Source: Costertonia aggregata (GTDB taxonomy: Bacteria > Bacteroidota > Bacteroidia > Flavobacteriales > Flavobacteriaceae). Taken from it: a DNA stretch of 64,000 nt. Both the position numbers and the translations under genes were made by a program. The stretch spans positions 283,501 to 347,500 of the forward strand of contig NZ_CP058595.1 of NCBI RefSeq assembly GCF_013402795.1. The letters run 5' to 3'. Each line of letters starts with the position of its first letter. Position 1 is the first letter of the stretch. The notes under the pieces are model-generated. The model had not been told where the DNA came from and did no database searches. It was given only the letters and a program-made list of their open reading frames with translations. Below, piece by piece: positions 1-64,000 of this stretch.

Positions 1-1596
1 ACCCTACCAACAAATGCCCAAACAAAAGGCTTGGACGAACAAATAAACGATGCGTTTATGCCCATAGCCATTTGGTGGGAAAACCTGATTTTTACCGAAA
101 TAAACATTTTAGGTTTTGGCATACCCATTGTGCTGATTCTTTTATTGGCGGGAGCAATATTTTTTACCGTTCACTTTCGTTTTTTGAATATCAGACACTT
201 TATCACCGCCATACAAGTGGTTCGCGGCAAATATGATGAATTGGAAAAACCACATATAGCCACAAATAAAAATCTCTCAAAAATTAATGGCGTAATAGTT
301 GACAATGTCAATGATGAGAGTCATCATGGAGAAGTGAACCATTTTCAGGCATTGGCGACCGCAGTTTCCGGAACTGTAGGATTGGGAAATATCGCCATGG
401 TGGCGGTAGCGATATCCATCGGTGGCCCTGGAGCCACATTTTGGATGATTATTGCCGGGCTGTTGGGAATGTCCTCGAAATTCGTAGAATGTACGCTTGG
501 GGTAAAGTATAGGGATATTGATACTCAGGGAAACGTATTTGGCGGTCCCATGTACTATTTGTCCCGAGGATTAATGGAGTTAGGGTTTCAAAAAACGGGA
601 AAAGTATTGGCAATTGTCTTTGCAGTGTTGTGTGTTGGCGCATCCTTTGGTGGTGGAAACGCATTCCAGACCAATCAAGCGGCGTCTCAGATAATTGAAC
701 GTTTTGGATTGGATGGCCCGGCCTCGGGAAGCCTAGTAGGCCTGATATTTGCCGTTTTTGTTGGAATAGTGATCATAGGTGGCATAAAGCGTATTGCAAA
801 GGTTACGGAAAAGATAGTGCCCTGTATGGCCGTACTTTACGTAGGTACGGCATTGTTCATCATATGCTCCAATTACCAATATATTGATGATGCATTTTCA
901 TTGATATGTACAGAAGCATTTACACCTAGAGCTACCATTACAGGTGGTTTTATCGGTGTTATGGTACAAGGCTTTAGAAGGGCAGCGTTTTCCAATGAAG
1001 CTGGTGCAGGCTCTGCTGCGATAGCACATTCCGCAGTCAATACCAAGTATGCGGCATCCGAGGGTTTAGTGGGGTTATTGGAACCCTTTATCGATACCGT
1101 GGTCATTTGCACCATGACCGCCATAGTCATCATTATGTTCAATATGGATGGTGTTTTTGTTTATGGAGACGTTGTTAACGGTCAGGCCCTAATGCCAGAC
1201 GGAAGCAGAATCGGTGGGGTAAACATTACATCTATGGCCTTTGATACCGCTATTCCAGGTTCTTCGTATGTGTTAGCTATCGCAGTAATACTCTTTGCGT
1301 TTTCCACCATCCTGTCATGGTCTTATTATGGCCTTCAAGCATGGAAATTTCTATTTGGCCGAAGCAAGCAAAGTGATTTAACCTATAAAATCATTTTTTT
1401 GATGTTTACTATTTTGGGAGCTGCAGTCACTTTGGATGCCGTGATAAAATTTTCCGATGCAATGATATTGGCATTGGTTTTTCCGAATATGATAGGTTTA
1501 TTCTTTTTATTTCCTATAGCTAAAAAAGAAATCAAGCACTATTTAGAATCCATTAAAGGTTTAAAATCCCGAAGGCTATTGAATAAAGCGTCTTAA
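1..1596 (+). CDS. Sodium:alanine/glycine symporter (AGCS family), 5' truncated by window edge
   Basis: Inner-membrane carrier that imports small neutral amino acids with sodium. The frame is open back to base 1 with no stop, and the only nearby start is a TTG at 31 in the middle of a hydrophilic stretch, so the true start probably lies outside the window; flavobacterial members often carry an extra N-terminal signal-like segment. About 520 residues are visible, with many hydrophobic segments and the glycine-rich AGCS signature GTVGLGNIAMVAVAISIGGP followed by the FVECTLGVKYR region, then FSNEAGAGSAA near the middle. It is not obviously linked to the hydrogenase genes that follow; a 175-base gap separates it from the nickel permease gene. 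Family is clear; the exact substrate is inferred. Confidence 0.9.
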   Translation, partial: TLPTNAQTKGLDEQINDAFMPIAIWWENLIFTEINILGFGIPIVLILLLAGAIFFTVHFRFLNIRHFITAIQVVRGKYDELEKPHIATNKNLSKINGVIVDNVNDESHHGEVNHFQALATAVSGTVGLGNIAMVAVAISIGGPGATFWMIIAGLLGMSSKFVECTLGVKYRDIDTQGNVFGGPMYYLSRGLMELGFQKTGKVLAIVFAVLCVGASFGGGNAFQTNQAASQIIERFGLDGPASGSLVGLIFAVFVGIVIIGGIKRIAKVTEKIVPCMAVLYVGTALFIICSNYQYIDDAFSLICTEAFTPRATITGGFIGVMVQGFRRAAFSNEAGAGSAAIAHSAVNTKYAASEGLVGLLEPFIDTVVICTMTAIVIIMFNMDGVFVYGDVVNGQALMPDGSRIGGVNITSMAFDTAIPGSSYVLAIAVILFAFSTILSWSYYGLQAWKFLFGRSKQSDLTYKIIFLMFTILGAAVTLDAVIKFSDAMILALVFPNMIGLFFLFPIAKKEIKHYLESIKGLKSRRLLNKAS

Positions 1597-1771
1597 TATC
1601 CAATCGAAAACCGATGTTATTTTGAAATTGAACTACTAAAAAATACCCTTTTAAAATACTTTTTTATACAACCATGAATATTCTTGGCCACATAATATAA
1701 AATCGATTTTATTTGAAATTATCTAAACCAAATCTACAAGAATTCACTAAATTGTTCTCATGTAAAAATAA

Positions 1772-2479
1772 ATGATAAACTTTCCTTTATTTGCCGGAAT
1801 AGCGGCTTCTATCATACATGTGGTTTCTGGCCCGGATCATTTGGCCGCAGTTACTCCCTTGGCGATTGAGACTAGGCGTAAAGTTTGGAAAATTGGCCTA
1901 TTATGGGGTTTTGGTCATTTGACGGGAATGCTTCTTATCGGGCTGCTTTTTCTTTTATTCAGGGAATATATTCCATTAGAAAAAATTTCGGAACATAGTG
2001 AGCAGTTAGTTGGGGTTGTTCTAATTGCTATTGGCCTTTGGGCATTGTTCAGTATCTTTTACAAAAGCAAAAATCACACACATCCGCATGTGCATGATGG
2101 AGAAAAACCTTATATTCATGTGCATGAACATGAGCATGACAAAAACAAGTTACAACACTCGCATATACATGAGAAGAAAATCAAACAAAACCAGTGGTCC
2201 TCTTTTGGTATTGGCATTCTACATGGCCTAGCGGGAATTGCACATTTTATCCTATTACTTCCTGTTTTAGGATTTGAAAATCAACTAGACAGCATTCAAT
2301 ATATTTTAGGATTCGGTTTTGGAACGGTTTTGGCCATGACGATTTACACCTTCCTCTTGGGAAAAGTTGCAAACTTCTCTAAGAATCAAAATAATAAATC
2401 TCTTTTCAGAACGGTACGTCTCTCTGGCGGAATTTTTGCCATTACCATTGGGATATATTGGTTGTACTTGAGTCTCTAA
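1772..2479 (+). CDS. High-affinity nickel (NicO/UreH-type) membrane permease
   Basis: A 235-residue polytopic membrane protein likely to import Ni2+ for the neighbouring [NiFe]-hydrogenase. The first helix carries the metal-binding signature H16-VVSGP-D22-H23-LAA, and a second signature, GILHGLAGIAH, lies in the second half. Between them, residues about 100-137 form a loop extremely rich in histidine (HTHPHVH, HVHEHEH, HSHIHEK), typical of nickel or cobalt permeases and efflux proteins of the NicO/RcnA/UreH group. The gene is convergent with the NHL gene that ends the hydrogenase operon, overlapping it by 4 bases, so the association is physical although the genes are on opposite strands. Import of nickel is inferred from context; cobalt transport or efflux cannot be excluded. 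Confidence 0.8.
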   Translation: MINFPLFAGIAASIIHVVSGPDHLAAVTPLAIETRRKVWKIGLLWGFGHLTGMLLIGLLFLLFREYIPLEKISEHSEQLVGVVLIAIGLWALFSIFYKSKNHTHPHVHDGEKPYIHVHEHEHDKNKLQHSHIHEKKIKQNQWSSFGIGILHGLAGIAHFILLLPVLGFENQLDSIQYILGFGFGTVLAMTIYTFLLGKVANFSKNQNNKSLFRTVRLSGGIFAITIGIYWLYLSL

Positions 2480-3570
2480 AAATTCAATTCGGTAATAACG
2501 ACACGATGATTTCCGGTGTCGGCGATGATGAGTTTATTTTCGTCTGTGGTAACCGAAAAAGGCCAATACAAGGAGCTCGAAGTGCCATGTAGGGTCTCTT
2601 TATTTTCGCTTCCGGTTTTGAAATCTCTCTTGCCGATGACCGCAGTGGCTTCTGCATTATGGTCTTTGGGAACTTTATCAAACCAAAGTATTCTGCTATT
2701 TCCAGTGTCGTTTACTAGTAATCCATCTTTGTAAAAACAGGCGTCATACGTCCAATTTAATGATTTTGACGAAGGAAATAATCCGAATTGATTCTGACCA
2801 CAAGCATCAAAATCGGTTTGCCCGATGATGGTGTCGGCGGGTTTTGAAAAGGCTTCTTCCACATTGTTCCATATGAGATTTCTGTAGAACTGAGTGTCAG
2901 CAACCACCATTTGCTTTTTGGAATTTACCTTTATAGAATACGGCCAAATAGGTTCGTTATTCTCGTAATCTCGTGTTGTAAAATTAGACTTTCCAATGAC
3001 TTCATCCGCCGTTGCAAAATTAGATTTGGGAATAGTATTGTAAAACAATATCCTGCGATTTCCTGTATCTGCTATCCAGAGACATTTTCCATCAGAGAAA
3101 ACCCCGTAGGGCCAGTTCAAAGTATGTGCTGAAGGGTCATTACCGATTCCATCCACATTGGGTTGGTTCGATTCAAAATCAGGTTGCCCTAAAACTACAT
3201 CGGCTGCTTGCCCGTTTTTTGTTGGTAACGAATGCCAAATCAAAACGCGATGATTCCAAGCATCACCGACAATCAAAATTTTTCCATCACTCCATATTCC
3301 AGAAGGGTAGTGCAAACTATTGGCGGTAACCATTCCCCCTGAATTCCGTCCTGTTTCCAAAACATCTGATTGCCCTAAAACAACATCGGGTTTTTGGTAT
3401 TCAGCTGCGGGTAAATTCCTCCAAATAAAAACACGATTACGACCTGTATCGGAAACAAAGAGATGGTTTTTTGCTACGAAAACTCCGCGTGGTGCCAAGA
3501 AAGGCATCTTTTGAGAACCTTTAAAAACATAAGAATCGGTGACGTGGGGACCGAGGGTTTCAAAATTCAT
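2476..3570 (-). CDS. NHL-repeat beta-propeller protein of the hydrogenase operon
   Basis: A cytoplasmic-looking protein of 364 residues with no signal peptide. At least five blades recur, each with a variant of VxGQxDF (VVLGQSD, VVLGQPDF, VIGKSNF, IIGQTDF, VIGKRDF) followed by a segment such as LFVSDTGRNRVFIW or LIIADTGNHRVVI, which marks NHL-type propellers. I start it at the ATG at 3570, one base past the hypE stop; an upstream in-frame ATG at 3636 would force a 65-base overlap into hypE and adds an unconvincing N-terminus. It is the last gene of the hydrogenase operon, so a role in assembly, scaffolding or electron delivery is suggested by position only. NHL propellers usually bind proteins or small ligands; the partner here is unknown. 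Confidence 0.75.
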   Translation of the reverse strand: MNFETLGPHVTDSYVFKGSQKMPFLAPRGVFVAKNHLFVSDTGRNRVFIWRNLPAAEYQKPDVVLGQSDVLETGRNSGGMVTANSLHYPSGIWSDGKILIVGDAWNHRVLIWHSLPTKNGQAADVVLGQPDFESNQPNVDGIGNDPSAHTLNWPYGVFSDGKCLWIADTGNRRILFYNTIPKSNFATADEVIGKSNFTTRDYENNEPIWPYSIKVNSKKQMVVADTQFYRNLIWNNVEEAFSKPADTIIGQTDFDACGQNQFGLFPSSKSLNWTYDACFYKDGLLVNDTGNSRILWFDKVPKDHNAEATAVIGKRDFKTGSENKETLHGTSSSLYWPFSVTTDENKLIIADTGNHRVVITELNF

Positions 3571-3571
3571 G

Positions 3572-4633
3572 CTAACAGATTCTAGGTAATTGTTCCCCAG
3601 GTAACATACTAATGACACGTTTGCCTCCAATGGCACTTTCCATGATTACTTGTTTCGGATGTTCGGCAACAACGGTTCCAATAATACGGGCATTTTTGCC
3701 ATTTTCATCTTCATGTAAAGTTGCTAAAACCGAATCAGCTTCCGATTCGGATACAAAGGCAAGAAATAAACCTTCATTAGCCACATACAAAGGGTCTAAA
3801 CCTAATAACTCACAGGCACTTGCTACTTGTTCATCCATCGGGAAATCCTTTTGAAATAAGTCAATTCCTATTTCCGAAGATTGGGCAATTTCTTTGAGAA
3901 CCGTTGCAACACCACCACGCGTTGGGTCGGTTAAAAGATGAATGTTTTCCCCAAATTGCTCAATCAAACTTAGTATGGTATGATTGAGATTGGTGGTATC
4001 ACTTTGGATTTCCGAATCAAATTCTAAACCTTCACGAACGGACATAATTGCCATGCCGTGAGATGCTACATTCCCGCTGATAATAATTTTATCGCCAACT
4101 GCGATGTTCTTAGCACTGATTTTTGCCTTGGGATGAATTGGTCCAACTCCTGAGGTATTCACGAAAATTTTATCGCCTTTTCCCTTTTCAACCACTTTGG
4201 TATCGCCTGTTACGATTTGTACACCAGCTTTTTGGCAGGCAAATTTGACAGCTACAAGAATATCCCAAAACTCTTTAACCGGAAGTCCTTCTTCAATGAT
4301 GAAACTCAAAGAAAGGTATTTGGGATTAGCACCACACATCGCCAAGTCATTGACGGTTCCGTTAACGGCTAGCTCGCCAATATTTCCGCCAGGAAAGAAG
4401 ATGGGAGATACCAAAAAGCTATCCGTAGAAAAAGCAGTTTTGCCATGTAACTCCAGAAAAGCACCGTCATGACGTTCATCAAGAATATCGTTGCTTAACA
4501 GGTCAAAAACGCCACTGTCTAAAAGTTTATTGGTGAGTACTCCGCCGCTGCCATGACCTAAAGTGATGACATCAAAGTCAAGTTTGGGCATGGGGCATTG
4601 CAGCTGCATGCGTATTTTTTTGTTTTCGGACAT
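3572..4633 (-). CDS. hypE: Hydrogenase maturation protein HypE (carbamoyl dehydratase)
   Basis: HypE takes the carbamoyl group from HypF on its C-terminal cysteine and dehydrates it with ATP to a thiocyanate, the source of the CN ligands of the [NiFe] centre. The protein has the PurM/AIR-synthase-like fold signatures: ITLGHGSGG near the N-terminus, TDSFLVSP, NGTVNDLAMCGA, VTGDTKVV and LTDPTRGGVA. It ends in the family's invariant PRIC, whose last residue is the acceptor cysteine. I chose the ATG at 4633, preceded by AGAAGA, 8 bases after hypD, giving 353 residues, close to the family norm; a longer reading from 4684 would overlap hypD. Translationally coupled within hypCDE. Confidence 0.96.
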   Translation of the reverse strand: MSENKKIRMQLQCPMPKLDFDVITLGHGSGGVLTNKLLDSGVFDLLSNDILDERHDGAFLELHGKTAFSTDSFLVSPIFFPGGNIGELAVNGTVNDLAMCGANPKYLSLSFIIEEGLPVKEFWDILVAVKFACQKAGVQIVTGDTKVVEKGKGDKIFVNTSGVGPIHPKAKISAKNIAVGDKIIISGNVASHGMAIMSVREGLEFDSEIQSDTTNLNHTILSLIEQFGENIHLLTDPTRGGVATVLKEIAQSSEIGIDLFQKDFPMDEQVASACELLGLDPLYVANEGLFLAFVSESEADSVLATLHEDENGKNARIIGTVVAEHPKQVIMESAIGGKRVISMLPGEQLPRIC

Positions 4634-4641
4634 TCTTCTGA

Positions 4642-5736
4642 TTAGGCTTCCACGAGTCCAGAAAAGTGATAGTAGGCTGCACAAGCCCCTTCACTACTGA
4701 CCATGGGCGCACCAAGTGGATTTGTAGGTTTACAGGTTTTACCAAATTGAGAGCATTCAAAAGGCTTTTTAATTCCTTTCATAATCTGACCCGAAATACA
4801 ATCTGGGTTTTCAGGTGCTTCTTCAATGGTGACATTATATTTTTTAGTGGCATCAAAGTCCGCATACTTTTCGCGAACGGCGTATCCACTTTCAGGAATT
4901 TCGCCAATGCCCCGCCACATCTGATTTCGTACCTCAAATACTTCATCAATTACTTTCTGGGCATCAGGGTTTCCTTCTTCACGGACTATTCTCGCATACT
5001 GGTTTTCAACTTCAGATTTACTTTGCTCAAGCTGTCTTATCACCATTAAGATGCCTTGCAAAACATCCAAAGGTTCAAAACCAGTGACTACAATTGGTAC
5101 TTTATATGCTGCTGACAAGGGGTGATATTCCGTATTTCCCATGATGGTGCAAACGTGGCCTGCGGCTAAAAATCCATCTATCTTACTTTCCTCATCATCA
5201 ATTACGGCTTTTATCGCAGGAGGTACCAAAACATGAGATGCTAAGATAGAATAATTTTTTACACCTCTACGATGTGCATGTACAACGGATAAGGCATTGG
5301 CCGGAGCCGTAGTTTCAAAACCAACGGCAAAGAAAACAACCTCTTTATGAGGATTGTCCTCAGCAATTTTTACAGCTTCCAAAGGAGAATATAAAATACG
5401 AACATCGGCACCTTCAGCCTTGGCTTCCAAAAGACTTTTTTGAGAACCAGGTACACGTAGCATATCTCCAAAAGAACAAAGGATAACGCCTTTTTCCACC
5501 GCCAAATAAACCGCTTTATCAATTAAGTTCAGTGGTGTCACACAAACCGGACAACCGGGTCCGTGAATCATGGTGACTTTGTCAGGTAGCATCTCAATAA
5601 TACCATTCTTTACCAAACTGTGCGTTTGACCGCCACAAACTTCCATAATCGACCATGGTCGGGAGACTGTATTTTTGATTTCCTCCAAATATTTTTTCGC
5701 CAACTCTGGGTCGCGATACTCTGACATGTACTTCAT
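4642..5736 (-). CDS. hypD: Hydrogenase maturation protein HypD (Fe(CN)2CO assembly)
   Basis: A 364-residue iron-sulfur protein that, with HypC and HypE, builds the Fe(CN)2CO unit for the hydrogenase active site. Conserved elements are visible: MEVCGGQTH (C34), [10 protein letters not shown] (C62, C65), the [12 protein letters not shown] and [13 protein letters not shown] segments, and a C-terminal cysteine set (CSQFGKTC and GACAAYYHF) that holds the [4Fe-4S] cluster. It starts at the ATG at 5736, two bases after the hypC stop; a second ATG three codons in is also possible. Length and motifs are standard, and nothing suggests loss of function. Confidence 0.96.
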
Positions 5737-5738
5737 AG

Positions 5739-6014
5739 CTATTCTGATTTAGGTAAATACTCATCTACATCTTCCAGTTCGCCCAATTCACCAATCTCTT
5801 CAAGATATTTAAACGTTTTTTGCGCTTCTTCTTCATTGACTTTGCTAATAGCAACACCAACATGCACGAGAACGTAGTCATCCACGTCAGCATCGGGCAA
5901 CATCTCCAAACTTGCTTCTTTGGTAATGCCACCAAACGAAACCTTTGCCATGCGCACCATGCCACCATATTGTATTTCAATACTCTTGATTTTTCCTGGA
6001 ATTGCTAAACACAT
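5739..6014 (-). CDS. hypC: Hydrogenase assembly chaperone HypC
   Basis: Small (91 residues) chaperone that carries the iron unit from HypD to the hydrogenase large subunit. It begins MCLAIPGKI, with the essential cysteine at position 2 that binds the iron and the large subunit, and continues with the family's OB-fold pattern ([25 protein letters not shown]). The C-terminus is acidic, which is common. It lies 3 bases after hypF and 2 before hypD. In some genomes a paralogue (HupF/HybG) exists; only one copy is present here, so it probably serves the single hydrogenase of this operon. Confidence 0.96.
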
Positions 6015-6017
6015 AAT

Positions 6018-8279
6018 TCAATTTTTAATATGTTGATGATACCATAATTGACCTATGGAAATGTTCTCGTCGTTACTAGACAATATACGATTAAATTTTA
6101 ATTCAAACCCTTTCTTTTCAGCCATTTGAAGCAGTTTTTCGACCAAAACAGCATTTTGAAACACTCCTCCGCTGCATGCAATACGGCTAAAATTATTTTG
6201 CTCAGCCACCTTGATAATGGCCAAAGCCAAAGTGTAAATAAAGCTATTTGCAATTCGTGCTTTTGAATACCCTTTAAAAATCGCTTTTTGAATGTTCTGG
6301 GTAATTATTTTTATCGGGACCTTCTGATAATCTACCCCAAATAGAAAATCAATGTAATCAGTGCCTTTATAGTTTCTCGCTTGATTCTCTAAAAGCATTG
6401 CTGCTTCACCTTCATAGGAAGTGGTATCAATATCAAGTAGGAGAGATGTAACCGCATCAAACAGTCTACCCACGGAAGAAGTTTTTAGCGAATTATTCAC
6501 TAACATCTTGTTATATATCTTCCATTCGGTTTCTGAAAACTTGGTCTTTGCCATATGTTTTTCGGTTTCAGGAAGCATACTGAGTAAGGACAGTCGTGGC
6601 TCTTTAGCCATTTTGTCCGCAGCAATCCAATCTACATATTCGAAATGAGTTAATCGCTCCATTTTGTAATTGGCATAAGAGAAAAACTCACCACCCCAAA
6701 TGGCGTTGTCTTCTCCGTATCCGGTGCCATCCCAAATAATACCTAATATTTTTTCCTCGGAATCGAAGAGCTGATGTTCCCCTAAAACACTTGCAAAATG
6801 AGCTTTGTGATGTTGAATTGCTATGAGTTTTGTTTTCCATTGCTCTGAAAGTTCTTTTCCCAATATGCTACTTTGATATTGGGGATGTTTATCAATTAAA
6901 ATGGTTTCAGGTCTTGTATCAAAAAGGTTACTGTATTTGTCGATGCTCTCCTGAAAACGCCCTGAAACATCGTAGCTATCCAAATTTCCAAAATACGGAC
7001 TCACATACGTATGGGAGTTGGGCGTAAACGTGAAAGTGCTTTTTAAATGCGCACCCATCGCCAGTACTTTCTCATTGTTTGCTCTATTACTGCTTAGGTA
7101 ATTTGGAGCAAGTCCGCGTGAGCGTCTCAGGGCAATTTGATGTTCCCTTGCAAAACGAACTACCGAGTCATCTTGAGGAAAAGAAATAGCTAAATCGTGA
7201 TGCAAGAAATAATCTGCCACTCCGGTTAGCTTTTCAATGGCATTGTCTTTCTCTGAAATAATGGGAGAGCCATGAATATTTCCACTTGTTGCTATAATGG
7301 GAATTTGCAATTCATCCATCAAAAGTGTTAATAAAGCTGAAGATGGCAACATAACCCCAAGTTGATTTAATTTAGACGCGATACTTTCTTGTTCTAAATC
7401 GGCAATAATCGCTTTCGGATTTAAAATGACAATTGGGGCAACCGAAGAAGTAAGAGCTTTTTCCTCTAGAATGCTTACCTGAAAATCATTTTTGATTCTC
7501 TCTAGAGACGGATAGAGTAGGGCAAAAGGTTTCGCTGGGCGTTGTTTTTGTTTTCGTAATCGTTCGATTGTTTCCTTATTATTCGCATCGCAGCATAGTA
7601 AATAGCCATTGGTGTTTTTAATGGCTATTATGCTTCCTCCTGAAAGTAAGGCCGCAGTTTTTTTTAGGATATTACTTTGGGTTTGATTGAGCTGCCTACT
7701 ATCGGTATCAACAAGTTGAAGCTGAATTCCGCAATCTGCACAGCTATTGGTTTGCGAATGAAATCGCCTGTCATCAGGGTTGGTGTATTCCGTTTGGCAC
7801 GAATCACACATTGCAAAGGCAGAAACCGTGGTGTTTGCTCGCTCAAAAGGGAACTTTGCTGTCACCGCATATCTTGGTCCGCAGTTTGTGCAAGTAGTGA
7901 AAGCATAACCAAATCGTCTGTTCTTTCTGTCTCTGATTTCTTCCTTGCAAGATTCGCAAATCGCAAAATCAGGGGTTAAGGGAATATCGATTTGATGATT
8001 GGTGTCCGAAGAAATAATCTTAAAATCATCATATTCCTGAAACGAAATTTCTGAAATAGAATGTGATTGAATAATCGATATCTCGGGAGCATTGTCGAGC
8101 AGTTGTCCCAAAAAAACCTTTGCTTTATCCTCGGAGGTATTAATGTGAATTAAAACCCCATCCTGATTGTTGCAAACGGAACCTTTGAGTTGAAATTGTT
8201 TCGCTAAACCATACACAAAGGGGCGGAAGCCCACCCCTTGAACCTGTCCAGAAATTGTAATTTCAAAGGTTTGCAACAT
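6018..8279 (-). CDS. hypF: Carbamoyltransferase HypF
   Basis: HypF converts carbamoyl phosphate to carbamoyl-adenylate and passes the carbamoyl group to HypE, the first step of cyanide-ligand synthesis. All four parts are present in 753 residues: an N-terminal acylphosphatase domain (GQVQGVGFRPFVYG, residues 11-24), two zinc-finger motifs (C108/C111/C130/C133 and C158/C161/C180/C183), a YrdC-like nucleotide-binding domain (about 205-390), and a Kae1-like carbamoyltransferase domain (IAIQHHKAHFASVLGEH, GIIWDGTGYGEDNAIWGGE, ACSGGVFQN). Length matches the family. It sits between hypB (8-base gap) and hypC (3-base gap) in one transcription unit. Confidence 0.96.
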   Translation of the reverse strand: MLQTFEITISGQVQGVGFRPFVYGLAKQFQLKGSVCNNQDGVLIHINTSEDKAKVFLGQLLDNAPEISIIQSHSISEISFQEYDDFKIISSDTNHQIDIPLTPDFAICESCKEEIRDRKNRRFGYAFTTCTNCGPRYAVTAKFPFERANTTVSAFAMCDSCQTEYTNPDDRRFHSQTNSCADCGIQLQLVDTDSRQLNQTQSNILKKTAALLSGGSIIAIKNTNGYLLCCDANNKETIERLRKQKQRPAKPFALLYPSLERIKNDFQVSILEEKALTSSVAPIVILNPKAIIADLEQESIASKLNQLGVMLPSSALLTLLMDELQIPIIATSGNIHGSPIISEKDNAIEKLTGVADYFLHHDLAISFPQDDSVVRFAREHQIALRRSRGLAPNYLSSNRANNEKVLAMGAHLKSTFTFTPNSHTYVSPYFGNLDSYDVSGRFQESIDKYSNLFDTRPETILIDKHPQYQSSILGKELSEQWKTKLIAIQHHKAHFASVLGEHQLFDSEEKILGIIWDGTGYGEDNAIWGGEFFSYANYKMERLTHFEYVDWIAADKMAKEPRLSLLSMLPETEKHMAKTKFSETEWKIYNKMLVNNSLKTSSVGRLFDAVTSLLLDIDTTSYEGEAAMLLENQARNYKGTDYIDFLFGVDYQKVPIKIITQNIQKAIFKGYSKARIANSFIYTLALAIIKVAEQNNFSRIACSGGVFQNAVLVEKLLQMAEKKGFELKFNRILSSNDENISIGQLWYHQHIKN

Positions 8280-8287
8280 AGGTATTG

Positions 8288-8983
8288 CTATCCTTTCTTC
8301 TGTTGGATTTTTTCAAGCAACCAATCACACCATTCATCAACTCCCTCATCAGATAATGCGGAAATTTGAATCACCTCCAATTCATGATTGACTTCGCGGG
8401 CATCTTTAGTAACTGCTTCCACAGAAAACGGAACATAGGGTAGTAAATCTGCTTTGGAAACCAACATCATATCACTAGTCAAGAACATCTTGGGATATTT
8501 CTTTGGTTTGTCATCGCCTTCGGTGGTCGCCATAAGAGTCACACGGTAATCTTCACCCAAATCGAAGGAAGAAGGACACACTAGATTCCCGACATTCTCG
8601 ATAAATAACAAGTCGATATTTTCCAAATCGAACTGGTCCAAAACCTGATGTATCATTTGTGCTTCTAGATGGCAAATGCCACCGGTTACAATTTGTAAAG
8701 CCTGAATACCAGTTTCACGAATACGGTCTGCGTCACGTTCGGTTTCTAAGTCTCCGACCATCACGGCGATTTTGATTTTATCCTTTAGTTTTTCAGCTGT
8801 TTTCTGCATTAGGGTCGTTTTACCACTACCTGCAGAAGACGTAATATTTATAAGGAGTGTGTCAGTTTTAGCCATTTCCTTCTTAATAATATCTGCCACA
8901 AAATCATTTGCCTTGAGCAAGTTGATATTCGTGTTTTCGCACTGTACGGTTCCACGTGCTGCTTTTGTTGATTTCTCTACCAT
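8288..8983 (-). CDS. hypB: Nickel-insertion GTPase HypB
   Basis: HypB is the GTPase that, with HypA, delivers nickel to the iron-loaded large subunit. The 231-residue protein has the P-loop SSAGSGKTT (about residues 49-57) and the G-domain metal site, C104-H105 and C136 (GGICHLEAQ and NLVCPSS). Unlike many proteobacterial HypB proteins it has no histidine-rich nickel-storage stretch at the N-terminus; in this locus that role may fall to the His-rich permease loop at 1772-2479, which is an inference. The start at 8983 gives an N-terminus containing one cysteine (C15) but not the CxxCGC high-affinity site. Confidence 0.95.
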   Translation of the reverse strand: MVEKSTKAARGTVQCENTNINLLKANDFVADIIKKEMAKTDTLLINITSSAGSGKTTLMQKTAEKLKDKIKIAVMVGDLETERDADRIRETGIQALQIVTGGICHLEAQMIHQVLDQFDLENIDLLFIENVGNLVCPSSFDLGEDYRVTLMATTEGDDKPKKYPKMFLTSDMMLVSKADLLPYVPFSVEAVTKDAREVNHELEVIQISALSDEGVDEWCDWLLEKIQQKKG

Positions 8984-9013
8984 AGTCTTTTCTTCTTTGA
9001 ATCAATTTTTCTT

Positions 9014-9361
9014 CTAGTCGTCAAATTCTACTTTGTGAATAAGCATTTCTTCGCCTTGAATCACATTTTTGCTGGGTCGTTCGCAATTATCACATATGAA
9101 GCGATAGTTCTTCACATCCGTAATATGGTTGCAAACTTCACATTGTATTTTTAAGTCAGTCATTTCTATTTTGAGCTGAACATGGTGATACTGTGGACTC
9201 ATCATTTGAGATGCTTCATAAGCATTATATAAAAGCCGAGGTTCGATATTTGAAAGAATACCGACCTTCAAATGAATAGCTTTCATTTTATTCAACTTTT
9301 CCGCCTCAAACTCTTGCTCGAGGGTTCGCATGATGCTATTTACGATGGAGGTTTCGTGCAT
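9014..9361 (-). CDS. hypA: Nickel metallochaperone HypA
   Basis: A 115-residue zinc protein that binds nickel through its first residues and works with HypB. It begins MHETSIVNS, with the nickel-binding histidine at position 2, and carries the structural zinc site in two CxxC pairs (C74/C77 and C90/C93). Its ATG overlaps the stop codon of the helical-repeat gene upstream by one base (TAATG arrangement), which points to translational coupling between the unknown accessory genes and the maturation genes. Confidence 0.95.
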   Translation of the reverse strand: MHETSIVNSIMRTLEQEFEAEKLNKMKAIHLKVGILSNIEPRLLYNAYEASQMMSPQYHHVQLKIEMTDLKIQCEVCNHITDVKNYRFICDNCERPSKNVIQGEEMLIHKVEFDD

Positions 9362-10842
9362 TAGATTAAACTTTTTACTTTTTCCAATTCTTGAAGATGT
9401 TTGTCCGCCTGTTCTATTAAACTGGCATCGGTTACCAAGGTTTTTATTTCCTCGGCTTTTGCCTTCATCTCTTCGTATTTTTTCAACTCTTCTTCGCTAG
9501 TTTCATTATGCGTAAGCCAGCCTAATTCCAACTGATTCATAAGGGTCAAGGCACGCTCAAAAGGATAAGCACTCGCCGTTCGTATTTCAAGGGCTTCTTC
9601 AAATAAACCTGACGCCTTTTCCAAATTATCATGAATTTTTGCTGGAGGAAAATGCATCAAAGCGGTCGCATAGTTATGACTCGCCATGGCATTCTCATAA
9701 GGATATTCTTCTTTAGTGTAGAATGACAACACTTCTTTAAAGGAAGATGCGCAAAAGGCCGTCCACATTGGTTTTTCTTCTGCCCCAACGGGAATTTCAG
9801 AATAAATCAATGCCAAATTATGATGTACATCGGCAAATTTCTGCGGATGCGTATCACGTTTAAATACTTTTAGTACATCCTGAAAAGCATTGATGGCAGC
9901 CTTGTAATACTGCGGACTACCATTTTTGGACCAAGTATATAATAGGATTGCTTTTTTGAATCCCGCCTCTCCTAAAAATTCAGGAATGTCTTCTTGCTTA
10001 AAGTATTGAATAGCTCTGTTAATCAATTCTTTAGATGTGATAAAATCTTCTTTAAAATTGGCCACTTCAGCAGCATCGACCAATACCATTCCAGCCTGTA
10101 TTTTTTGATTTTTTGCTTCAAAGTGTGCGATGGATTGTAGCTGCAGGTCAAGAACTTCGTCCAACTTCTCAGTACTATAAGGCACTTGTAATTGCGCCAT
10201 AAGGATTCCCGCTAAATGGGTGTTCAAAGCATTTTTGGCATCCTCAGAAATAGCAATTGCAGCCTGTTCTTCTGCTAAGGCTTTGGCAGTATCTAATTCT
10301 CCAGCATCTAAAAGTAAATTCAAATAGTGTTTTGCTGAAAATACTTTTATCTCATCATTTTCGGCTTTTTCAATAGCATGGGAGAAAAGACTCTTGAGCT
10401 CCTTATGATTCAATGGATTTTCAACAACCCCATAATAATTTAAAATCGCATGGTTATGTGGTAAAGTATTATAGCAGAAATCTACCATGCCTGGTGAAAT
10501 CTCATATCCAAATTGTAAATGGGTAGCAATCAAAAGGTGATGATATATCGGATATTCTTCCGAAACAAATTCAAACGATTTCTGCTGATTCCCTAGTTTA
10601 TAGAATACCAGTGCTAGTAGATTTTCTTTATTAAATGGTGTAGTTGGAAAAGCATAGGGCGGTTCCATATCATACCAATCCAAGGGAATTGAAATCTCAT
10701 CTGCATCCACAACTAAGGTTTTCAAGTCATTTATCGCTTCAGAATCTTCGGTTATGCTGACCAATTCGTCCAATCGGTCTACTGACGCAATGGCTTCTTG
10801 AACCTTTTTATGGGCGCTAGTTGATGTTAATATCGTAAGCAT
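9361..10842 (-). CDS. TPR-like helical-repeat protein of the hydrogenase operon
   Basis: A 493-residue soluble protein without signal peptide or membrane segment. From about residue 75 to the end it is a chain of paired amphipathic helices with TPR-like spacing (for example GNQQKSFEFVSEEYP, HYLNLLLDAGELDTAKALAE, NLALIYSEIPVG, HNYATALMHFPPA), so it is likely a superhelical protein-binding scaffold. It overlaps the 85-residue gene upstream by 26 bases and hypA downstream by one base, so it is embedded in the operon. I do not recognise a named family. A role as a chaperone or assembly platform specific to this hydrogenase class is inferred only from position. Confidence 0.75.
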   Translation of the reverse strand: MLTILTSTSAHKKVQEAIASVDRLDELVSITEDSEAINDLKTLVVDADEISIPLDWYDMEPPYAFPTTPFNKENLLALVFYKLGNQQKSFEFVSEEYPIYHHLLIATHLQFGYEISPGMVDFCYNTLPHNHAILNYYGVVENPLNHKELKSLFSHAIEKAENDEIKVFSAKHYLNLLLDAGELDTAKALAEEQAAIAISEDAKNALNTHLAGILMAQLQVPYSTEKLDEVLDLQLQSIAHFEAKNQKIQAGMVLVDAAEVANFKEDFITSKELINRAIQYFKQEDIPEFLGEAGFKKAILLYTWSKNGSPQYYKAAINAFQDVLKVFKRDTHPQKFADVHHNLALIYSEIPVGAEEKPMWTAFCASSFKEVLSFYTKEEYPYENAMASHNYATALMHFPPAKIHDNLEKASGLFEEALEIRTASAYPFERALTLMNQLELGWLTHNETSEEELKKYEEMKAKAEEIKTLVTDASLIEQADKHLQELEKVKSLI

Positions 10843-11074
10843 CTTTGTCTACTTTTTGGTTGCCTCTTGGGTCTTTTGCTGCAGTTTGCTGCATGCTTCT
10901 ACCATAAATTTCGGCTAGTCGCTCCGAGCGATAATCACCTATGGTCTGAATTAAGACTTGGTTCGGGTCTTTGGTGTTGATAAATATAAGCGAAACTTCC
11001 CAACGGCCTTTGATAGGAGTAACCTTGTACTGAACTTCAGCATCTAAAAGCCAATCGTTTTTTTGTTTCGTCAT
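10817..11074 (-). CDS. Unknown 85-residue protein of the hydrogenase operon
   Basis: Small soluble protein that I do not recognise. It has a predicted beta-strand-rich core (EVQYKVTPIKGRWEVSLIF), then a helix (ERLAEIYGRSMQQTAAKDP) and a polar tail. It lacks cysteines and a membrane segment. It follows the 105-residue gene by 9 bases and overlaps the helical-repeat gene by 26 bases, which supports co-expression and a shared task. Because the operon lacks a recognisable membrane anchor or quinone-reducing subunit, this is one of three candidates for an accessory or scaffold subunit; that is inference. Confidence 0.7.
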   Translation of the reverse strand: MTKQKNDWLLDAEVQYKVTPIKGRWEVSLIFINTKDPNQVLIQTIGDYRSERLAEIYGRSMQQTAAKDPRGNQKVDKDAYDININ

Positions 11075-11083
11075 TAGTAAATT

Positions 11084-11401
11084 CTAAATAGCCACTTTTA
11101 TCAAATTCGTTTTTTCAATGATTTCATATTCCAATTCTCTATCGGTCATATTTAAATCGTTATCAATAAGTATTTCCCGAATAGCGAGTGTTTTATCACC
11201 TTTCAAGTTACGCGATTTTAATAAAAACTGGGTAGGTTTATACATTTTAACAAACCACTGACTTGAAACGGGAGTGATCAAAATTTTTCCTTGTTCTTCC
11301 ACATAGGTGACATAGGCATAATGAATGTTTCCGAAAATGGGTTCAATCAATTCATTATCCAAGTAAATATGGGAGGTCTTCAGGGTGATTTTTGCACTCA
11401 C
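11084..11401 (-). CDS. Unknown 105-residue protein of the hydrogenase operon
   Basis: Small soluble protein of unknown function with alternating hydrophobic beta-strand pattern (KITLKTSHIYLDNELIE, GNIHYAYVTYVEEQGKIL) and a charged C-terminal half. No cysteines, signal peptide or membrane segment. Its start overlaps the end of the maturation protease gene by 4 bases (ATGA), a strong sign of coupled translation. It may help fold or process the hydrogenase, or be a small structural partner; nothing in the sequence decides between these. Confidence 0.7.
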   Translation of the reverse strand: MSAKITLKTSHIYLDNELIEPIFGNIHYAYVTYVEEQGKILITPVSSQWFVKMYKPTQFLLKSRNLKGDKTLAIREILIDNDLNMTDRELEYEIIEKTNLIKVAI

Positions 11402-11877
11402 GTAGGTATCGACAGATTTAAATCTTCTAAGATATGCTGTACCACTTTGTCTCCCGCTTCCTTCACTACATCGCTCAAATCTACTTCTAATTTGGTGTTT
11501 TCGATTGCCACCAAATACACTTGAATATCATCAGGATAATCATCCTGTAATATTTTCTTGGTATAGGACAATGCTTGGTCCCATTTCATTCCATGGAGAA
11601 AAACCAAAGGGTCATCTTGAGGGGCTTTCATAACTTCTTCTGCTGGGACCTTAAATAATGTGCCAACGGGTTCATTGCTATTCAAAACCGCATCGGCTAA
11701 AATTATTCTATCATGTCCTTTTAATCCGAAAAGTACTTCGAAAGCCGCAGTACCCATATCGAAAATGCTAATATTTTCTGATTCTGGAAGTTTTTCCCGC
11801 AGTTGTTCAATTACATAAATGCCCACCGCATCATCACTTCGCACCGGATTTCCAAATCCCATTATTGCCGTCTTCAT
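11398..11877 (-). CDS. hupD: Hydrogenase maturation endopeptidase (HupD/HycI family)
   Basis: Nickel-dependent protease that clips the C-terminal peptide of the large subunit after metal insertion. The 159-residue protein begins with the family pattern MGFGNPVRSDDAVG and has the three residues expected to sense nickel: D16, D62 (ILADAVL) and H95 (FLHGMKWD). Its substrate is encoded directly upstream: the large subunit still carries a 15-residue tail after its final histidine. The gene is set off from the large-subunit gene by 81 bases that contain a strong hairpin, so it may be expressed at a lower level than the structural genes. Confidence 0.92.
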   Translation of the reverse strand: MKTAIMGFGNPVRSDDAVGIYVIEQLREKLPESENISIFDMGTAAFEVLFGLKGHDRIILADAVLNSNEPVGTLFKVPAEEVMKAPQDDPLVFLHGMKWDQALSYTKKILQDDYPDDIQVYLVAIENTKLEVDLSDVVKEAGDKVVQHILEDLNLSIPT

Positions 11878-11901
11878 ATCTTTTTAATTTCCAGTTAAAT
11901 T

Positions 11902-11934
11902 AAAAAACTTTCCCGAGGTTGCCCTCAGGAAAGT
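11902..11934 (-). terminator. Hairpin with U-tract between large-subunit and protease genes
   Basis: On the minus strand ACTTTCCTGAGG pairs with CCTCGGGAAAGT (one G-T pair) over a GCAA tetraloop, a 12-base-pair stem with loop at 11919-11922, followed by six T residues. This is the shape of a Rho-independent terminator, but it lies inside the operon. Partial read-through, or a 3' stabilising hairpin for a short structural-gene transcript, would give more HupSL than maturation proteins. Confidence 0.8.
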
Positions 11935-11958
11935 CCTTTTACAACTATATGTCAGAAG

Positions 11959-13551
11959 TTATAGTTTAAATCTTGATAACTCCGCACCACTTTGTGCATC
12001 ATGGGCATGTACTGTACATACCAAGCATGAATCAAAAGAACGGGCAACGATACCTACTTCTACAGGGTCTAATGGGTCTTCGATTGTCGTACCCAAAAGT
12101 GCTGTTTCAATCGGTCCGGGATTATCATTACCATCTTGCGGACCAACATTCCATGTCGTCGGAGCCATTACTTGATAGTTTTTGATAACACCATCTTTGA
12201 TTTCTATCCAGTGCGCCAACGCGCCACGGGCAGCTTCAGTTGCACCGAAACCTTTTCCGTCTTTTTCTACAGGTTTTACATAAAACTCGCCGTCCAAATC
12301 AATTTCAGATAACCACTGCTCAATGAATTTGTAGATTCTTGGCGCTTCATGAACTCTGGCCAATACCCTCGTGAATACACTTGGCCCTAGTTTTTTGATG
12401 ATATCCCCAAATAATGGGTCTCTGATTTGGTGTTCTTTATTATTCGGATTAGCATTCATAATTACACGTGCTAAGGGTCCGGCTTCCGCAGCATGACCGT
12501 CATAGCGAGGCGCTTTTGACCAACTATATTGATTGTCAAAATCACTATCATGTAATGTTTGTGATTTCATTGGGGTCGGAAGCGGCTCATCCCATGGGTG
12601 AAGTCCGTCTTCTTGGTTACCATACCAAGAATGCTTTACATGCTCACTTACTTTCATGTGGTCAAATTCGTGATAGTTTTCGCTATCGAAGAATCCACTA
12701 GATGAAATCAAAGCTGCATTTCTTCCTTCAATCGTTGGGTTGTTGTACATGTCTTTGTGCAAATAGGTTCCTGTTGCCAAAAACTTTCCAACACCTTGTC
12801 CGAATTTGTCCAATCCGAATTCAAGTCCAGCTCGAATCAATAATCCTAAATCACTATTTCGTTGTGATTCGTTTTCTTCGACCCAAGCCAACATATCGTC
12901 CCATGTCTTGATTTCCATGTAGCGCTCAATAGAGCAGCCCAACCAAACAGGTTCAAGCCAATCATTTTTGAACTGTGCCAAAATCGCATGTGCTCTAGTA
13001 ATGTCCTTTAGGGTTGGAGCACACATCACACCACCAGGTACCATATAACTTGAATGTGGCCATTGACCACCGAATAAGGCATAAATCTGAACAGGCAATC
13101 CGCTTGCGGTCAAACCAATCTGAAAGGTTTCCCCAACATACGCTGACCAGCGTTTTACAACTTCCTTATATAAAGGTTTATCGGCATACTTTTTATTGGC
13201 TAAATCCGTAGCGAAAATAGCGTAGTACCATCTTGGTATACTCTGAAGGGTTTCCGAAGCTTGACCAATCGCTCTTAACAAAAGTGCGTTGGGCGTCAAC
13301 TTGGTTCCCCAGGCCGTATCCAATGCGGATGAAGCACAATATAAGTGGGAACCTCCGCAAATTCCACAAATTCTAGGCGTAACAATGAGTCCTGATTGGG
13401 GATCCTTGCCTGCCATGATTTTCTCAAAACCCCTAAACATTGCTGCTTGCGTATGGGCGCGAGTGACTTTACCGTTGTCGATATAGACCTTCACATCCAA
13501 ATCGCCTTCAACGCGACCTACAGGGGATATATTTAATTCTGTAACTGACAT
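11959..13551 (-). CDS. hupL: [NiFe]-hydrogenase large subunit, group 2a-like
   Basis: Catalytic subunit (530 residues) that binds the Ni-Fe(CN)2CO centre and splits H2. The four nickel ligands are present: C62 and C65 in RICGICGGSH (L1), and C509 and C512 in DSCLVCTVH (L2). After H515 a 15-residue tail, AHDAQSGAELSRFKL, remains to be cut off by the endopeptidase. The L2 form with DSC rather than DPC, and the L1 form with ICGICGG, are as I recall them for cyanobacterial HupL and actinobacterial Huc (group 2a), not membrane-bound group 1 enzymes. It lies 20 bases downstream of the small-subunit gene. Group assignment is by motif memory and needs a phylogeny. Confidence 0.93.
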   Translation of the reverse strand: MSVTELNISPVGRVEGDLDVKVYIDNGKVTRAHTQAAMFRGFEKIMAGKDPQSGLIVTPRICGICGGSHLYCASSALDTAWGTKLTPNALLLRAIGQASETLQSIPRWYYAIFATDLANKKYADKPLYKEVVKRWSAYVGETFQIGLTASGLPVQIYALFGGQWPHSSYMVPGGVMCAPTLKDITRAHAILAQFKNDWLEPVWLGCSIERYMEIKTWDDMLAWVEENESQRNSDLGLLIRAGLEFGLDKFGQGVGKFLATGTYLHKDMYNNPTIEGRNAALISSSGFFDSENYHEFDHMKVSEHVKHSWYGNQEDGLHPWDEPLPTPMKSQTLHDSDFDNQYSWSKAPRYDGHAAEAGPLARVIMNANPNNKEHQIRDPLFGDIIKKLGPSVFTRVLARVHEAPRIYKFIEQWLSEIDLDGEFYVKPVEKDGKGFGATEAARGALAHWIEIKDGVIKNYQVMAPTTWNVGPQDGNDNPGPIETALLGTTIEDPLDPVEVGIVARSFDSCLVCTVHAHDAQSGAELSRFKL

Positions 13552-13571
13552 TTTCTTTTTTTTTGGTTCTT

Positions 13572-14531
13572 TTATTTAGAAGTTTCCTGTACCCTTTTAT
13601 TGGTTGGCAAGATTTTTTGGAAACCTGCTTCCATGTAATACGCAAGCTTGCTTCTTCCCTCTGGTACTTCTTTTGGAAAGACTCCCAAGGTTTTCATCGT
13701 TTTCAATACACTTCCTTTTTTAAGGTCGTGATGGGGAAAGCCAGGTTCAGTGCAGCCTAAGCATGGATGATTCGCTCTTGTTTTACTGGATTGTCTATTC
13801 CATAATATATTATTACAACTTGCACGTGTCATGGGGCCTCTGCATCCTACTTCGTAGAATAAGCATCCACCACGAGTTCCGAAGCCACCATCTACTTTCT
13901 GTGCAAAATTGACTACGTTCGTACAACCCGTTTGCACGAAGTCCGTGAAGAATGTTTTAGGTCTATGGTAATCATCGATTTGTACGTCACCGATTCTTCC
14001 CACGGAAATGGCTACAAGTATTTGTGTTATCCAATCAGGGTGCGCAGGACATCCAGGAATATTGATTACCGGCAAGCCACCTTTAGATACATAGTTTGGC
14101 CCGAGGAAACCGCCTTTATTCTTTTTCAAGAATTGCATTCCAGTAGATTCACTAGGGTTCGGCGGAACCGCAGGTATACCTCCCCAGGTTGCGCAATCGC
14201 CAATAGCGACGACATAGCCTGCAACCTCTGAAAGTTCTTTGATCCAGTCCTTCATGGGACGGTCAGCGAATAAATTCATCGTACCCGTATTGTCTGGGCC
14301 TTGAATTATCGAACCTTCAAAAACAAGGATATCCATCTGCACTTTTCCATCGAGAATATCTTTTAAAAGGTCTTGAACTTGATCCCCAATCTGTAAACCT
14401 GTTGTTGGGTGCCATAAAATGTTTAATCCGAAATCGGTGATGAGCTCCACCACGGTTGGTTCTTCGGCATTTAGAAAGGACATTGTGTTGCCACTGCATG
14501 CGCCTCCTTGTAACCATAGTACGTTAGCCAT
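13572..14531 (-). CDS. hupS: [NiFe]-hydrogenase small subunit, group 2a-like, no Tat signal
   Basis: Electron-transfer subunit (319 residues) with three Fe-S clusters. It starts directly with MANVLWLQGGACSGN, so there is no twin-arginine leader and the enzyme should stay in the cytoplasm. The proximal site keeps C12, C113 and C161, but the usual second cysteine of the CxxC pair is N15. The distal site keeps C203, C223 and C230, while the usual histidine three residues before the first cysteine is Q200. The medial site has C239, C257 and C260. Three ligands at each site fit three [3Fe-4S] clusters, as reported for mycobacterial Huc. First gene of the operon. Confidence 0.93.
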   Translation of the reverse strand: MANVLWLQGGACSGNTMSFLNAEEPTVVELITDFGLNILWHPTTGLQIGDQVQDLLKDILDGKVQMDILVFEGSIIQGPDNTGTMNLFADRPMKDWIKELSEVAGYVVAIGDCATWGGIPAVPPNPSESTGMQFLKKNKGGFLGPNYVSKGGLPVINIPGCPAHPDWITQILVAISVGRIGDVQIDDYHRPKTFFTDFVQTGCTNVVNFAQKVDGGFGTRGGCLFYEVGCRGPMTRASCNNILWNRQSSKTRANHPCLGCTEPGFPHHDLKKGSVLKTMKTLGVFPKEVPEGRSKLAYYMEAGFQKILPTNKRVQETSK

Positions 14532-14793
14532 AAATTATTGGATATTTAAATTTAAAGTACTGAAAATAGGGATATAACATATATTTAACAAAATAAATAT
14601 GACTTTTTACTTTATTTGAAAAGTTTCTAAATAATTTGTTTAAAGTTTTGTTTTGATGTGTCAAACAAAGTTTGAATTTTAATATTCACTCGCAATTTTC
14701 GAGATGTTTTGAACTTATTATAAACGATAAAATTGCGAAAGAATAGAAAGTTACAAAAAGGCTTATGAAGTATTGTAGTGAAAACTATATTTC
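14532..14793 (-). promoter_or_regulatory. Upstream region of the hydrogenase operon with a 10-bp inverted repeat
   Basis: AT-rich 262-base stretch between the tRNA terminator and hupS, the only place for the operon promoter. I find no exact TAnnTTTG box on the minus strand; the nearest is TATTTTGT around 14590-14597. A perfect 10-base inverted repeat, TCGCAATTTT at 14690-14699 and AAAATTGCGA at 14729-14738, lies 160-210 bases upstream of the start codon and could be a paired operator or a stem. A shorter dyad, TTTGA-N4-TCAAA, is at 14652-14665. No other gene is seen here. Confidence 0.45.
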
Positions 14794-14825
14794 ACAAAAA
14801 ATCCAACCATAAAAATGGTTGGATT
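14794..14825 (-). terminator. Rho-independent terminator after the tRNA-Pro pair
   Basis: AATCCAACCAT at 14800-14810 pairs perfectly with ATGGTTGGATT at 14815-14825 over an AAAA loop (11 base pairs). On the minus strand the stem is followed by a run of T (bases 14795-14800). It ends the tRNA transcript and insulates the hydrogenase operon, which runs in the same direction. Confidence 0.85.
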
Positions 14826-14830
14826 TATCG

Positions 14831-14905
14831 TCGGGATGAGAGGATTCGAACCTCCGATCTCACGGCCCCCAGCCGTGCACTTTAACCGGACTAAGCTACA
14901 TCCCG
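14831..14905 (-). tRNA. tRNA-Pro (anticodon GGG)
   Basis: Read on the minus strand, a complete 75-base cloverleaf runs from CGGGATG at the 5' end to CATCCCG plus the discriminator A. The anticodon stem CACGG/CCGTG encloses loop CTGGGGG, giving anticodon GGG, which reads proline codons CCC and CCU. The T arm GGAGGTTCGAATCCTC is standard. CCA is not encoded. Confidence 0.95.
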
Positions 14906-14950
14906 AAACTATTAAAATAAAAAGCCAAACAAAGAACGTTTGACTTTTTG

Positions 14951-15025
14951 TCGGGGTGGCAGGATTCGAACCTGCGACCTCCGCGTCCCAAACGCGGCGC
15001 GATAACCGGGCTACGCTACACCCCG
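14951..15025 (-). tRNA. tRNA-Pro (anticodon TGG)
   Basis: A second complete minus-strand cloverleaf of 75 bases, with acceptor CGGGGTG/CACCCCG and discriminator A. The anticodon stem CCGCG/CGCGG encloses TTTGGGA, giving anticodon TGG for the codons CCA and CCG. T arm GCAGGTTCGAATCCTGC. It precedes the GGG isoacceptor by 45 bases and is probably co-transcribed with it. CCA is not encoded. Confidence 0.95.
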
Positions 15026-15044
15026 AAAATGTATTTTCGGATTG

Positions 15045-15052
15045 CAAATATA
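15045..15052 (-). promoter_or_regulatory. -7 promoter box of the tRNA-Pro transcript
   Basis: The minus-strand octamer TATATTTG matches the Bacteroidota -7 consensus TAnnTTTG exactly and lies 20 bases before the first tRNA, downstream of the terminator of the adhesin gene. No clear TTG is seen at the -33 position. A palindrome, CCGAAAAT-GT-ATTTTCGG (15023-15040), fills the short leader and runs into the acceptor stem. Confidence 0.5.
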
Positions 15053-15089
15053 GTACAATACTTAAAAAAAGCTACTAAAAGCTGAAAAC

Positions 15090-15119
15090 AAAAAGGAGCC
15101 AAATATTTGGCTCCTTTTT
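15090..15119. terminator. Bidirectional terminator at the end of the adhesin gene
   Basis: GGAGCCAAA at 15095-15103 pairs with TTTGGCTCC at 15106-15114, flanked by five A on the left and five T on the right, so the stem is followed by a T-run on both strands. It lies 28 bases past the stop codon of the giant minus-strand gene, whose transcript it most likely ends. Confidence 0.85.
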
Positions 15120-15147
15120 ATCAGTGACATTTAACGTTAAACATAAT

Positions 15148-18100
15148 CTATCTATACAAGGTAAAATGGCCAACATACTGCTGTTTATCCTGGTCATTCG
15201 CATTTACAACATACCAGTAATCACCTGTGGGTACTTCTGACCCTTCGTAGGTACCGTCCCAAGATGTAATTTGGTCTAGAATAGCGACTACCCTACCGTA
15301 CCTATCATAGATTTTGACTTCAATATTGGGAAAGAACTCCCTATTTCTAGGAAACCATTCATCATTGTTGTTATCGCCATCGGGGGTAAAGAAATTGGGA
15401 ATGTCCAACATACCCGTAAAATTAAACGGTATTTGAATCGTAGCTTCACAACCTCTAGCATCGATTACCCTTATGGTGACATTATCATCTTCGTTTAAGT
15501 TGTATGTATTTATATCTCCTGTGCTTTCGCCTTGAAAGAAAAATTCATACTCTCCAAAACCGCCTTCAGCAGTAGCGGTCAGTTCATTCGGACCTGTTTG
15601 TTCGGCGGTCAAAGTCAAAGGATCGTAGGCATCGATCTCAAATTCTACAAATTGTGCACAACCTCTTTGATGATACACATAAACCGTATGCATTCCGGGT
15701 GATAAATCTCCCCATGTTCGCTGTGTATCAGCTTGTGCGGTTATGGCATCTGTAGGATCCACCGGATCCAAGGCATAAAGCACGTCGGGCATTAAACTAG
15801 TATCTACTACGCTGACCGTTACCGTACTATTTGGAAATATGCCATCACACCCATATTGTACATCAAACTCGGGCACCAAATCTATTCCTATTTCTATGGG
15901 AACTACTACGTTTGTTTCACAACCTCGAGAGTCCCTTACGAAAATAACATAAGTCTCGCCTCCTCTCAAACTGTCAAAAAACATACTATCGTTCCTCACA
16001 AAATCTGCATCATCATTTGTATTGACACTGGTAAAATAAGGGGCGGTACCACCACTAACTTGCAACGTTACCGTGCCATTTTCTTCTCCAAGGCATATTT
16101 CTGGTGTAGAGTCGACTATACCTGCTACCAATTCCTGAGGTTCAAGGATTGGTACGGTCTGGGTTATAGTACAACCAAGTTCATCTTGAATAATGATTTC
16201 ATAACCAGAAGGTCTAGGTGACAAGTTCGAAAATGTTTTTCTATTGGGGTTTGATGGATCGTCTCCTTCGAAAAATTCACTCAAGGTATCGGAGATGGAA
16301 TATCGTATAACCCCGGTTCCCCCACTTGCCTCAATGATGATTTGACCGTCTGTTTCTCCGTTACATGAAACGGGTACAGCCTCCAAATATTCAAGTACCA
16401 ATGGTTCCTTAGGCTCTATAACTATCGGGTCTGAAATTGCGATACAACCACCGCTTTGGGCAAAGACCCAATAACTTCCCGGTCCTAAATTTCTGAAAAT
16501 ACCAGATGATTGTGGCCCACCGTTAGGTACAATATCACCTACAATCGGCATATTTGGAACCCCACCGTTGGCAGCACTTCCCAAATCATTATTCACTAAT
16601 GTGTAAATATAGTTTCCTATACCTCCAAAAGCTTCTGAACGTATAATACCGGTTGCCTCACCTGCACAGTTTATAGTGGCGTTCGTTAAATCCAACGCTA
16701 CAACCAATGGTGCGGCCGGATCTAGGGAAATTTGGTTTGACGATTCCGATGGACAACCATTGGAGTTTTGTACATCGTATATAAAGGGTCCCGGATCTAC
16801 TGTAATATCAGCGGAAATCTGAACCGATGTGGCTAAAGGGTCGGTCGTGCTGAACGGCACGAAGGCATCCGTAGTACCTGACCTTCTAAAGAAGTAGCTA
16901 ACGCCAAGTTCTGGATTGGAGACCGATAGCTCCATCAAGCCTAGGTCACCACAACCCGGTGGATTTAATTCTATTAGCTCAGGAATGATAATTTCCGGAT
17001 CTTGAATAGTAACCGAAGATGTAGTGAACTCACAATCCCAACCATCAAAGACAGATATGCTATACTCTCCTGCGGATAAGTTGGCAAATGTAGTTGTTGT
17101 TTGTAGACCACTGACCGTACCTTCTGTAATTCTATTTAATTGGTATAGATAATTACCGGCTCCTTGACCACCGACAACGTTAAAAACTTCTATACTACCA
17201 TCATTATCATTGTTACATTGTAACGGATTTACTATCTGAATATCTGCCGATATGGCCGTAGGTGGATTTAGGACTATTGAATTTGTTTCCGTACAGCCTA
17301 AAGCGTCCCTAACGTTTATCGTGAAGGTATCCGCATCCAAGCCTGAGACAATGTTGTTGGTATCAGGAAAATCCTGAACTATAGTACCATCCGATGCTAT
17401 TACCTGAAATTCATACGCGCCCCATCCACCATCACCGGTCAAGGTAATCTCACCGAGCCCAGGGTTTGCACATGTTACATCCGATGTTTGAACCGGAGTA
17501 ACCGTCAGTGGCCTATCCGGCCCTCTTACCGTTTCCACATTACTGAACGTATCACAAAAAGGTGTGTCCTGCGCATCTATCCTGACTATAAGATTACCCG
17601 CTGGTAACCCTCCGATGATTTCCGGGGTATTTATAGGTGCTGTCGTATCAAAAGAACCGGTTACTCCAGTAGTAGTTTCGACCCCTGCATTATCCCTTGT
17701 AAACACTTCATAATCATAAGCTCCCGTATAATTGTTTATTGTTATGCTTATTTCACCATCCCTGCCATTAAAGCAGGTTACCGGCCTGGTTTCTGCTATA
17801 ACGGCATCGATTGTATTATATTCCGGTACGTTGACGATATTCGTAATGTAGGAACAACCTCCTACCTCAGTAACTGCAAATATGTAGTCCCCAGAAGTAT
17901 CAATAGGGTAATTGATTCTGTCACCACCTCTAATTTGAAGCACCGGGCCGGAGCCTAAAGGCAACAATTCTACATCGTAATCCCCTGTTCCTTGATTTAC
18001 AATGACCTCAACGGAGCCCGGGTTTGCCGTAGTACCATCCACTGGGTCACAAGTAATCGGATTTACATTAAGCGTAAAAGTCAAATCGGTTGGTACCCGT

Positions 18101-21100
18101 AACAAAACATTACTGGTTTGCTCACACCCGTTTTGATCTCTCACGGTAACAATTATAGTTTGGTCAGCCCCATTATCAATAATTTCAAAAGTATTGGAGG
18201 TCTGGAAATTGGTACCATCAAAAGCAGCGGTACCATCATTTATACTATAACTATATGGAGCTGTACCTGTATCCGTACCGGAACCATCGCCATTGGTATC
18301 GGTAAAAACGGTTATCGTAGCAGTGCTAAATCGGTTACTGGATGGATCACAGGTAAACTCCGTATTAACGGTATTCATTTGAAGAACAGAAGGCTCGGCT
18401 ATAGTTCCGACGGCAAATCTATTGGAAACACAACCTCGGTTGGAAATTACCTCAACCTCATACGTTTCAGGTCCTAAATTATCAAAAGTCGCAGAAGTCT
18501 GCGGTCCTGCCACCAAACCACCACTATCGTATAAGAAATAGGACAATGGTGTATCAGTATCGGTGCCTGCAGCCAACTCTACCGTGATAGAGCCATCATT
18601 GGCACCGTTACATGAAATATCGTCCATAGGGGCTGCCGTAATTTGCGGAGAGACTACTGTAGTAACTTCCACTGTGGCCACCGCTGTACATAACGGTAAG
18701 GTATTGGAAGATAAATCTGTAACCAATATATTATATCGCTCCCCTACCGGATTAGGATTCAAGCCCGTAAAACTATTGGAGGTTTGCGGCGTACCTATAT
18801 CGGTTGTAATTCCCGTAGCAATGACCTCACTACGCAATTGAAACTCAAAATTTCCACTACCGCCCGTTGTATTTACCGTTATTTCTCCATCTCCAGCATT
18901 ACAGGTAGGTAATGAGGTCGCATCTGCAGAAATCGCAAAGAAATCAAAAACCTCGGCAACTACCGTATTGGTACAACCGTTACCATCACGTACCGTAATG
19001 GTATACGAACCGGGATTGGGTACCGTGAAATTGGGGCTGTCCTGAAAACCGCCACCGATATCATATTGGAAAACATCTTCCGGGGCCGTAGAAGCACTAT
19101 TTAATGGTGAGGTAACATTCACCGTATAGTTACTTACCGCCGTACATTGGTTGACAACATCAACAGTTGGTGTAGGAACTCCAGGTGCCTCGGTTACCGT
19201 AACAGGTGTAAAACTGATACAACCATTGGCATCTTGAATATAAAAATTATACGTTTCCGGGTATGGCCCTGATATTTCATAAATAGTCTGGGTTGTATAC
19301 GCTGCCAAAGCTGGTTCAGGATCGGTACTAAGAACATAAGCATAAGTATAACCTGGTGCACCACCGTTGCCACTAACCGTTACAAATGCATTTCTCCCAG
19401 CTCCTGAAACCGTGGGACATAAGGCTGGCTCATTGTTTGTAACAACCAAAGCAGGGCCCTCCTCAATGATAGAAACCAAGGTACCATCGTTACAGGTAGT
19501 ATCATCATCAGTAACTATTACTTGATAATTACCGGCCGACAATCCTGTAAACGAATCCGAATAAGGTATGGTCACTCCGGTCAATGGCCCAGCTGTGTTA
19601 ACTACGGCACCGGTATTTGTATTTTCCAATCGGATAGTAATGTTTGCAGGACTTGCAATCCCTGTTATCGTATAATCGATAACCCCAGCCCCGTTGGAAG
19701 CACACGAAAGTGTATTTGCCGATGCATTTACATTGATGGTAGATGGACCGGTAATGGGTGGTATTTCTTGAATATATTCGCATCCATTGGCATCTCTAAC
19801 CTCCACAAAGTAGGTGACACCAAATTCGACTTGACCTACAAAATCGTGTATATCCGTACCATTTACATTGGCCAGTACATATCCTAAAGGACTGCCCACC
19901 AATCTAAATTCGTATGGTGCAGTTCCTCCAGCAGCTTGTACCCTGTACGTGAAAGCAGGATCATTACAAGCAACAGTAGGGAAATCCAAAGGTGTCAAAG
20001 TAAGTTGATTTTGATCAATGGTCACCACATCCCTGTCCTCACAACCAGAAGCATCCGTAGTGACTACCGTATATGTGCCTTGTGCAATATTCGGGAAGTT
20101 AACAGCTGTACTGGAGGTAGGGCCTATTGATGTAACCAAAGTGCCATTTACATCCAATAAAGTATAGGTAAAATCCGCTGTTCCGTTCGTTACATTGGTA
20201 ACGTCTATTGATCCAAAAGTTGTCGCTCCGGTACAGATAGCATTATTCGGAACAACCGTGGCATCTACAGCGGTACTTGGATTTATTGTAGCTGATAATA
20301 TGGGGCTTTCACAGCCTCTACTATCCCTAACCCTAAAATCGGCATACGTTCCCGGCGCATATCCGGAGAATACATTTTGGGTACTATAAGTAAGTCCGCC
20401 ATCGTTACTGAATTCATAAGGTGCAACACCCTGTGTTGTGTCTGCATTTACCGTTACCGTTCCACTAGTTAAATCACCACATACCGTATCAGAACCTACA
20501 GCGGCGCCAGCGATTACCTCGGTCGGGGATAAAGTCACTACATTGGTTTCGGTGGGACATCCTTGGCTATCGAATATTTGAAACTGAAAATTAGTATCTG
20601 TAGTTACCAAAGCAGCAGGAACATTGTAAACAAAAGTATTTCCCGTAAATGTAAAGTTAGAACTACTGTAAGGTTGTGCGGTCAAGGGTGCGGTATCAAA
20701 TCGCACTTCATAATGATCGTAGTTGCCCCCAGAGGGATACCCATCATTGACAACAACCCTTATTTGCGCATCGGGCCCAGCACATGTAAGTTCCCGAATG
20801 ATGGTGGCCGTACCTCTTATCTCCGGTTGGACAATCTGGGTTAACGTGTCGGAGCAATCTTGGGAATCCCTAACTTCGATCGTATATGTATTGGGTGTTA
20901 GACCTGAAAATGAAAAATCGCCTGTAGTGGGGGCAGAAAAAGCTCCGCCGTTTATACTATATCTAAATGGCCCTACTCCAGTAGTAGGTTCATTTACGAC
21001 CAAGGTAGCTGCATTATTATTATCATAGCAAAGGTCGGAAGCAGTTGTATTCAATGTAAGCACTGGAGCTTCCAATGCGGTCAATGTAAAAGAACCGGTG

Positions 21101-23631
21101 ACCGTACAACCGTTGGTATCTTCAACTGTTACAGTATATAGACCCTCGGTAGAAAGGTTGGTAAACGTTCTTCCGTTTCTAGGTCCTCTATCCGGTGCGG
21201 GTGCAGGTTGGTCCAATGTATATCGATTACCGCCCCAGCCGCCACTGGTCTCTACCCTTACGCTACCTATATTTCCATTTTGGCAATTCATATCGGTCAC
21301 TACCAAATTATCGATTGTCAATGCAGCGGATGGCTCTTCTATCGTCAAGGTAGCATTCGAGGGACAATTGGTCTCTTCATCCTCAACAGTAATAGTATAC
21401 GTGCCAGCTGTCAAGCCAGTCAAAGGAATGATACCGCTAGACTCACCGGTCGTGACCGGTCCGCCATCTATACTCCAACTATACGTAGTATTGAATCCAT
21501 CAATTAAAAACCTACCTTCACCATCATTGCCGCCAAAACAGGTTACAACCCTGGTCTGCTGCGCCCTTGCTGAAATAGAACTTATATCGGTAATCGCAAA
21601 GTTTTCGTCGTAAGAACATCCTGCACCATCGGTGACCCTAAACGTGTAAGTTCCCAGTCCCAATCCTGGAAAAACAGTATTATCGCCGTTGTTTACGGCA
21701 CTTGCCCCAGGTGCTATTATCTCATAATCGTAATCGGCTGGCAAACCAGTACCTCCTGTTGATGTGACCGTAACCGTTGCGGTACCGGTAGCACAATCAA
21801 CTGTGGATATGGCGAAATCCAAATCGGTTGGTTTATCCAAGGGATCAAACACAATGGGTGTCAAAGGTTGTACACATCCATTGGCATCACGAATCAAAGG
21901 TGTATAGCTACCTACTCCTAAGTTTGAGAAAGTGCTTCCAGGACCAAATCCGGCCCCTATACTAAATTCGTAGGGTGCCGTACCACCAGAAGGGGCATTG
22001 ATAATGATTTGTCCACCCGTCTCGTTAAGACAAGTAGGGGCTGTTGAACTTGCCGTACTTGTAATGGTCGAAACCGTACCCACTGTAGCCGTATCCACAA
22101 TATCACAGGAGAAAGCGCCTTGTTGATAGCGAATCACCACATTATAAGTGTTGGGTGCCAGATTACTGAATACGTTACTTACCTGAAAGGAAGATCCACC
22201 ATTGATACTGTACGTTATATTGTATCCATTAGTATTACTTACATTAAAAGTGACGCTACCATCATTGGCTCCACCGCAGTTTCCATCATCGGTTACAATA
22301 CCATAGGTAGGCTCGGGAATGTCCTCTACATCTACCGCAGCATTTCTTCTACAGCCATTGGCATCTTCGATAACTATAGGATAATTCCCTGGAGTACTAA
22401 CATTAAATGTTGTTGTAGCTGTGTATGTCGTGCTAAAAGTTGCTCCCCCATCTAGACTAAAACGATATGGTGCCGATCCCCCGGAAGTCTCCAAGTTTAC
22501 GGCAACCGATGTCGCCCCACATCCAAAACTGTCCGATGCTGTTGCCGATGCGGCCAAAGGTGTTATGCCCGCACCAATTTCTATGGGATTACCACCAACA
22601 TCCAAAGTAATCAACTCAGAACATTTATTGGTTTCAACGCGAATCGTATATGTTCCGGGACTTACATTTAAAAACGAGTAAGCATCAGAACCGTTAGGTC
22701 CAAAGGTATCAACGGTTATACCGTTTTTTATCAATCTATAGGTATAAAAACCCGGTACATTAAATACAGACACATCAATACTTCCCAATTCACCGCTACA
22801 AAGAATATCATTTACATTGACCTCGGCACTTATATCCAAACTTGCTACATTTACCGTATTGGATGGGAAGACACAGGCACTAGCCGAAACATTTCTCAAA
22901 CGCACAAAAACCTGGTAATCACCAGGCGTAGTAATGTCAAAAAACGGATCATCTTGGTAGGTAGTACCATCCAGACTGTATTCATATCCCGCGGGGACAT
23001 TCGTGATTTCAACCCTTCCCGGATTACCACAAACAATGTCCTCCTTTATTAATTGAGGGTCCAAGGGGTTCAAGGTAGATTTAAAATAAAAAAACTGTCC
23101 GGAACCTATCCTAACCCTAAATTCACCCGAAGAATCAAGGTTGTACGTGGGTGAGGTACTGACCAAATTCCATGTACATGAAGGGTTGGCATTTGGACAA
23201 TCATCCTGTACCGAAGCCGTACAACTACCGGCATCCAACTTTTCCCATCGGTAAGAACCACCGCTTTGGCTCAAAGAGAGTGTACGTATATCACTGGTAC
23301 CACAAAGAAAGAATTTTGCCAAGGTACTGCCATCGTTCGGGCACACCACTTCTTCATCCGCTCCTTGGATAATCGTCATAAACATCGGAGGGGCAAAAGC
23401 ATTTGAGGTTTTTGCGGTTGTGTTTGCAATACCATCGATACCATCGAATTTTTCATTGGTTTCCTTTTTATCCATTGAAAAATCAATGGAAGCCAATGTA
23501 GCTTCGATACCTGAAGTGACTTCAGTGATTATTCCGTAAACCGATGTATTAGCTATAGCCGATGTACATACTATTGATATAGCTATCAATAGAAGGGCAT
23601 ACAAATAATGCCTTGTTTTTTTTGGGAGCAT
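15148..23631 (-). CDS. Giant SprB-like repetitive cell-surface adhesin with T9SS type B C-terminus
   Basis: A 2827-residue secreted protein. It starts with a signal peptide (KKTRHYLYALLLIAISIVC, cut near residue 28). The body is a long array of Ig-like SprB-type modules, each opening with a form of C-NG-NDGSI (VSCNGETDGQI, LQCNNDNDGSI, ISCNGANDGSI, VTCFNGRDGEI) followed by GGTAPYEFS or similar and ending in VxDxxGC. The last 85 or so residues (PNFFTPDGDNNNDEW to GHFTLYR) are the gliding-associated type B sorting domain that directs export through the type IX system. Such proteins act as mobile adhesins in gliding or as polysaccharide- or cell-binding fibres. No SprF/PorP-like partner gene lies downstream, where one is usual; tRNA genes follow instead. 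The start at the ATG at 23631 fits the signal peptide. Confidence 0.9.
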   Translation of the reverse strand: MLPKKTRHYLYALLLIAISIVCTSAIANTSVYGIITEVTSGIEATLASIDFSMDKKETNEKFDGIDGIANTTAKTSNAFAPPMFMTIIQGADEEVVCPNDGSTLAKFFLCGTSDIRTLSLSQSGGSYRWEKLDAGSCTASVQDDCPNANPSCTWNLVSTSPTYNLDSSGEFRVRIGSGQFFYFKSTLNPLDPQLIKEDIVCGNPGRVEITNVPAGYEYSLDGTTYQDDPFFDITTPGDYQVFVRLRNVSASACVFPSNTVNVASLDISAEVNVNDILCSGELGSIDVSVFNVPGFYTYRLIKNGITVDTFGPNGSDAYSFLNVSPGTYTIRVETNKCSELITLDVGGNPIEIGAGITPLAASATASDSFGCGATSVAVNLETSGGSAPYRFSLDGGATFSTTYTATTTFNVSTPGNYPIVIEDANGCRRNAAVDVEDIPEPTYGIVTDDGNCGGANDGSVTFNVSNTNGYNITYSINGGSSFQVSNVFSNLAPNTYNVVIRYQQGAFSCDIVDTATVGTVSTITSTASSTAPTCLNETGGQIIINAPSGGTAPYEFSIGAGFGPGSTFSNLGVGSYTPLIRDANGCVQPLTPIVFDPLDKPTDLDFAISTVDCATGTATVTVTSTGGTGLPADYDYEIIAPGASAVNNGDNTVFPGLGLGTYTFRVTDGAGCSYDENFAITDISSISARAQQTRVVTCFGGNDGEGRFLIDGFNTTYSWSIDGGPVTTGESSGIIPLTGLTAGTYTITVEDEETNCPSNATLTIEEPSAALTIDNLVVTDMNCQNGNIGSVRVETSGGWGGNRYTLDQPAPAPDRGPRNGRTFTNLSTEGLYTVTVEDTNGCTVTGSFTLTALEAPVLTLNTTASDLCYDNNNAATLVVNEPTTGVGPFRYSINGGAFSAPTTGDFSFSGLTPNTYTIEVRDSQDCSDTLTQIVQPEIRGTATIIRELTCAGPDAQIRVVVNDGYPSGGNYDHYEVRFDTAPLTAQPYSSSNFTFTGNTFVYNVPAALVTTDTNFQFQIFDSQGCPTETNVVTLSPTEVIAGAAVGSDTVCGDLTSGTVTVNADTTQGVAPYEFSNDGGLTYSTQNVFSGYAPGTYADFRVRDSRGCESPILSATINPSTAVDATVVPNNAICTGATTFGSIDVTNVTNGTADFTYTLLDVNGTLVTSIGPTSSTAVNFPNIAQGTYTVVTTDASGCEDRDVVTIDQNQLTLTPLDFPTVACNDPAFTYRVQAAGGTAPYEFRLVGSPLGYVLANVNGTDIHDFVGQVEFGVTYFVEVRDANGCEYIQEIPPITGPSTINVNASANTLSCASNGAGVIDYTITGIASPANITIRLENTNTGAVVNTAGPLTGVTIPYSDSFTGLSAGNYQVIVTDDDTTCNDGTLVSIIEEGPALVVTNNEPALCPTVSGAGRNAFVTVSGNGGAPGYTYAYVLSTDPEPALAAYTTQTIYEISGPYPETYNFYIQDANGCISFTPVTVTEAPGVPTPTVDVVNQCTAVSNYTVNVTSPLNSASTAPEDVFQYDIGGGFQDSPNFTVPNPGSYTITVRDGNGCTNTVVAEVFDFFAISADATSLPTCNAGDGEITVNTTGGSGNFEFQLRSEVIATGITTDIGTPQTSNSFTGLNPNPVGERYNILVTDLSSNTLPLCTAVATVEVTTVVSPQITAAPMDDISCNGANDGSITVELAAGTDTDTPLSYFLYDSGGLVAGPQTSATFDNLGPETYEVEVISNRGCVSNRFAVGTIAEPSVLQMNTVNTEFTCDPSSNRFSTATITVFTDTNGDGSGTDTGTAPYSYSINDGTAAFDGTNFQTSNTFEIIDNGADQTIIVTVRDQNGCEQTSNVLLRVPTDLTFTLNVNPITCDPVDGTTANPGSVEVIVNQGTGDYDVELLPLGSGPVLQIRGGDRINYPIDTSGDYIFAVTEVGGCSYITNIVNVPEYNTIDAVIAETRPVTCFNGRDGEISITINNYTGAYDYEVFTRDNAGVETTTGVTGSFDTTAPINTPEIIGGLPAGNLIVRIDAQDTPFCDTFSNVETVRGPDRPLTVTPVQTSDVTCANPGLGEITLTGDGGWGAYEFQVIASDGTIVQDFPDTNNIVSGLDADTFTINVRDALGCTETNSIVLNPPTAISADIQIVNPLQCNNDNDGSIEVFNVVGGQGAGNYLYQLNRITEGTVSGLQTTTTFANLSAGEYSISVFDGWDCEFTTSSVTIQDPEIIIPELIELNPPGCGDLGLMELSVSNPELGVSYFFRRSGTTDAFVPFSTTDPLATSVQISADITVDPGPFIYDVQNSNGCPSESSNQISLDPAAPLVVALDLTNATINCAGEATGIIRSEAFGGIGNYIYTLVNNDLGSAANGGVPNMPIVGDIVPNGGPQSSGIFRNLGPGSYWVFAQSGGCIAISDPIVIEPKEPLVLEYLEAVPVSCNGETDGQIIIEASGGTGVIRYSISDTLSEFFEGDDPSNPNRKTFSNLSPRPSGYEIIIQDELGCTITQTVPILEPQELVAGIVDSTPEICLGEENGTVTLQVSGGTAPYFTSVNTNDDADFVRNDSMFFDSLRGGETYVIFVRDSRGCETNVVVPIEIGIDLVPEFDVQYGCDGIFPNSTVTVSVVDTSLMPDVLYALDPVDPTDAITAQADTQRTWGDLSPGMHTVYVYHQRGCAQFVEFEIDAYDPLTLTAEQTGPNELTATAEGGFGEYEFFFQGESTGDINTYNLNEDDNVTIRVIDARGCEATIQIPFNFTGMLDIPNFFTPDGDNNNDEWFPRNREFFPNIEVKIYDRYGRVVAILDQITSWDGTYEGSEVPTGDYWYVVNANDQDKQQYVGHFTLYR

Positions 23632-23767
23632 AGGTTAAGCGTATTTGGGGCAAGAACAGTTTAGATTTGGGGACCTAAATATTCTATAGCGTAATTATTT
23701 AAACTTATATTTTTCTATTTATCTTTAACCCTAGGGTTACCTTAAACTTTTATTTTAACGTCGGATT

Positions 23768-24892
23768 ATGAAAAAAAGTATCGTTCTCACCCATATTTTC
23801 GTTGTAATGCTAACCGTTTCTTGCGGTCAGGAAGCCAAAAATGAAATAAATACGCCTTCGGAAACATCATTTTCTGCCGAGTTGTTTATTGATAATCTAC
23901 AAATTCCGTGGGGTATGGCCTTCTTACCGGACGGTAGTCTTTTGATTACCGAAAAAGCGGGCGAACTCATACATTTTAAAGATGGAAAAAAGACATTGGT
24001 CTCAAATGTTCCCGAAGTATACACAAGAGGTCAAGGTGGGCTTTTAGACATAGAAACGCATCCCGATTATGTCAACAATGGTTGGTTATACCTATCTTAT
24101 TCATCAGAGGAAGGCGATGAAAAAGGGGGACATACAGCAATTATGCGGGCTAAGTTGAACGGCAACACATTAGTGGAAAAGCAACTGCTATACAAAGCAT
24201 CTCCCAATACCACCAAAGGGCAACATTTTGGTTCTAGAATAGAATTTGATGATGAGGGTTACCTATACTTTTCGATAGGGGACCGTGGAAATCGTGCTGT
24301 AAATCCGCAGGATATCACAAGGGATGGTGGTAAAATTTATAGAATAAATGCTGATGGCAGTATTCCTCAAGACAATCCCTTTGCCAATGAAACAAATGCC
24401 AAAGAAGCCATATTCAGTTACGGACACAGAAATCCACAGGGTATGATGAAAAATCCCTACACCGGAGCAATTTGGGTTCACGAACATGGCCCCAAGGGTG
24501 GTGATGAAATCAATATTATAAAAAAGGCTGCAAATTTTGGTTGGCCGGTCATCACCTATGGCGTAAACTATAGCGGAACACCAATTACCGACGAAACCTC
24601 AAGGGAAGGTATGGAGCAACCCGTTCATTATTGGGTACCATCCATAGCCCCTAGTGGAATGACATTCGTAAACTCCGATAAATATCCAGAATGGAAGGGA
24701 AATCTCTTGGTCGGTTCTTTGTCGTTTCAATATTTGGAACTACTGGTCATGAATGGTGAAAAAGTAACGGATAGGCAAAAACTATTGGATGGTTTTGGGC
24801 GTGTTCGTAATGTAAAACAAGGCCCTGATGGTTATATTTATGTAGCGGTCGAAGGTAAAGGAATTTATAAATTGATACCTGAAAATCAATAG
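23768..24892 (+). CDS. PQQ-dependent aldose sugar dehydrogenase-like lipoprotein (GSDH family)
   Basis: A 374-residue six-bladed propeller of the glucose/sorbosone dehydrogenase family, probably oxidising aldoses in the periplasm with PQQ. The signal ends in a lipobox, LTVSC, with lipid-carrying C19. Family marks are IPWGMAFLPDGSLLITEK, GQGGLLDIETHPDY, GQHFGSRIEF (H153 in the place of the catalytic base), FSIGDRGNR, HEHGPKGGDEIN and GWPVITYGVNYSG. It is followed after 36 bases by a small cytochrome c, a natural electron acceptor. No PQQ synthesis genes are in the window, so the cofactor may be scavenged; this, and the actual substrate, are open. Confidence 0.88.
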   Translation: MKKSIVLTHIFVVMLTVSCGQEAKNEINTPSETSFSAELFIDNLQIPWGMAFLPDGSLLITEKAGELIHFKDGKKTLVSNVPEVYTRGQGGLLDIETHPDYVNNGWLYLSYSSEEGDEKGGHTAIMRAKLNGNTLVEKQLLYKASPNTTKGQHFGSRIEFDDEGYLYFSIGDRGNRAVNPQDITRDGGKIYRINADGSIPQDNPFANETNAKEAIFSYGHRNPQGMMKNPYTGAIWVHEHGPKGGDEINIIKKAANFGWPVITYGVNYSGTPITDETSREGMEQPVHYWVPSIAPSGMTFVNSDKYPEWKGNLLVGSLSFQYLELLVMNGEKVTDRQKLLDGFGRVRNVKQGPDGYIYVAVEGKGIYKLIPENQ

Positions 24893-24928
24893 ATCATACT
24901 ATCGTTCCATTTTTTATTAGCATCCTGT

Positions 24929-25330
24929 ATGAGAATTTCACTCCTGTTTTTTGCGTTGTTCTTTTTATTCTCAATACATTATTTCCAAGACGATATACTA
25001 CTTAAAAGCATGGACAGGGGATCAAAATTATATAGAAAAAACTGTGTCGTCTGCCATGGTAAAAATGGTACGGGAAAAGGGAAGCGTATTCCGCCTTTGG
25101 CCCAATCGGATTATTTATTGAACAATATCGATAAAAGCATAAGAGGTATTAAATATGGGCTCAAGGGAGAAATCATGGTCAACGGTGTCACTTATGATAA
25201 GGTCATGAAACCATCTGGATTGACGGATCCAGAAATTACCGATATCATGAATTTTATCCTGAATAGTTGGGACAATACCACAGAAACTTTGATAACCGTG
25301 GAAACCGTAAAAAAAGTGATAAAGCAATAA
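24929..25330 (+). CDS. Small class I cytochrome c
   Basis: A 133-residue protein with an N-terminal hydrophobic leader (residues 1-17) and one haem site, C39-VV-C42-H43, with the typical continuation GKNGTGKGKRIPPLA. A methionine in the segment YDKVMKPSGLTD is the likely sixth haem ligand. It follows the sugar dehydrogenase gene by 36 bases on the same strand, which suggests that it takes the electrons from sugar oxidation to a terminal oxidase. The leader has no clear lipobox, so it may be membrane-tethered or released in the periplasm. Confidence 0.88.
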   Translation: MRISLLFFALFFLFSIHYFQDDILLKSMDRGSKLYRKNCVVCHGKNGTGKGKRIPPLAQSDYLLNNIDKSIRGIKYGLKGEIMVNGVTYDKVMKPSGLTDPEITDIMNFILNSWDNTTETLITVETVKKVIKQ

Positions 25331-25424
25331 CATTCCACAACCAAATTTTGAATGTTCAAAAGTTTATCCACAAAATGTAATACGGTGGACTTTCAAGTTG
25401 TTCCACAAATGTGCTTGGGGTTCT

Positions 25425-26237
25425 TTATTTTTTCTCGGCGTCCAAGGCCTTTTTGACCGAGCCATGCTTGATTAAAAGCCGTTCGGCTTCATTATAATCT
25501 ACGTGCAACCCTTCCATTAGGTAACGGGTACCACGATCAACGAGTTTTGTATTGGTCAGTTGCATATTTACCATTTTGTTGCCTTTTACCCTACCTATTT
25601 TAATCATCAAAGCGGTAGATATCATGTTGAGCACCAATTTTTGTGATGTGCCACTTTTCATACGAGTGCTACCCGTTACAAACTCGGGGCCTACATTTAT
25701 GGCCATCGTTATATCGGCAAGTTTTGCCAAAGGCGACCCTGGATTGTTGGTTATGCCCCCCGTAAGGAGCCCATTTTTTTTTGCATCGGCCAAACCTCCC
25801 AAAACATAAGGCGTAGTACCTGAGGCAGCTATCCCAACTACTACATCATCCGAATTGATATCGTACTCCATTAAATCTTTCCAGGCTTGTAACTTGTCAT
25901 CTTCGGCATTTTCCACTGCTTTTCGTATAGCGGTATCCCCACCGGCAATCAAGCCTACAACCCTTTCATGGGGCATTCCGAAAGTAGGCGGAATTTCCGA
26001 GGCATCCAATATGCCCAATCTTCCACTGGTTCCCGCACCTATGTAGAAGAGACGACCACCTTTGCTGAACCTTTCCGCTAAAGCATCTACAAGCTTGGTA
26101 ATTTGCGGAATAACCTCAGCTACGGCATTAGCGACTTTTTGGTCTTCTTCATTTATTTTGGTCAGCATGGATGTGGTATCCATCTGTTCCAAATTATCGT
26201 GAAGCGAAGGTGTTTCTGTAATTTTCTTATATGACAT
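25425..26237 (-). CDS. murQ: N-acetylmuramic acid 6-phosphate etherase MurQ
   Basis: Cytoplasmic lyase (270 residues) that splits MurNAc-6-phosphate into GlcNAc-6-phosphate and D-lactate, a key step of peptidoglycan recycling. The SIS domain is evident: YIGAGTSGRLGILDASEIPPTFG, with the catalytic glutamate in ASEIPP, then VVGIAASGTTPYVLGGL and GSTRMKSGTSQKLVLNM. The upstream DeoR-type gene ends 6 bases before it, so the two form a regulator-enzyme operon. The AnmK kinase that makes its substrate is encoded at 39604-40680. Confidence 0.95.
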   Translation of the reverse strand: MSYKKITETPSLHDNLEQMDTTSMLTKINEEDQKVANAVAEVIPQITKLVDALAERFSKGGRLFYIGAGTSGRLGILDASEIPPTFGMPHERVVGLIAGGDTAIRKAVENAEDDKLQAWKDLMEYDINSDDVVVGIAASGTTPYVLGGLADAKKNGLLTGGITNNPGSPLAKLADITMAINVGPEFVTGSTRMKSGTSQKLVLNMISTALMIKIGRVKGNKMVNMQLTNTKLVDRGTRYLMEGLHVDYNEAERLLIKHGSVKKALDAEKK

Positions 26238-26243
26238 AGTGGA

Positions 26244-26999
26244 TTATAATAATCTAATATCGTGGTTTCTGAAAGAATTTAAGAGTTGGTTCTCTGGTTC
26301 CAATTCGGTTATCATGGTGTTGATCGCATTGATATCACAGCTTTTATATCGATGTTGGGAATTTAACTTTTCGGATATCGACAAAAGTACCGTTTTTTTG
26401 GAGCATTTTATGATTGCTTTTTTTACTTGTACGATATCCCAGTCAAATTCGGTAAGTCCATAAAAAGAATCAACGTAACCCGTTCCTATAAAACTGTAAT
26501 CTACCCTGATTTCCGATAAGTTGTGTATCGCATTGGCCCCAATGGCAATTTGGGACTCTTTTGACACTTGACCACCCACCAATATAACGGTTACGTTTGA
26601 CTTGTGCAGCAATTCCATCACTACCGGAATACTATGCGTAAAGCAAGTCAGGCCCAAGTTCGGAGGGATTGACCGCGCCAATTCCAGACAAGTGGTACCG
26701 CCATCCAAAAAAATTACTGAACCCGCTTTTAAAAGTTTAACGGCCTTTTCGGCAATCTTGCTCTTTTCTTCAAGCTTGTATACATTATTGTTTCGGGTGT
26801 TACTTGAAATAAATCCCAAGGATATGGCTCCACCGTGAACCTTACGCAGTCTATTATCAGCATCCAACTCCTTAACATCTCTACGAATAGTGTCTATTGA
26901 CACATCCAGCGTTTCGGCAATATCGGTCAACAAAATCCTATTATGTAACTCTACTTCATTCAGGATAGTTTGCTGTCGTTCTTCCTTTAACATATTCAA
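26244..26999 (-). CDS. DeoR/GlpR-family repressor, copy 1
   Basis: A 251-residue regulator. The N-terminus holds a winged helix (HNRILLTDIAETLDVSIDTI, then RRDVKEL), and the C-terminal DeoR effector domain has GGTTCLELA and VGGQVSKESQIAIG, which bind phosphosugars in this family. It is co-directional with murQ and divergent from nagB. It is a close paralogue of the gene at 29184-29933; the paralogue begins at MLKEER, so the third codon (26993) may be the true start. The likely effector is an amino-sugar phosphate, and the likely operator is the repeated TGCAAAATAT motif upstream of nagB; both are inferences. Confidence 0.88.
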   Translation of the reverse strand: MNMLKEERQQTILNEVELHNRILLTDIAETLDVSIDTIRRDVKELDADNRLRKVHGGAISLGFISSNTRNNNVYKLEEKSKIAEKAVKLLKAGSVIFLDGGTTCLELARSIPPNLGLTCFTHSIPVVMELLHKSNVTVILVGGQVSKESQIAIGANAIHNLSEIRVDYSFIGTGYVDSFYGLTEFDWDIVQVKKAIIKCSKKTVLLSISEKLNSQHRYKSCDINAINTMITELEPENQLLNSFRNHDIRLL

Positions 27000-27023
27000 A
27001 CTTAAAAAATCAATTCAAGATAA

Positions 27024-27031
27024 CAAAGATA
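27024..27031 (-). promoter_or_regulatory. -7 promoter box of the DeoR1-murQ operon
   Basis: The minus-strand octamer TATCTTTG matches TAnnTTTG exactly and ends 24 bases before the first ATG of the repressor gene. No TTG is seen at the usual distance upstream, so the assignment rests on one box. Confidence 0.4.
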
Positions 27032-27109
27032 ACAATTATAAGATAATGCCATTTATTACCGCTTTAATGTTTCAAAATATTTAAATAATCTTTAAAAAAA
27101 GCATTAAGC

Positions 27110-27163
27110 TGCAAAATATATAGCAAAAAACTGCAAAATATGATTTTTATGCATATATTTGCC
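27110..27163 (+). promoter_or_regulatory. nagB control region: repeated TGCAAAATAT operator and overlapping -7 box
   Basis: Two exact copies of TGCAAAATAT start at 27110 and 27132, 22 bases apart (two helical turns), and a degenerate inverted copy lies at 27150-27163. The latter contains TATATTTG (27154-27161), an exact -7 box placed 24 bases before the nagB ATG. Overlap of repeat and promoter is what a repressor needs. The same decamer recurs before susC (29961-30053). Confidence 0.6.
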
Positions 27164-27185
27164 TACTTAAAAATTCATCAAAACC

Positions 27186-29141
27186 ATGACGATACCAGCG
27201 ACCTTGTTACCAGCGACCCAAAAATCAAAAAACGATATTGGCTTTAAACCTGTTGGTCAGTTCGAAGAAACAAGATTTGAGAAAATTCACAATGTAATCT
27301 TCGATGACTCCAATACCGCATCCATCAAAGTCGCAGAAGAGATCGCAACGCTCATACGCAAAAAACAGAAAGCCGATAAAACCTGCGTATTGGGTCTTGC
27401 CACTGGCTCCTCACCTATACGGGTATATGAGGAACTGGTAAGAATGCACAAAGAGGAAGGGTTGAGTTTTTCCAATGTTGTCACTTTTAATTTGGACGAA
27501 TATTTACCTATGGAAAAAGATAACAGGCAGAGCTATTGGTATTTTATGCACGAACATTTGTTCAACCATATAGATATTCCAAAAGAAAACGTTCATATCC
27601 CCGATGGTACCATAACCGGCGACCAAGTGTTGGAATATTGTTTGGCCTATGAAAAAAGGATACGCGAATTTGGAGGTCTGGATTTTCAACTTTTAGGTAT
27701 AGGCAGAACGGGCCATATTGGCTTTAACGAACCAGGATCGCACTACAATTCGGGAACAAGGGTCATAACCTTGGACCACATTACAAGAGTTGATGCAGCA
27801 CCGTCCTTTTTAGGTATAGACCATGTACCAAGAAAAGCCATTACCATGGGTATCGCAACCGTCAGAAGTGCGAAAAGAATAGTGTTGTTGGGTTGGGGAC
27901 AGAACAAAGCAGAAATTATCAAAAAAACGGTAGAAGGTGAAATATCCTCACACGTACCTGCAACTTATCTACAACAGCATAAGAATTGCACCTTTGTATT
28001 AGATACGGGTGCGGGCAGCGAACTTACAAGGAACAAAACTCCTTGGCTGGTAGACGAATCGCTGGAATGGACAAAAAACCTTACCGCAAAAGCGGTTGTT
28101 TGGCTATGTGGAGAAACGGGTAAATCTATTTTAAGCCTTACGGATAAAGACTATAACGATAACGGTATGTCCGGCCTATTGGCACAGCAAGATTCATATG
28201 ACCTCAACATAAAAATGTTCAACAGGTTGCAACATACCATAACCGGTTGGCCGGGAGGTAAACCCAACGCCGATGACACCAACCGACCTGAAAGAGCGGA
28301 ACCCGCCAAAAAGCGAGTTATCATTTTTAGCCCACATCCGGATGATGATGTAATATCAATGGGCGGTACATTTGATAGATTGGTAGAACAAGGGCATGAA
28401 GTGCATGTAGTATACCAAACATCGGGAAATATCGCCGTTTCCGATACCGATGCCCTGAGATATGCTGAGATATCAAAAAGAATCAACCCTTCAACAGAAG
28501 CCCAGACCATCATAGATTCCATAAAGGCGAAAAAGGAAAGTAGTTTTGACACTATAGAAGTACGCAAACTTAAAGGTAACATAAGAAGGGGGGAATCTTA
28601 TGCAGCTACACGTTATGTTGGCCTAAAGGATGAAAATGTGTATTTCTTGGACCTACCTTTCTATGAGACAGGGACCATAAAAAAGAACAACCTGTCCGAA
28701 GAAGATATCGAAATAATGATGGATATCATTATAAAGGTAAAACCCCATCAAATCTATGCTGCCGGTGATTTGGCCGACCCCCACGGTACCCATAAAGTAT
28801 GTTTGGATGCCGTCCTTGGGGCCATGAAACGCTTGCAGTCAGAAAAATTTATGAAAGACTGCTGGCTTTGGTTGTATCGCGGCGCATGGCACGAATGGGA
28901 TATCAATGAAATAGAAATGGCAGTCCCCATGAGTCCCGACCAAGTACTCAAAAAAAGATATGCGATTTTTTGTCATCAATCCCAAAAGGACGGGGTCATG
29001 TTTCAAGGAGACGACTCAAGGGAATTTTGGATGCGCGCCGAAGAACGCAATAGGGATACCGCGCAAAAGTACAGAGCACTCGGACTTTCCGATTATGCGG
29101 CCATGGAAGCTTTTGTGCGTTACAAATTTGACCAAGCTTAA
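27186..29141 (+). CDS. nagB: Glucosamine-6-phosphate deaminase fused to a PIG-L/LmbE deacetylase-like domain
   Basis: A 651-residue two-domain protein. Residues about 30-290 are NagB: GLATGSSPIRVYEEL, NLDEYLPMEKDNRQSYW (with the catalytic aspartate) and GIGRTGHIGFNEPGS, which converts GlcN-6-phosphate to fructose-6-phosphate and ammonia. Residues about 375-650 form a LmbE/PIG-L domain with the zinc motif SPHPDDDV and the later DPHGTHK histidine, a fold that removes N-acetyl groups from amino sugars. The fusion is known in Bacteroidota; that both domains act in one route (deacetylation, then deamination) is an inference. It is divergent from DeoR copy 1 and convergent with copy 2. Confidence 0.92.
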   Translation: MTIPATLLPATQKSKNDIGFKPVGQFEETRFEKIHNVIFDDSNTASIKVAEEIATLIRKKQKADKTCVLGLATGSSPIRVYEELVRMHKEEGLSFSNVVTFNLDEYLPMEKDNRQSYWYFMHEHLFNHIDIPKENVHIPDGTITGDQVLEYCLAYEKRIREFGGLDFQLLGIGRTGHIGFNEPGSHYNSGTRVITLDHITRVDAAPSFLGIDHVPRKAITMGIATVRSAKRIVLLGWGQNKAEIIKKTVEGEISSHVPATYLQQHKNCTFVLDTGAGSELTRNKTPWLVDESLEWTKNLTAKAVVWLCGETGKSILSLTDKDYNDNGMSGLLAQQDSYDLNIKMFNRLQHTITGWPGGKPNADDTNRPERAEPAKKRVIIFSPHPDDDVISMGGTFDRLVEQGHEVHVVYQTSGNIAVSDTDALRYAEISKRINPSTEAQTIIDSIKAKKESSFDTIEVRKLKGNIRRGESYAATRYVGLKDENVYFLDLPFYETGTIKKNNLSEEDIEIMMDIIIKVKPHQIYAAGDLADPHGTHKVCLDAVLGAMKRLQSEKFMKDCWLWLYRGAWHEWDINEIEMAVPMSPDQVLKKRYAIFCHQSQKDGVMFQGDDSREFWMRAEERNRDTAQKYRALGLSDYAAMEAFVRYKFDQA

Positions 29142-29156
29142 GGCTAAGGCCTGGAT

Positions 29157-29174
29157 AAACCAACGGATTGGTTT
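29157..29174. terminator. Possible weak hairpin between nagB and the second repressor
   Basis: AAACCAA pairs with TTGGTTT over a CGGA loop (7 base pairs) in the 42-base gap between two convergent genes. The following T-run is interrupted, so terminator function is uncertain. Confidence 0.35.
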
Positions 29175-29183
29175 ACGTTTCCT

Positions 29184-29933
29184 TTAAAGTATCGTAATTT
29201 TTTTGTTCGCGAATTTTCGCAATTTTTCATCGGAAGGTTCCAATTCGGTAATCAAGATATCAATATCTTCAATCTGACAGATTTTGTATCGTTGCACGGA
29301 ATTCAGCTTTTCGGAAATGGAGGGAGATACGATTTTCTTGGAGGCCTTGATCATCGCCTTTTTTATTTGAACGATTTCCCAGTCAAATTCCGTTATACCT
29401 TCCTCTAGGTCTATACTATTGGTACCAAGAAAACAAATATCGCTTTTTATCTGTGACAACATGCTAATGGCCACGCCCCCAACGGTTATTTGGGAATTGT
29501 TGGAGAGCTTTCCGCCGATGAAAATGGTTTCAATATGGGGTTTGTTCAACATTTGGATGGCGACTTGCAGACTAGGTGTAAAGCAGGTCAATTTTAAGCG
29601 AGGTGGTATCAACTTGGCGATTTCCACATTGGTGGTGCCCCCGCTGATTAAGACTACTTGACCATCCTTTAAGAGTTGTATCGCTTTTTTGGCGATTTGG
29701 GTCTTTTTATCCAGAGAATAAATATTGTTCACTACACCATTGTAGTTATTGAACCCTAAGGATATGGCCCCACCATGTACTTTTTTTAACTTTTTGTCAT
29801 CATGCAATACTTTGATATCCCTACGTATGGTATCTGCGGAAACATTCAAAAGATCTGCGATATCGGTCAGTAAAACCCTGTTATGGATACGTACCTCGTT
29901 TAGGATAATCTGATGTCTTTCTTCTTTTAACAT
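29184..29933 (-). CDS. DeoR/GlpR-family repressor, copy 2
   Basis: A 249-residue paralogue of the repressor at 26244-26999, alike along its whole length (for example shared MLKEER, LLTDIA, TIRRD, KVHGGAISLGF, PPxLxLTCFT, ITELEP). The winged helix is at residues about 5-55 and the effector domain has SGGTTNVEIAK and IGGKLSNNSQITVGG. It is divergent from the susC-susD genes, so it probably controls them, with the repeated GCAAAATATTGCAA elements in the shared upstream region as candidate operators. Effector differences in the sugar-binding loop (SGGTTN against DGGTTC) suggest that the pair respond to different sugars. Confidence 0.87.
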   Translation of the reverse strand: MLKEERHQIILNEVRIHNRVLLTDIADLLNVSADTIRRDIKVLHDDKKLKKVHGGAISLGFNNYNGVVNNIYSLDKKTQIAKKAIQLLKDGQVVLISGGTTNVEIAKLIPPRLKLTCFTPSLQVAIQMLNKPHIETIFIGGKLSNNSQITVGGVAISMLSQIKSDICFLGTNSIDLEEGITEFDWEIVQIKKAMIKASKKIVSPSISEKLNSVQRYKICQIEDIDILITELEPSDEKLRKFANKKITIL

Positions 29934-29960
29934 GATATTGATAATGGCTAGTTATAAAAC

Positions 29961-30053
29961 GCAAAATATTGCAAATAATTTCAAATACATACTTATTTGA
30001 TAAATAATTGCATAAATAATTTGCAAAAATAATTATTGTTGCAATATTTTGCA
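29961..30053. promoter_or_regulatory. susC/DeoR2 control region: inverted GCAAAATATTGCAA elements
   Basis: GCAAAATATTGCAA at 29961-29974 recurs as an exact reverse complement, TTGCAATATTTTGC, at 30039-30052. Degenerate copies (TTGCAAAAATAAT, TTGCATAAATAAT) lie between. The decamer core is the one found twice before nagB. The arrangement between a DeoR gene and a divergent susC gene points to operator sites that could loop. Confidence 0.6.
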
Positions 30054-30137
30054 TATTTTTATCAGTGTATTATACTAATCCAAAATTGGATTTTTAATAT
30101 ACTGACTCATTTTACTTTTAATCAAACTTTCGACTCT

Positions 30138-33100
30138 ATGAAAAAAATTAATCTAATTGGGAAGAAGTTGCACCATTCACTATTGTTATTATTATTTTTA
30201 GCAGTTAGCAACTTAACTTCCGGACAAACGACACCGTATTCCTTTTCGGGAAATGTAACGGACCAAAGCAGTGGGATACCCGTTGCGGGAGCATCTATTT
30301 TTATTGAAAACACTACAACAGGCACCGTTACCGATTTTGATGGCAACTACTCCTTTAGGGCAAACTTAGAACCTGGCGAGTATATTCTGGTCGCTAGTTA
30401 TCTAGGCTACTCTACGAAAAAAATCCCAATATCCCTTGGAGCTTCGAATGATGTGGTGAACGATATTTCGCTACAAGAAGATTTACTTAGTTTGGATGAA
30501 GTAGTTGTTACAGGAAACACTATTGGCGTTAACAAGAGGACGCTCGGTAATGCGATTTCATCTGTAAAAGCAGAAGATTTGGTAAATAATGGTGCCACTG
30601 CTGTTGACCAAGCTATTTCTGGTAAAATTACAGGGGCATTGGTTCAACAAAACTCTGGAGATCCAGCAGGGGGTATAAGTATACGATTAAGGGGACCTGC
30701 AACCATTACAGGTAATTCTGATCCTTTATACATAGTAGATGGCATCCTGATAAGCAACTCCAGTAATCAATTAATTGATTTAGGTGGCAATGCCCAAAAT
30801 AGGTTGGCAGATATTAATCCTAACGATGTGGAACGCATAGAAATTATCAAAGGTGCAGCAGCTGCTGCTATTTACGGGTCAAGGGCCAGTAATGGTGTTG
30901 TACAGATTTTTACGAAAAAAGGGAAATCTGGCGAACCAAAATTTAGTTTTTCTACCAATGTTAGGGTAAATGAACTGAGAAAACAAATCAGATATAACGA
31001 TACTCCTCTAGCATGGGTAGACCCAGCTGATAGAGATAATCTGGAAACGGTACCGGTAACAAGATTTAATTTACAGGATTCATTTTTCGGATCTGGGTTC
31101 GGGCTTGAGAATAATTTATCAGTAAGTGGTGGTAATGAAAAAACAACCTATTACCTGTCTGCTTCACATTTGGACAATGAAGGCATAATCGTTAATTCAA
31201 ATTTCAATAGAATAGGCTTCAAGGCCAATATTACTCAAAAAGCTTTCGATTGGCTAGATATTACGGGAGGATTTAATTATGTAAGAAGTACCAGCAATGA
31301 TATTCCTAACGGAGGTATTAACTCTGCCTATGGTGCCATCACAGGCTTTTTATTCAGTGACAACTCGGTTAATCCTTTTCCAGATGAATCTGGAGTCTAT
31401 CCTGTAACTTCTTTGTTGGTTCCAAGAACAAATCCGCTAGAAGCAGTAAACAGGTTTGATTTTGGCCAAAAAGTAAATAGGTTCATAACAAGTGTTGGTT
31501 TAAATGCCAAAATAACGGATAAATTGTCTGCAAACTACACGCTAGGTATAGATTATTTTAACCAATCTGCAACAGCGTTTATTCCTTTAAACAATACTTC
31601 TACAAATCCTAACGGATTTGCCAGACGTTCAGATATCAATAACTTTCAGTACAATAGTGACCTGAATTTAACATACAAGACACCTATTACCGATGATATA
31701 AATTCTACAACGACACTTGGTGGTTCTTGGCAGTATGAAGAGTTCGATAGAATTGGAATAACTGCTGATGGTCTTCCACCCATTGTGGAAACCGCAGAAA
31801 GTGGTAGTGTTCTGGCTCAGGGAGAAAGTAGATCACAAATATCCTATTGGGGGTCATTCGTACAACAGTCTTTCGGCTACAAAAACAAACTTTATATAAA
31901 TGGGGCTTTAAGGGTAGATGGTGCTTCTACTTTTGGAGAAAACGAAAGAAATCAATTATATGCGAAAGCAAGCTTATCATACATACTTTCTGAAGAAGAT
32001 TTCTGGAAAAATACCTTTGGTGATACGTTTAACGTATTTAAGATTAGAGGTTCTTGGGGGCAAGCAGGTAATTTGACTGCGCTTTCGGCTTATCAAAGAT
32101 TTACCGTACTAAGCCCAGATGCAATCAATGGTCTACCCAGTTTAACTCCGAGTACTAGTCAAGGAGATTTGAATATCGCACCTGAACGTCAAGATGAAAT
32201 AGAGTTTGGCTTTGATGCAGGTTTGTTCAATAATAGACTGGGATTGGAATTTACCTACTACAAACAAGATGTGACTGATTTACTTTTGCCTAGAGAATTG
32301 GCACCATCTACAGGTTTTGGAACCCGACTTGAAAACATCGGAAATTTAGAAAATGAAGGTTTGGAATTACTGTTAAGGGGAACTCCTGTAAAAACCAAGG
32401 ATTTTTCTTGGGAGGTTACCGCTACCTACTCTAAAAATGAAAATACGGTAACCAATGTTGCTGGTGGAGGACAATTTGCACTAGGCGGTAGTTTTTCTAC
32501 GAATTTTGTAATAGAGGGAGAACCCTTAGGTGTTTTCTACAGACAATATTATGCTAGAAATAATGACGGGTCTTTATTGTTAGATGCAGCTGGATATCCA
32601 CAATCAGAAAGAGGTAACCCAGATACTGGAGAGATTGGCAGAGATGCTGATGGTCAACCTGTTGGTTCTACTTTGAGTAAGGTAATCGGGGACCCCAATC
32701 CAGATTGGTTTGGATCTTTAATAAATGAGTTCACCTACAAGGATTTTAGCTTTAGAATACAATTGGATGCCGTGCAAGGGTTTGATATCTTCAACTGGAA
32801 TAGGCGTTTATTGGACAACAGACTATTTGGAGGTGGTTTCAATTATGGTCAAGAAATTGCCGGCAATAGGCTAAAAAATCTAGGACAGGCACAAGCAAAT
32901 ATATTTGAGGAATTTGTCGAAGACGGTTCGTTTGTAAAATTAAGGGAGCTTGCTATCAATTATAATATTAGATCACCTTTTAAATCGGTAGATAACATTA
33001 GACTAAGTCTAGTAGGCAGAAATCTTATTTCTTGGGACAGCTACAGTGGTTGGGATCCCGAAATAAATACGGCAGGACAAAGTAATGGCGTTAGAGGTTT

Positions 33101-33161
33101 TGATTTTGCAGGTGTTCCAATCCCTAGAACATATCAATTTGGGGTTAACGTAAGCTTTTAA
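30138..33161 (+). CDS. SusC/RagA-family TonB-dependent outer-membrane transporter
   Basis: A 1007-residue outer-membrane barrel that imports a bulky substrate with TonB energy. After a signal peptide ending near ASG/Q (residues 1-32) comes the carboxypeptidase-like domain (GNVTDQSSGIPVAGASIFIE, DGNYSF), then the plug (DEVVVTGNTIG, GSRASNGVVQIFTKKG) and the barrel, ending in the aromatic FGVNVSF. I start at the ATG at 30138, which gives the signal peptide; an upstream start would add a stretch encoded by the AT-rich leader. It is paired with susD. The surrounding genes suggest amino-sugar or cell-wall oligomers as substrate, which is inference. Confidence 0.94.
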   Translation: MKKINLIGKKLHHSLLLLLFLAVSNLTSGQTTPYSFSGNVTDQSSGIPVAGASIFIENTTTGTVTDFDGNYSFRANLEPGEYILVASYLGYSTKKIPISLGASNDVVNDISLQEDLLSLDEVVVTGNTIGVNKRTLGNAISSVKAEDLVNNGATAVDQAISGKITGALVQQNSGDPAGGISIRLRGPATITGNSDPLYIVDGILISNSSNQLIDLGGNAQNRLADINPNDVERIEIIKGAAAAAIYGSRASNGVVQIFTKKGKSGEPKFSFSTNVRVNELRKQIRYNDTPLAWVDPADRDNLETVPVTRFNLQDSFFGSGFGLENNLSVSGGNEKTTYYLSASHLDNEGIIVNSNFNRIGFKANITQKAFDWLDITGGFNYVRSTSNDIPNGGINSAYGAITGFLFSDNSVNPFPDESGVYPVTSLLVPRTNPLEAVNRFDFGQKVNRFITSVGLNAKITDKLSANYTLGIDYFNQSATAFIPLNNTSTNPNGFARRSDINNFQYNSDLNLTYKTPITDDINSTTTLGGSWQYEEFDRIGITADGLPPIVETAESGSVLAQGESRSQISYWGSFVQQSFGYKNKLYINGALRVDGASTFGENERNQLYAKASLSYILSEEDFWKNTFGDTFNVFKIRGSWGQAGNLTALSAYQRFTVLSPDAINGLPSLTPSTSQGDLNIAPERQDEIEFGFDAGLFNNRLGLEFTYYKQDVTDLLLPRELAPSTGFGTRLENIGNLENEGLELLLRGTPVKTKDFSWEVTATYSKNENTVTNVAGGGQFALGGSFSTNFVIEGEPLGVFYRQYYARNNDGSLLLDAAGYPQSERGNPDTGEIGRDADGQPVGSTLSKVIGDPNPDWFGSLINEFTYKDFSFRIQLDAVQGFDIFNWNRRLLDNRLFGGGFNYGQEIAGNRLKNLGQAQANIFEEFVEDGSFVKLRELAINYNIRSPFKSVDNIRLSLVGRNLISWDSYSGWDPEINTAGQSNGVRGFDFAGVPIPRTYQFGVNVSF

Positions 33162-33178
33162 TCTAAAAAAGAAAAGAA

Positions 33179-34519
33179 ATGAAAAATATATTCAAAAAAT
33201 ATAGTTTGGTATTTACTTTAGGGGCTCTAGCCCTTCTGATAAATTCCTGCGAAACCGATTTTGACAATCCTAATGCCGCTACGGCAGAGCAAACGTTTTC
33301 TTCCAGAGAAGGAATATTGGCAGCTACCGTGGGGATGCAGCAACTATATTCAACTACTGGATTAAGATGGATAATAGAAACCCCTGCTATAACGACACGA
33401 GAAGGTGGTATTACCACGACTTTTCTGAATATGATAGAGTTAGAAGATGGCGGATCAGGTTTACCAAACTTTAATTCTAATGTTCAGGGATTATGGACAA
33501 CGATGTTAAGGGTAATGAAGATAGCCGAGGATATAGAAAGTAATGTTGACAATGTTGAATTGGCAGCTGGTACGCGAAGTGGTTTGATTGCTTATTCAAA
33601 ATTGTTCAAAGCTATGGCAATCGGTAGTTTGGCACAAAATTATGAGCAAGTTATAACTCAAACCAGCAATAATAATGATGCAACTTTCACCCCAAGGCTT
33701 CAAGCTTTTCAAGTAGCGATAGATTTGTTGAACGAAGGTAAATCTGCGTTATCGGCAAACCCGGTTTCTTCAGAATTTGAAAATGCAGTTACGCTAGGAA
33801 ACATAGACGTTCTTAATACGATTAATGCCATGTTGGCTCGTTACAACCTTTTTGCTGGCAATTATGATCAAGCTATAAGCGATGCCAATAATGTAGATTC
33901 AAATTCTACATCTGTTTTTACTTACGACAACATTAACTTAAATCCAATTTACAATAGGGTTTTCCTTAATGGTATTTCAAATTTTAAGCCAAGGGATAAT
34001 TTTGGCCTGCCCGCAGAATTTGTTTTTGATCCTGCCGATGGTAGACTATCATTTTACTTGGCGTCATTGGATGAGAACAATCAAAATGGGTTACCCATAG
34101 AGGATCTTCTAGGGTTCTTCGTAGAAAGTACAGGATCAATACCCTTGTATATTCCCGATGAAATGAATTTGATAATTGCAGAAGCCAATTTGAGAAAAAG
34201 CTCTCCAGATATAGCAGCTGCAACACAAGCGATCAACGAGGTTAGAACAGATAATGATGACCCATTGGGAGTGAATGCAAATATAGGAGCTTACTCAGGG
34301 GCCGCTACCGTAGAAGCTTTATTGGACGAAGTGTATCAAAACAGAAGGGCGGAATTATTTTTAACAGGATTGAGTTTGGAAGATAGTAGACGTTTTAACA
34401 GGCCCGAACCAAGCGGAGCGGCGATGATTTACACAGAAGAGCGCAACAGAAACTTTTACCCTTATCCCGATTTGGAGCGTAACAGCAATCCAAATACGCC
34501 TGATGATCCGCAATTATAA
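33179..34519 (+). CDS. SusD/RagB-family substrate-binding lipoprotein
   Basis: Surface lipoprotein (446 residues) that forms the lid on the SusC transporter and captures the substrate. The leader ends in a lipobox, LLINSC, and continues ETDFDNPN, typical of SusD mature ends. Helical TPR-like regions follow (TRSGLIAYSKLFKAMAIGSL), and the C-terminal part has the family's YQNRRAELFLTGL and FYPYPDLE segments. It follows susC by 17 bases and is followed by a terminator. At 446 residues it is on the short side for SusD. Confidence 0.93.
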   Translation: MKNIFKKYSLVFTLGALALLINSCETDFDNPNAATAEQTFSSREGILAATVGMQQLYSTTGLRWIIETPAITTREGGITTTFLNMIELEDGGSGLPNFNSNVQGLWTTMLRVMKIAEDIESNVDNVELAAGTRSGLIAYSKLFKAMAIGSLAQNYEQVITQTSNNNDATFTPRLQAFQVAIDLLNEGKSALSANPVSSEFENAVTLGNIDVLNTINAMLARYNLFAGNYDQAISDANNVDSNSTSVFTYDNINLNPIYNRVFLNGISNFKPRDNFGLPAEFVFDPADGRLSFYLASLDENNQNGLPIEDLLGFFVESTGSIPLYIPDEMNLIIAEANLRKSSPDIAAATQAINEVRTDNDDPLGVNANIGAYSGAATVEALLDEVYQNRRAELFLTGLSLEDSRRFNRPEPSGAAMIYTEERNRNFYPYPDLERNSNPNTPDDPQL

Positions 34520-34539
34520 TATTTGTTTAGTTTAGTTTT

Positions 34540-34585
34540 AAAAGGCCTACATGTAAACTTTGGATGATAGGCCTTTTATTTTTTT
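34540..34585 (+). terminator. Rho-independent terminator after susC-susD
   Basis: AAAAGGCCTA at 34540-34549 pairs exactly with TAGGCCTTTT at 34568-34577 (10 base pairs, 18-base loop), followed by A and a run of seven T. It separates the transporter pair from the downstream recycling genes, which run in the same direction from 34609. Confidence 0.8.
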
Positions 34586-34608
34586 GCCCGCTAATTATAC
34601 TTGAATAA

Positions 34609-36117
34609 ATGAAAAACGTACTACTGTTTGTTGTAGCTAGCTTGCTGTTTTCATGTTCCCCTTATAAATCCGTTCCGCAACCAAAAACGGAATTTCGTGG
34701 ATTTTGGGTAGCCACGGTCGTTAATATCGATTGGCCAAAAAATGCAAAGGACCCAGTAGAAAAGCAGAAAGCAGATTATTTAAAAATTCTCGATTTTTAC
34801 GAAAACTTAAATTTCAATGCAGCTATTGTACAAATACGTACTGCGGGAGATGCATTTTACGATTCGCAACATGCCCCATGGTCCAGATATCTCACCGGGG
34901 AAGAGGGCAAAGCACCCAATACAGGTATAGATATATTGGAATGGATGATACATGAGACCCACAAACGGGGAATGGAGTTTCATGCCTGGCTCAACCCCTA
35001 TCGCGCTACTTTTGATTTGAAAACGGATAGTTTGAGCCCCGAACATGATTATAACCAACACCCCGAATGGATGTTAAAATACGGTAAAAAGTACTATTAC
35101 AATCCGGGTTTACCACAAGTAAGAGACAAATTGGTTTCGATAATGCGAGAAGTTGTGCAGGGCTACGATATAGATGCCATACATTTTGATGATTATTTTT
35201 ATCCCTACAAAATAAAAGGTGAGATATTTGGAGATTCAATTGCTTACCAGAAATACGCCCATCCCGACCTAGCTTTGGAAGATTGGCGACGAAGCAACGT
35301 AGACTCTTTGGTGAAAAACATACACAAGGTCATTAAATCGGAAAAGCCTTGGGTGCAGTTTGGCATTAGTCCGTTCGGGGTTTGGAAAAATATATCAACA
35401 GACCCAAAGGGTTCTGATACCAAGGCAGGCCAAACCACATACGAAGACTTATATGCAGACCCGTTGTTATGGATGAAAAAAGGTTGGATAGACTATTTGG
35501 CACCACAAGCCTATTGGAGCATGCACCTACCGGTGGCGTCACATAAAACCATTGTAAACTGGTGGGCCGAAAACAGTGATAATACCAATTTATACATTGG
35601 TAATGGCACCTATAAAATCAGAAACAATAGCGACAAAGCTTGGAAAAAGAAAAAAGAAATACCAAATCAGATTAAACTGGCCCGAAACAACAATCAGGTA
35701 GCAGGAAATATTTTTTTTAGCGCCAAAAGTTTGATGCAGAAAAATAAGGATGTGACGCGACTACTAAAAAGGCATTTTTACCAGCAGAAAGCACTACCGC
35801 CTGTTTCCCCATTACACCAGCAAAAAAAAGATAATGCTATTGAATATCTTTCACAAATTAAAATTAAGGATAGTGTTCAATTTAACTTCAGTACTTTGGA
35901 AAACCAGGGATATGCCTTGATTTATGAAGCGGAAAAAGAAATATTGCCCAATTATCCCATGAACAAATTAATCTTAAAAAAGCTCTTGAACGGTACCGAT
36001 TCCTTTTCGATTTATAAAAATCATATTAAAAGAAAGAAACAGATAGCCATAACTTTTTTGGATAAATTTGGAAGGGAAAGCAAACCAATACTAATAGCCG
36101 TTAAACAAGCCAAATGA
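34609..36117 (+). CDS. GHL10-type glycoside hydrolase lipoprotein (DigH/YngK-like)
   Basis: A 502-residue lipoprotein (lipobox LLFSC, C16) with the glycosyl-hydrolase-like 10 domain over residues about 24-340: FRGFWVATVVNIDWP, AAIVQIRTAGDAFY, HAWLNPYRATFD, IDAIHFDDYFYPY and FGISPFGVWKN. Proteins of this fold include E. coli DigH, which cuts denuded peptidoglycan glycan strands. Here the gene starts a row with ampG, nagZ and anmK; its stop overlaps ampG by 4 bases, so a role in trimming cell-wall glycan for recycling is likely. The C-terminal 120 residues are a fibronectin-like tail. The cleavage site is inferred from relatives. Confidence 0.88.
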   Translation: MKNVLLFVVASLLFSCSPYKSVPQPKTEFRGFWVATVVNIDWPKNAKDPVEKQKADYLKILDFYENLNFNAAIVQIRTAGDAFYDSQHAPWSRYLTGEEGKAPNTGIDILEWMIHETHKRGMEFHAWLNPYRATFDLKTDSLSPEHDYNQHPEWMLKYGKKYYYNPGLPQVRDKLVSIMREVVQGYDIDAIHFDDYFYPYKIKGEIFGDSIAYQKYAHPDLALEDWRRSNVDSLVKNIHKVIKSEKPWVQFGISPFGVWKNISTDPKGSDTKAGQTTYEDLYADPLLWMKKGWIDYLAPQAYWSMHLPVASHKTIVNWWAENSDNTNLYIGNGTYKIRNNSDKAWKKKKEIPNQIKLARNNNQVAGNIFFSAKSLMQKNKDVTRLLKRHFYQQKALPPVSPLHQQKKDNAIEYLSQIKIKDSVQFNFSTLENQGYALIYEAEKEILPNYPMNKLILKKLLNGTDSFSIYKNHIKRKKQIAITFLDKFGRESKPILIAVKQAK

Positions 36118-37388
36118 TTCAAAAAGATAAAGGAGCGTGGGCGTGGGTGCCCATACTGTACTTTACGCAAGGACTGCCCTACGTTTTAGTGGTCACCGTT
36201 TCGGTAATCATGTACAAAAAACTTGGGGTAAGCAATGAAGATATAGGGCTATACACCAGCCTACTTTATCTGCCATGGGTGCTAAAACCGTTATGGAGCC
36301 CGTTTGTAGATTTAAAAAGTACCAAACGCAAATGGTTTTTGGCCATGCAGCTTTTAATTGCCATTGCCCTTTTGGGCGTTGGCCTAACCTTGCCCACAAA
36401 TATGTTCTTTACCACTACCCTAGCTTGTTTTTGGATGGCCGCCTTTGCGTCGGCTACCAATGACATCGCTTCGGATGGTTACTATATGTTGGGATTGACG
36501 GAGAAAAAGCAATCTTTTTTTGTGGGCATGCGAAGTACGTTTTATCGCCTCGCTATGGTGACCGGGGAAGGGTTGATCGTTGTCCTTGCCGGATTTCTGG
36601 AAAACAAATATGGCGACAACACCAAAGCATGGAGCATTACAATGACAGCGGCCGCATTTTTGATGTTGTTGTTGACGGTTTCCAATTTTTTCGCTACTCC
36701 CAAATACGAATCTTCCCTTGCCATAGCACAAGAAAAACCTAAAGGCTTTTTGGAGGTATTCAAATCTTTTTTTGAAAAGCCACATATTGGGATTGCGCTG
36801 GCTTTTATTTTAACCTATCGCTTGGGAGAATCGCAATTGGTCAAAATGGCCGCCCCATTTTTGTTGGATAAACCCGAAAAAGGTGGTCTTGGGTACTCAA
36901 CGGAGCAATTGGGTACTATATTCGGAACGGTCGGGGTCGTCATGCTCTCCATCGGCGGAATTCTTGGTGGTATCCTTATTTCTAGGGATGGACTCAAAAA
37001 ATGGATGTTTCCCATGATTTTATCGCTCAACGTGCCCAACATCCTTTACGCTATTTTAGCGCTGACCAAAACCACGAACATTATAGCGGTCACAGCCACC
37101 GTGGTTTTTGAGAAGTTTGGTTATGGCTTTGGCTTTGCCGCTTTTTTAATGTATCTCATTTATGTGGCCGAAGGCAAATCAAAAACCTCACATTACGCAA
37201 TAGCCACGGGCTTCATGGCACTGGGAATGATGCTACCGGGAATGATAAGCGGTTACATGCAGGAATGGCTAGGCTATGGCGGTTTTTTTATATGGGTGGT
37301 CATTGCTGCTTTACCTGCTATATTCTTGATGAAATTCATCAAGTATCCAGCTGATTTTGGAAAAAAATCAAAAAATACCAATGGTTGA
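36114..37388 (+). CDS. ampG: AmpG-like muropeptide/anhydro-sugar permease (MFS)
   Basis: A 424-residue major-facilitator protein with twelve predicted membrane helices. The opening (WVPILYFTQGLPYVLVVTVS, then LPWVLKPLWSPFVD) is the AmpG signature, and the first cytoplasmic loop has the KxKxW basic stretch (STKRKWFLAMQ). AmpG imports GlcNAc-anhydroMurNAc (with or without peptide) from the periplasm. It overlaps the upstream glycosidase gene by 4 bases and the downstream nagZ gene, so the three are translated in a coupled way: cut, import, split. Confidence 0.9.
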   Translation: MIQKDKGAWAWVPILYFTQGLPYVLVVTVSVIMYKKLGVSNEDIGLYTSLLYLPWVLKPLWSPFVDLKSTKRKWFLAMQLLIAIALLGVGLTLPTNMFFTTTLACFWMAAFASATNDIASDGYYMLGLTEKKQSFFVGMRSTFYRLAMVTGEGLIVVLAGFLENKYGDNTKAWSITMTAAAFLMLLLTVSNFFATPKYESSLAIAQEKPKGFLEVFKSFFEKPHIGIALAFILTYRLGESQLVKMAAPFLLDKPEKGGLGYSTEQLGTIFGTVGVVMLSIGGILGGILISRDGLKKWMFPMILSLNVPNILYAILALTKTTNIIAVTATVVFEKFGYGFGFAAFLMYLIYVAEGKSKTSHYAIATGFMALGMMLPGMISGYMQEWLGYGGFFIWVVIAALPAIFLMKFIKYPADFGKKSKNTNG

Positions 37389-38928
37389 TATCCTAAAGTA
37401 CATAGAGGCAAAAAAAAGATTGTCCCCAAAAGAAAAGGCGGGTCAACTCTTTATGCCTGCTGCCTTTATAAATGATACCGAAGAAGAAATACTTGAGATA
37501 GAAAAGCTCATCAAAGAACATCATGTAGGTAGTCTGTGCTTTTTTCACAGTCGCGCCAGTGCCGCTACCAATTTTGAAGGGAAAAAGAAAATCGTTAAAA
37601 ACGAAGACAGTTTCGAAACGCTGCAAAAACTGATACAACGTTATCAAAAAGTGGCCAAATACCCACTTTTGATTGCTATTGATGCAGAATGGGGGCTCTC
37701 AATGCGCATTGAAAACACGCCACAATATCCCTACGCCATAACATTGGGAGCGTTGAAAGACAATGAAAATTTAATTTTTAAAATTGGCCAACATATCGCA
37801 AAAGATTGTAAGGCTGCGGGAGTACACTGGAATTTAGCCCCATGTGTTGACCTTAATAGCAATCCTAATAATCCCGTGATAGGATATCGCTCTTTTGGGG
37901 CCGATAAAGTAAAAGTAGCCAAAAAAGCATCCGCTTTTGTAAGGGGAACACAAAGTGAGGGAGTCCTCACGAGTATCAAACACTTTCCTGGCCATGGGGA
38001 TACAGCGACCGACTCGCATTTAGACCTTCCCTTAATCGATAAACCCAAACAAGAACTTGTTCTAAACGAACTATATCCCTTTCAAAAATTGATTGAAGAA
38101 GGTATAGATTCAATTATGATTGGCCATCTATCCGTACCGGCCTTAGCAAATGGCGCTACCGTTTCGTCCAGTGTTTCCAAGGATATCATCAAAGGTGTTC
38201 TTAGAGATCAGATGGGATACGATGGTGTTGTGATATCCGATGCCTTGAACATGCATGCGGTCTCAAAAGATTTCCCTATTAAGGGTGAGCTGGAGTGGTT
38301 GGCCTTTGATGCTGGGAATGACGTACTTTGTTTTGCAGAAAATGTTAGGGAAGGCATTGAAACTATTTTGCAAAACGCAACCGAAGCACAAATTGAAGAA
38401 AGTTTTGAAAGAATTTGGAGTTTAAAAACAAAAGCCCTGAGAACAAATTCAAGTTCAGAACTGACTGACAGCAGTGACCTTAATAGAAGAATAGCGGAAA
38501 AAAGTATAACACTTTACAAAGGCGATGAAGCTAAAATAGCCGATTTTAGAAAAACCAACTTTTGTACCTTAACCCTGAAAAGAAATTCCGATGAGGATAA
38601 TTCCGATAGTATAAAGCGTTTGGAAATTATCAAATCGGAAGTGGCCAATGAGAAAAGTGTATTGTTATTATTGACACCGCCTCAAAGTAAACCCACGAAT
38701 ACATTTGGCTTTTTGCAGCAAGAAATCATCTTTATAAGCAACCTTTTACGTACCAAAAATGTGGTACTTTACCTTTTTGGGAATCCATATGTACTAAAAC
38801 ATATCAATATAGATAATGCTGTTGCGGTTGTTATAGTCTATCAAAATTTTAAGGTATTTCAAGATGTGGCCGTACAACACTTTTTAGGCAATCTAAAGGC
38901 GGTCGGTAAATTACCGGTAAACATTTAA
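37381..38928 (+). CDS. nagZ: Family 3 glycoside hydrolase, beta-N-acetylglucosaminidase NagZ-like
   Basis: Cytoplasmic enzyme of 515 residues that removes GlcNAc from imported GlcNAc-anhydroMurNAc. The family 3 barrel shows KHFPGHGDTATDSHLDLP, the flexible His-Asp acid/base loop of NagZ, and DGVVISDALNM with the nucleophilic aspartate. A C-terminal domain of about 170 residues follows, which simple NagZ proteins lack. No signal peptide, consistent with a cytoplasmic role. I prefer the ATG at 37381 (8-base overlap with ampG); an in-frame ATG at 37357 would add eight residues. Confidence 0.9.
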   Translation: MVDILKYIEAKKRLSPKEKAGQLFMPAAFINDTEEEILEIEKLIKEHHVGSLCFFHSRASAATNFEGKKKIVKNEDSFETLQKLIQRYQKVAKYPLLIAIDAEWGLSMRIENTPQYPYAITLGALKDNENLIFKIGQHIAKDCKAAGVHWNLAPCVDLNSNPNNPVIGYRSFGADKVKVAKKASAFVRGTQSEGVLTSIKHFPGHGDTATDSHLDLPLIDKPKQELVLNELYPFQKLIEEGIDSIMIGHLSVPALANGATVSSSVSKDIIKGVLRDQMGYDGVVISDALNMHAVSKDFPIKGELEWLAFDAGNDVLCFAENVREGIETILQNATEAQIEESFERIWSLKTKALRTNSSSELTDSSDLNRRIAEKSITLYKGDEAKIADFRKTNFCTLTLKRNSDEDNSDSIKRLEIIKSEVANEKSVLLLLTPPQSKPTNTFGFLQQEIIFISNLLRTKNVVLYLFGNPYVLKHINIDNAVAVVIVYQNFKVFQDVAVQHFLGNLKAVGKLPVNI

Positions 38929-38942
38929 AAATATCACTTAAA

Positions 38943-39602
38943 ATGACTACAAAAATTCAAGCTTCTTGGGACAAAAATGCGGAAGAGTGGAACCGGATAA
39001 TTATATCCAATGCAATACCGTCGAGGCAATTTACCAATAAAGCCATAGTTGAAACGCTGTCGGGATTAAATGCTTTCCGTATCTTGGATTGTGGTTGTGG
39101 TGAAGGGTGGCTTACCCGAAAGTTGACCGCTATGGGAAAAGAAGCTGTCGGAATCGACAGTACCAAAAAATTAATATCAGAAGCTCAAAAAAAGGGAAAC
39201 GAATCGTATTACCACATGAGCTATGAAGATATCATAGATGGTAAATCAATTCCGGAAAGTCCTTATGACGCAACGGTATTCAACTTCTGTCTATATCAAG
39301 AAAAAGGCATGACATCGCTTTTTACAAAAACAAAAGAGCATATGCGAACAAAAAGCTATATTATCGTACAAACTTTGCACCCTGCTTTTATAATGCAAAA
39401 CGGCAAAGGGTATCGCTCGCAATGGTTTACCGATTCCTGGAAAGGCCTACCCGGGAATTTTCATGAGGGCCATTCCTGGTTTGCCCGTACTTTTGAGGAC
39501 TGGACCAAGGTTTTTGCAGAAAGCAATTTAAATATCCTCGAAGTAAAGGAAATTGTAAATACCAATCATCAACCTTTATCTATGATATATGTCGCGCAAT
39601 AA
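38943..39602 (+). CDS. Class I SAM-dependent methyltransferase
   Basis: A 219-residue cytoplasmic protein with the SAM-binding motif ILDCGCGEGWLTRKL (about residues 43-57) and the acidic end of the second strand in AVGIDSTKKLI. The C-terminal half (WFTDSWKGLPGNFHEGHSWF, EDWTKVFAESNL) is as in the UbiE/Methyltransf_11 group. It sits 14 bases after nagZ, and its stop immediately precedes anmK, so it belongs to the same transcription unit; a link with cell-wall sugars is unproven. The substrate is unknown. Confidence 0.85.
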   Translation: MTTKIQASWDKNAEEWNRIIISNAIPSRQFTNKAIVETLSGLNAFRILDCGCGEGWLTRKLTAMGKEAVGIDSTKKLISEAQKKGNESYYHMSYEDIIDGKSIPESPYDATVFNFCLYQEKGMTSLFTKTKEHMRTKSYIIVQTLHPAFIMQNGKGYRSQWFTDSWKGLPGNFHEGHSWFARTFEDWTKVFAESNLNILEVKEIVNTNHQPLSMIYVAQ

Positions 39603-39603
39603 A

Positions 39604-40680
39604 ATGAAAATATATAAAATCGTAAGCATGATGTCGGGCACTTCACTAGATGGGCTTGATCTCTGCTATTGCCATATTTGGAAAAAAAAGGATAAATGGG
39701 AATTTGAAATAAAGAAAACCAAGAGCATTGCCTACAGCGAAGAAATGCAACTTGAGCTCAAGGATTCCATTTTTTTGAAAGCAGATGATTTATTACAGCT
39801 TCATAATACCTATGGTGTATGGTTGGGTGAGCAGGTAAATACTTTTATTACTGAAAATAGTTTAGAGGTAGACTTTGTAGCTAGTCATGGGCATACAACC
39901 CATCACCAACCTCAAAACGGATTGACTTTTCAGATAGGTTCGGGCCAACATTTAGCCAATACATGCGAAATCATGACCATATGCGATTTTAGGTCTAACG
40001 ATGTTGCACTTGGCGGCCAAGGTGCACCTTTGGTACCCATAGGTGACCAAATTTTCTTCGGTACTTATGATTTTTGCCTCAATTTAGGAGGTATAAGCAA
40101 TATCTCATTTGAGGCAAAAGGCAAACGTATCGCTTATGACATTGGTCTTGCGAACATGATTTTAAACCATATTACCCGAAAGATTGACTTAGCTTATGAT
40201 AAGGGCGGAGGAATGGCAAGAACGGGAAGCGTTAACGTCGATATGTTAAAGGCCTTGAACAATCTAAAATATTATGCATTGCCTTTTCCTAAATCAATAG
40301 GCTATGAATGGTTTGTAGAAGAGGTTGCACCTATTGTTGATAGTACAAAAGATTCGGTAGAAAATTTATTACATACCGCCGTGCACCATATCTCTGAAAA
40401 AGTTGCGCAGCAGATAAGCCTGAACCTCAATACGGACAAAGGCATACTTTTAGTCACTGGGGGCGGTGGTCTAAATGATTTTTTGATTGAAACCTTACAG
40501 CACAAATTGGGGGATAGCATAAAAGTTCATGTACCGTCAAAAATTATGATAGAATTTAAGGAAGCATTGGTCTTCGCCTTAATGGGAGTCTTGCGTTTGG
40601 AAAAAGAAATAAATGTGCTCAGCTCAGTTACCGGGGCGAAAAGAGATTCTTCTAGCGGGGTAATTTATATTCCCAATTAA
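39604..40680 (+). CDS. anmK: Anhydro-N-acetylmuramic acid kinase AnmK
   Basis: A 358-residue kinase that opens and phosphorylates 1,6-anhydroMurNAc to MurNAc-6-phosphate, the substrate of MurQ. Conserved segments are VSMMSGTSLDGLDL at the N-terminus (ATP site), SHGHTTHHQPQNGLTFQIG, GGQGAPLVPIGD (with the catalytic aspartate), NLGGISNISF and VTGGGGLNDFLIE. I start at the ATG at 39604, directly after the methyltransferase stop; an in-frame ATG 15 bases upstream lies inside that gene. Together with murQ, ampG and nagZ it completes the recycling route to GlcNAc-6-phosphate. Confidence 0.95.
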   Translation: MKIYKIVSMMSGTSLDGLDLCYCHIWKKKDKWEFEIKKTKSIAYSEEMQLELKDSIFLKADDLLQLHNTYGVWLGEQVNTFITENSLEVDFVASHGHTTHHQPQNGLTFQIGSGQHLANTCEIMTICDFRSNDVALGGQGAPLVPIGDQIFFGTYDFCLNLGGISNISFEAKGKRIAYDIGLANMILNHITRKIDLAYDKGGGMARTGSVNVDMLKALNNLKYYALPFPKSIGYEWFVEEVAPIVDSTKDSVENLLHTAVHHISEKVAQQISLNLNTDKGILLVTGGGGLNDFLIETLQHKLGDSIKVHVPSKIMIEFKEALVFALMGVLRLEKEINVLSSVTGAKRDSSSGVIYIPN

Positions 40681-40722
40681 ATGTTTGGGCCAAATCACTA
40701 TCTTAGAAACCAAATATCCAAA

Positions 40723-40986
40723 ATGTCCGAAAAACAAAGAAAGGCCACGGCCTATTGGAAAGAAAATGTAAGATATCTTATTTTGCTGCTACTCATATGG
40801 TTTTTGGTCTCCTATGGCGCAGGCATACTCTTCAAAGATGTGTTGGATACCGTAAAACTAGGTGGTTTCAAACTTGGTTTTTGGTTTGCGCAGCAAGGTT
40901 CGATTTACATATTTGTACTCCTTATTTTTGTGTATGTAAGACTAATGAACAAACTGGATAAAAAATATGGGTATGATGAAGAGTAA
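40723..40986 (+). CDS. DUF4212 small subunit of a sodium:solute symporter
   Basis: An 87-residue membrane protein with two helices (YLILLLLIWFLVSYGAGILF and FKLGFWFAQQGSIYIFVLLI), matching the DUF4212 proteins encoded just before sodium:solute symporters of the VC_2705 type. I start it at the ATG at 40723 (MSEKQRKATAYWKENVRY, the usual family opening); an in-frame ATG at 40681 directly after anmK would add 14 residues. It probably stabilises or regulates the symporter that follows 29 bases downstream. Confidence 0.88.
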   Translation: MSEKQRKATAYWKENVRYLILLLLIWFLVSYGAGILFKDVLDTVKLGGFKLGFWFAQQGSIYIFVLLIFVYVRLMNKLDKKYGYDEE

Positions 40987-41015
40987 AGGTTACAAAGAAT
41001 GAAAACCAACCAACC

Positions 41016-42710
41016 ATGAGTGTTCAAACCTGGACGTACATTTTAGTGGGGATAACCTTTGCCCTATATATAGGCATAGCCATATGGTCCAGAGCGGGTT
41101 CAACCAAAGAATTTTATGTGGCTGGTGGGGGCGTTTCCCCTTTGGCCAACGGAATGGCAACTGCTGCTGATTGGATGTCGGCCGCATCATTCATTTCAAT
41201 GGCGGGTATCATTTCTTTTGCAGGTTATGACGGCTCGGTATATTTAATGGGGTGGACGGGAGGTTACGTGCTCCTCGCCCTTTTATTGGCACCCTATCTC
41301 AGGAAATTCGGAAAATTTACAGTGCCAGATTTTATAGGTGATCGTTATTATTCCAAAACGGCACGTATCGTTGCGGTCGTTTGCGCATTGATCGTTTCTT
41401 TTACTTATGTTGCCGGACAAATGCGAGGGGTCGGCTTGGTATTTTCCCGTTTTTTGGAAGTCGATATCGATACAGGTGTGGTCATAGGTATGGTCATTGT
41501 ATTATTTTATGCCGTTCTGGGGGGAATGAAAGGTATCACGTATACCCAAGTAGCTCAATATTGTGTGTTGATTTTCGCCTTTATGGTACCGGCTATTTTC
41601 ATATCCATCCAAATGACGGGAAATCCAGTTCCGCAGCTGGGAATGGGCTCTACTTTAAATGATGGTTCGGGAACCTATCTATTGGAAAAGCTGGATGGCC
41701 TTTCCACAGAACTAGGCTTTAGCGAATATACCAGTGGACAAAAATCCGTACTAGACGTTTTTACTATTACCCTGGCATTAATGGTAGGCACTGCTGGCCT
41801 TCCCCATGTAATTGTTCGGTTTTTTACGGTAAAACGGGTTAAGGATGCACGAAAATCCGCTGGGTTGGCCTTGCTTCTTATTGCCATTCTGTACACTACG
41901 GCACCAGCCGTAGCGGTTTTCGCCCGCACCAATATGATAAATACCGTAAGTGAAAAAAAATATACCGATATGCCGGAATGGTTTTCGAAATGGGAAAAAA
42001 CCAAGCTTATTGTTTTTCAGGATAAAAACAATGATGGTAAAATTCAATATGTAGCCGATGAGGAAAAAAACGAACTGACCGTTGATAGGGACATTATGGT
42101 TTTGGCCAATCCTGAAATTGCCGATCTACCTGCTTGGGTAATCGCTTTGGTTGCCGCTGGTGGTTTGGCTGCCGCCCTTTCTACTGCAGCTGGTCTATTG
42201 TTGGTCATCTCATCCTCGGTTTCCCATGATTTGATAAAAAAAGTGTTCAAACCCAACATATCCGAAAAAGGGGAGCTATGGGCCGCCAGACTGGCAGCCA
42301 CTGTAGCCGTTATCATTGCTGGGTATTTTGGTATAAATCCCCCTGGATTTGTAGCGGCTACCGTAGCATTGGCCTTTGGCTTGGCCGCAGCTTCATTTTT
42401 TCCGGCAATCGTTTTGGGCATATTCTATAAAAAAATGAATAAAGAGGGAGCAATCGCAGGAATGGTGGTTGGTATCGCTGTGATGTTATTTTATATGCTC
42501 AAGTTCAAATTTGGATGGTTTGGCGGAGGAACCCAGGCCGATTGGTGGTGGGGAATTTCTCCCGAAGGTTTCGGGTCAATAGCCATGTTGGCCAATTTTA
42601 TGGTCGCGATACTCATTATGCAGTTTACGGCCGAGCCACCATCCAATGTACAAGAAATCGTTGAGGATATCAGAATTCCAAATGGAGCGGGAGAAGCATC
42701 GGAACATTAA
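41016..42710 (+). CDS. Sodium:solute symporter (SSS family, VC_2705/ActP-like)
   Basis: A 564-residue inner-membrane transporter with about thirteen helices. The SSS pattern is clear: EFYVAGGGVSPLANGMATAADWMSAASF (read as two adjoining motifs), SFTYVAGQMRGVGLVFSRFL, LPHVIVRFFTVKRVKDARKS and GGLAAALSTAAGLLLVIS. A hydrophilic insert of about 50 residues (around KNNDGKIQYVADEE) is as found in VC_2705-type members with a DUF4212 partner. The acetyl-CoA synthetase gene follows 34 bases later, so acetate or another short carboxylate is the likely substrate; this is inferred from context. Confidence 0.9.
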   Translation: MSVQTWTYILVGITFALYIGIAIWSRAGSTKEFYVAGGGVSPLANGMATAADWMSAASFISMAGIISFAGYDGSVYLMGWTGGYVLLALLLAPYLRKFGKFTVPDFIGDRYYSKTARIVAVVCALIVSFTYVAGQMRGVGLVFSRFLEVDIDTGVVIGMVIVLFYAVLGGMKGITYTQVAQYCVLIFAFMVPAIFISIQMTGNPVPQLGMGSTLNDGSGTYLLEKLDGLSTELGFSEYTSGQKSVLDVFTITLALMVGTAGLPHVIVRFFTVKRVKDARKSAGLALLLIAILYTTAPAVAVFARTNMINTVSEKKYTDMPEWFSKWEKTKLIVFQDKNNDGKIQYVADEEKNELTVDRDIMVLANPEIADLPAWVIALVAAGGLAAALSTAAGLLLVISSSVSHDLIKKVFKPNISEKGELWAARLAATVAVIIAGYFGINPPGFVAATVALAFGLAAASFFPAIVLGIFYKKMNKEGAIAGMVVGIAVMLFYMLKFKFGWFGGGTQADWWWGISPEGFGSIAMLANFMVAILIMQFTAEPPSNVQEIVEDIRIPNGAGEASEH

Positions 42711-42744
42711 ATTTCTTCTTATTTTTATAGTATATTTTTAGCAT

Positions 42745-44652
42745 ATGAGCAACTATCACATAAAGCACTTAGAGGAATATTATCAAGTATACCGAAAATC
42801 CGTTCGCAATCCCGAAGCCTTCTGGGAAGAAATTGCAGAGGAACATTTCGTATGGCGAAAAAAATGGGATACCGTTCTGAGCTGGGATTTTAAAAAGCCC
42901 GAGGTAAAATGGTTCGAAGGTGCCAAACTCAATATTACTGAAAACTGTTTGGATAGGCACTTGCCCACACGGGGCGACAAAACGGCCATACTTTTTGAAC
43001 CCAATGATCCAACGGAAGAAGCACAGCATATTACCTATCGCCAGTTACATGAAAGAGTATGCCGTATGGCAAATGTTCTCAAAGAAAATGGGATAAATAG
43101 AGGGGATAGAGTATGCATTTATTTACCTATGGTTCCCGAGTTGGCAGTATCGGTTTTGGCCTGTGCCCGTATCGGGGCCATACATTCCGTAGTATTTGCA
43201 GGTTTTTCCGCAAATGCATTGTCGACACGTATCAACGACTCCGATTGTAAAATGGTCATCACGTCGGATGGTTCTTACCGCGGTGCAAAAACTATCGACT
43301 TAAAGGGTATTGTGGACAATGCCTTGGAAGACTGCCCGGGAGTTGATACGGTTTTGGTCGCAAAACGTATCAATAGTGAAATTCATATGAAAGAAGGTCG
43401 GGATAAATGGTTGCAGCCGCTTTTAGACGCCGCCTATGCCGATTTTGTAGCCGAAATAATGGATGCCGAAGACCCCCTTTTTATTCTGTACACATCGGGT
43501 TCTACCGGAAAACCAAAAGGAATGGTGCATACCTCCGCCGGTTATATGGTGTACACGGCCTATACGTTCAAAAATGTATTTCAATATCGCGAAGAAGATG
43601 TGTATTGGTGTACGGCCGATATCGGTTGGATTACTGGACATTCGTACATCGTTTATGGGCCTTTGGCCAACGGGGCAACTACCGTAATGTTCGAAGGGGT
43701 ACCCTCCTACCCCGATTTTGGTCGGTTTTGGGAAGTAGTAGAAAAACATAAAGTAAATCAGTTTTACACGGCACCAACGGCAATTAGGGCATTAGCAAAA
43801 GAAAATCTCGATTTTGTTGAAAAATACGACTTATCTAGCTTAAAGGTTTTGGGATCTGTTGGGGAACCCATAAATGAGGAAGCTTGGCATTGGTACAATA
43901 ACAACATAGGTAAAAAACATAGTCCTATCGTGGATACTTGGTGGCAAACCGAAACCGGCGGAATCATGATTACCCCAATCCCCTATGTGACACCAACTAC
44001 CCCTACCTATGCTACACTACCGTTTATTGGTATTCAACCCGCTTTGATGGATGAAAATGCGCAGGAAATCAAGGGAAATCAAGTTGATGGCCGCTTGTGC
44101 ATCAAATTCCCTTGGCCTTCAATGGCACGCACGATTTGGGGCAATCACGATAGATATAGGGATACTTATTTTTCGGCATACGAAAACAAATATTTTACGG
44201 GTGACGGCGCTTTGCGTGATGCCGTGGGGTATTACCGGATTACGGGGCGTGTAGATGATGTCATTATCGTTTCGGGTCATAATTTAGGCACTGCACCCAT
44301 AGAGGATTCTATCAATGAGCACCCAGCGGTTGCAGAAAGTGCTATCGTTGGCTTTCCGCATGATGTAAAGGGGAATGCACTTTATGGATATGTAATTTTA
44401 AAAGAGGTCGGTGAGACCCGAGATAGGGAAAATCTAAAAAAGGAAATCAACCAGCAAATAACCGAACAAATAGGTCCTATAGCGAAGCTCGACAAAATTC
44501 AATTTGTACCAGGGCTTCCTAAAACCAGAAGTGGTAAGATCATGCGAAGAATACTTCGTAAGATAGCAAGTAAGGACACCGCAAATCTAGGGGATACCAG
44601 TACGTTATTAAATCCAGAAGTGGTAAAAGAAATTATGGATAATTCCTTATAA
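42745..44652 (+). CDS. acs: Acetyl-CoA synthetase (acetate-CoA ligase)
   Basis: A 635-residue AMP-forming ligase that activates acetate to acetyl-CoA. Core motifs: LYTSGSTGKPKGMVHTSAGY (P-loop), TADIGWITGHSYIVYGPLANG, DTWWQTETGG and YFTGDGALRD, with the C-terminal KTRSGKIMRRILRK that bears the catalytic, acetylation-controlled lysine. Length is standard. It follows the symporter gene. In this locus acetate can come from amino-sugar deacetylation, so the module could recapture it. Confidence 0.95.
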   Translation: MSNYHIKHLEEYYQVYRKSVRNPEAFWEEIAEEHFVWRKKWDTVLSWDFKKPEVKWFEGAKLNITENCLDRHLPTRGDKTAILFEPNDPTEEAQHITYRQLHERVCRMANVLKENGINRGDRVCIYLPMVPELAVSVLACARIGAIHSVVFAGFSANALSTRINDSDCKMVITSDGSYRGAKTIDLKGIVDNALEDCPGVDTVLVAKRINSEIHMKEGRDKWLQPLLDAAYADFVAEIMDAEDPLFILYTSGSTGKPKGMVHTSAGYMVYTAYTFKNVFQYREEDVYWCTADIGWITGHSYIVYGPLANGATTVMFEGVPSYPDFGRFWEVVEKHKVNQFYTAPTAIRALAKENLDFVEKYDLSSLKVLGSVGEPINEEAWHWYNNNIGKKHSPIVDTWWQTETGGIMITPIPYVTPTTPTYATLPFIGIQPALMDENAQEIKGNQVDGRLCIKFPWPSMARTIWGNHDRYRDTYFSAYENKYFTGDGALRDAVGYYRITGRVDDVIIVSGHNLGTAPIEDSINEHPAVAESAIVGFPHDVKGNALYGYVILKEVGETRDRENLKKEINQQITEQIGPIAKLDKIQFVPGLPKTRSGKIMRRILRKIASKDTANLGDTSTLLNPEVVKEIMDNSL

Positions 44653-44677
44653 TCAATACTTATGGATATTACATACT

Positions 44678-44932
44678 ATGAAAAAATCTCTAAAGCTTGC
44701 ATTTCGCATATTTAAGTACTTACTTATACCTTATGCCATTTTCATGCTTTGGGGATTTTATATTGATACTCTAGCGCCTTTTAAAGAGCTTTGGAGTTTT
44801 GATTTTATCTTAAACAAAATAGGCCTTACTATTGCTTGGTTTTTTTGGCACCTGCTACTTTTATCGCCTATATATTGGGCTACCGCCTTGCTCCTTATTT
44901 TTATATACCATAATTTTTTAAAGAAAGAGTAA
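44678..44932 (+). CDS. Small two-helix membrane protein of unknown function
   Basis: An 84-residue protein with a basic N-terminus and two hydrophobic stretches (LLIPYAIFMLWGFYIDTLAP and the long run from IAWFFWHLLLLSPIYW to the end). It has no recognisable family motif. The gene starts 25 bases after acs, on the same strand, and may be transcribed with it. Confidence 0.6.
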   Translation: MKKSLKLAFRIFKYLLIPYAIFMLWGFYIDTLAPFKELWSFDFILNKIGLTIAWFFWHLLLLSPIYWATALLLIFIYHNFLKKE

Positions 44933-44946
44933 ACTTTAGTCAGTTG

Positions 44947-46161
44947 CTATGTATCTAAAACCACTTCTGAAGCCGGTTTTCTAAAGACAGAAAATAAGAG
45001 AAGCGAAAGTAGTCCGCAAACCGCTAATCCCGCAAAAAGGGGCAGTACGGTATCATCAACAAATTCCCCGATAAAAGTAGCAATAGGAATAGAAAAAAGT
45101 GTGGAAATAAAACCAGTTATGGCAGCACCTATACCTGCAATATGACCTATGGGCTCCATCGCGATAGAACGCATATTTCCCCAAATAAAGCCCAAGCAGA
45201 AAAAAGTAACGGACATAAATGCCACCAGGACGATGACATCGGGATTGTTGGAGTTCCAGAAAAAGAGCACATACAAAAATGCCAGACCCGTAAAAGTCGA
45301 CAAAGCGATAAAAGCCAATTTACGCATACCAAACCGAAGTACCAGCGTACCGTTTAAAAAGGTGGAAAGACCTATTGATAATGCCAAAGCGGCAAAAATA
45401 TAGGGGAACGATTCTTTTAGACCGTATTGATTTTCAAAAATATGCTGTGCCGTACTCAAGTATACCAAAAAAGCACCCGTTATAAAACCCGATACAATCG
45501 TGCAGGCAATGGTTTCCCTGTACCGCAACAACTCCTTTAGACCATTTGTGAAAATGTTCGCAGAAAACGGAATCTTATATTCTGGCTTCAACGTTTCGGG
45601 CTGTCGTTTCCAAAACCAAAGGGTAACCACCAAACCAAAGAATATCTGAAAATAAAAAATAGCTTGCCACCCGGCAAAATCGAGAATAAGTTTTCCTATG
45701 GCCGGGGCCACTACCGGAACGAGTATAAAAAACGCAACGACGAACGACATAATCTTTGCCATATAATCGCCTTTATACGTATCCCGAATAATGGAAATCG
45801 CAATGGTACGTGCCGCCGAAAGTCCTATCCCCTGTAATATTCGGCCAATGAGCATAATTTCTAGGGAAGGCGCAAAAACACATATTAAACTGGAAAGAAT
45901 AAAAACGACAAAACCCAAATACACCATAGGCTTTCGCCCATAACTATCCGACAGCGGACCAAAAAACAACTGCCCCACCCCAAGGCCTAAAAAAATCATG
46001 GTAATCAGCATTTGGTTATCGGTAGGGTCTTGACTGTCTATGGCAATCCCAATATCAGAAATAGCGGGCAACAAGGCATCTATCGCCAAGGCAACGATGG
46101 ACATCAAAGCGGCCATTAAGGCTACAAATTCAAAATTTGGTTTTACCTGTTCGTTTTGCAT
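44947..46161 (-). CDS. Bcr/CflA-type multidrug efflux transporter (MFS)
   Basis: A 404-residue drug:proton antiporter with twelve predicted helices. Motif A of the family is present (QLFFGPLSDSYGRKPMVYLG), as is the RILQGIGLSAARTIAISIIRD segment of Bcr/CflA members. It stands alone on the minus strand and is convergent with the small membrane protein gene, 14 bases apart. Substrates cannot be told from the sequence. Confidence 0.9.
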   Translation of the reverse strand: MQNEQVKPNFEFVALMAALMSIVALAIDALLPAISDIGIAIDSQDPTDNQMLITMIFLGLGVGQLFFGPLSDSYGRKPMVYLGFVVFILSSLICVFAPSLEIMLIGRILQGIGLSAARTIAISIIRDTYKGDYMAKIMSFVVAFFILVPVVAPAIGKLILDFAGWQAIFYFQIFFGLVVTLWFWKRQPETLKPEYKIPFSANIFTNGLKELLRYRETIACTIVSGFITGAFLVYLSTAQHIFENQYGLKESFPYIFAALALSIGLSTFLNGTLVLRFGMRKLAFIALSTFTGLAFLYVLFFWNSNNPDVIVLVAFMSVTFFCLGFIWGNMRSIAMEPIGHIAGIGAAITGFISTLFSIPIATFIGEFVDDTVLPLFAGLAVCGLLSLLLFSVFRKPASEVVLDT

Positions 46162-46269
46162 CTGGCAAAAGTAACCATACCATAGGTAACCAATGTTATA
46201 AAAAGTTCAATTTTGGGATTTTCACAAAAATGAAGTTCAAATCCGTATTTTTGAACCAAACAATGCGAT

Positions 46270-46878
46270 ATGCTTATAATCGGAATTGCCGGTGGTACAG
46301 GATGCGGTAAAACCACAGTTGTAAATCAAATTATAGATGAACTGCCCGATGGTGAAGTAGGCGTTATTTCCCAAGACTCATACTACAACGACCTTTCGCA
46401 CCTATCATTGGACGAGCGTAGAAAAACCAACTTTGACCATCCAAAATCAATTGACTTTGATTTATTGGAAGAACATTTGAGCATTCTAAAATCGGGGAAA
46501 CCCATACAACAACCGGTATATTCTTTTTTGGAATGCAACCGAACTGAAAAAACCATACCTACCTACCCGAGTCAAGTATTGATCGTTGAAGGCATCCTGA
46601 TTTTGACGAATGCTAAAATCAGGGATATGTTCGATATCAAGATATTCGTACATGCCGATTCAGATGAACGGCTCATCAGAAGATTAAAAAGAGATGTAAA
46701 CGAGCGAGGGTGGAATTTGGACGAGACCTTGGAAAAATATCAATCTACCATAAAACCCATGCATAACCAGTTCATTGAACCCTCAAAAGAGTTTGCCGAT
46801 ATCATTATCCCCAACAACAAATACAATACGGTTGCCGTTGATATTGTACGTACCATAATCAATGAGAAATTGACGTAA
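46270..46878 (+). CDS. udk: Uridine kinase
   Basis: A 202-residue P-loop kinase that phosphorylates uridine and cytidine for pyrimidine salvage. The Walker A motif GIAGGTGCGKTT is at residues 6-17, followed by ISQDSYYNDLSHL and FDHPKSIDFDLLEEHL, both typical of Udk, and RRLKRDVNERG in the lid. An exact -7 box, TATTTTTG at 46246-46253, lies 16 bases before the ATG. The FtsB/DivIC-like gene follows after one base. Confidence 0.92.
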   Translation: MLIIGIAGGTGCGKTTVVNQIIDELPDGEVGVISQDSYYNDLSHLSLDERRKTNFDHPKSIDFDLLEEHLSILKSGKPIQQPVYSFLECNRTEKTIPTYPSQVLIVEGILILTNAKIRDMFDIKIFVHADSDERLIRRLKRDVNERGWNLDETLEKYQSTIKPMHNQFIEPSKEFADIIIPNNKYNTVAVDIVRTIINEKLT

Positions 46879-46879
46879 C

Positions 46880-47218
46880 ATGGGCATCAAAAACCTTAAG
46901 AAAAACAAATGGTTCAGGCTTTTGACCAACGCCTATATCTTGGTATTGACGGCGTTTGTCGTTTGGATGGTTTTCTTTGATACAAATTCGTTGTTGATTC
47001 ACATGGAACTGAGAAAAGAGATAAAAAAGCTTGAAAAAACGCAAAAGTTCTTAAAAGAAGAAATAAGCAAGGACAAAAAAATAATAAAAAAACTATCCGA
47101 CCCCAAGGAGTTGGAAAAGTTCGCACGTGAACAATACTATCTCAAAAAGAAAAATGAGGAAATTTATCTTATAGAGTATGCCGATAGTATAAAAAAGCAA
47201 GACGAAGAAGAGCAATAG
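46880..47218 (+). CDS. FtsB/DivIC-family septum formation initiator protein
   Basis: A 112-residue division protein with a short cytoplasmic N-terminus, one membrane helix (residues about 18-36), and a basic coiled coil (LRKEIKKLEKTQKFLKEEI) that ends in the family segment FAREQYYLKKKNEE. It should join FtsL and FtsQ-like proteins in the divisome. Its start is one base past the uridine kinase stop, a pairing common in flavobacteria, so both are likely on one transcript. Confidence 0.88.
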   Translation: MGIKNLKKNKWFRLLTNAYILVLTAFVVWMVFFDTNSLLIHMELRKEIKKLEKTQKFLKEEISKDKKIIKKLSDPKELEKFAREQYYLKKKNEEIYLIEYADSIKKQDEEEQ

Positions 47219-47353
47219 CTTCAAATCAAAAAATTCCGTTCTTGTTCGTTGAACGGTTTCAACAAAAGATTATAAATAGCTCTTTATTAAAACTTTAACG
47301 CTCTTTAACAGCAAGAGTTTTACTTATTCACTTAGTGTTAACAAATTACATTT

Positions 47354-47381
47354 TTTGGCACCGTAAATAATTGTATTTTTA
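47354..47381 (+). promoter_or_regulatory. Probable promoter of the parAB operon
   Basis: TTTG at 47354-47357 and TATTTTTA at 47374-47381 (one mismatch to TAnnTTTG), 16 bases apart, end 19 bases before the parA ATG. A six-base-pair hairpin, CCGTTC/GAACGG at 47236-47256, lies further upstream in the same gap and may end the previous transcript. No parS consensus is seen in the gap. Confidence 0.4.
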
Positions 47382-47400
47382 CCCCTTAACTTACTATATA

Positions 47401-48174
47401 ATGGGCAAGATAATTGCTATCGCAAATCAAAAAGGTGGTGTTGGTAAAACCACCACCACGGTAAACCTTGCTGCCTCTCTCGGGGTGTTGGAAAAAAAAG
47501 TTTTACTTATAGATGCCGACCCACAGGCCAATGCGACTTCAGGTCTTGGTATTGATGTAGATTCCGTTGAATTGGGAACCTACCAACTTTTGGAGCATAC
47601 CAAATCTGCCGCAGAGACTATTATAAAAACAGATTCGCCAAACGTAGATTTGATACCCTCCCATATAGACCTTGTGGCCATTGAAATTGAATTGGTAGAC
47701 AAGGAGCAAAGGGAGTATATGATGAAAAAGGCCATAACCGCACTCAAGAACGACTATGACTACATTTTGATAGATTGTGCGCCGTCATTGGGTTTATTGA
47801 CCTTAAATGCACTGACCGCGGCAGACTCGGTCATAATTCCCATACAGTGCGAATATTTTGCGTTAGAAGGTCTGGGAAAGTTATTGAATACCATAAAAAG
47901 CGTACAAAAAATTCACAATCCCGATTTGGATATTGAGGGTATGCTACTCACCATGTTCGATTCTAGGTTACGCCTATCCAATCAAGTTGTTGAAGAAGTC
48001 AAAAAGCACTTTTCCGATATGGTTTTTGACACCATTATACAACGTAATGTGAGACTGAGCGAGGCGCCTAGCTATGGTGAAAGCATCATCAAGTATGATG
48101 CCAGCAGCAAGGGAGCTGCCAATTACTTGAACATGGCCAACGAATTATTGAAAAAGAACAAGGAGAAAGTGTAA
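47401..48174 (+). CDS. parA: Chromosome-partitioning ATPase ParA (Soj)
   Basis: A 257-residue deviant Walker ATPase (KGGVGKTTTTVNLAASLG, then LLIDADPQANATSG and YILIDCAPSLGLLTLNAL) that binds DNA non-specifically and positions ParB-parS complexes. I start at the ATG at 47401, where the family's MGKIIAIANQKGG begins; an ATG 30 bases upstream would add an unrelated peptide. The stop codon shares a base with the parB start (TAATG). It heads a row of housekeeping genes through DUF6122. Confidence 0.96.
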   Translation: MGKIIAIANQKGGVGKTTTTVNLAASLGVLEKKVLLIDADPQANATSGLGIDVDSVELGTYQLLEHTKSAAETIIKTDSPNVDLIPSHIDLVAIEIELVDKEQREYMMKKAITALKNDYDYILIDCAPSLGLLTLNALTAADSVIIPIQCEYFALEGLGKLLNTIKSVQKIHNPDLDIEGMLLTMFDSRLRLSNQVVEEVKKHFSDMVFDTIIQRNVRLSEAPSYGESIIKYDASSKGAANYLNMANELLKKNKEKV

Positions 48175-49079
48175 TGGCGAAGGCAACAAAAAAACAAGCA
48201 CTGGGAAGAGGGCTTTCAGCTTTATTGAAAGATCCCGAGAACGATATAAATTCCGCAACGGACAAAAATGCGGACAAAGTGGTCGGAAATATTGTGGAAT
48301 TGGATTTGGATTCCATTGAGGTGAATCCGTTTCAGCCACGTTCCAATTTCAATGACGAGGCGCTTCAAGAGTTGGCGACCTCTATAAAAGAGTTGGGCGT
48401 TATCCAACCCATAACGGTACGAAAATTGGATTTCAACAAATATCAATTGGTATCGGGAGAAAGAAGGTTCAGGGCCTCAAAGTTAATCGGTCTGGAAACC
48501 ATCCCCGCCTATATCCGGATTGCCAATGACCAAGAGTCCTTGGAAATGGCGTTGGTAGAAAACATCCAACGGCAAGACTTGGACCCAATTGAGATAGCGT
48601 TGTCCTATCAAAGATTGATAGACGAAATAAACCTCACACAAGAAAAAATGAGCGATAGGGTAGGCAAAAAACGATCTACCATTACCAATTATTTGAGATT
48701 GTTAAGGTTAGATCCCATTATACAGACCGGGATAAGGGATGGTTTTGTGAGCATGGGCCATGGCAGGGCCTTGGTAAACATCGATAAAAAGGAAGACCAG
48801 ATTGATCTGTATGAAAGAATAGTTGGTGAAAACCTTTCGGTAAGGGATACGGAGCGTGCGGTAAAATCATATCACGAGGCGGAGAGCCCGAACAAAAAAG
48901 CGATTACCAAAACCAAGGAAACTCCAGAATACATTGAAAAGACCAAAAAGAAAATAACAGATTACCTTTCGGTAAAAGTTGACATCCAAACCGCATCGAA
49001 CGGTAAGGGCAAGATTGTTATCCCTTTTCATTCCGAAGAGGAGTTAAAAAGGTTAAAAAAGCTGCTTACGAGTGAATAA
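48174..49079 (+). CDS. parB: Chromosome-partitioning protein ParB (Spo0J)
   Basis: A 301-residue CTPase and parS-binding protein. The N-terminus has the usual KKQALGRGLSALL opening. The nucleotide domain shows VNPFQPRSNF and SGERRFRASKLIG, the helix-turn-helix region is around DRVGKKRSTITNYLRLLRL, and the C-terminal dimer domain ends with FHSEEELKRLKKLL. It spreads around parS to load condensin and to engage ParA. Translation is coupled to parA. Confidence 0.96.
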   Translation: MAKATKKQALGRGLSALLKDPENDINSATDKNADKVVGNIVELDLDSIEVNPFQPRSNFNDEALQELATSIKELGVIQPITVRKLDFNKYQLVSGERRFRASKLIGLETIPAYIRIANDQESLEMALVENIQRQDLDPIEIALSYQRLIDEINLTQEKMSDRVGKKRSTITNYLRLLRLDPIIQTGIRDGFVSMGHGRALVNIDKKEDQIDLYERIVGENLSVRDTERAVKSYHEAESPNKKAITKTKETPEYIEKTKKKITDYLSVKVDIQTASNGKGKIVIPFHSEEELKRLKKLLTSE

Positions 49080-49722
49080 AATCATCCTTTTAGTTTGTAT
49101 GCTTCTATTTTTTTCCAATGCTGGTATTGCACAGGAAGAAAAAAACGAAAAGGCTTTGGATTCCGTTCAACAAGGTCTAAACGAGCAGGGCGTTATCATC
49201 TTGAAGGATTCCGTATTCGTAGAAAAGAAAAAAATCAACCCTTTGGCACCTAGTAAAGCTGCCTTTTATTCCGCTATTTTTCCCGGTTTGGGACAAATTT
49301 ACAACAAACGGTATTGGAAAGTGCCCATTGTATATGCCGCCATAGGTACTGGTGCATACGCTTATATTTACAATAACCAGCAATATAATGATGTTAGGGA
49401 TGCCTTTAAAAGTAGGCGTGCAGGGTTCACTACCGATGAATTTTATGACCTTAATCCCAATGATGATCGGATACCTACAGAACCTGATATAGACAATGAT
49501 GACCTTCAAGATTTTCAAGAGAGGTTTCAGCGGGACAGGGATTTGGCTTTGCTAATAACTATTGCGCTGTACGGGCTCAACATTATAGATGCCAACGTTG
49601 ATTCCCACTTAAAGCAGTTTAATGTAGATGACAAATTAAGTATGGATTTTAAACCCTATTTGGAATACAACCCTGTAACCGCCAATCCCAACTACGGCAT
49701 GGCACTTACCATAAAATTTTAG
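49072..49722 (+). CDS. DUF5683-domain protein, exported
   Basis: A 216-residue protein with a signal peptide (LLVCMLLFFSNAGIAQ) and then the DUF5683 core: APSKAAFYSAIFPGLGQIYN, with two hydrophobic segments (VPIVYAAIGTGAYAYIY and ALLITIALYGLNIIDA), and an end resembling a beta-barrel strand. It begins with GTG inside the last codons of parB (8-base overlap). Function is unknown; it is conserved beside parB and dapB in flavobacteria, as far as I recall. Confidence 0.85.
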   Translation: MNKIILLVCMLLFFSNAGIAQEEKNEKALDSVQQGLNEQGVIILKDSVFVEKKKINPLAPSKAAFYSAIFPGLGQIYNKRYWKVPIVYAAIGTGAYAYIYNNQQYNDVRDAFKSRRAGFTTDEFYDLNPNDDRIPTEPDIDNDDLQDFQERFQRDRDLALLITIALYGLNIIDANVDSHLKQFNVDDKLSMDFKPYLEYNPVTANPNYGMALTIKF

Positions 49723-49724
49723 AG

Positions 49725-50423
49725 ATGAGAATAGCTTTGTTCGGTTATGGTAAAATGGGTAAAATGATAGAGGAAATCGCCAAAAGCAGAAACCATAATA
49801 TCGTTGCCAAAATTGATTTGGACACAACAGAAATCGATTATTCCCAAATTGATGTTGCCATAGATTTTAGTACTCCCGACGCAGCTTTTGGGAATATCAC
49901 CAATTGCTTTAAGAAAAATATTCCCGTAATATCGGGTACTACGGGTTGGTTACAGCAGTATGACGAGGCCATTGCCGTTTGTAAAGAAAACAAAGGTGCC
50001 TTTATCTACGCTTCCAACTTTAGCTTAGGTGTAAATATTTTTTTTGAGTTGAACGAGTATCTATCCAAAATGATGCAAGGTTTGGAACAATATACGGTTC
50101 ATATGGAAGAAATACACCATACCCAAAAGTTAGATGCCCCTAGTGGCACCGCCATAACGTTGGCCGAAGGTGTTACCAAAAATTTGGATTATGAAGGATG
50201 GACGATGGGAAACGAGCCAAAAAAAATACCCATTACCTCAAAACGGGAAGGCAATGTTCCCGGAACACACAGCGTAACTTATCACAGTGCTGTTGATGAC
50301 ATCAAAATAAAACACAAGGCCCATGGTCGCGAAGGCTTTGCACTTGGCGCAATCGTGGCCGCTGAATGGATTATCGGCAGAACCGGAATCTTTACCATGA
50401 AAGACGTGTTAAACATAGGTTAA
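49725..50423 (+). CDS. dapB: 4-hydroxy-tetrahydrodipicolinate reductase DapB
   Basis: A 232-residue enzyme of lysine and meso-diaminopimelate synthesis that reduces the dihydrodipicolinate precursor with NAD(P)H. The nucleotide loop is FGYGKMGKMIEE, the substrate site EEIHHTQKLDAPSGTAITLAE is split by the catalytic His-His and lysine (shown in two parts EEIHHTQK and DAPSGTA), and GREGFALGAIVAAEWI lies at the end. It is shorter than E. coli DapB (273), as usual in this phylum. Its product feeds cell-wall synthesis. Two bases separate it from the DUF5683 gene. Confidence 0.95.
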   Translation: MRIALFGYGKMGKMIEEIAKSRNHNIVAKIDLDTTEIDYSQIDVAIDFSTPDAAFGNITNCFKKNIPVISGTTGWLQQYDEAIAVCKENKGAFIYASNFSLGVNIFFELNEYLSKMMQGLEQYTVHMEEIHHTQKLDAPSGTAITLAEGVTKNLDYEGWTMGNEPKKIPITSKREGNVPGTHSVTYHSAVDDIKIKHKAHGREGFALGAIVAAEWIIGRTGIFTMKDVLNIG

Positions 50424-50471
50424 TTAACGTAACAAAAATCAAGGACGGCAGTCTAAACACAAAATTACAGT

Positions 50472-52208
50472 ATGAACGGTACACAGTGGATTGTTTTTAT
50501 ATTGATCATACAGATTATTCATTTTCTGGGAACTTGGAAATTGTATGTAAAAGCTGGTAGAAAAGCTTGGGAAGCAGCAATCCCGATATACAATGCCATA
50601 ATTTTGATGAAAATCATAAAAAGACCCAAATGGTGGGTGTTCTTATTGTTCCTGCCCATCATTAACCTTTTAATGTTTCCCGTAGTTTGGGTAGAGACCA
50701 TTCGTAGTTTTGGCAAGAATAGCCTTTTGGATACTTGGTTGGTCATTTTAACGTTGGGCCTCTACATCTACTACATAAACTACACCCAAGATGTACAGTA
50801 TAATAAAGAACGTGACCTCAATCCCAAATCAGCTTTGGGCGAATGGGTAAGCTCGATCATATTTGCCATAGTGGCAGCGACTTTTGTGCATACCTATTTT
50901 ATTCAGCCCTATGTTATTCCCACCGGCTCTTTGGAGAAAACTTTGTTGGTAGGGGATTTTTTATTCGTAAGCAAGTTTCATTACGGGGCGCGTCTACCCA
51001 TGACTACTCTTGCCGCACCCATGGTTCACGATACCATTCCCGGATTGGGCATACGTTCCTATATTGCCGACGTTGACCCAACTACAGCGGAAAAGTCATG
51101 GTTGAACAAATTACAGCTACCCTATATGCGATTACCGGCCATAACCAAGGTTGATCGTAACGATATTGTGGTATTCAGTTGGCCGGCCGATACGGTGGTA
51201 CGTTTTTTTAAAAGGGCAAAAGGTGTTCAAAAACCGATTGACAAAAAATCAAATTACGTAAAACGCTGTGTTGGGTTACCGGGCGACTCCCTGGCCATCA
51301 AAAACGGTGATATTTATGTGAATGGCAATAAGTTCGTGTTCTCGGAGAGGGCAAAACGCCAAACTTCTTACGTAGTCACTACCCAAGGGCAGATTGATAA
51401 CAGCGTAATCTCTTTATTGGGCAGGGAAAATTTTGCGGGTAATGTTATCAGTATCGCAAAGAACACTTTATCCAAAGATAGAGCCGATGAACTTTTGGAC
51501 AGAATGCAATTGAACAAAATCAAGGAAGATTCCACCAGAATATATTACATGGGCGGTTTTATAAATGATAAAGTCAAGGCATATTTGGACGGAAAAGAGG
51601 AAACCAACATGATTCTTTTCAATATGACAGGGGATGAAGCAAATAATTATACAGGAAAAGCCGGCATAATATCTGTAGAAAAATTCACCTTTACCAGACC
51701 CGATACCCGTGTTTTTCCACAAAGTGCGGCACATCCTGGTACGGAAGATAACTTTGGCCCCATATACATTCCGCAAAAAGGAGTAACAGTACCGCTTAAC
51801 CTAAGGGTACTTCCTTACTACAAGAAAATTATAAAGGATTATGAAAACAATACCATCAGTGTTTCGGGCAACCAGATTAGCATTAACGGGCAGGTAGCTG
51901 ACACCTACACTTTTAAGCAAAATTACTATTGGATGATGGGCGATAACCATCACCGATCCGAAGACAGTAAATTCTGGGGGTATGTTCCTGAAAACCATAT
52001 TGTGGGAACCCCCATTTTTATTTGGATGAGTGTCGAGAATTTAGTTGCGGGCGAAGGCGATATCAAGGTCAGATGGGACAGGGTATTTACCACTGTAAAT
52101 GGCGATGGCGAACCTGTATCGTATTTCAAATATTTTCTCATACTATTGGCCGCTTATTTTGTAGGCAACTATTTCTGGAAAAAGAAAAAAGCCAAGTCAC
52201 GAATTTGA
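50472..52208 (+). CDS. lepB: Signal peptidase I with N-terminal DUF5684 membrane domain
   Basis: A 578-residue inner-membrane protease that removes signal peptides. Residues 1-105 form a separate domain of about four helices, DUF5684-like (AGRKAWEAAIPIYNAIILMK, RPKWWVFLLFLPIINLLMF), fused in front of the peptidase. The S26 part has the nucleophile S153 (IPTGSLEKTLLVGD), the general base K264 (YVKRCVGLPGDSL) and the late MMGDNHHRSEDSKFWG box. A long insert (about residues 300-450) separates the last two. The T9SS client at 15148-23631 and all lipoprotein-free secreted proteins here depend on such an enzyme. Confidence 0.93.
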   Translation: MNGTQWIVFILIIQIIHFLGTWKLYVKAGRKAWEAAIPIYNAIILMKIIKRPKWWVFLLFLPIINLLMFPVVWVETIRSFGKNSLLDTWLVILTLGLYIYYINYTQDVQYNKERDLNPKSALGEWVSSIIFAIVAATFVHTYFIQPYVIPTGSLEKTLLVGDFLFVSKFHYGARLPMTTLAAPMVHDTIPGLGIRSYIADVDPTTAEKSWLNKLQLPYMRLPAITKVDRNDIVVFSWPADTVVRFFKRAKGVQKPIDKKSNYVKRCVGLPGDSLAIKNGDIYVNGNKFVFSERAKRQTSYVVTTQGQIDNSVISLLGRENFAGNVISIAKNTLSKDRADELLDRMQLNKIKEDSTRIYYMGGFINDKVKAYLDGKEETNMILFNMTGDEANNYTGKAGIISVEKFTFTRPDTRVFPQSAAHPGTEDNFGPIYIPQKGVTVPLNLRVLPYYKKIIKDYENNTISVSGNQISINGQVADTYTFKQNYYWMMGDNHHRSEDSKFWGYVPENHIVGTPIFIWMSVENLVAGEGDIKVRWDRVFTTVNGDGEPVSYFKYFLILLAAYFVGNYFWKKKKAKSRI

Positions 52209-52230
52209 TACCCAAAACACCCTTTTTGCT

Positions 52231-52866
52231 TTGCAAATAGTATTACACCCTTGCTATTTTCCGAATATAGCCATATTCAGTGCTATTGCACAGAACGAGG
52301 TTATATGGGAAACAGCGGATAACTTTCAAAAACAAACCTATCGCAATCGTTGTTACATAGCTACGGACAGGGGACGCCATATGCTTACTCTTCCCATAAA
52401 ACATGTTGGAGGGTCACAAGGAAGGCAAAAGTATAAAGATGTTAGGTTAGACAATACGTATTCTTGGCAAAGACAGCATTGGCGTACGCTACAAACAGCT
52501 TACCGAACCTCACCCTTTTTTGAATTTTACGAAGATGAGTTGGAGCCTCTTTTTCGGGAAGACCAAAAATTTTTATTGGATTTTAACCTAAAGACCATAG
52601 CAACTATTTGCGCATGCCTTCAAATTGAAACCCCTACAAAAAAAACCATGGTTTATGAGCATCAACTTGATACCACTATAAAAGACGCTCGTTTTTTGGT
52701 AAACGCCAAATTAAAAATCAAATTTGACCAAGAAAAATACAACCACGTTTTTGAGGAAAAACATGGTTTTCTGTACAATCTAAGTATTTTGGACTTGCTT
52801 TTCAATGAAGGTACCAATGCACTGTCTTATCTCAAAAATCAAAATCTAAACCTCACGAATGCTTAG
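52231..52866 (+). CDS. WbqC-family protein
   Basis: A 211-residue protein with the WbqC opening MQIVLHPCYFPNIAIFSAIA and the later RGRHMLTLPIKH and SWQRQHWRTLQTAYRTSPFF segments. It starts with TTG at 52231, 22 bases after lepB; the family opening begins exactly there and no ATG is near. Members occur in O-antigen and glycan gene sets but the reaction is not settled. Its last codons overlap the next gene by 8 bases. Confidence 0.85.
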   Translation: MQIVLHPCYFPNIAIFSAIAQNEVIWETADNFQKQTYRNRCYIATDRGRHMLTLPIKHVGGSQGRQKYKDVRLDNTYSWQRQHWRTLQTAYRTSPFFEFYEDELEPLFREDQKFLLDFNLKTIATICACLQIETPTKKTMVYEHQLDTTIKDARFLVNAKLKIKFDQEKYNHVFEEKHGFLYNLSILDLLFNEGTNALSYLKNQNLNLTNA

Positions 52867-53170
52867 GTTTTTTCTTCATTACGGTATTCATTTCTTAGTT
52901 CCCGTTCTCATAGCCTTTGTATTTTTCAAGGAAAATCGATTTAGGATATTATGTATCCTATGGGCAGGTATATTGATTGATATAGACCATCTATTGGCCA
53001 GTCCTATTTTTGACGCCGACCGTTGCAGTATAAATTTTCATCCGCTGCATAGTTATTGGGCGATGGCAGTATATATTTTCTTGACCATAATCAAAAAGAC
53101 CCGTATCGTAGGTATCGCCTTATTGATACATATTTTGGCAGATGTTACGGATTGTTTATTGATCGACTAA
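52859..53170 (+). CDS. DUF6122-family small membrane protein
   Basis: A 103-residue protein with three hydrophobic segments and conserved polar residues between them: HYGIHFLVPVLIAFVFF, AGILIDIDHLLASPIFD and FHPLHSYWAM. The D/H-rich pattern IDIDH and HPLHS resembles metal-dependent membrane hydrolase-like proteins (YdjM/DUF6122 group). It overlaps wbqC and its 3' end overlaps the convergent gene by 15 bases. Function unknown. Confidence 0.8.
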   Translation: MLRFFLHYGIHFLVPVLIAFVFFKENRFRILCILWAGILIDIDHLLASPIFDADRCSINFHPLHSYWAMAVYIFLTIIKKTRIVGIALLIHILADVTDCLLID

Positions 53171-54172
53171 ATTGAGCGTGGTCATAACGGGAAAATGATC
53201 GGAAAATCCCACATCAAAATTTTGATGTGTTTTCACTTGAAATGACTTATCCACAAAAATAAAATCTATCCTCAAAGGAAACCGCCAAAAATTTATGGTG
53301 CGACCAAAACCTGAGCCTTTTTTCAAAAACGTATCCTGCATATCACCTTTTATGGTTTTGTAGACATGGGAATATTGTGTATTGTTAAAATCGCCGCATA
53401 TTACGGTTTTATAAGTACTCCGGGCCATGTGATTTTTTAGGATGGCGCATTGTTCTTCTTGTTTGGCAAAAGATTTTATTAGTCTCGAATACAAGTGGTC
53501 AGATCTTTCTCTCTTTACCATACCGGGTCTTATGCGCAGAGATTGCAAATGAACCACATATACTCGTATGGTGTCGCCTTCGTAGACAATATCGGCCGCC
53601 AATGCGCTATTTGCCGTATTGGGGAATTTTATGTGCTCTTTTGAAATTATCGGGTATTTGGAAAATATAGCCTGCACACTTTTAGCTCTGCCACCAACGG
53701 TTCTAAAGCTGTAAGGGTAGTTTTTTTCAAATTCATCGGTACCTTCCATCGAAAACTCCTGAATACCTATCACATCAGGGGCTTGGGACGCCACGAAATT
53801 CATGAGCCTACTGCTCCTTTCCCGTGAATAACGAAACTCTTGAACATTGTACCCCATAATCTTGAGCCCGGCTGTATCATCGATTTTCTTTGAGATATCA
53901 AGTTTGAAAAAAGGCTCCATCACAAAAAAACCTATTCCCAATACCAATACGGCAATCAAACAAAATTTGATATTGAAAAATAACCAGTATATCGAAAACA
54001 GCATATTGACCAAAAACAAAAAAGGTACCGATAAGGCAAAAAAAGAAAGAAATGGATAATCAGTCACGGATAAATGAGGCGCAAAAAAAGAAATCAGCAA
54101 CGATACCGAAAAAAAAAGGTTCAATGTCAAAACCAGTTTATTGAAAGTTGATAGGTTTCTCAAAGCAATCAA
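53156..54172 (-). CDS. Endonuclease/exonuclease/phosphatase-family membrane protein
   Basis: A 338-residue protein: three N-terminal membrane helices (residues about 12-88), then an EEP-fold hydrolase domain with MGYNVQEFRY, DVIGIQEFSME (metal-binding glutamate), VYVVHLQSLRI, VICGDFNNTQYS and FSDHFPVM (catalytic histidine). The domain probably faces the periplasm and may cut phosphodiesters of nucleic acids or lipids. It follows the first rhomboid gene with a 4-base overlap, in a unit with mutL. Confidence 0.88.
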   Translation of the reverse strand: MIALRNLSTFNKLVLTLNLFFSVSLLISFFAPHLSVTDYPFLSFFALSVPFLFLVNMLFSIYWLFFNIKFCLIAVLVLGIGFFVMEPFFKLDISKKIDDTAGLKIMGYNVQEFRYSRERSSRLMNFVASQAPDVIGIQEFSMEGTDEFEKNYPYSFRTVGGRAKSVQAIFSKYPIISKEHIKFPNTANSALAADIVYEGDTIRVYVVHLQSLRIRPGMVKRERSDHLYSRLIKSFAKQEEQCAILKNHMARSTYKTVICGDFNNTQYSHVYKTIKGDMQDTFLKKGSGFGRTINFWRFPLRIDFIFVDKSFQVKTHQNFDVGFSDHFPVMTTLNLVDQ

Positions 54173-55044
54173 TCTTCTTTACCCGCCTTGAACAAAAAAT
54201 CCTTTTCTGCCTTGGAGAGGCTTTCGTAACCGGACTTGCTTATTTTATCCAAAATAGCATCGATTTTGCGTTGGTGGTTTTCTTTTTTGTAATCAACTGA
54301 TTTTTTTGATGCCGTTTTGGTTTTACGGTATACCGTTTTCATTGGAGCTTTCTTTTCACGCTTTTTGAAAAGATTGCCCAAACCATCCAAAAAGTTGGAA
54401 AATCCTGTGCCAATATCAGTCCCTTTCAACAATTGTCGCGCATAAACATATCCGAGAATCGCACCACCAATGTGGGCCAAACGGCCACCTACGTTTGAGT
54501 TGTACCCAATCTGGATCAAATCCACAAGAATAAAAAACGCTCCCAAATACCAAAGTTTGACATTAAAAAAGATAACCCGGACCTCTTGATTGGGAATATA
54601 GGCACAAATAAAGATAAGAACGGCAGATACGCCTGCCGAGGCACCGATCAGAGCGGTATTTTTTCCTAAAAGCGTGGGGAAAACATTATAACCGAACAAA
54701 AACAAAAGCCCTCCGAAAATAACGCCCAAAAAATATACGTTTATGAACTTTCGGGTATCGAATAAATTTAGAAATATTCTTCCCGTAAAATAGAGCATAA
54801 TCATATTCCAAAAAATATGCCCGAAACCCCCATGAAAAAATGAATACGTTACCAAGGACCAAGGTTGGGATATATAACCCATAAAATCTTTGGGCAACTC
54901 AAACCACTGAACTATAGCGTTGGGATATAATCCCAACAAGGCCTTCAAAAGACCCGCTAAAATAAAGATTGCGACATTTATGGCGATGATTTTCTCCGCA
55001 ATGTTCAATCTTGATATTTGATATCTTATACCTCCTCCTGTCAT
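54169..55044 (-). CDS. Rhomboid-family intramembrane serine protease, with C-terminal cytoplasmic tail
   Basis: A 291-residue membrane protein of six predicted helices. The catalytic pair is S136 (ALIGASAGVSAV) and H191 (RLAHIGGAILGY); HGGFGHIFWNMIMLY in helix 2 gives the conserved His and Asn of the oxyanion site. A basic tail of about 75 residues follows the last helix. It comes 1 base after another rhomboid gene, and the two differ enough to be separate enzymes. Substrates unknown. Confidence 0.92.
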   Translation of the reverse strand: MTGGGIRYQISRLNIAEKIIAINVAIFILAGLLKALLGLYPNAIVQWFELPKDFMGYISQPWSLVTYSFFHGGFGHIFWNMIMLYFTGRIFLNLFDTRKFINVYFLGVIFGGLLFLFGYNVFPTLLGKNTALIGASAGVSAVLIFICAYIPNQEVRVIFFNVKLWYLGAFFILVDLIQIGYNSNVGGRLAHIGGAILGYVYARQLLKGTDIGTGFSNFLDGLGNLFKKREKKAPMKTVYRKTKTASKKSVDYKKENHQRKIDAILDKISKSGYESLSKAEKDFLFKAGKED

Positions 55045-55045
55045 T

Positions 55046-55789
55046 TCAATTCCATCGATTACCGTTAAACTGGTTTTTTTTCCAATACCACATCATAATA
55101 AATCCGAACAAGGCTCCACCAATATGGGCAAAATGGGCAATACCACTGCCAAAAATAGAATATCCCGTTACGCCAGAAAACAGATCAAGACCTATAAGCA
55201 CCGGAATAAAGTACTTTGCCTTTATGGGTACTGGCAAAAATATCAAGAAAAGTTCACTATTGGGGTAAGACATGCCAAAAGCTACCAAAATACCATAAAT
55301 GGCCCCAGATGCCCCAACTGCCGGTGTATTATAAGCACTCAAAAAATTATCGATCGTGCTTTGTGAAGCAATATTGTACCAATCTGGCATATACCGTCCG
55401 CTAGATATGATTTCTATGATTTGGGTTTGAGAGATTCCGGAATTTGCCAATGCGTCAAGCCCTGCGTTAAAATAATAATAATTGACCCCGGTATGTATCA
55501 ATGCCGCTCCTAGTCCGGCCGAAAAATAAAAAAACAAAAATTTGTTCCTGCCCCACATTCGTTCTAAAGGTGTGCCAAAAGCCCAAAGGGCGTACATATT
55601 GAAAACTATATGCATGAGCCCACCGTGCATAAACATGTGCGAAACTATCTGCCACCATCCGAAATTTTCGTTTTTTGGAAACCATAACGAGAACCACTCG
55701 TACATTTGGTCACCGTACAGTGCGGTTGCGGCAAAAAATAGTATATTAACGATTAACAGGTGCTTTATAGCATCACTTATTCTCCCCAT
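55046..55789 (-). CDS. Rhomboid-family intramembrane serine protease
   Basis: A 247-residue six-helix membrane protease, with catalytic S161 (AVGASGAIYGILVA) and H222 (IAHFAHIGGALFGF), and MHGGLMHIVFNMYALW in helix 2. An extended loop (residues about 105-150) precedes the active-site helix. The gene begins one base after mutL ends and is followed at once by the second rhomboid gene, so mutL, two rhomboids and the EEP gene form one transcription unit. Confidence 0.93.
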   Translation of the reverse strand: MGRISDAIKHLLIVNILFFAATALYGDQMYEWFSLWFPKNENFGWWQIVSHMFMHGGLMHIVFNMYALWAFGTPLERMWGRNKFLFFYFSAGLGAALIHTGVNYYYFNAGLDALANSGISQTQIIEIISSGRYMPDWYNIASQSTIDNFLSAYNTPAVGASGAIYGILVAFGMSYPNSELFLIFLPVPIKAKYFIPVLIGLDLFSGVTGYSIFGSGIAHFAHIGGALFGFIMMWYWKKNQFNGNRWN

Positions 55790-57640
55790 CTAAATAAATT
55801 TTTTATCTATATCGTTTTCAGAAATGGTAATATGTATGGGTTTGTTGAAGGGGCTCACCATGGGTTCCTTACAGGCGAACAAATCGTTCACCAATGCCAA
55901 CTGCGATGTGCCGTCCAAAACTTCCCCGGTTTTGACCGAAAGTGTTTTACATAGGGTCTTGGCCACCATATCGGTATACGAAAAACTGTTCCCCTCTACC
56001 TCATCTTGGTAATCTGAAATCAATTGATCCAATACTATCCCCACCTCGCTCTCCGGAACCAGTATTGGCACCCCTTTGACCTTAACGGCATCCTCTTCTT
56101 TGGTCTCGATAACGAAACCCAAAACGGATAAACTTTCTTTTATTTCATTCAGTATCCGAATATCCGACTTTGAAAATGAAAGTGATAACGGAAACAACAA
56201 TTGTTGACTAACCGCCTCTTTTAATGTACTATGCTTTAAAAAATTTTCGTACAGTACGCGTTGATGGGCCCTACTTTGGTCAATTACCACGATACCCGAC
56301 TTAATAGTAGTCAAAATATATTTTCTACGTAATTGTATCGTTGTGGCAGATGATTCGGTATGAGCTTCTTTCCCTTTAAAAATAGAGCCCGTGATAGTGT
56401 CAGATTCAAATTGAATACCCTCTAGATTTTCATTTTTTTCGACTTCGGACCGTAGGCCAACATACATACTTTCCCATCCTTTTGAACTTTTTGTGCTGTG
56501 GTTTGCATGGTGTACCGATTTTTGTTGTTTCTCCACAAAGGGGTTAAACCCTGCGTTTACCGTTACCCTTGGAAGTGTCGCTACTTTGCCTTGATAGGCA
56601 TAAGGCGTTTCCAAATTTTGGTCTTTTTCAAAATCCAGCGCGGGTACTACGCTAAATTGCCCCAAACTGTGTTTGATCGTAGATCGTAAAATGGCATATA
56701 ATGTATGCTCGTCATCAAACTTTATTTCGGTCTTTGTAGGATGTATGTTGATATCTATCGACGAGGGATTTACTTCCAAATATAAAAAATAACCCGGATG
56801 TGTATCTGTCTTTATCAACCCTTCAAATGCAGAAACCACGGCATGGTGCAAATACGGACTTTTTATAAAGCGATTGTTCACAAAAAAGAACTGTTCGCCC
56901 CTACTCTTTTTGGCGAATTCGGGCTTACAGACGAACCCTTTTATGTTGACAACTTGTGTACCTTCTTCTACGGGAACCAATTTTGGATTGGTCTTGTTAC
57001 CGAATACGTTGACCAAACGTTGCCTAAGGTTTGATTTTGGCAGGTTGAACAATTCACTCCCATTATTGTACAAATTGAAAGCAATAGACGGATGCGCCAA
57101 AGCGACCCTATGAAATTCATCAATGATATGGCGAAGCTCTACCTGATCCGATTTTAAAAAATTTCTACGTGCCGGAATATTGAAAAATAAGTTTTTTACT
57201 GCTATAGAAGTCCCCTTTGGGGTTACCGATACTTCTTGAAATACGACCTCGCTCCCTTCGATTTTTATATGTGTGCCCACTTCAAGATTTTCAGGTTTCG
57301 TGTGCATTTCTAGATGGGCGATAGCGGCGATAGAGGCTAGTGCCTCGCCACGAAAGCCTTTTGTGGACAGATTGAACAAATCCTCCGCATTTGTTATTTT
57401 CGATGTAGCATGGCGCTCAAAACTAAGACGGGCGTCGGTATCGGTCATACCTATACCATCATCTACGACCTGTATCAAGGTCTTGCCACCGTCCTTAACT
57501 ATGAGTTTTATCAATGACGAACCAGCATCAATGGCGTTCTCCAATAGCTCTTTCACTACCGAAGCCGGTCTTTGCACCACTTCGCCAGCAGCAATTTGAT
57601 TGGCCACATGGTCCGGTAAGAGTCTTATAATATCTGCCAT
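55790..57640 (-). CDS. mutL: DNA mismatch repair protein MutL, with a degenerate endonuclease motif
   Basis: A 616-residue mismatch-repair ATPase that links MutS to strand removal. The N-terminal GHKL domain is intact: LLPDHVANQIAAGEV, ELLENAIDAGS, VVDDGIGMTD, STKGFRGEALASI and FFFVNNRFI. In the C-terminal dimer domain the usual DQHA-x2-E-x4-E metal motif reads D454-Q-S-R-A-H-Q-R-V-L-Y-E465: histidine is S, alanine R and the first glutamate Q. The late CPHGRP-like site reads SPFNKP. The endonuclease is therefore probably weak or lost. It lies directly before the rhomboid genes. Confidence 0.95.
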   Translation of the reverse strand: MADIIRLLPDHVANQIAAGEVVQRPASVVKELLENAIDAGSSLIKLIVKDGGKTLIQVVDDGIGMTDTDARLSFERHATSKITNAEDLFNLSTKGFRGEALASIAAIAHLEMHTKPENLEVGTHIKIEGSEVVFQEVSVTPKGTSIAVKNLFFNIPARRNFLKSDQVELRHIIDEFHRVALAHPSIAFNLYNNGSELFNLPKSNLRQRLVNVFGNKTNPKLVPVEEGTQVVNIKGFVCKPEFAKKSRGEQFFFVNNRFIKSPYLHHAVVSAFEGLIKTDTHPGYFLYLEVNPSSIDINIHPTKTEIKFDDEHTLYAILRSTIKHSLGQFSVVPALDFEKDQNLETPYAYQGKVATLPRVTVNAGFNPFVEKQQKSVHHANHSTKSSKGWESMYVGLRSEVEKNENLEGIQFESDTITGSIFKGKEAHTESSATTIQLRRKYILTTIKSGIVVIDQSRAHQRVLYENFLKHSTLKEAVSQQLLFPLSLSFSKSDIRILNEIKESLSVLGFVIETKEEDAVKVKGVPILVPESEVGIVLDQLISDYQDEVEGNSFSYTDMVAKTLCKTLSVKTGEVLDGTSQLALVNDLFACKEPMVSPFNKPIHITISENDIDKKFI

Positions 57641-57643
57641 TAT

Positions 57644-57940
57644 TTAGGAGAAGAAAATTGAGAGGTCAAAATCCAATAGATATAGGCAAATCAAAATTAA
57701 AATAGACAATATAACTACCATCCTTATTTTTAGATTACGGTCTCCCTTTCTTTTGGTATCCTGCAGGACATTGTTAAATTTTGTTTTAAGCCCCCTATTA
57801 CTGCCGACCGTGGTCCTGTATTCATCAAATTTATGCTCAAGCTTAAAAGGATTCCCTTTTCCTTTATCATCAAAGTATCTTGGACTGTATTCAAACTTTC
57901 TGTTCCTACGTAATTTCGTTATTTTACTTAAAATGCCCAT
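57644..57940 (-). CDS. Small tail-anchored membrane protein upstream of mutL
   Basis: A 98-residue protein: a strongly basic N-terminal part (KITKLRRNRKFEYSPRYFDD) and one C-terminal hydrophobic segment (MVVILSILILICLYLLDFDL). Similar flavobacterial proteins are sometimes labelled riboflavin synthase subunit beta because ribH is near, but nothing in the sequence supports an enzyme. It precedes mutL by 3 bases. Function unknown. Confidence 0.75.
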   Translation of the reverse strand: MGILSKITKLRRNRKFEYSPRYFDDKGKGNPFKLEHKFDEYRTTVGSNRGLKTKFNNVLQDTKRKGDRNLKIRMVVILSILILICLYLLDFDLSIFFS

Positions 57941-58049
57941 ATCTCAAAGTTACTTAAAATCAAAAAGCAGCACCCAAAAGGATTCCTAAAATTTGTTAAC
58001 AGTACAAAATGAAATATAAGTGGATAAATAGGCTATAGCAGCACTAGAC

Positions 58050-58532
58050 TTACTTGCCCAAAGCGGCCATTTTAATGGCAGCTATGGCCGCTTCGGTGCC
58101 CTTGTTGCCATGTTTTCCACCACTGCGGTCAATGGCTTGTTGCATTGTGTCATCGGTCAAAACACAAAAAATAACTGGGGTGTCAAAGTGTACGTTCAAA
58201 TCTTTTATACCTTGTGCGGTTGCATTGCACACAAAATCAAAATGTTTGGTCTCCCCTTGTATTACACTACCTATGGCGATAACGGCATCTACATTTCGTG
58301 AAGTGATCATTTTTTTGGCACCGTAGGTAAGTTCAAAACTTCCAGGCACGTTCCAACGAATAATATTTGCCTCATCGGCACCACAGTCCAAAAGGGCCTC
58401 TTGTGCGCCATCATAAAGTGCTTCGGTAATTTCATGGTTCCATTCGGAAACAACAATCCCAAATCGAAAATTTCTCGCATTTGGGATTGTTGCCTTATCA
58501 TAGACCGATAAATTTTTGTTAGCGGTCGCCAC
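58050..58532 (-). CDS. ribH: 6,7-dimethyl-8-ribityllumazine synthase RibH
   Basis: A 160-residue enzyme that makes lumazine, the last but one step to riboflavin, usually as a 60-subunit shell. The key segments are FGIVVSEWNHEIT (aromatic substrate site), NVPGSFELTYGAKKM, IAIGSVIQGETKHFDFVCNA (read as two adjoining parts; H88-like catalytic histidine in ETKHFD) and DRSGGKHGNKGTEAA. It shares one base with the end of the preceding TPR gene. Confidence 0.96.
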   Translation of the reverse strand: MATANKNLSVYDKATIPNARNFRFGIVVSEWNHEITEALYDGAQEALLDCGADEANIIRWNVPGSFELTYGAKKMITSRNVDAVIAIGSVIQGETKHFDFVCNATAQGIKDLNVHFDTPVIFCVLTDDTMQQAIDRSGGKHGNKGTEAAIAAIKMAALGK

Positions 58533-59299
58533 TATTTTCCGTTTTTGGCCATTGCGATGAACACGTCAATGGTATTGGCTTCGGAAGACTTTGAATATTC
58601 GTCCTTTATCTTTTGAAAATATCCCAGGGCCTTTTCATTTTGATTTAGCTCCATAGCCGTAACACCTGCTTTGTACAGAAATTTGGGAGCGGTAAAATCA
58701 TTATCTGAGTGTGCTATCGCTTTTTCGTAATAATCCAAGGCCTCTTTAGGCTGGTTCAATTGCATGAACGCATCACCCAATCCACCTTTGGCCAAAGCAC
58801 CTAGCATGGCCTCGTCAGAAGAAAAGCTTTCTAAATATTCTATGGCCTTTTCATACTGTTGCATATCCAAATATGCCATTCCGGCAGAGTAGGTAGCGAT
58901 ATTTGCCGCTTTGGTACCACTATATTCACTTATAATGTCCAAAAAACCATATTTACCTTCTGCACCTTCCAATGCCAAGGTATACAATGAATCCTTCTCC
59001 GTTGTATTGGTCAAGGCTTGGTCAAAGTATTGTTGCGGGTAATACATTTGGTTTGCGGCATCTGCCTGTTTGGGCTTTATGACAAATTGATTATAGGCCA
59101 AATAACCCAAAACCCCAACAGCTATTACACCAATTACACCAAGAATATAATTTTGGTTTTTGGAAACCCATTCCTCGGTCTTGGAAGCCCCTTCGTCCAA
59201 AGTACTAAAAACCTCTGCTGTTGTGCTGTTTTCCGCATCAAGCTGTTGCTCTTCAACTTTGTTCTTTGGTTTATAGCCTCTCTTTTTGTATGTCGCCAT
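58532..59299 (-). CDS. YfgM-like tetratricopeptide membrane protein
   Basis: A 255-residue protein with a charged cytoplasmic N-terminus, one membrane helix (YILGVIGVIAVGVLGYLAYN, residues about 50-70) and then three to four TPR-type repeats in the periplasm (YSAGMAYLDMQQYEKAIEYL, GLGDAFMQLNQPKEALDYY, YKAGVTAMELNQNEKALGYF). This layout resembles YfgM, a partner of the SecYEG translocon and periplasmic chaperones. A -7 box, TATTTTTG, lies on the minus strand at 59328-59321, 21 bases before the ATG. It leads the operon with ribH. Confidence 0.85.
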   Translation of the reverse strand: MATYKKRGYKPKNKVEEQQLDAENSTTAEVFSTLDEGASKTEEWVSKNQNYILGVIGVIAVGVLGYLAYNQFVIKPKQADAANQMYYPQQYFDQALTNTTEKDSLYTLALEGAEGKYGFLDIISEYSGTKAANIATYSAGMAYLDMQQYEKAIEYLESFSSDEAMLGALAKGGLGDAFMQLNQPKEALDYYEKAIAHSDNDFTAPKFLYKAGVTAMELNQNEKALGYFQKIKDEYSKSSEANTIDVFIAMAKNGK

Positions 59300-59422
59300 C
59301 GTATTCTTTTATTGGTCGCGCAAAAATAAAGTTTTTATCCAAAACCTAAGGGTATTTATTCGTTATTTTTCGATATTTTGCACGTTCGCTAATGATAGAA
59401 AATAAAATCCCGACGATACGGA

Positions 59423-60502
59423 ATGCATTTAAAGAAGTTATCCCTCATCAACTATAAAAACTTTGACGCACGAAATTTTGAATTCGATACTAAAATAAAC
59501 TGCTTTGTAGGTAAAAACGGAATAGGAAAGACCAATATTCTCGATGCCATATACCATCTTTCCTTTGGGAAAAGCTACTTTAACCCTGTCGCCACACAAA
59601 ATATAAAACATGAGCAAGATTTCTTCGTGATAGATGGCGAGTTTGAAAAAAATGAGCGGGAGGAAAAAATTATTTGTAGTCTAAAGCGGGGCAACAAAAA
59701 AATCATAAAACGAAACGGAAAACCATATGAACGCTTTTCTGACCATATCGGGTTTTTACCCTTGGTAATCATATCCCCCGCCGATAGGGATTTAATCGTA
59801 GAGGGGAGCGACACCCGTCGTAAATTTATTGACGGCGTTATTTCCCAGTCGGACAAAGCTTATCTCCAAACCCTCATCAAATACAACAAAGTACTGCTAC
59901 AGCGAAATTCGCTTTTGAAATATTTTGCCGCCAACCGTACTTTTGATGTGGATACACTAGAAGTTTATAACGAGCAATTACATACATATGGCACCGATAT
60001 ATTCCTAAAAAGAAAAATCTTCCTTGAAGCGTTTATTCCAATTTTTAAGGAGCAATATGCGGCCATATCTGGCAAAAGTGAAGAGGTCTCTTTGCATTAC
60101 GATAGCAGATTATTGGAGTGTGACCTTAGTGTACTGTTAAAAAATACAATCGAAAAGGATAGGGCCTTGCAATATACCAGCGTAGGTGTTCATAAAGATG
60201 ATTTAAGTTTTCAGATTCAGGGGCACCCCATAAAAAAGTTTGGAAGTCAAGGGCAACAAAAATCGTTTTTGGTAGCATTAAAATTGGCACAGTTCAATTT
60301 TATCAAAAAACAGGCGCAAACAATTCCCATTCTACTTTTGGACGATATTTTTGATAAGTTGGATGAAAATAGGGTCGCACATATCGTAACTTTGGTAGAC
60401 GATGCTAATTTTGGGCAAATCTTTATAAGTGACACCCACGCCGAACGCACAGAAAATGTGGTCAAAACTATACACCAATCATATAAAATATTTAAATTAT
60501 AG
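59423..60502 (+). CDS. recF: DNA replication/repair protein RecF
   Basis: A 359-residue SMC-like ATPase that loads RecA at gaps. It carries Walker [18 protein letters not shown], the ABC signature around [17 protein letters not shown] and Walker [16 protein letters not shown]. It is divergent from the YfgM-like gene and is followed after one base by a small lipoprotein gene. It is not beside dnaA, so the window is not the replication origin region. Confidence 0.95.
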
Positions 60503-60503
60503 C

Positions 60504-60926
60504 ATGCAGAAGGCTTTGGTTTTATTGGTAATTATGTGGTCATGTATCGCTTGCAACGAAAAGGTAGCATCGGCAGATTTACAAAACCTGAACGGGTATT
60601 GGGAAATCGAGGAAGTTACTTTCCCCAATGGAGATACTAAAGATTACAAAGTAAATGCGACCATAGATTATATCAAAATAGATAAAAACAAAGGTTTCAG
60701 AAAAAAAGTACAGCCAAAATTTGATGGTACGTACAAAACGTCGGACGATGCCGCTGCATTTTCCATTACCGAAAAAGACGCGGTTTTTTTGATTCACTAT
60801 AAAAACGGTTTGAACGAGTGGAGCGAACAATTGGTCTCTGTATCGAAGAATGATTTTTCTGTACGAACAGAGGACGGCGTCATGTACAAATACAAAAGAT
60901 TTACACCTATACAAGTGACGGACTAA
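60504..60926 (+). CDS. Small lipoprotein of lipocalin-like form
   Basis: A 140-residue lipoprotein with lipobox SCIAC (mature from C17) and an alternating strand pattern that opens with LNGYWEIEEVTFPNGD, as in lipocalin-like extracellular proteins of Bacteroidota. The ATG at 60504 follows recF by one base; a longer reading back to 60429 would overlap recF and lose the signal peptide. Its stop shares a base with the next start (TAATG). Ligand unknown. Confidence 0.8.
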   Translation: MQKALVLLVIMWSCIACNEKVASADLQNLNGYWEIEEVTFPNGDTKDYKVNATIDYIKIDKNKGFRKKVQPKFDGTYKTSDDAAAFSITEKDAVFLIHYKNGLNEWSEQLVSVSKNDFSVRTEDGVMYKYKRFTPIQVTD

Positions 60927-61222
60927 TGGCAAAACGCAACAATACAAATTTGCCCATGAGCGATGCTCTGCAGGAGTTTATCCAAAAAAACAAACTCCAA
61001 AAAGGCATTGACAAGGTTGATGCACGCCAAGCATGGGCAGACTTGATGGGCAATGGGGTAAACAACTATACCACTGCCGTGGAGTTAAAAAACGACACCT
61101 TACATGTTTCGCTTTCATCATCGGTATTGCGTGAGGAACTTAGCTTGGGAAGGTCTAAAATCATTGCGATGCTGAATGAGGAATTGGGAAAGGAACTGAT
61201 AAAAAAATTGATTTTAAGATAG
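60926..61222 (+). CDS. DUF721 (DciA-like) protein
   Basis: A 98-residue protein with the DUF721 pattern: LQEFIQKNKLQKGIDKVDA, WADLMGNGVNNYTTAVELKN, LHVSLSSSVLREELSLGR and a C-terminal ELIKKLILR. DUF721 includes DciA, which loads the replicative helicase in bacteria without DnaC. Position after recF fits a replication role. The short form, without the C-terminal extension, is usual in flavobacteria. Confidence 0.88.
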   Translation: MAKRNNTNLPMSDALQEFIQKNKLQKGIDKVDARQAWADLMGNGVNNYTTAVELKNDTLHVSLSSSVLREELSLGRSKIIAMLNEELGKELIKKLILR

Positions 61223-61311
61223 CTTATCCATTATACTTTTTATGTTTTTTGATAAACCCTATCAATTGAATTTAATTTTGGATGACCTGGATGCTCAGTA
61301 TTCAATATAAT

Positions 61312-61349
61312 AAAAATGCCGTATCGCAATATAGCGATACGGCATTTTT
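61312..61349. terminator. Bidirectional terminator between DUF721 gene and ndk
   Basis: AAAAATGCCGTATCGC pairs perfectly with GCGATACGGCATTTTT over an AATATA loop: 16 base pairs, with T-runs on both strands. It serves the two convergent genes. Confidence 0.92.
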
Positions 61350-61365
61350 ATATGATATTCCAAAC

Positions 61366-61785
61366 CTAATATATTTCCCTTCCGGAAAAATGAAAAGCAC
61401 CTTCGATTGCTGCGTTCTCATCGCTGTCCGAACCATGTACCGCATTCTCACCTATATCCTTGGCAAATAATTTGCGAATGGTACCCTCGGCAGCCTCTTC
61501 AGGATTTGTTGCACCTATCAGTGCCCTAAAATCCTCAACAGCATTGTCTTTTTCCAAAATGGCCGAAACAATGGGACCACGTGTCATAAATTGTACCAAT
61601 TCCCCAAAGAATGGACGCTCCTTATGAATGGCATAAAATTCTTGAGCATCCCTTTTGCTCAATTGGGTATATTTCATAGCAACGATTTTAAAGCCTGCGG
61701 AAGTTATTTTTTCCAAAATAGCCCCTATATGGCCGTTCTCAACGGCATCTGGCTTAATCATTGTAAAAGTTCTATTTGTAACCAT
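61366..61785 (-). CDS. ndk: Nucleoside diphosphate kinase
   Basis: A 139-residue enzyme that balances nucleoside triphosphates by a phospho-histidine route. The active-site histidine is H117 in [12 protein letters not shown], and the N-terminus has [17 protein letters not shown] start at the ATG at 61785 (MVTNRTF, the family opening); an in-frame ATG at 61803 falls between the promoter box and this start. It is transcribed alone. Confidence 0.96.
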
Positions 61786-61800
61786 GTTTAAAATTTTGTG

Positions 61801-61830
61801 CAAAAATACGTTTTATTCACTAAGCTGCAA
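61801..61830 (-). promoter_or_regulatory. Promoter of ndk
   Basis: On the minus strand TTG (61830-61828) and TATTTTTG (61808-61801) are separated by 19 bases, a full match to the Bacteroidota housekeeping promoter (TTG-N19-TAnnTTTG). The -7 box ends 15 bases before the ndk ATG at 61785. Confidence 0.75.
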
Positions 61831-61833
61831 GAT

Positions 61834-62862
61834 TTAATAGCTTTGTTGCAGCTCCCCTAAAATATCGCCATTTACGCCGATGATTTTCATATGGGCCACT
61901 TTGTCCGCAAAATTAAAACCTACTACTCCAAAACTTTCGGTAGCGATGACCTCCCCGACACGAAACGGGTTGGGCTCGCCCGAAAAACCTCGATAGGCAT
62001 GTGTAAGCCCACTGCTAGTAAAATCAATGAGCGGATAGGAAAGTCCCACAGTTTTATCCCTTGAAAATTCAGATATATGCCGGTCTCCCGATAAGAACAA
62101 GACTCCTTTTGCCCCTGATTCTTTTATGGTTTTTTTCATTTTATCCACTTCGTGGGGAAAATTGCCCCAACATTCAAAACCATGCTCGTTGGACAAAAAC
62201 TGAATACTTGTCACCAGCACGTTAAAGTCCGCGTCAGAGGCTTTCAACTCATTTTTCAACCATTTCCATTGCTTTTCACCTAAAATAGTCCCTTCCCCAT
62301 ACCTATTGGGCTTATTTCTTTTTTTGGTATCAGTATCCGGTGTAAGTGAAGTTCTAAAATATCGGGTATCCAGAACAATAATCCTGACTTTACCGTTGAC
62401 CATATCGTAATCGTGACTGGTGTACACGCCTTCTTGCTGCCTTCTCGGGCTATTTTGGGGTACATCCATAAAATCCATAAATTCTTGTTGACTTTCCTTT
62501 TTCGCACTAAATTCCACTCCCCCATCATTGAGTCCATAATCATGATCGTCCCATGTGCCTATTACGGGTATTTGCGATTTGACCTTTGCATACCCTGGAA
62601 CACTGTCTTGCTGTGCATACATATATCTTAATGTACCCATATTATCAGTATCGGCATAAATATTGTCTCCGCCCCAAATCCAAACATCGGGATGGGCAGC
62701 CAGCACATCGTCCCATACTTCGTTGGCCAAGTTTGTTTTATTGCAAGAGCCAAAAGCAATGGTAAAATCCGCTTTGGTCGGTTTTAAAGTTGTACTGGTT
62801 TTACGGGATGTACAGGAAAACAATAAGAGGTACAGTACTAGGACAAGGTATACTTTTTTCAT
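61834..62862 (-). CDS. PhoD-like alkaline phosphatase/phosphodiesterase lipoprotein
   Basis: A 342-residue lipoprotein (lipobox LLFSC, C17) of the PhoD metallophosphatase group. Metal-site segments: FGSCNKTNLANEVWDD, VWIWGGDNIYADT, TWDDHDYGLNDGG, LDTRYFR and FLSGDRHISEFS. It is probably held in the periplasm or on the surface, where it would free phosphate from phosphodiesters or phosphoesters. No Pho box is recognised. It is divergent from the DHH gene, 77 bases away. Confidence 0.88.
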   Translation of the reverse strand: MKKVYLVLVLYLLLFSCTSRKTSTTLKPTKADFTIAFGSCNKTNLANEVWDDVLAAHPDVWIWGGDNIYADTDNMGTLRYMYAQQDSVPGYAKVKSQIPVIGTWDDHDYGLNDGGVEFSAKKESQQEFMDFMDVPQNSPRRQQEGVYTSHDYDMVNGKVRIIVLDTRYFRTSLTPDTDTKKRNKPNRYGEGTILGEKQWKWLKNELKASDADFNVLVTSIQFLSNEHGFECWGNFPHEVDKMKKTIKESGAKGVLFLSGDRHISEFSRDKTVGLSYPLIDFTSSGLTHAYRGFSGEPNPFRVGEVIATESFGVVGFNFADKVAHMKIIGVNGDILGELQQSY

Positions 62863-62926
62863 TTTTGATATATTTTTGCACTGGTAAAAATAGAATATTA
62901 AACAATAGCCCTATGTTATAAAATTG

Positions 62927-62934
62927 TATCTTTG
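62927..62934 (+). promoter_or_regulatory. -7 box directly before the DHH phosphoesterase start
   Basis: TATCTTTG is an exact TAnnTTTG octamer, and only five bases separate it from the ATG at 62940. If used, transcription would begin at or near the start codon, giving a leaderless mRNA. No -33 TTG is seen at the usual distance. Confidence 0.35.
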
Positions 62935-62939
62935 CGCGC

Positions 62940-63956
62940 ATGAATTTAGAGGATGTAAATGCGGTAAAACAGTTACTTTCCGCACCCCAAAAAATTGTTG
63001 TTGTCCCACATAAAAATCCTGATGGCGATGCCATAGGTTCAACTTTGGCACTGTGGCATTATTTAAAAAAGAAAGGTCATGAAGCAACGATCATAGCACC
63101 GAACGACTTTCCCAAATTTCTGAAATGGATGCCCAAAAACGAGGAAATCCTAATTTTTGAAAAACAATCCATACAAGCTAAAAAATACATTGAAGAGGCC
63201 AGCGTTATTTTTACGTTGGATTTTAATCATTTGGGGCGCATTGGCCAAATGGAACCTCTTTTGGAAGCTTCACAGGCAATATTTGTGATGATAGACCATC
63301 ACCAGGCCCCGTCGGGCTATGCCCAAATCATGTATTCCGATGTGACCATGAGTTCTACCTGTGAAATGGTCTACAATTTTATGGAGTCGCTCAACGATGT
63401 GGAAAAAATTGATACGGACATGGCAAACTGCCTATATACCGGAATTATGACCGATACGGGATCTTTCAAATTTTCATCGACCACAAGCCGCACCCACAAG
63501 GTTGTAGCCGATTTAATAGATAAAGGTGCGGACAATACAGCTATTCACAACAGGGTTTTTGATACGAACAGCCCCAGCCGACTGCACCTTTTGGGTTGTG
63601 CTCTTGGCAATATGAAAATATTGGAAGCATACAGCACAGCCTATATTACCCTGAGCCAAGCAGAACTTGATAAGTACAATTTCAAAAAAGGCGATACCGA
63701 AGGTTTTGTAAACTATGGCTTGACCTTGGAGGGTATACAATTTGCGGTTATTTTCATTGAAAATGCCGAGGAAGGTATCATAAAAATCTCGTTTCGCTCC
63801 CAAGGGAGCTTTTCGGTAAACGAATTTGCACGAAAATATTTTGATGGTGGCGGGCATACCAATGCTGCAGGTGGTAAAAGTGAACAATCACTTCAAGAGA
63901 CCACGGCATATTTTGAAACAGTCCTCGAAAACTACAAAGACCAGCTTACAGCATGA
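62940..63956 (+). CDS. DHH/DHHA1 phosphoesterase (NrnA-like oligoribonuclease/pAp phosphatase)
   Basis: A 338-residue cytoplasmic phosphoesterase. Motif I is PHKNPDGDAIGSTLALWHYL, motif II FTLDFNHLGRIG, motif III MIDHHQAPSG (the DHH signature), and the DHHA1 domain ends with GGGHTNAAGGK. NrnA-type enzymes degrade short RNA oligomers and pAp. The start at 62940 is the only ATG before the first motif. Its stop overlaps the next gene by 4 bases (ATGA), so the two are coupled. Confidence 0.92.
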   Translation: MNLEDVNAVKQLLSAPQKIVVVPHKNPDGDAIGSTLALWHYLKKKGHEATIIAPNDFPKFLKWMPKNEEILIFEKQSIQAKKYIEEASVIFTLDFNHLGRIGQMEPLLEASQAIFVMIDHHQAPSGYAQIMYSDVTMSSTCEMVYNFMESLNDVEKIDTDMANCLYTGIMTDTGSFKFSSTTSRTHKVVADLIDKGADNTAIHNRVFDTNSPSRLHLLGCALGNMKILEAYSTAYITLSQAELDKYNFKKGDTEGFVNYGLTLEGIQFAVIFIENAEEGIIKISFRSQGSFSVNEFARKYFDGGGHTNAAGGKSEQSLQETTAYFETVLENYKDQLTA

Positions 63957-64000
63957 AACGAACACAAAAAAAAATTAAAAACCACCTAACAAGATACTCT
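63953..64000 (+). CDS. Start of the next gene, cut by the window edge
   Basis: Sixteen codons from an ATG that overlaps the DHH gene stop: a very basic start (MKRTQKKIKNHLTRYS) as expected before a signal peptide or lipoprotein leader. In flavobacteria the neighbour here is often the gliding-associated prolyl isomerase GldI; too little is visible to say so. Confidence 0.5.
   Translation, partial: MKRTQKKIKNHLTRYS

Follow-up and report, generated by a model that had tools for sequence, protein, structure and literature searches.

Some bacteria live partly on traces of H2 in air by means of enzymes related to the one considered here. In the mycobacterial enzyme Huc, HucM is regarded as the quinone conduit, and HucE as a probable carrier of electrons or factor for assembly. 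The M. smegmatis complex, HucSLM, has three [3Fe-4S] clusters and oxidises H2 below its atmospheric level. HucE is required for Huc activity in Mycobacterium smegmatis (PMC6883350), and the group 2a hydrogenase of Sphingopyxis alaskensis, carried on plasmid F, consumes H2 to sub-atmospheric levels (PMC10305171). Cyanobacterial HupSL is associated with an extended hyp operon, asr0689-alr0693, in which TPR and NHL genes lie between hupSL and hyp, and this gene set is described as proposed for small-subunit maturation (PMC2408588). A Bacteroidota clade of group 2a, with 34 Bacteroidota genomes, was published in 2020, when H2 oxidation by its members was, to the knowledge of those authors, not reported (Islam et al., 2020; PMC7784904).

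The window, the whole stretch of 64,000 nucleotides of Costertonia aggregata DNA analysed here, probably encodes a working cytoplasmic group 2a [NiFe] uptake hydrogenase of a Bacteroidota lineage, which would reduce menaquinone without HucE or HucM and support mixotrophic aerobic growth (probability roughly 0.7). The operon of the original prediction is confirmed: thirteen consecutive minus-strand open reading frames (ORF list) run from 14531 down to 2476, with the expected families matching above cut-off, an array that cannot be explained by chance. The features are as follows.

14532..14829, minus strand: 298-bp gap from hucS to a tRNA-Pro gene, likely containing the operon promoter
13572..14531, minus strand: hucS, hydrogenase small subunit, 319 aa
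11959..13551, minus strand: hucL, [NiFe] large subunit, 530 aa
11398..11877, minus strand: hydrogenase maturation protease (HycI match)
11084..11401, minus strand: u105, accessory protein, 105 aa
10817..11074, minus strand: u85, 85 aa
9361..10842, minus strand: TPR-like protein, 493 aa
9014..9361, minus strand: hypA, profile match
8288..8983, minus strand: hypB (CobW), profile match
6018..8279, minus strand: hypF, profile match
5739..6014, minus strand: hypC, profile match
4642..5736, minus strand: hypD, profile match
3572..4633, minus strand: hypE, profile match, start moved to an in-frame ATG
2476..3570, minus strand: NHL-repeat protein, profile match, start moved to an in-frame ATG
1772..2479, plus strand, convergent: membrane protein of the DsbD_2/NicO/HflD kind, possible nickel permease

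Profile matches above cut-off cover HypA, HypB (CobW), HypF, HypC, HypD, NHL, HypE and the protease (HycI), together with HucL (PF00374) and HucS (Oxidored_q6 and NiFe_hyd_SSU_C), and the motifs that had prompted the assignment are found in the sequence (RICGICGG, containing ICGICGG; DSCLVCTVH; LWLQGGACSGN). For the three proteins described as unknown (TPR, u85, u105), neither Pfam nor NCBIfam gives a significant match. Two start codons, judged by inspection, probably lie further downstream than listed: that of hypE is then the ATG at 4633 instead of the TTG at 4684, and that of the NHL gene the ATG at 3570 instead of the GTG at 3636. A promoter consensus scan of the gap upstream of hucS scored no better than shuffles. 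The gene read as a nickel permease at the 3' end of the operon is indeed a neighbour, but it lies outside the interval claimed for the operon, on the opposite strand, and shares 4 bases with the end of the NHL gene. Its best profile is DsbD_2 (38.8 bits, cut-off 24.9), with NicO below cut-off (21.6 against 27.7); it is 31% identical to an HflD-annotated protein of the S. alaskensis Huc operon and has a His-rich loop; a nickel permease is a possible product.

Among solved structures HucL is closest to Huc (7UUS, E 5e-203; next family E 3.7e-62), being 61% identical to the M. smegmatis enzyme. In the large-subunit phylogeny that had been proposed as a check, run with named references (Huc, S. 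alaskensis, Sulfobacillus and Thermus, with group 2b HoxC/HupV as comparison), it falls inside group 2a within a Bacteroidota clade, and structure and tree together bear out the predicted class. This clade has 98 tips (97 from the Bacteroidota set and locus L111; support 0.967) and forms, with Huc, M. intracellulare, Thermus and Sulfobacillus, a group of 102 tips with support 1.0, the group 2b references lying outside; the node that sets all 2a references apart from a single unassigned Ideonella sequence reaches a support of only 0.288, the node with Huc 1.0. As in group 2a, HucL has two CxxC active-site motifs and a C-terminal extension, with a protease gene in the operon. Fifteen residues follow CTVH, and this peptide is probably removed, since the solved chain of the homologous Huc ends at CTVH. 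The class assignment is not new, the Bacteroidota clade having been published already. HucL identity between genera is 85–97%; recent transfer as its cause is rejected for the three relatives tested, because synonymous sites are near saturation.

Residue counts are based on distinct named rows with duplicates removed (80 HucL; 76 full-length HucS, from named loci). The O2-filter and cluster residues Glu15, Ile64, Ser104, His166 and Arg443 are kept in 80/80 HucL; in 16 group-1-like large subunits Ile64 and Ser104 differ, with Glu15, His166 and Arg443 the same. At O2-filter position 112 all 80 have Ile, whereas Huc has Leu. The menaquinone contacts of HucS named in PMC10017518 are largely retained, Lys212 and Tyr229 each in 75 of 76 proteins and Tyr301 in 74, and the HucS of the window has all three. 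Tyr301 is the sole contact that discriminates well, because Tyr229 is also Tyr in 16/16 group-1-like small subunits and Lys212 is described as contacting menaquinone through its backbone (PMC10017518). Of the 11 columns that hold a cysteine in the Huc chain, HucS lacks the cysteine in two, 59 and 115, and keeps it in the other 9; its N-terminus, MANVLWLQGGACSGN, is by inspection without an export signal. Its C-terminal tail ends in SK and is without the W..ED(M/I)F tail present in nine operons of other phyla, a difference which is new within the literature searched. A membrane-binding helix in this tail is a guess only, as the hydrophobic moments of five tails (0.28–0.43) fail to separate the groups.

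The accessory proteins appear to have relatives in the group 2a operons of other phyla, a finding that is strong for TPR and weaker for u85 and u105, and new within the literature searched. The TPR protein is homologous to TPR proteins of the Thermus, Sulfobacillus, Sphingopyxis and Mycobacterium Huc operons, and u85 is related to an 85-aa protein that follows the protease in the mycobacterial operon; in other Bacteroidota a u85 copy often lies upstream of hucS. The confidently predicted model of u105 (pLDDT 94.9) has a fold that may resemble MraZ (VIA-align Z 8.5, rmsd 2.6 over 90 residues; next row Z 4.2), with Foldseek alone giving nothing at E 0.001. The u85 model (pLDDT 75.9) has no clear structural match (best Z 5.4). 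A reading of u85 as a reduced HucM is unsupported, given that a u85 relative coexists with HucM in the mycobacterial operon, and a phmmer search of PDB sequences with u85 listed no HucM. Equivalence of u85 and u105 to cyanobacterial asr0689 and asr0690, compared by description only, is also unsupported, the latter being described with membrane spans (PMC2408588); by the same description, asr0689 and asr0690 look more like the proteobacterial 70- and 73-aa proteins. A u105-u85 fusion in Sulfobacillus is a suggestion only (u85 half at E 0.008, u105 half not found). PHROGs returned nothing for u85 and u105 and one weak match for TPR.

The absence of HucE and HucM, not noticed in the original prediction, bears on its inference that trace H2 is used. 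A HucE model built from three proteins recovers every one of six held-out loci, which encode five distinct proteins, with E values no worse than 1.4e-60. In the Bacteroidota operon loci it finds nothing at E 1; of the 82 named loci, 52 span both TPR and NHL. Full-length HucE (NifU-Rieske) occurs in 0/17 Huc-bearing Bacteroidota genomes (16 near complete; G389 at 75%), with 2/2 positive records found; in C. aggregata no HucE was found, in the operon or elsewhere in the genome, and the HucE model gave no Rieske match there. Eight of the 17, the C. aggregata genome not among them, have Rieske-domain matches that stand apart, as does 1 of 4 genomes without Huc, and a split HucE in those eight stays conceivable. 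For HucM, DUF1641 over cut-off is absent from the C. aggregata genome (best 11.7 bits, cut-off 21), from 15/17 Huc-bearing genomes and from the Bacteroidota operon loci. The two exceptions are G430, where a clear DUF1641 gene lies 70 kb away from hucL, and G011, with a borderline match. This lack of HucE in all, and of HucM in most, of the Bacteroidota Huc genomes is new within the literature searched.

In the proposed mechanism, HypA-F and the protease would build and trim HucL, with u105, u85, TPR and NHL as dedicated assembly factors. The [NiFe] site, lying behind a gas channel that keeps out O2, would split H2, and the Fe-S clusters of HucS would carry the electrons to a menaquinone that binds next to the distal cluster. 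The menaquinol would then be oxidised with O2 by the haem-copper oxidases of the cell (its genome has two COX1 matches over cut-off), yielding respiratory energy while the cell feeds on organic carbon; no RuBisCO was found in the genome. With HucE and HucM missing, the membrane link must be another one than in Mycobacterium. The quinone may be met by HucSL, possibly through the altered C-terminal tail, or else by a partner encoded at an unlinked site. Tentatively, and at somewhat less than even odds, the Bacteroidota may represent a further group 2a architecture, in which HucSL reduces menaquinone at the membrane without HucE, a HucM stalk or the small membrane-like proteins of proteobacteria, and docks by its clade-specific HucS tail. 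By analogy with relatives in other phyla, trace H2 is a plausible supplementary energy source; H2 affinity is not readable from sequence.

It is rather unlikely that the enzyme is active but passes its electrons first to a partner encoded elsewhere (a stand-alone NifU-like protein, a separate Rieske protein, a ferredoxin or another membrane protein) that replaces HucE or HucM. The HucE requirement in M. smegmatis (PMC6883350) and the separate Rieske matches in 8/17 genomes favour such a partner, as do the 86-aa NifU and 304-aa Nfu proteins of C. aggregata; however, NifU matches are present in 4/4 genomes without Huc and so look like housekeeping genes, and C. aggregata itself is without the Rieske match. 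Recurrent extra ORFs of at least 70 aa across 83 loci comprise TetR regulators (48 loci), a bifunctional-nuclease-like family (18), one protein of 73 aa (10) and a membrane-like one of 289 aa (8), and the operon in the window has no room for these families. The absence of HucE could instead signal loss of function, because HucE is needed in M. smegmatis (PMC6883350). That the operon is cryptic, or active under special conditions only, with no H2 consumption in ordinary culture, we judge unlikely. The flavobacterium Robiginitalea biformata (group 1l) is described as showing no substantial H2 consumption in three weeks (PMC10305171), but its hydrogenase belongs to a different class, and all 13 genes of the operon are intact. 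Against three named relatives they show 0.59–0.86 synonymous and 0.02–0.28 non-synonymous changes per site and look to be under purifying selection, and the order and strand of hucS, hucL, protease and TPR are constant in 70 of the 73 loci with at least 4.5 kb after hucL.

Recycling of H2 made internally by a nitrogenase or a fermentative hydrogenase, the role assigned to cyanobacterial group 2a (PMC7784904), is highly improbable here: the 3.91 Mb genome has two PF00374 matches, both pieces of the operon's hucL, and no [FeFe]-hydrogenase (PF02906) match. Its best PF00142 match covers 38 positions at 28 bits (cut-off 25) inside a ParA-like protein, the NifH family search being uninformative alone, with matches in 14/14 control genomes. 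A role in H2 sensing, as in group 2b HupUV/HoxBC, is scarcely credible, although a cytoplasmic HucSL without a membrane subunit is superficially alike. The HupV/HoxC references fall outside the HucL clade, no histidine kinase is among the 13 genes, and the protease gene and HucL extension, which group 2b sensors to our knowledge lack, are retained.

Should the uptake hydrogenase work as proposed, a natural lineage under selection without HucE and HucM would show which components the enzyme can do without and offer a smaller part set for H2-oxidising biocatalysts. Flavobacteria of the kind of Zobellia, Maribacter and Allomuricauda, which are marine polysaccharide degraders, would, if the enzyme is active, join the tested H2 sinks.

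Compared with M. smegmatis Huc (HucSLM; 7UUS, 7UUR, 7UTD, 8DQV; as described in PMC10017518), the Costertonia enzyme has the same quinone contacts and most of the O2-filter residues, but is without HucM (DUF1641) and HucE, has another HucS tail and carries Ile for Leu112. The M. intracellulare plasmid operon (L116), a relative of M. smegmatis Huc, also has the protease, a u85 relative, TPR and NHL. HucSL, protease, a u105-like gene (by position), TPR, NHL and hyp genes are common to the S. alaskensis operon, whose plasmid is also without a DUF1641 match; that operon has HucE, two small proteins that look membrane-spanning (70 and 73 aa) and a W..EDIF tail, none of which the flavobacterial operon has. 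To judge from its description, the cyanobacterial operon is alike in its TPR and NHL genes between hydrogenase and hyp, and its set includes the NifU-like alr0692 and two ORFs each with two predicted membrane spans (PMC2408588). The passages of PMC7784904 on hucE describe it as commonly associated with hucL and are silent on its lack in Bacteroidota; of the Bacteroidota-associated group 2a radiation described there, Costertonia HucL is, by the tree, most likely one further member.

The original prediction of thirteen consecutive minus-strand genes was borne out by ORF inspection and family searches, which found them real, intact and correctly identified. The operon, in transcription order, and the genes preceding hucS are:

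Minus strand: hucS, hucL, protease, u105, u85, TPR, hypA, hypB, hypF, hypC, hypD, hypE, NHL
14830-14905: tRNA-Pro gene, preceding hucS
14950-15025: tRNA-Pro gene, preceding hucS

Here HucS and HucL are the small and large hydrogenase subunits, u105, u85 and TPR three uncharacterised proteins and NHL an NHL-repeat protein. A NicO/HflD-like permease is convergent with the operon at its 3' end. Upstream of the tRNA-Pro genes, window 15148-23631 encodes a 2827-aa SprB-repeat protein with a CHU_C type IX secretion signal domain. The genome is one contig of 3.91 Mb (window, G000:C1:283501-347500). In pairwise Nei-Gojobori comparisons with Zobellia uliginosa, Maribacter sp. PR1 and Allomuricauda profundi, all 13 genes combine near-saturation of synonymous sites with few non-synonymous changes, so the operon is probably in use.

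HucL matches the solved Mycobacterium smegmatis Huc (7UUS) at E 5e-203 and 61% identity, the next family reaching 3.7e-62; among the matches listed, the nearest named HucL come from Maribacter sp. PR1 and [Muricauda] okinawensis, both at 97% identity, followed by Zobellia uliginosa at 95%. A tree built from 123 large subunits places the window's HucL in a 98-tip clade (support 0.967) formed by the 97 rows of the Bacteroidota set and L111, an Alphaproteobacteria MAG locus kept out of that set though inside its clade. Joined with Huc, M. intracellulare, Thermus and Sulfobacillus this gives 102 tips (support 1.0), with S. alaskensis and Octadecabacter as the next branches outside; support is just 0.288 at the node grouping all 2a references against Ideonella. 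Assignment to group 2a, as originally proposed, is upheld by the structure match to Huc and by a tree in which the 2b sensors HoxC and HupV fall outside. It is not new, because a 2020 study had already described a Bacteroidota-associated 2a radiation on the basis of 34 Bacteroidota genomes, its H2 oxidation being unreported according to passages of that source (PMC7784904).

The Bacteroidota set comprises the window, L004, L005, L007-L016, L033-L110, L112-L115, L120 and L128. As some unnamed rows duplicate named ones, counts are restricted to 82 named rows (the window, L033-L110, L112, L120 and L128), identical sequences being counted once. Four of these are labelled otherwise: L055 Rickettsiales, L063 Candidatus Kapaibacterium, L091 'bacterium' and L109 Thalassobius. 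The Bacteroidota-type hydrogenase under a Proteobacteria label in the L111, L055 and L109 MAGs would reflect either misbinning or transfer. Bacteroidota Huc operons also occur on plasmids (L120, Runella slithyformis pRUNSL01; L128, a Hymenobacter psoromatis plasmid).

HucL occurs at 85-100% identity in 14 of 397 evenly drawn Flavobacteriaceae genomes, our own counted; 30 further genomes hold partial matches (31-51%), and the 16 of these with loci served as tree outgroup. Across the phylum, 5/395 genomes matched at E 1e-60 or better, and a scan of named genome contigs confirmed 432 relatives, of which the best 80 were kept. Where at least 4.5 kb follows hucL, as in 73 named loci, the order hucS-hucL-protease-TPR on one strand is preserved in 70 and a tblastn match to u105 is present in 67; for u85, 35 loci have a match after hucL, 32 have one upstream of hucS, and 58 have one in either place.

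A HucE gene (NifU-Rieske protein), confirmed by model, lies between the TPR and NHL places in all nine named operons of other phyla (Mycobacterium, Sphingopyxis, Novosphingobium, Mesorhizobium, Bradyrhizobium, Octadecabacter, Roseovarius, Thermus, Sulfobacillus). In the window, hypA directly follows TPR. The model, built from three HucE, recovers all six loci held out from it, each with E 1.4e-60 or better, and otherwise matches only the NifU and Nfu loci of our own genome (L123, L124); 52 of the 82 named loci span both TPR and NHL. Genome-wide, full-length HucE was found in 0/17 Huc-bearing Bacteroidota genomes and in 2/2 control records. NifU and Nfu are matched as stand-alone proteins, including in 4/4 genomes without Huc; separate Rieske-domain matches occur in 8/17 Huc-bearing genomes, our own not among them, and in 1/4 without Huc. 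Passages of PMC6883350 state that M. smegmatis Huc needs HucE and that 9.5% of hydrogenase-positive species are without HucE and HhyE; its main text contains no word starting 'Bacteroid'.

HucM (DUF1641) was below cut-off in our own genome, and no DUF1641 match exceeded it in 15 of the 17 Huc-bearing genomes, although the gene was recovered in all three records annotated with one; G430 has one clear match, which lies 70 kb away from hucL, and G011 a borderline one (22.1 bits). HucM was likewise not found in the six proteobacterial operons. It is not indispensable in general, because S. alaskensis, one of these six, takes H2 to sub-atmospheric levels according to passages of PMC10305171. In its plasmid operon, L117:14390-14835 encodes proteins of 70 and 73 aa that look membrane-spanning on visual inspection and lie between TPR and HucE, with relatives in L121 and L129-L132; such pairs are possible membrane anchors. 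The operon of seven loci also contains, between hypA and hypB, a membrane-like protein about 289 aa long, with an eighth relative lying elsewhere in L055:

L043:13096-13965
L045:13687-14556
L051:14549-15409
L054:5851-6720
L066-L068

Pfam gave no match for the L054 copy; the protein is a candidate membrane partner in the lineages carrying it.

The nine 2a HucS from outside the Bacteroidota, seven of them distinct, all end in W..ED(M/I)F. In the named Bacteroidota set none of the 76 distinct HucS of full length does so, and 69 of these end in SK. The tail change accompanies the lack of HucE rather than that of HucM, a lead and not proof because it is possibly one event on a single branch. With residues named and numbered, via chain alignment, from passages of PMC10017518, the menaquinone contacts are kept (Lys212 75/76, Tyr229 75/76, Tyr301 74/76 distinct HucS); in 16 group-1-like small subunits position 229 is also Tyr, and 212 and 301 differ. 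The O2-filter and cluster residues Glu15, Ile64, Ser104, His166 and Arg443 are present in 80/80 distinct HucL, Leu112 of Huc being Ile in all 80.

Sequence matches show relatives of TPR, u85 and u105 in group 2a operons outside the Bacteroidota, most clearly for TPR. TPR matches counterparts in Thermus (E 3e-22), Sulfobacillus, Sphingopyxis and Mycobacterium. In a search with the u85 model, the mycobacterial operon's 85-aa protein scored E 1.3e-7, and a 165-aa Sulfobacillus protein was matched weakly (0.008) in its C-terminal part; structural comparison of u85 gave no clear match. A single distinct proteobacterial protein, shared by Octadecabacter and Roseovarius, answers to the u105 model at E 5e-6, others being at 0.01 or worse; the high-confidence predicted fold of u105 (pLDDT 94.9) appears to resemble MraZ (Z 8.5, rmsd 2.6, 90 residues), Foldseek alone giving no match at E 0.001.

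Upstream of hucS, genes that belong to one TetR-type sequence cluster, 77 in all, occur in 48 of 83 loci examined, from L055 onward, for example:

L088:8141-8761
L096:7115-7747 and 8187-8807

These genes adjoin the upstream u85 copy in the cases looked at. L033-L054 hold no member, nor does the window before hucS, and regulation therefore seems to differ within the phylum.

The host probably lives as an organoheterotroph and would oxidise H2 as an additional fuel, since its genome yielded no RuBisCO, no convincing NifH and no other hydrogenase (PF00374 or PF02906), but did yield two COX1 matches over cut-off and, at window 27186-38928, a locus probably for GlcNAc/glycan use (a glucosamine-6-phosphate isomerase carrying a PIG-L domain, a TonB-type receptor, GHL10 and GH3). 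The H2 affinity, membrane docking and electron route of the window hydrogenase are matters that we infer. No statement that Bacteroidota Huc lacks HucE and HucM was found in the main-text passages searched, and this lack is apparently unreported.
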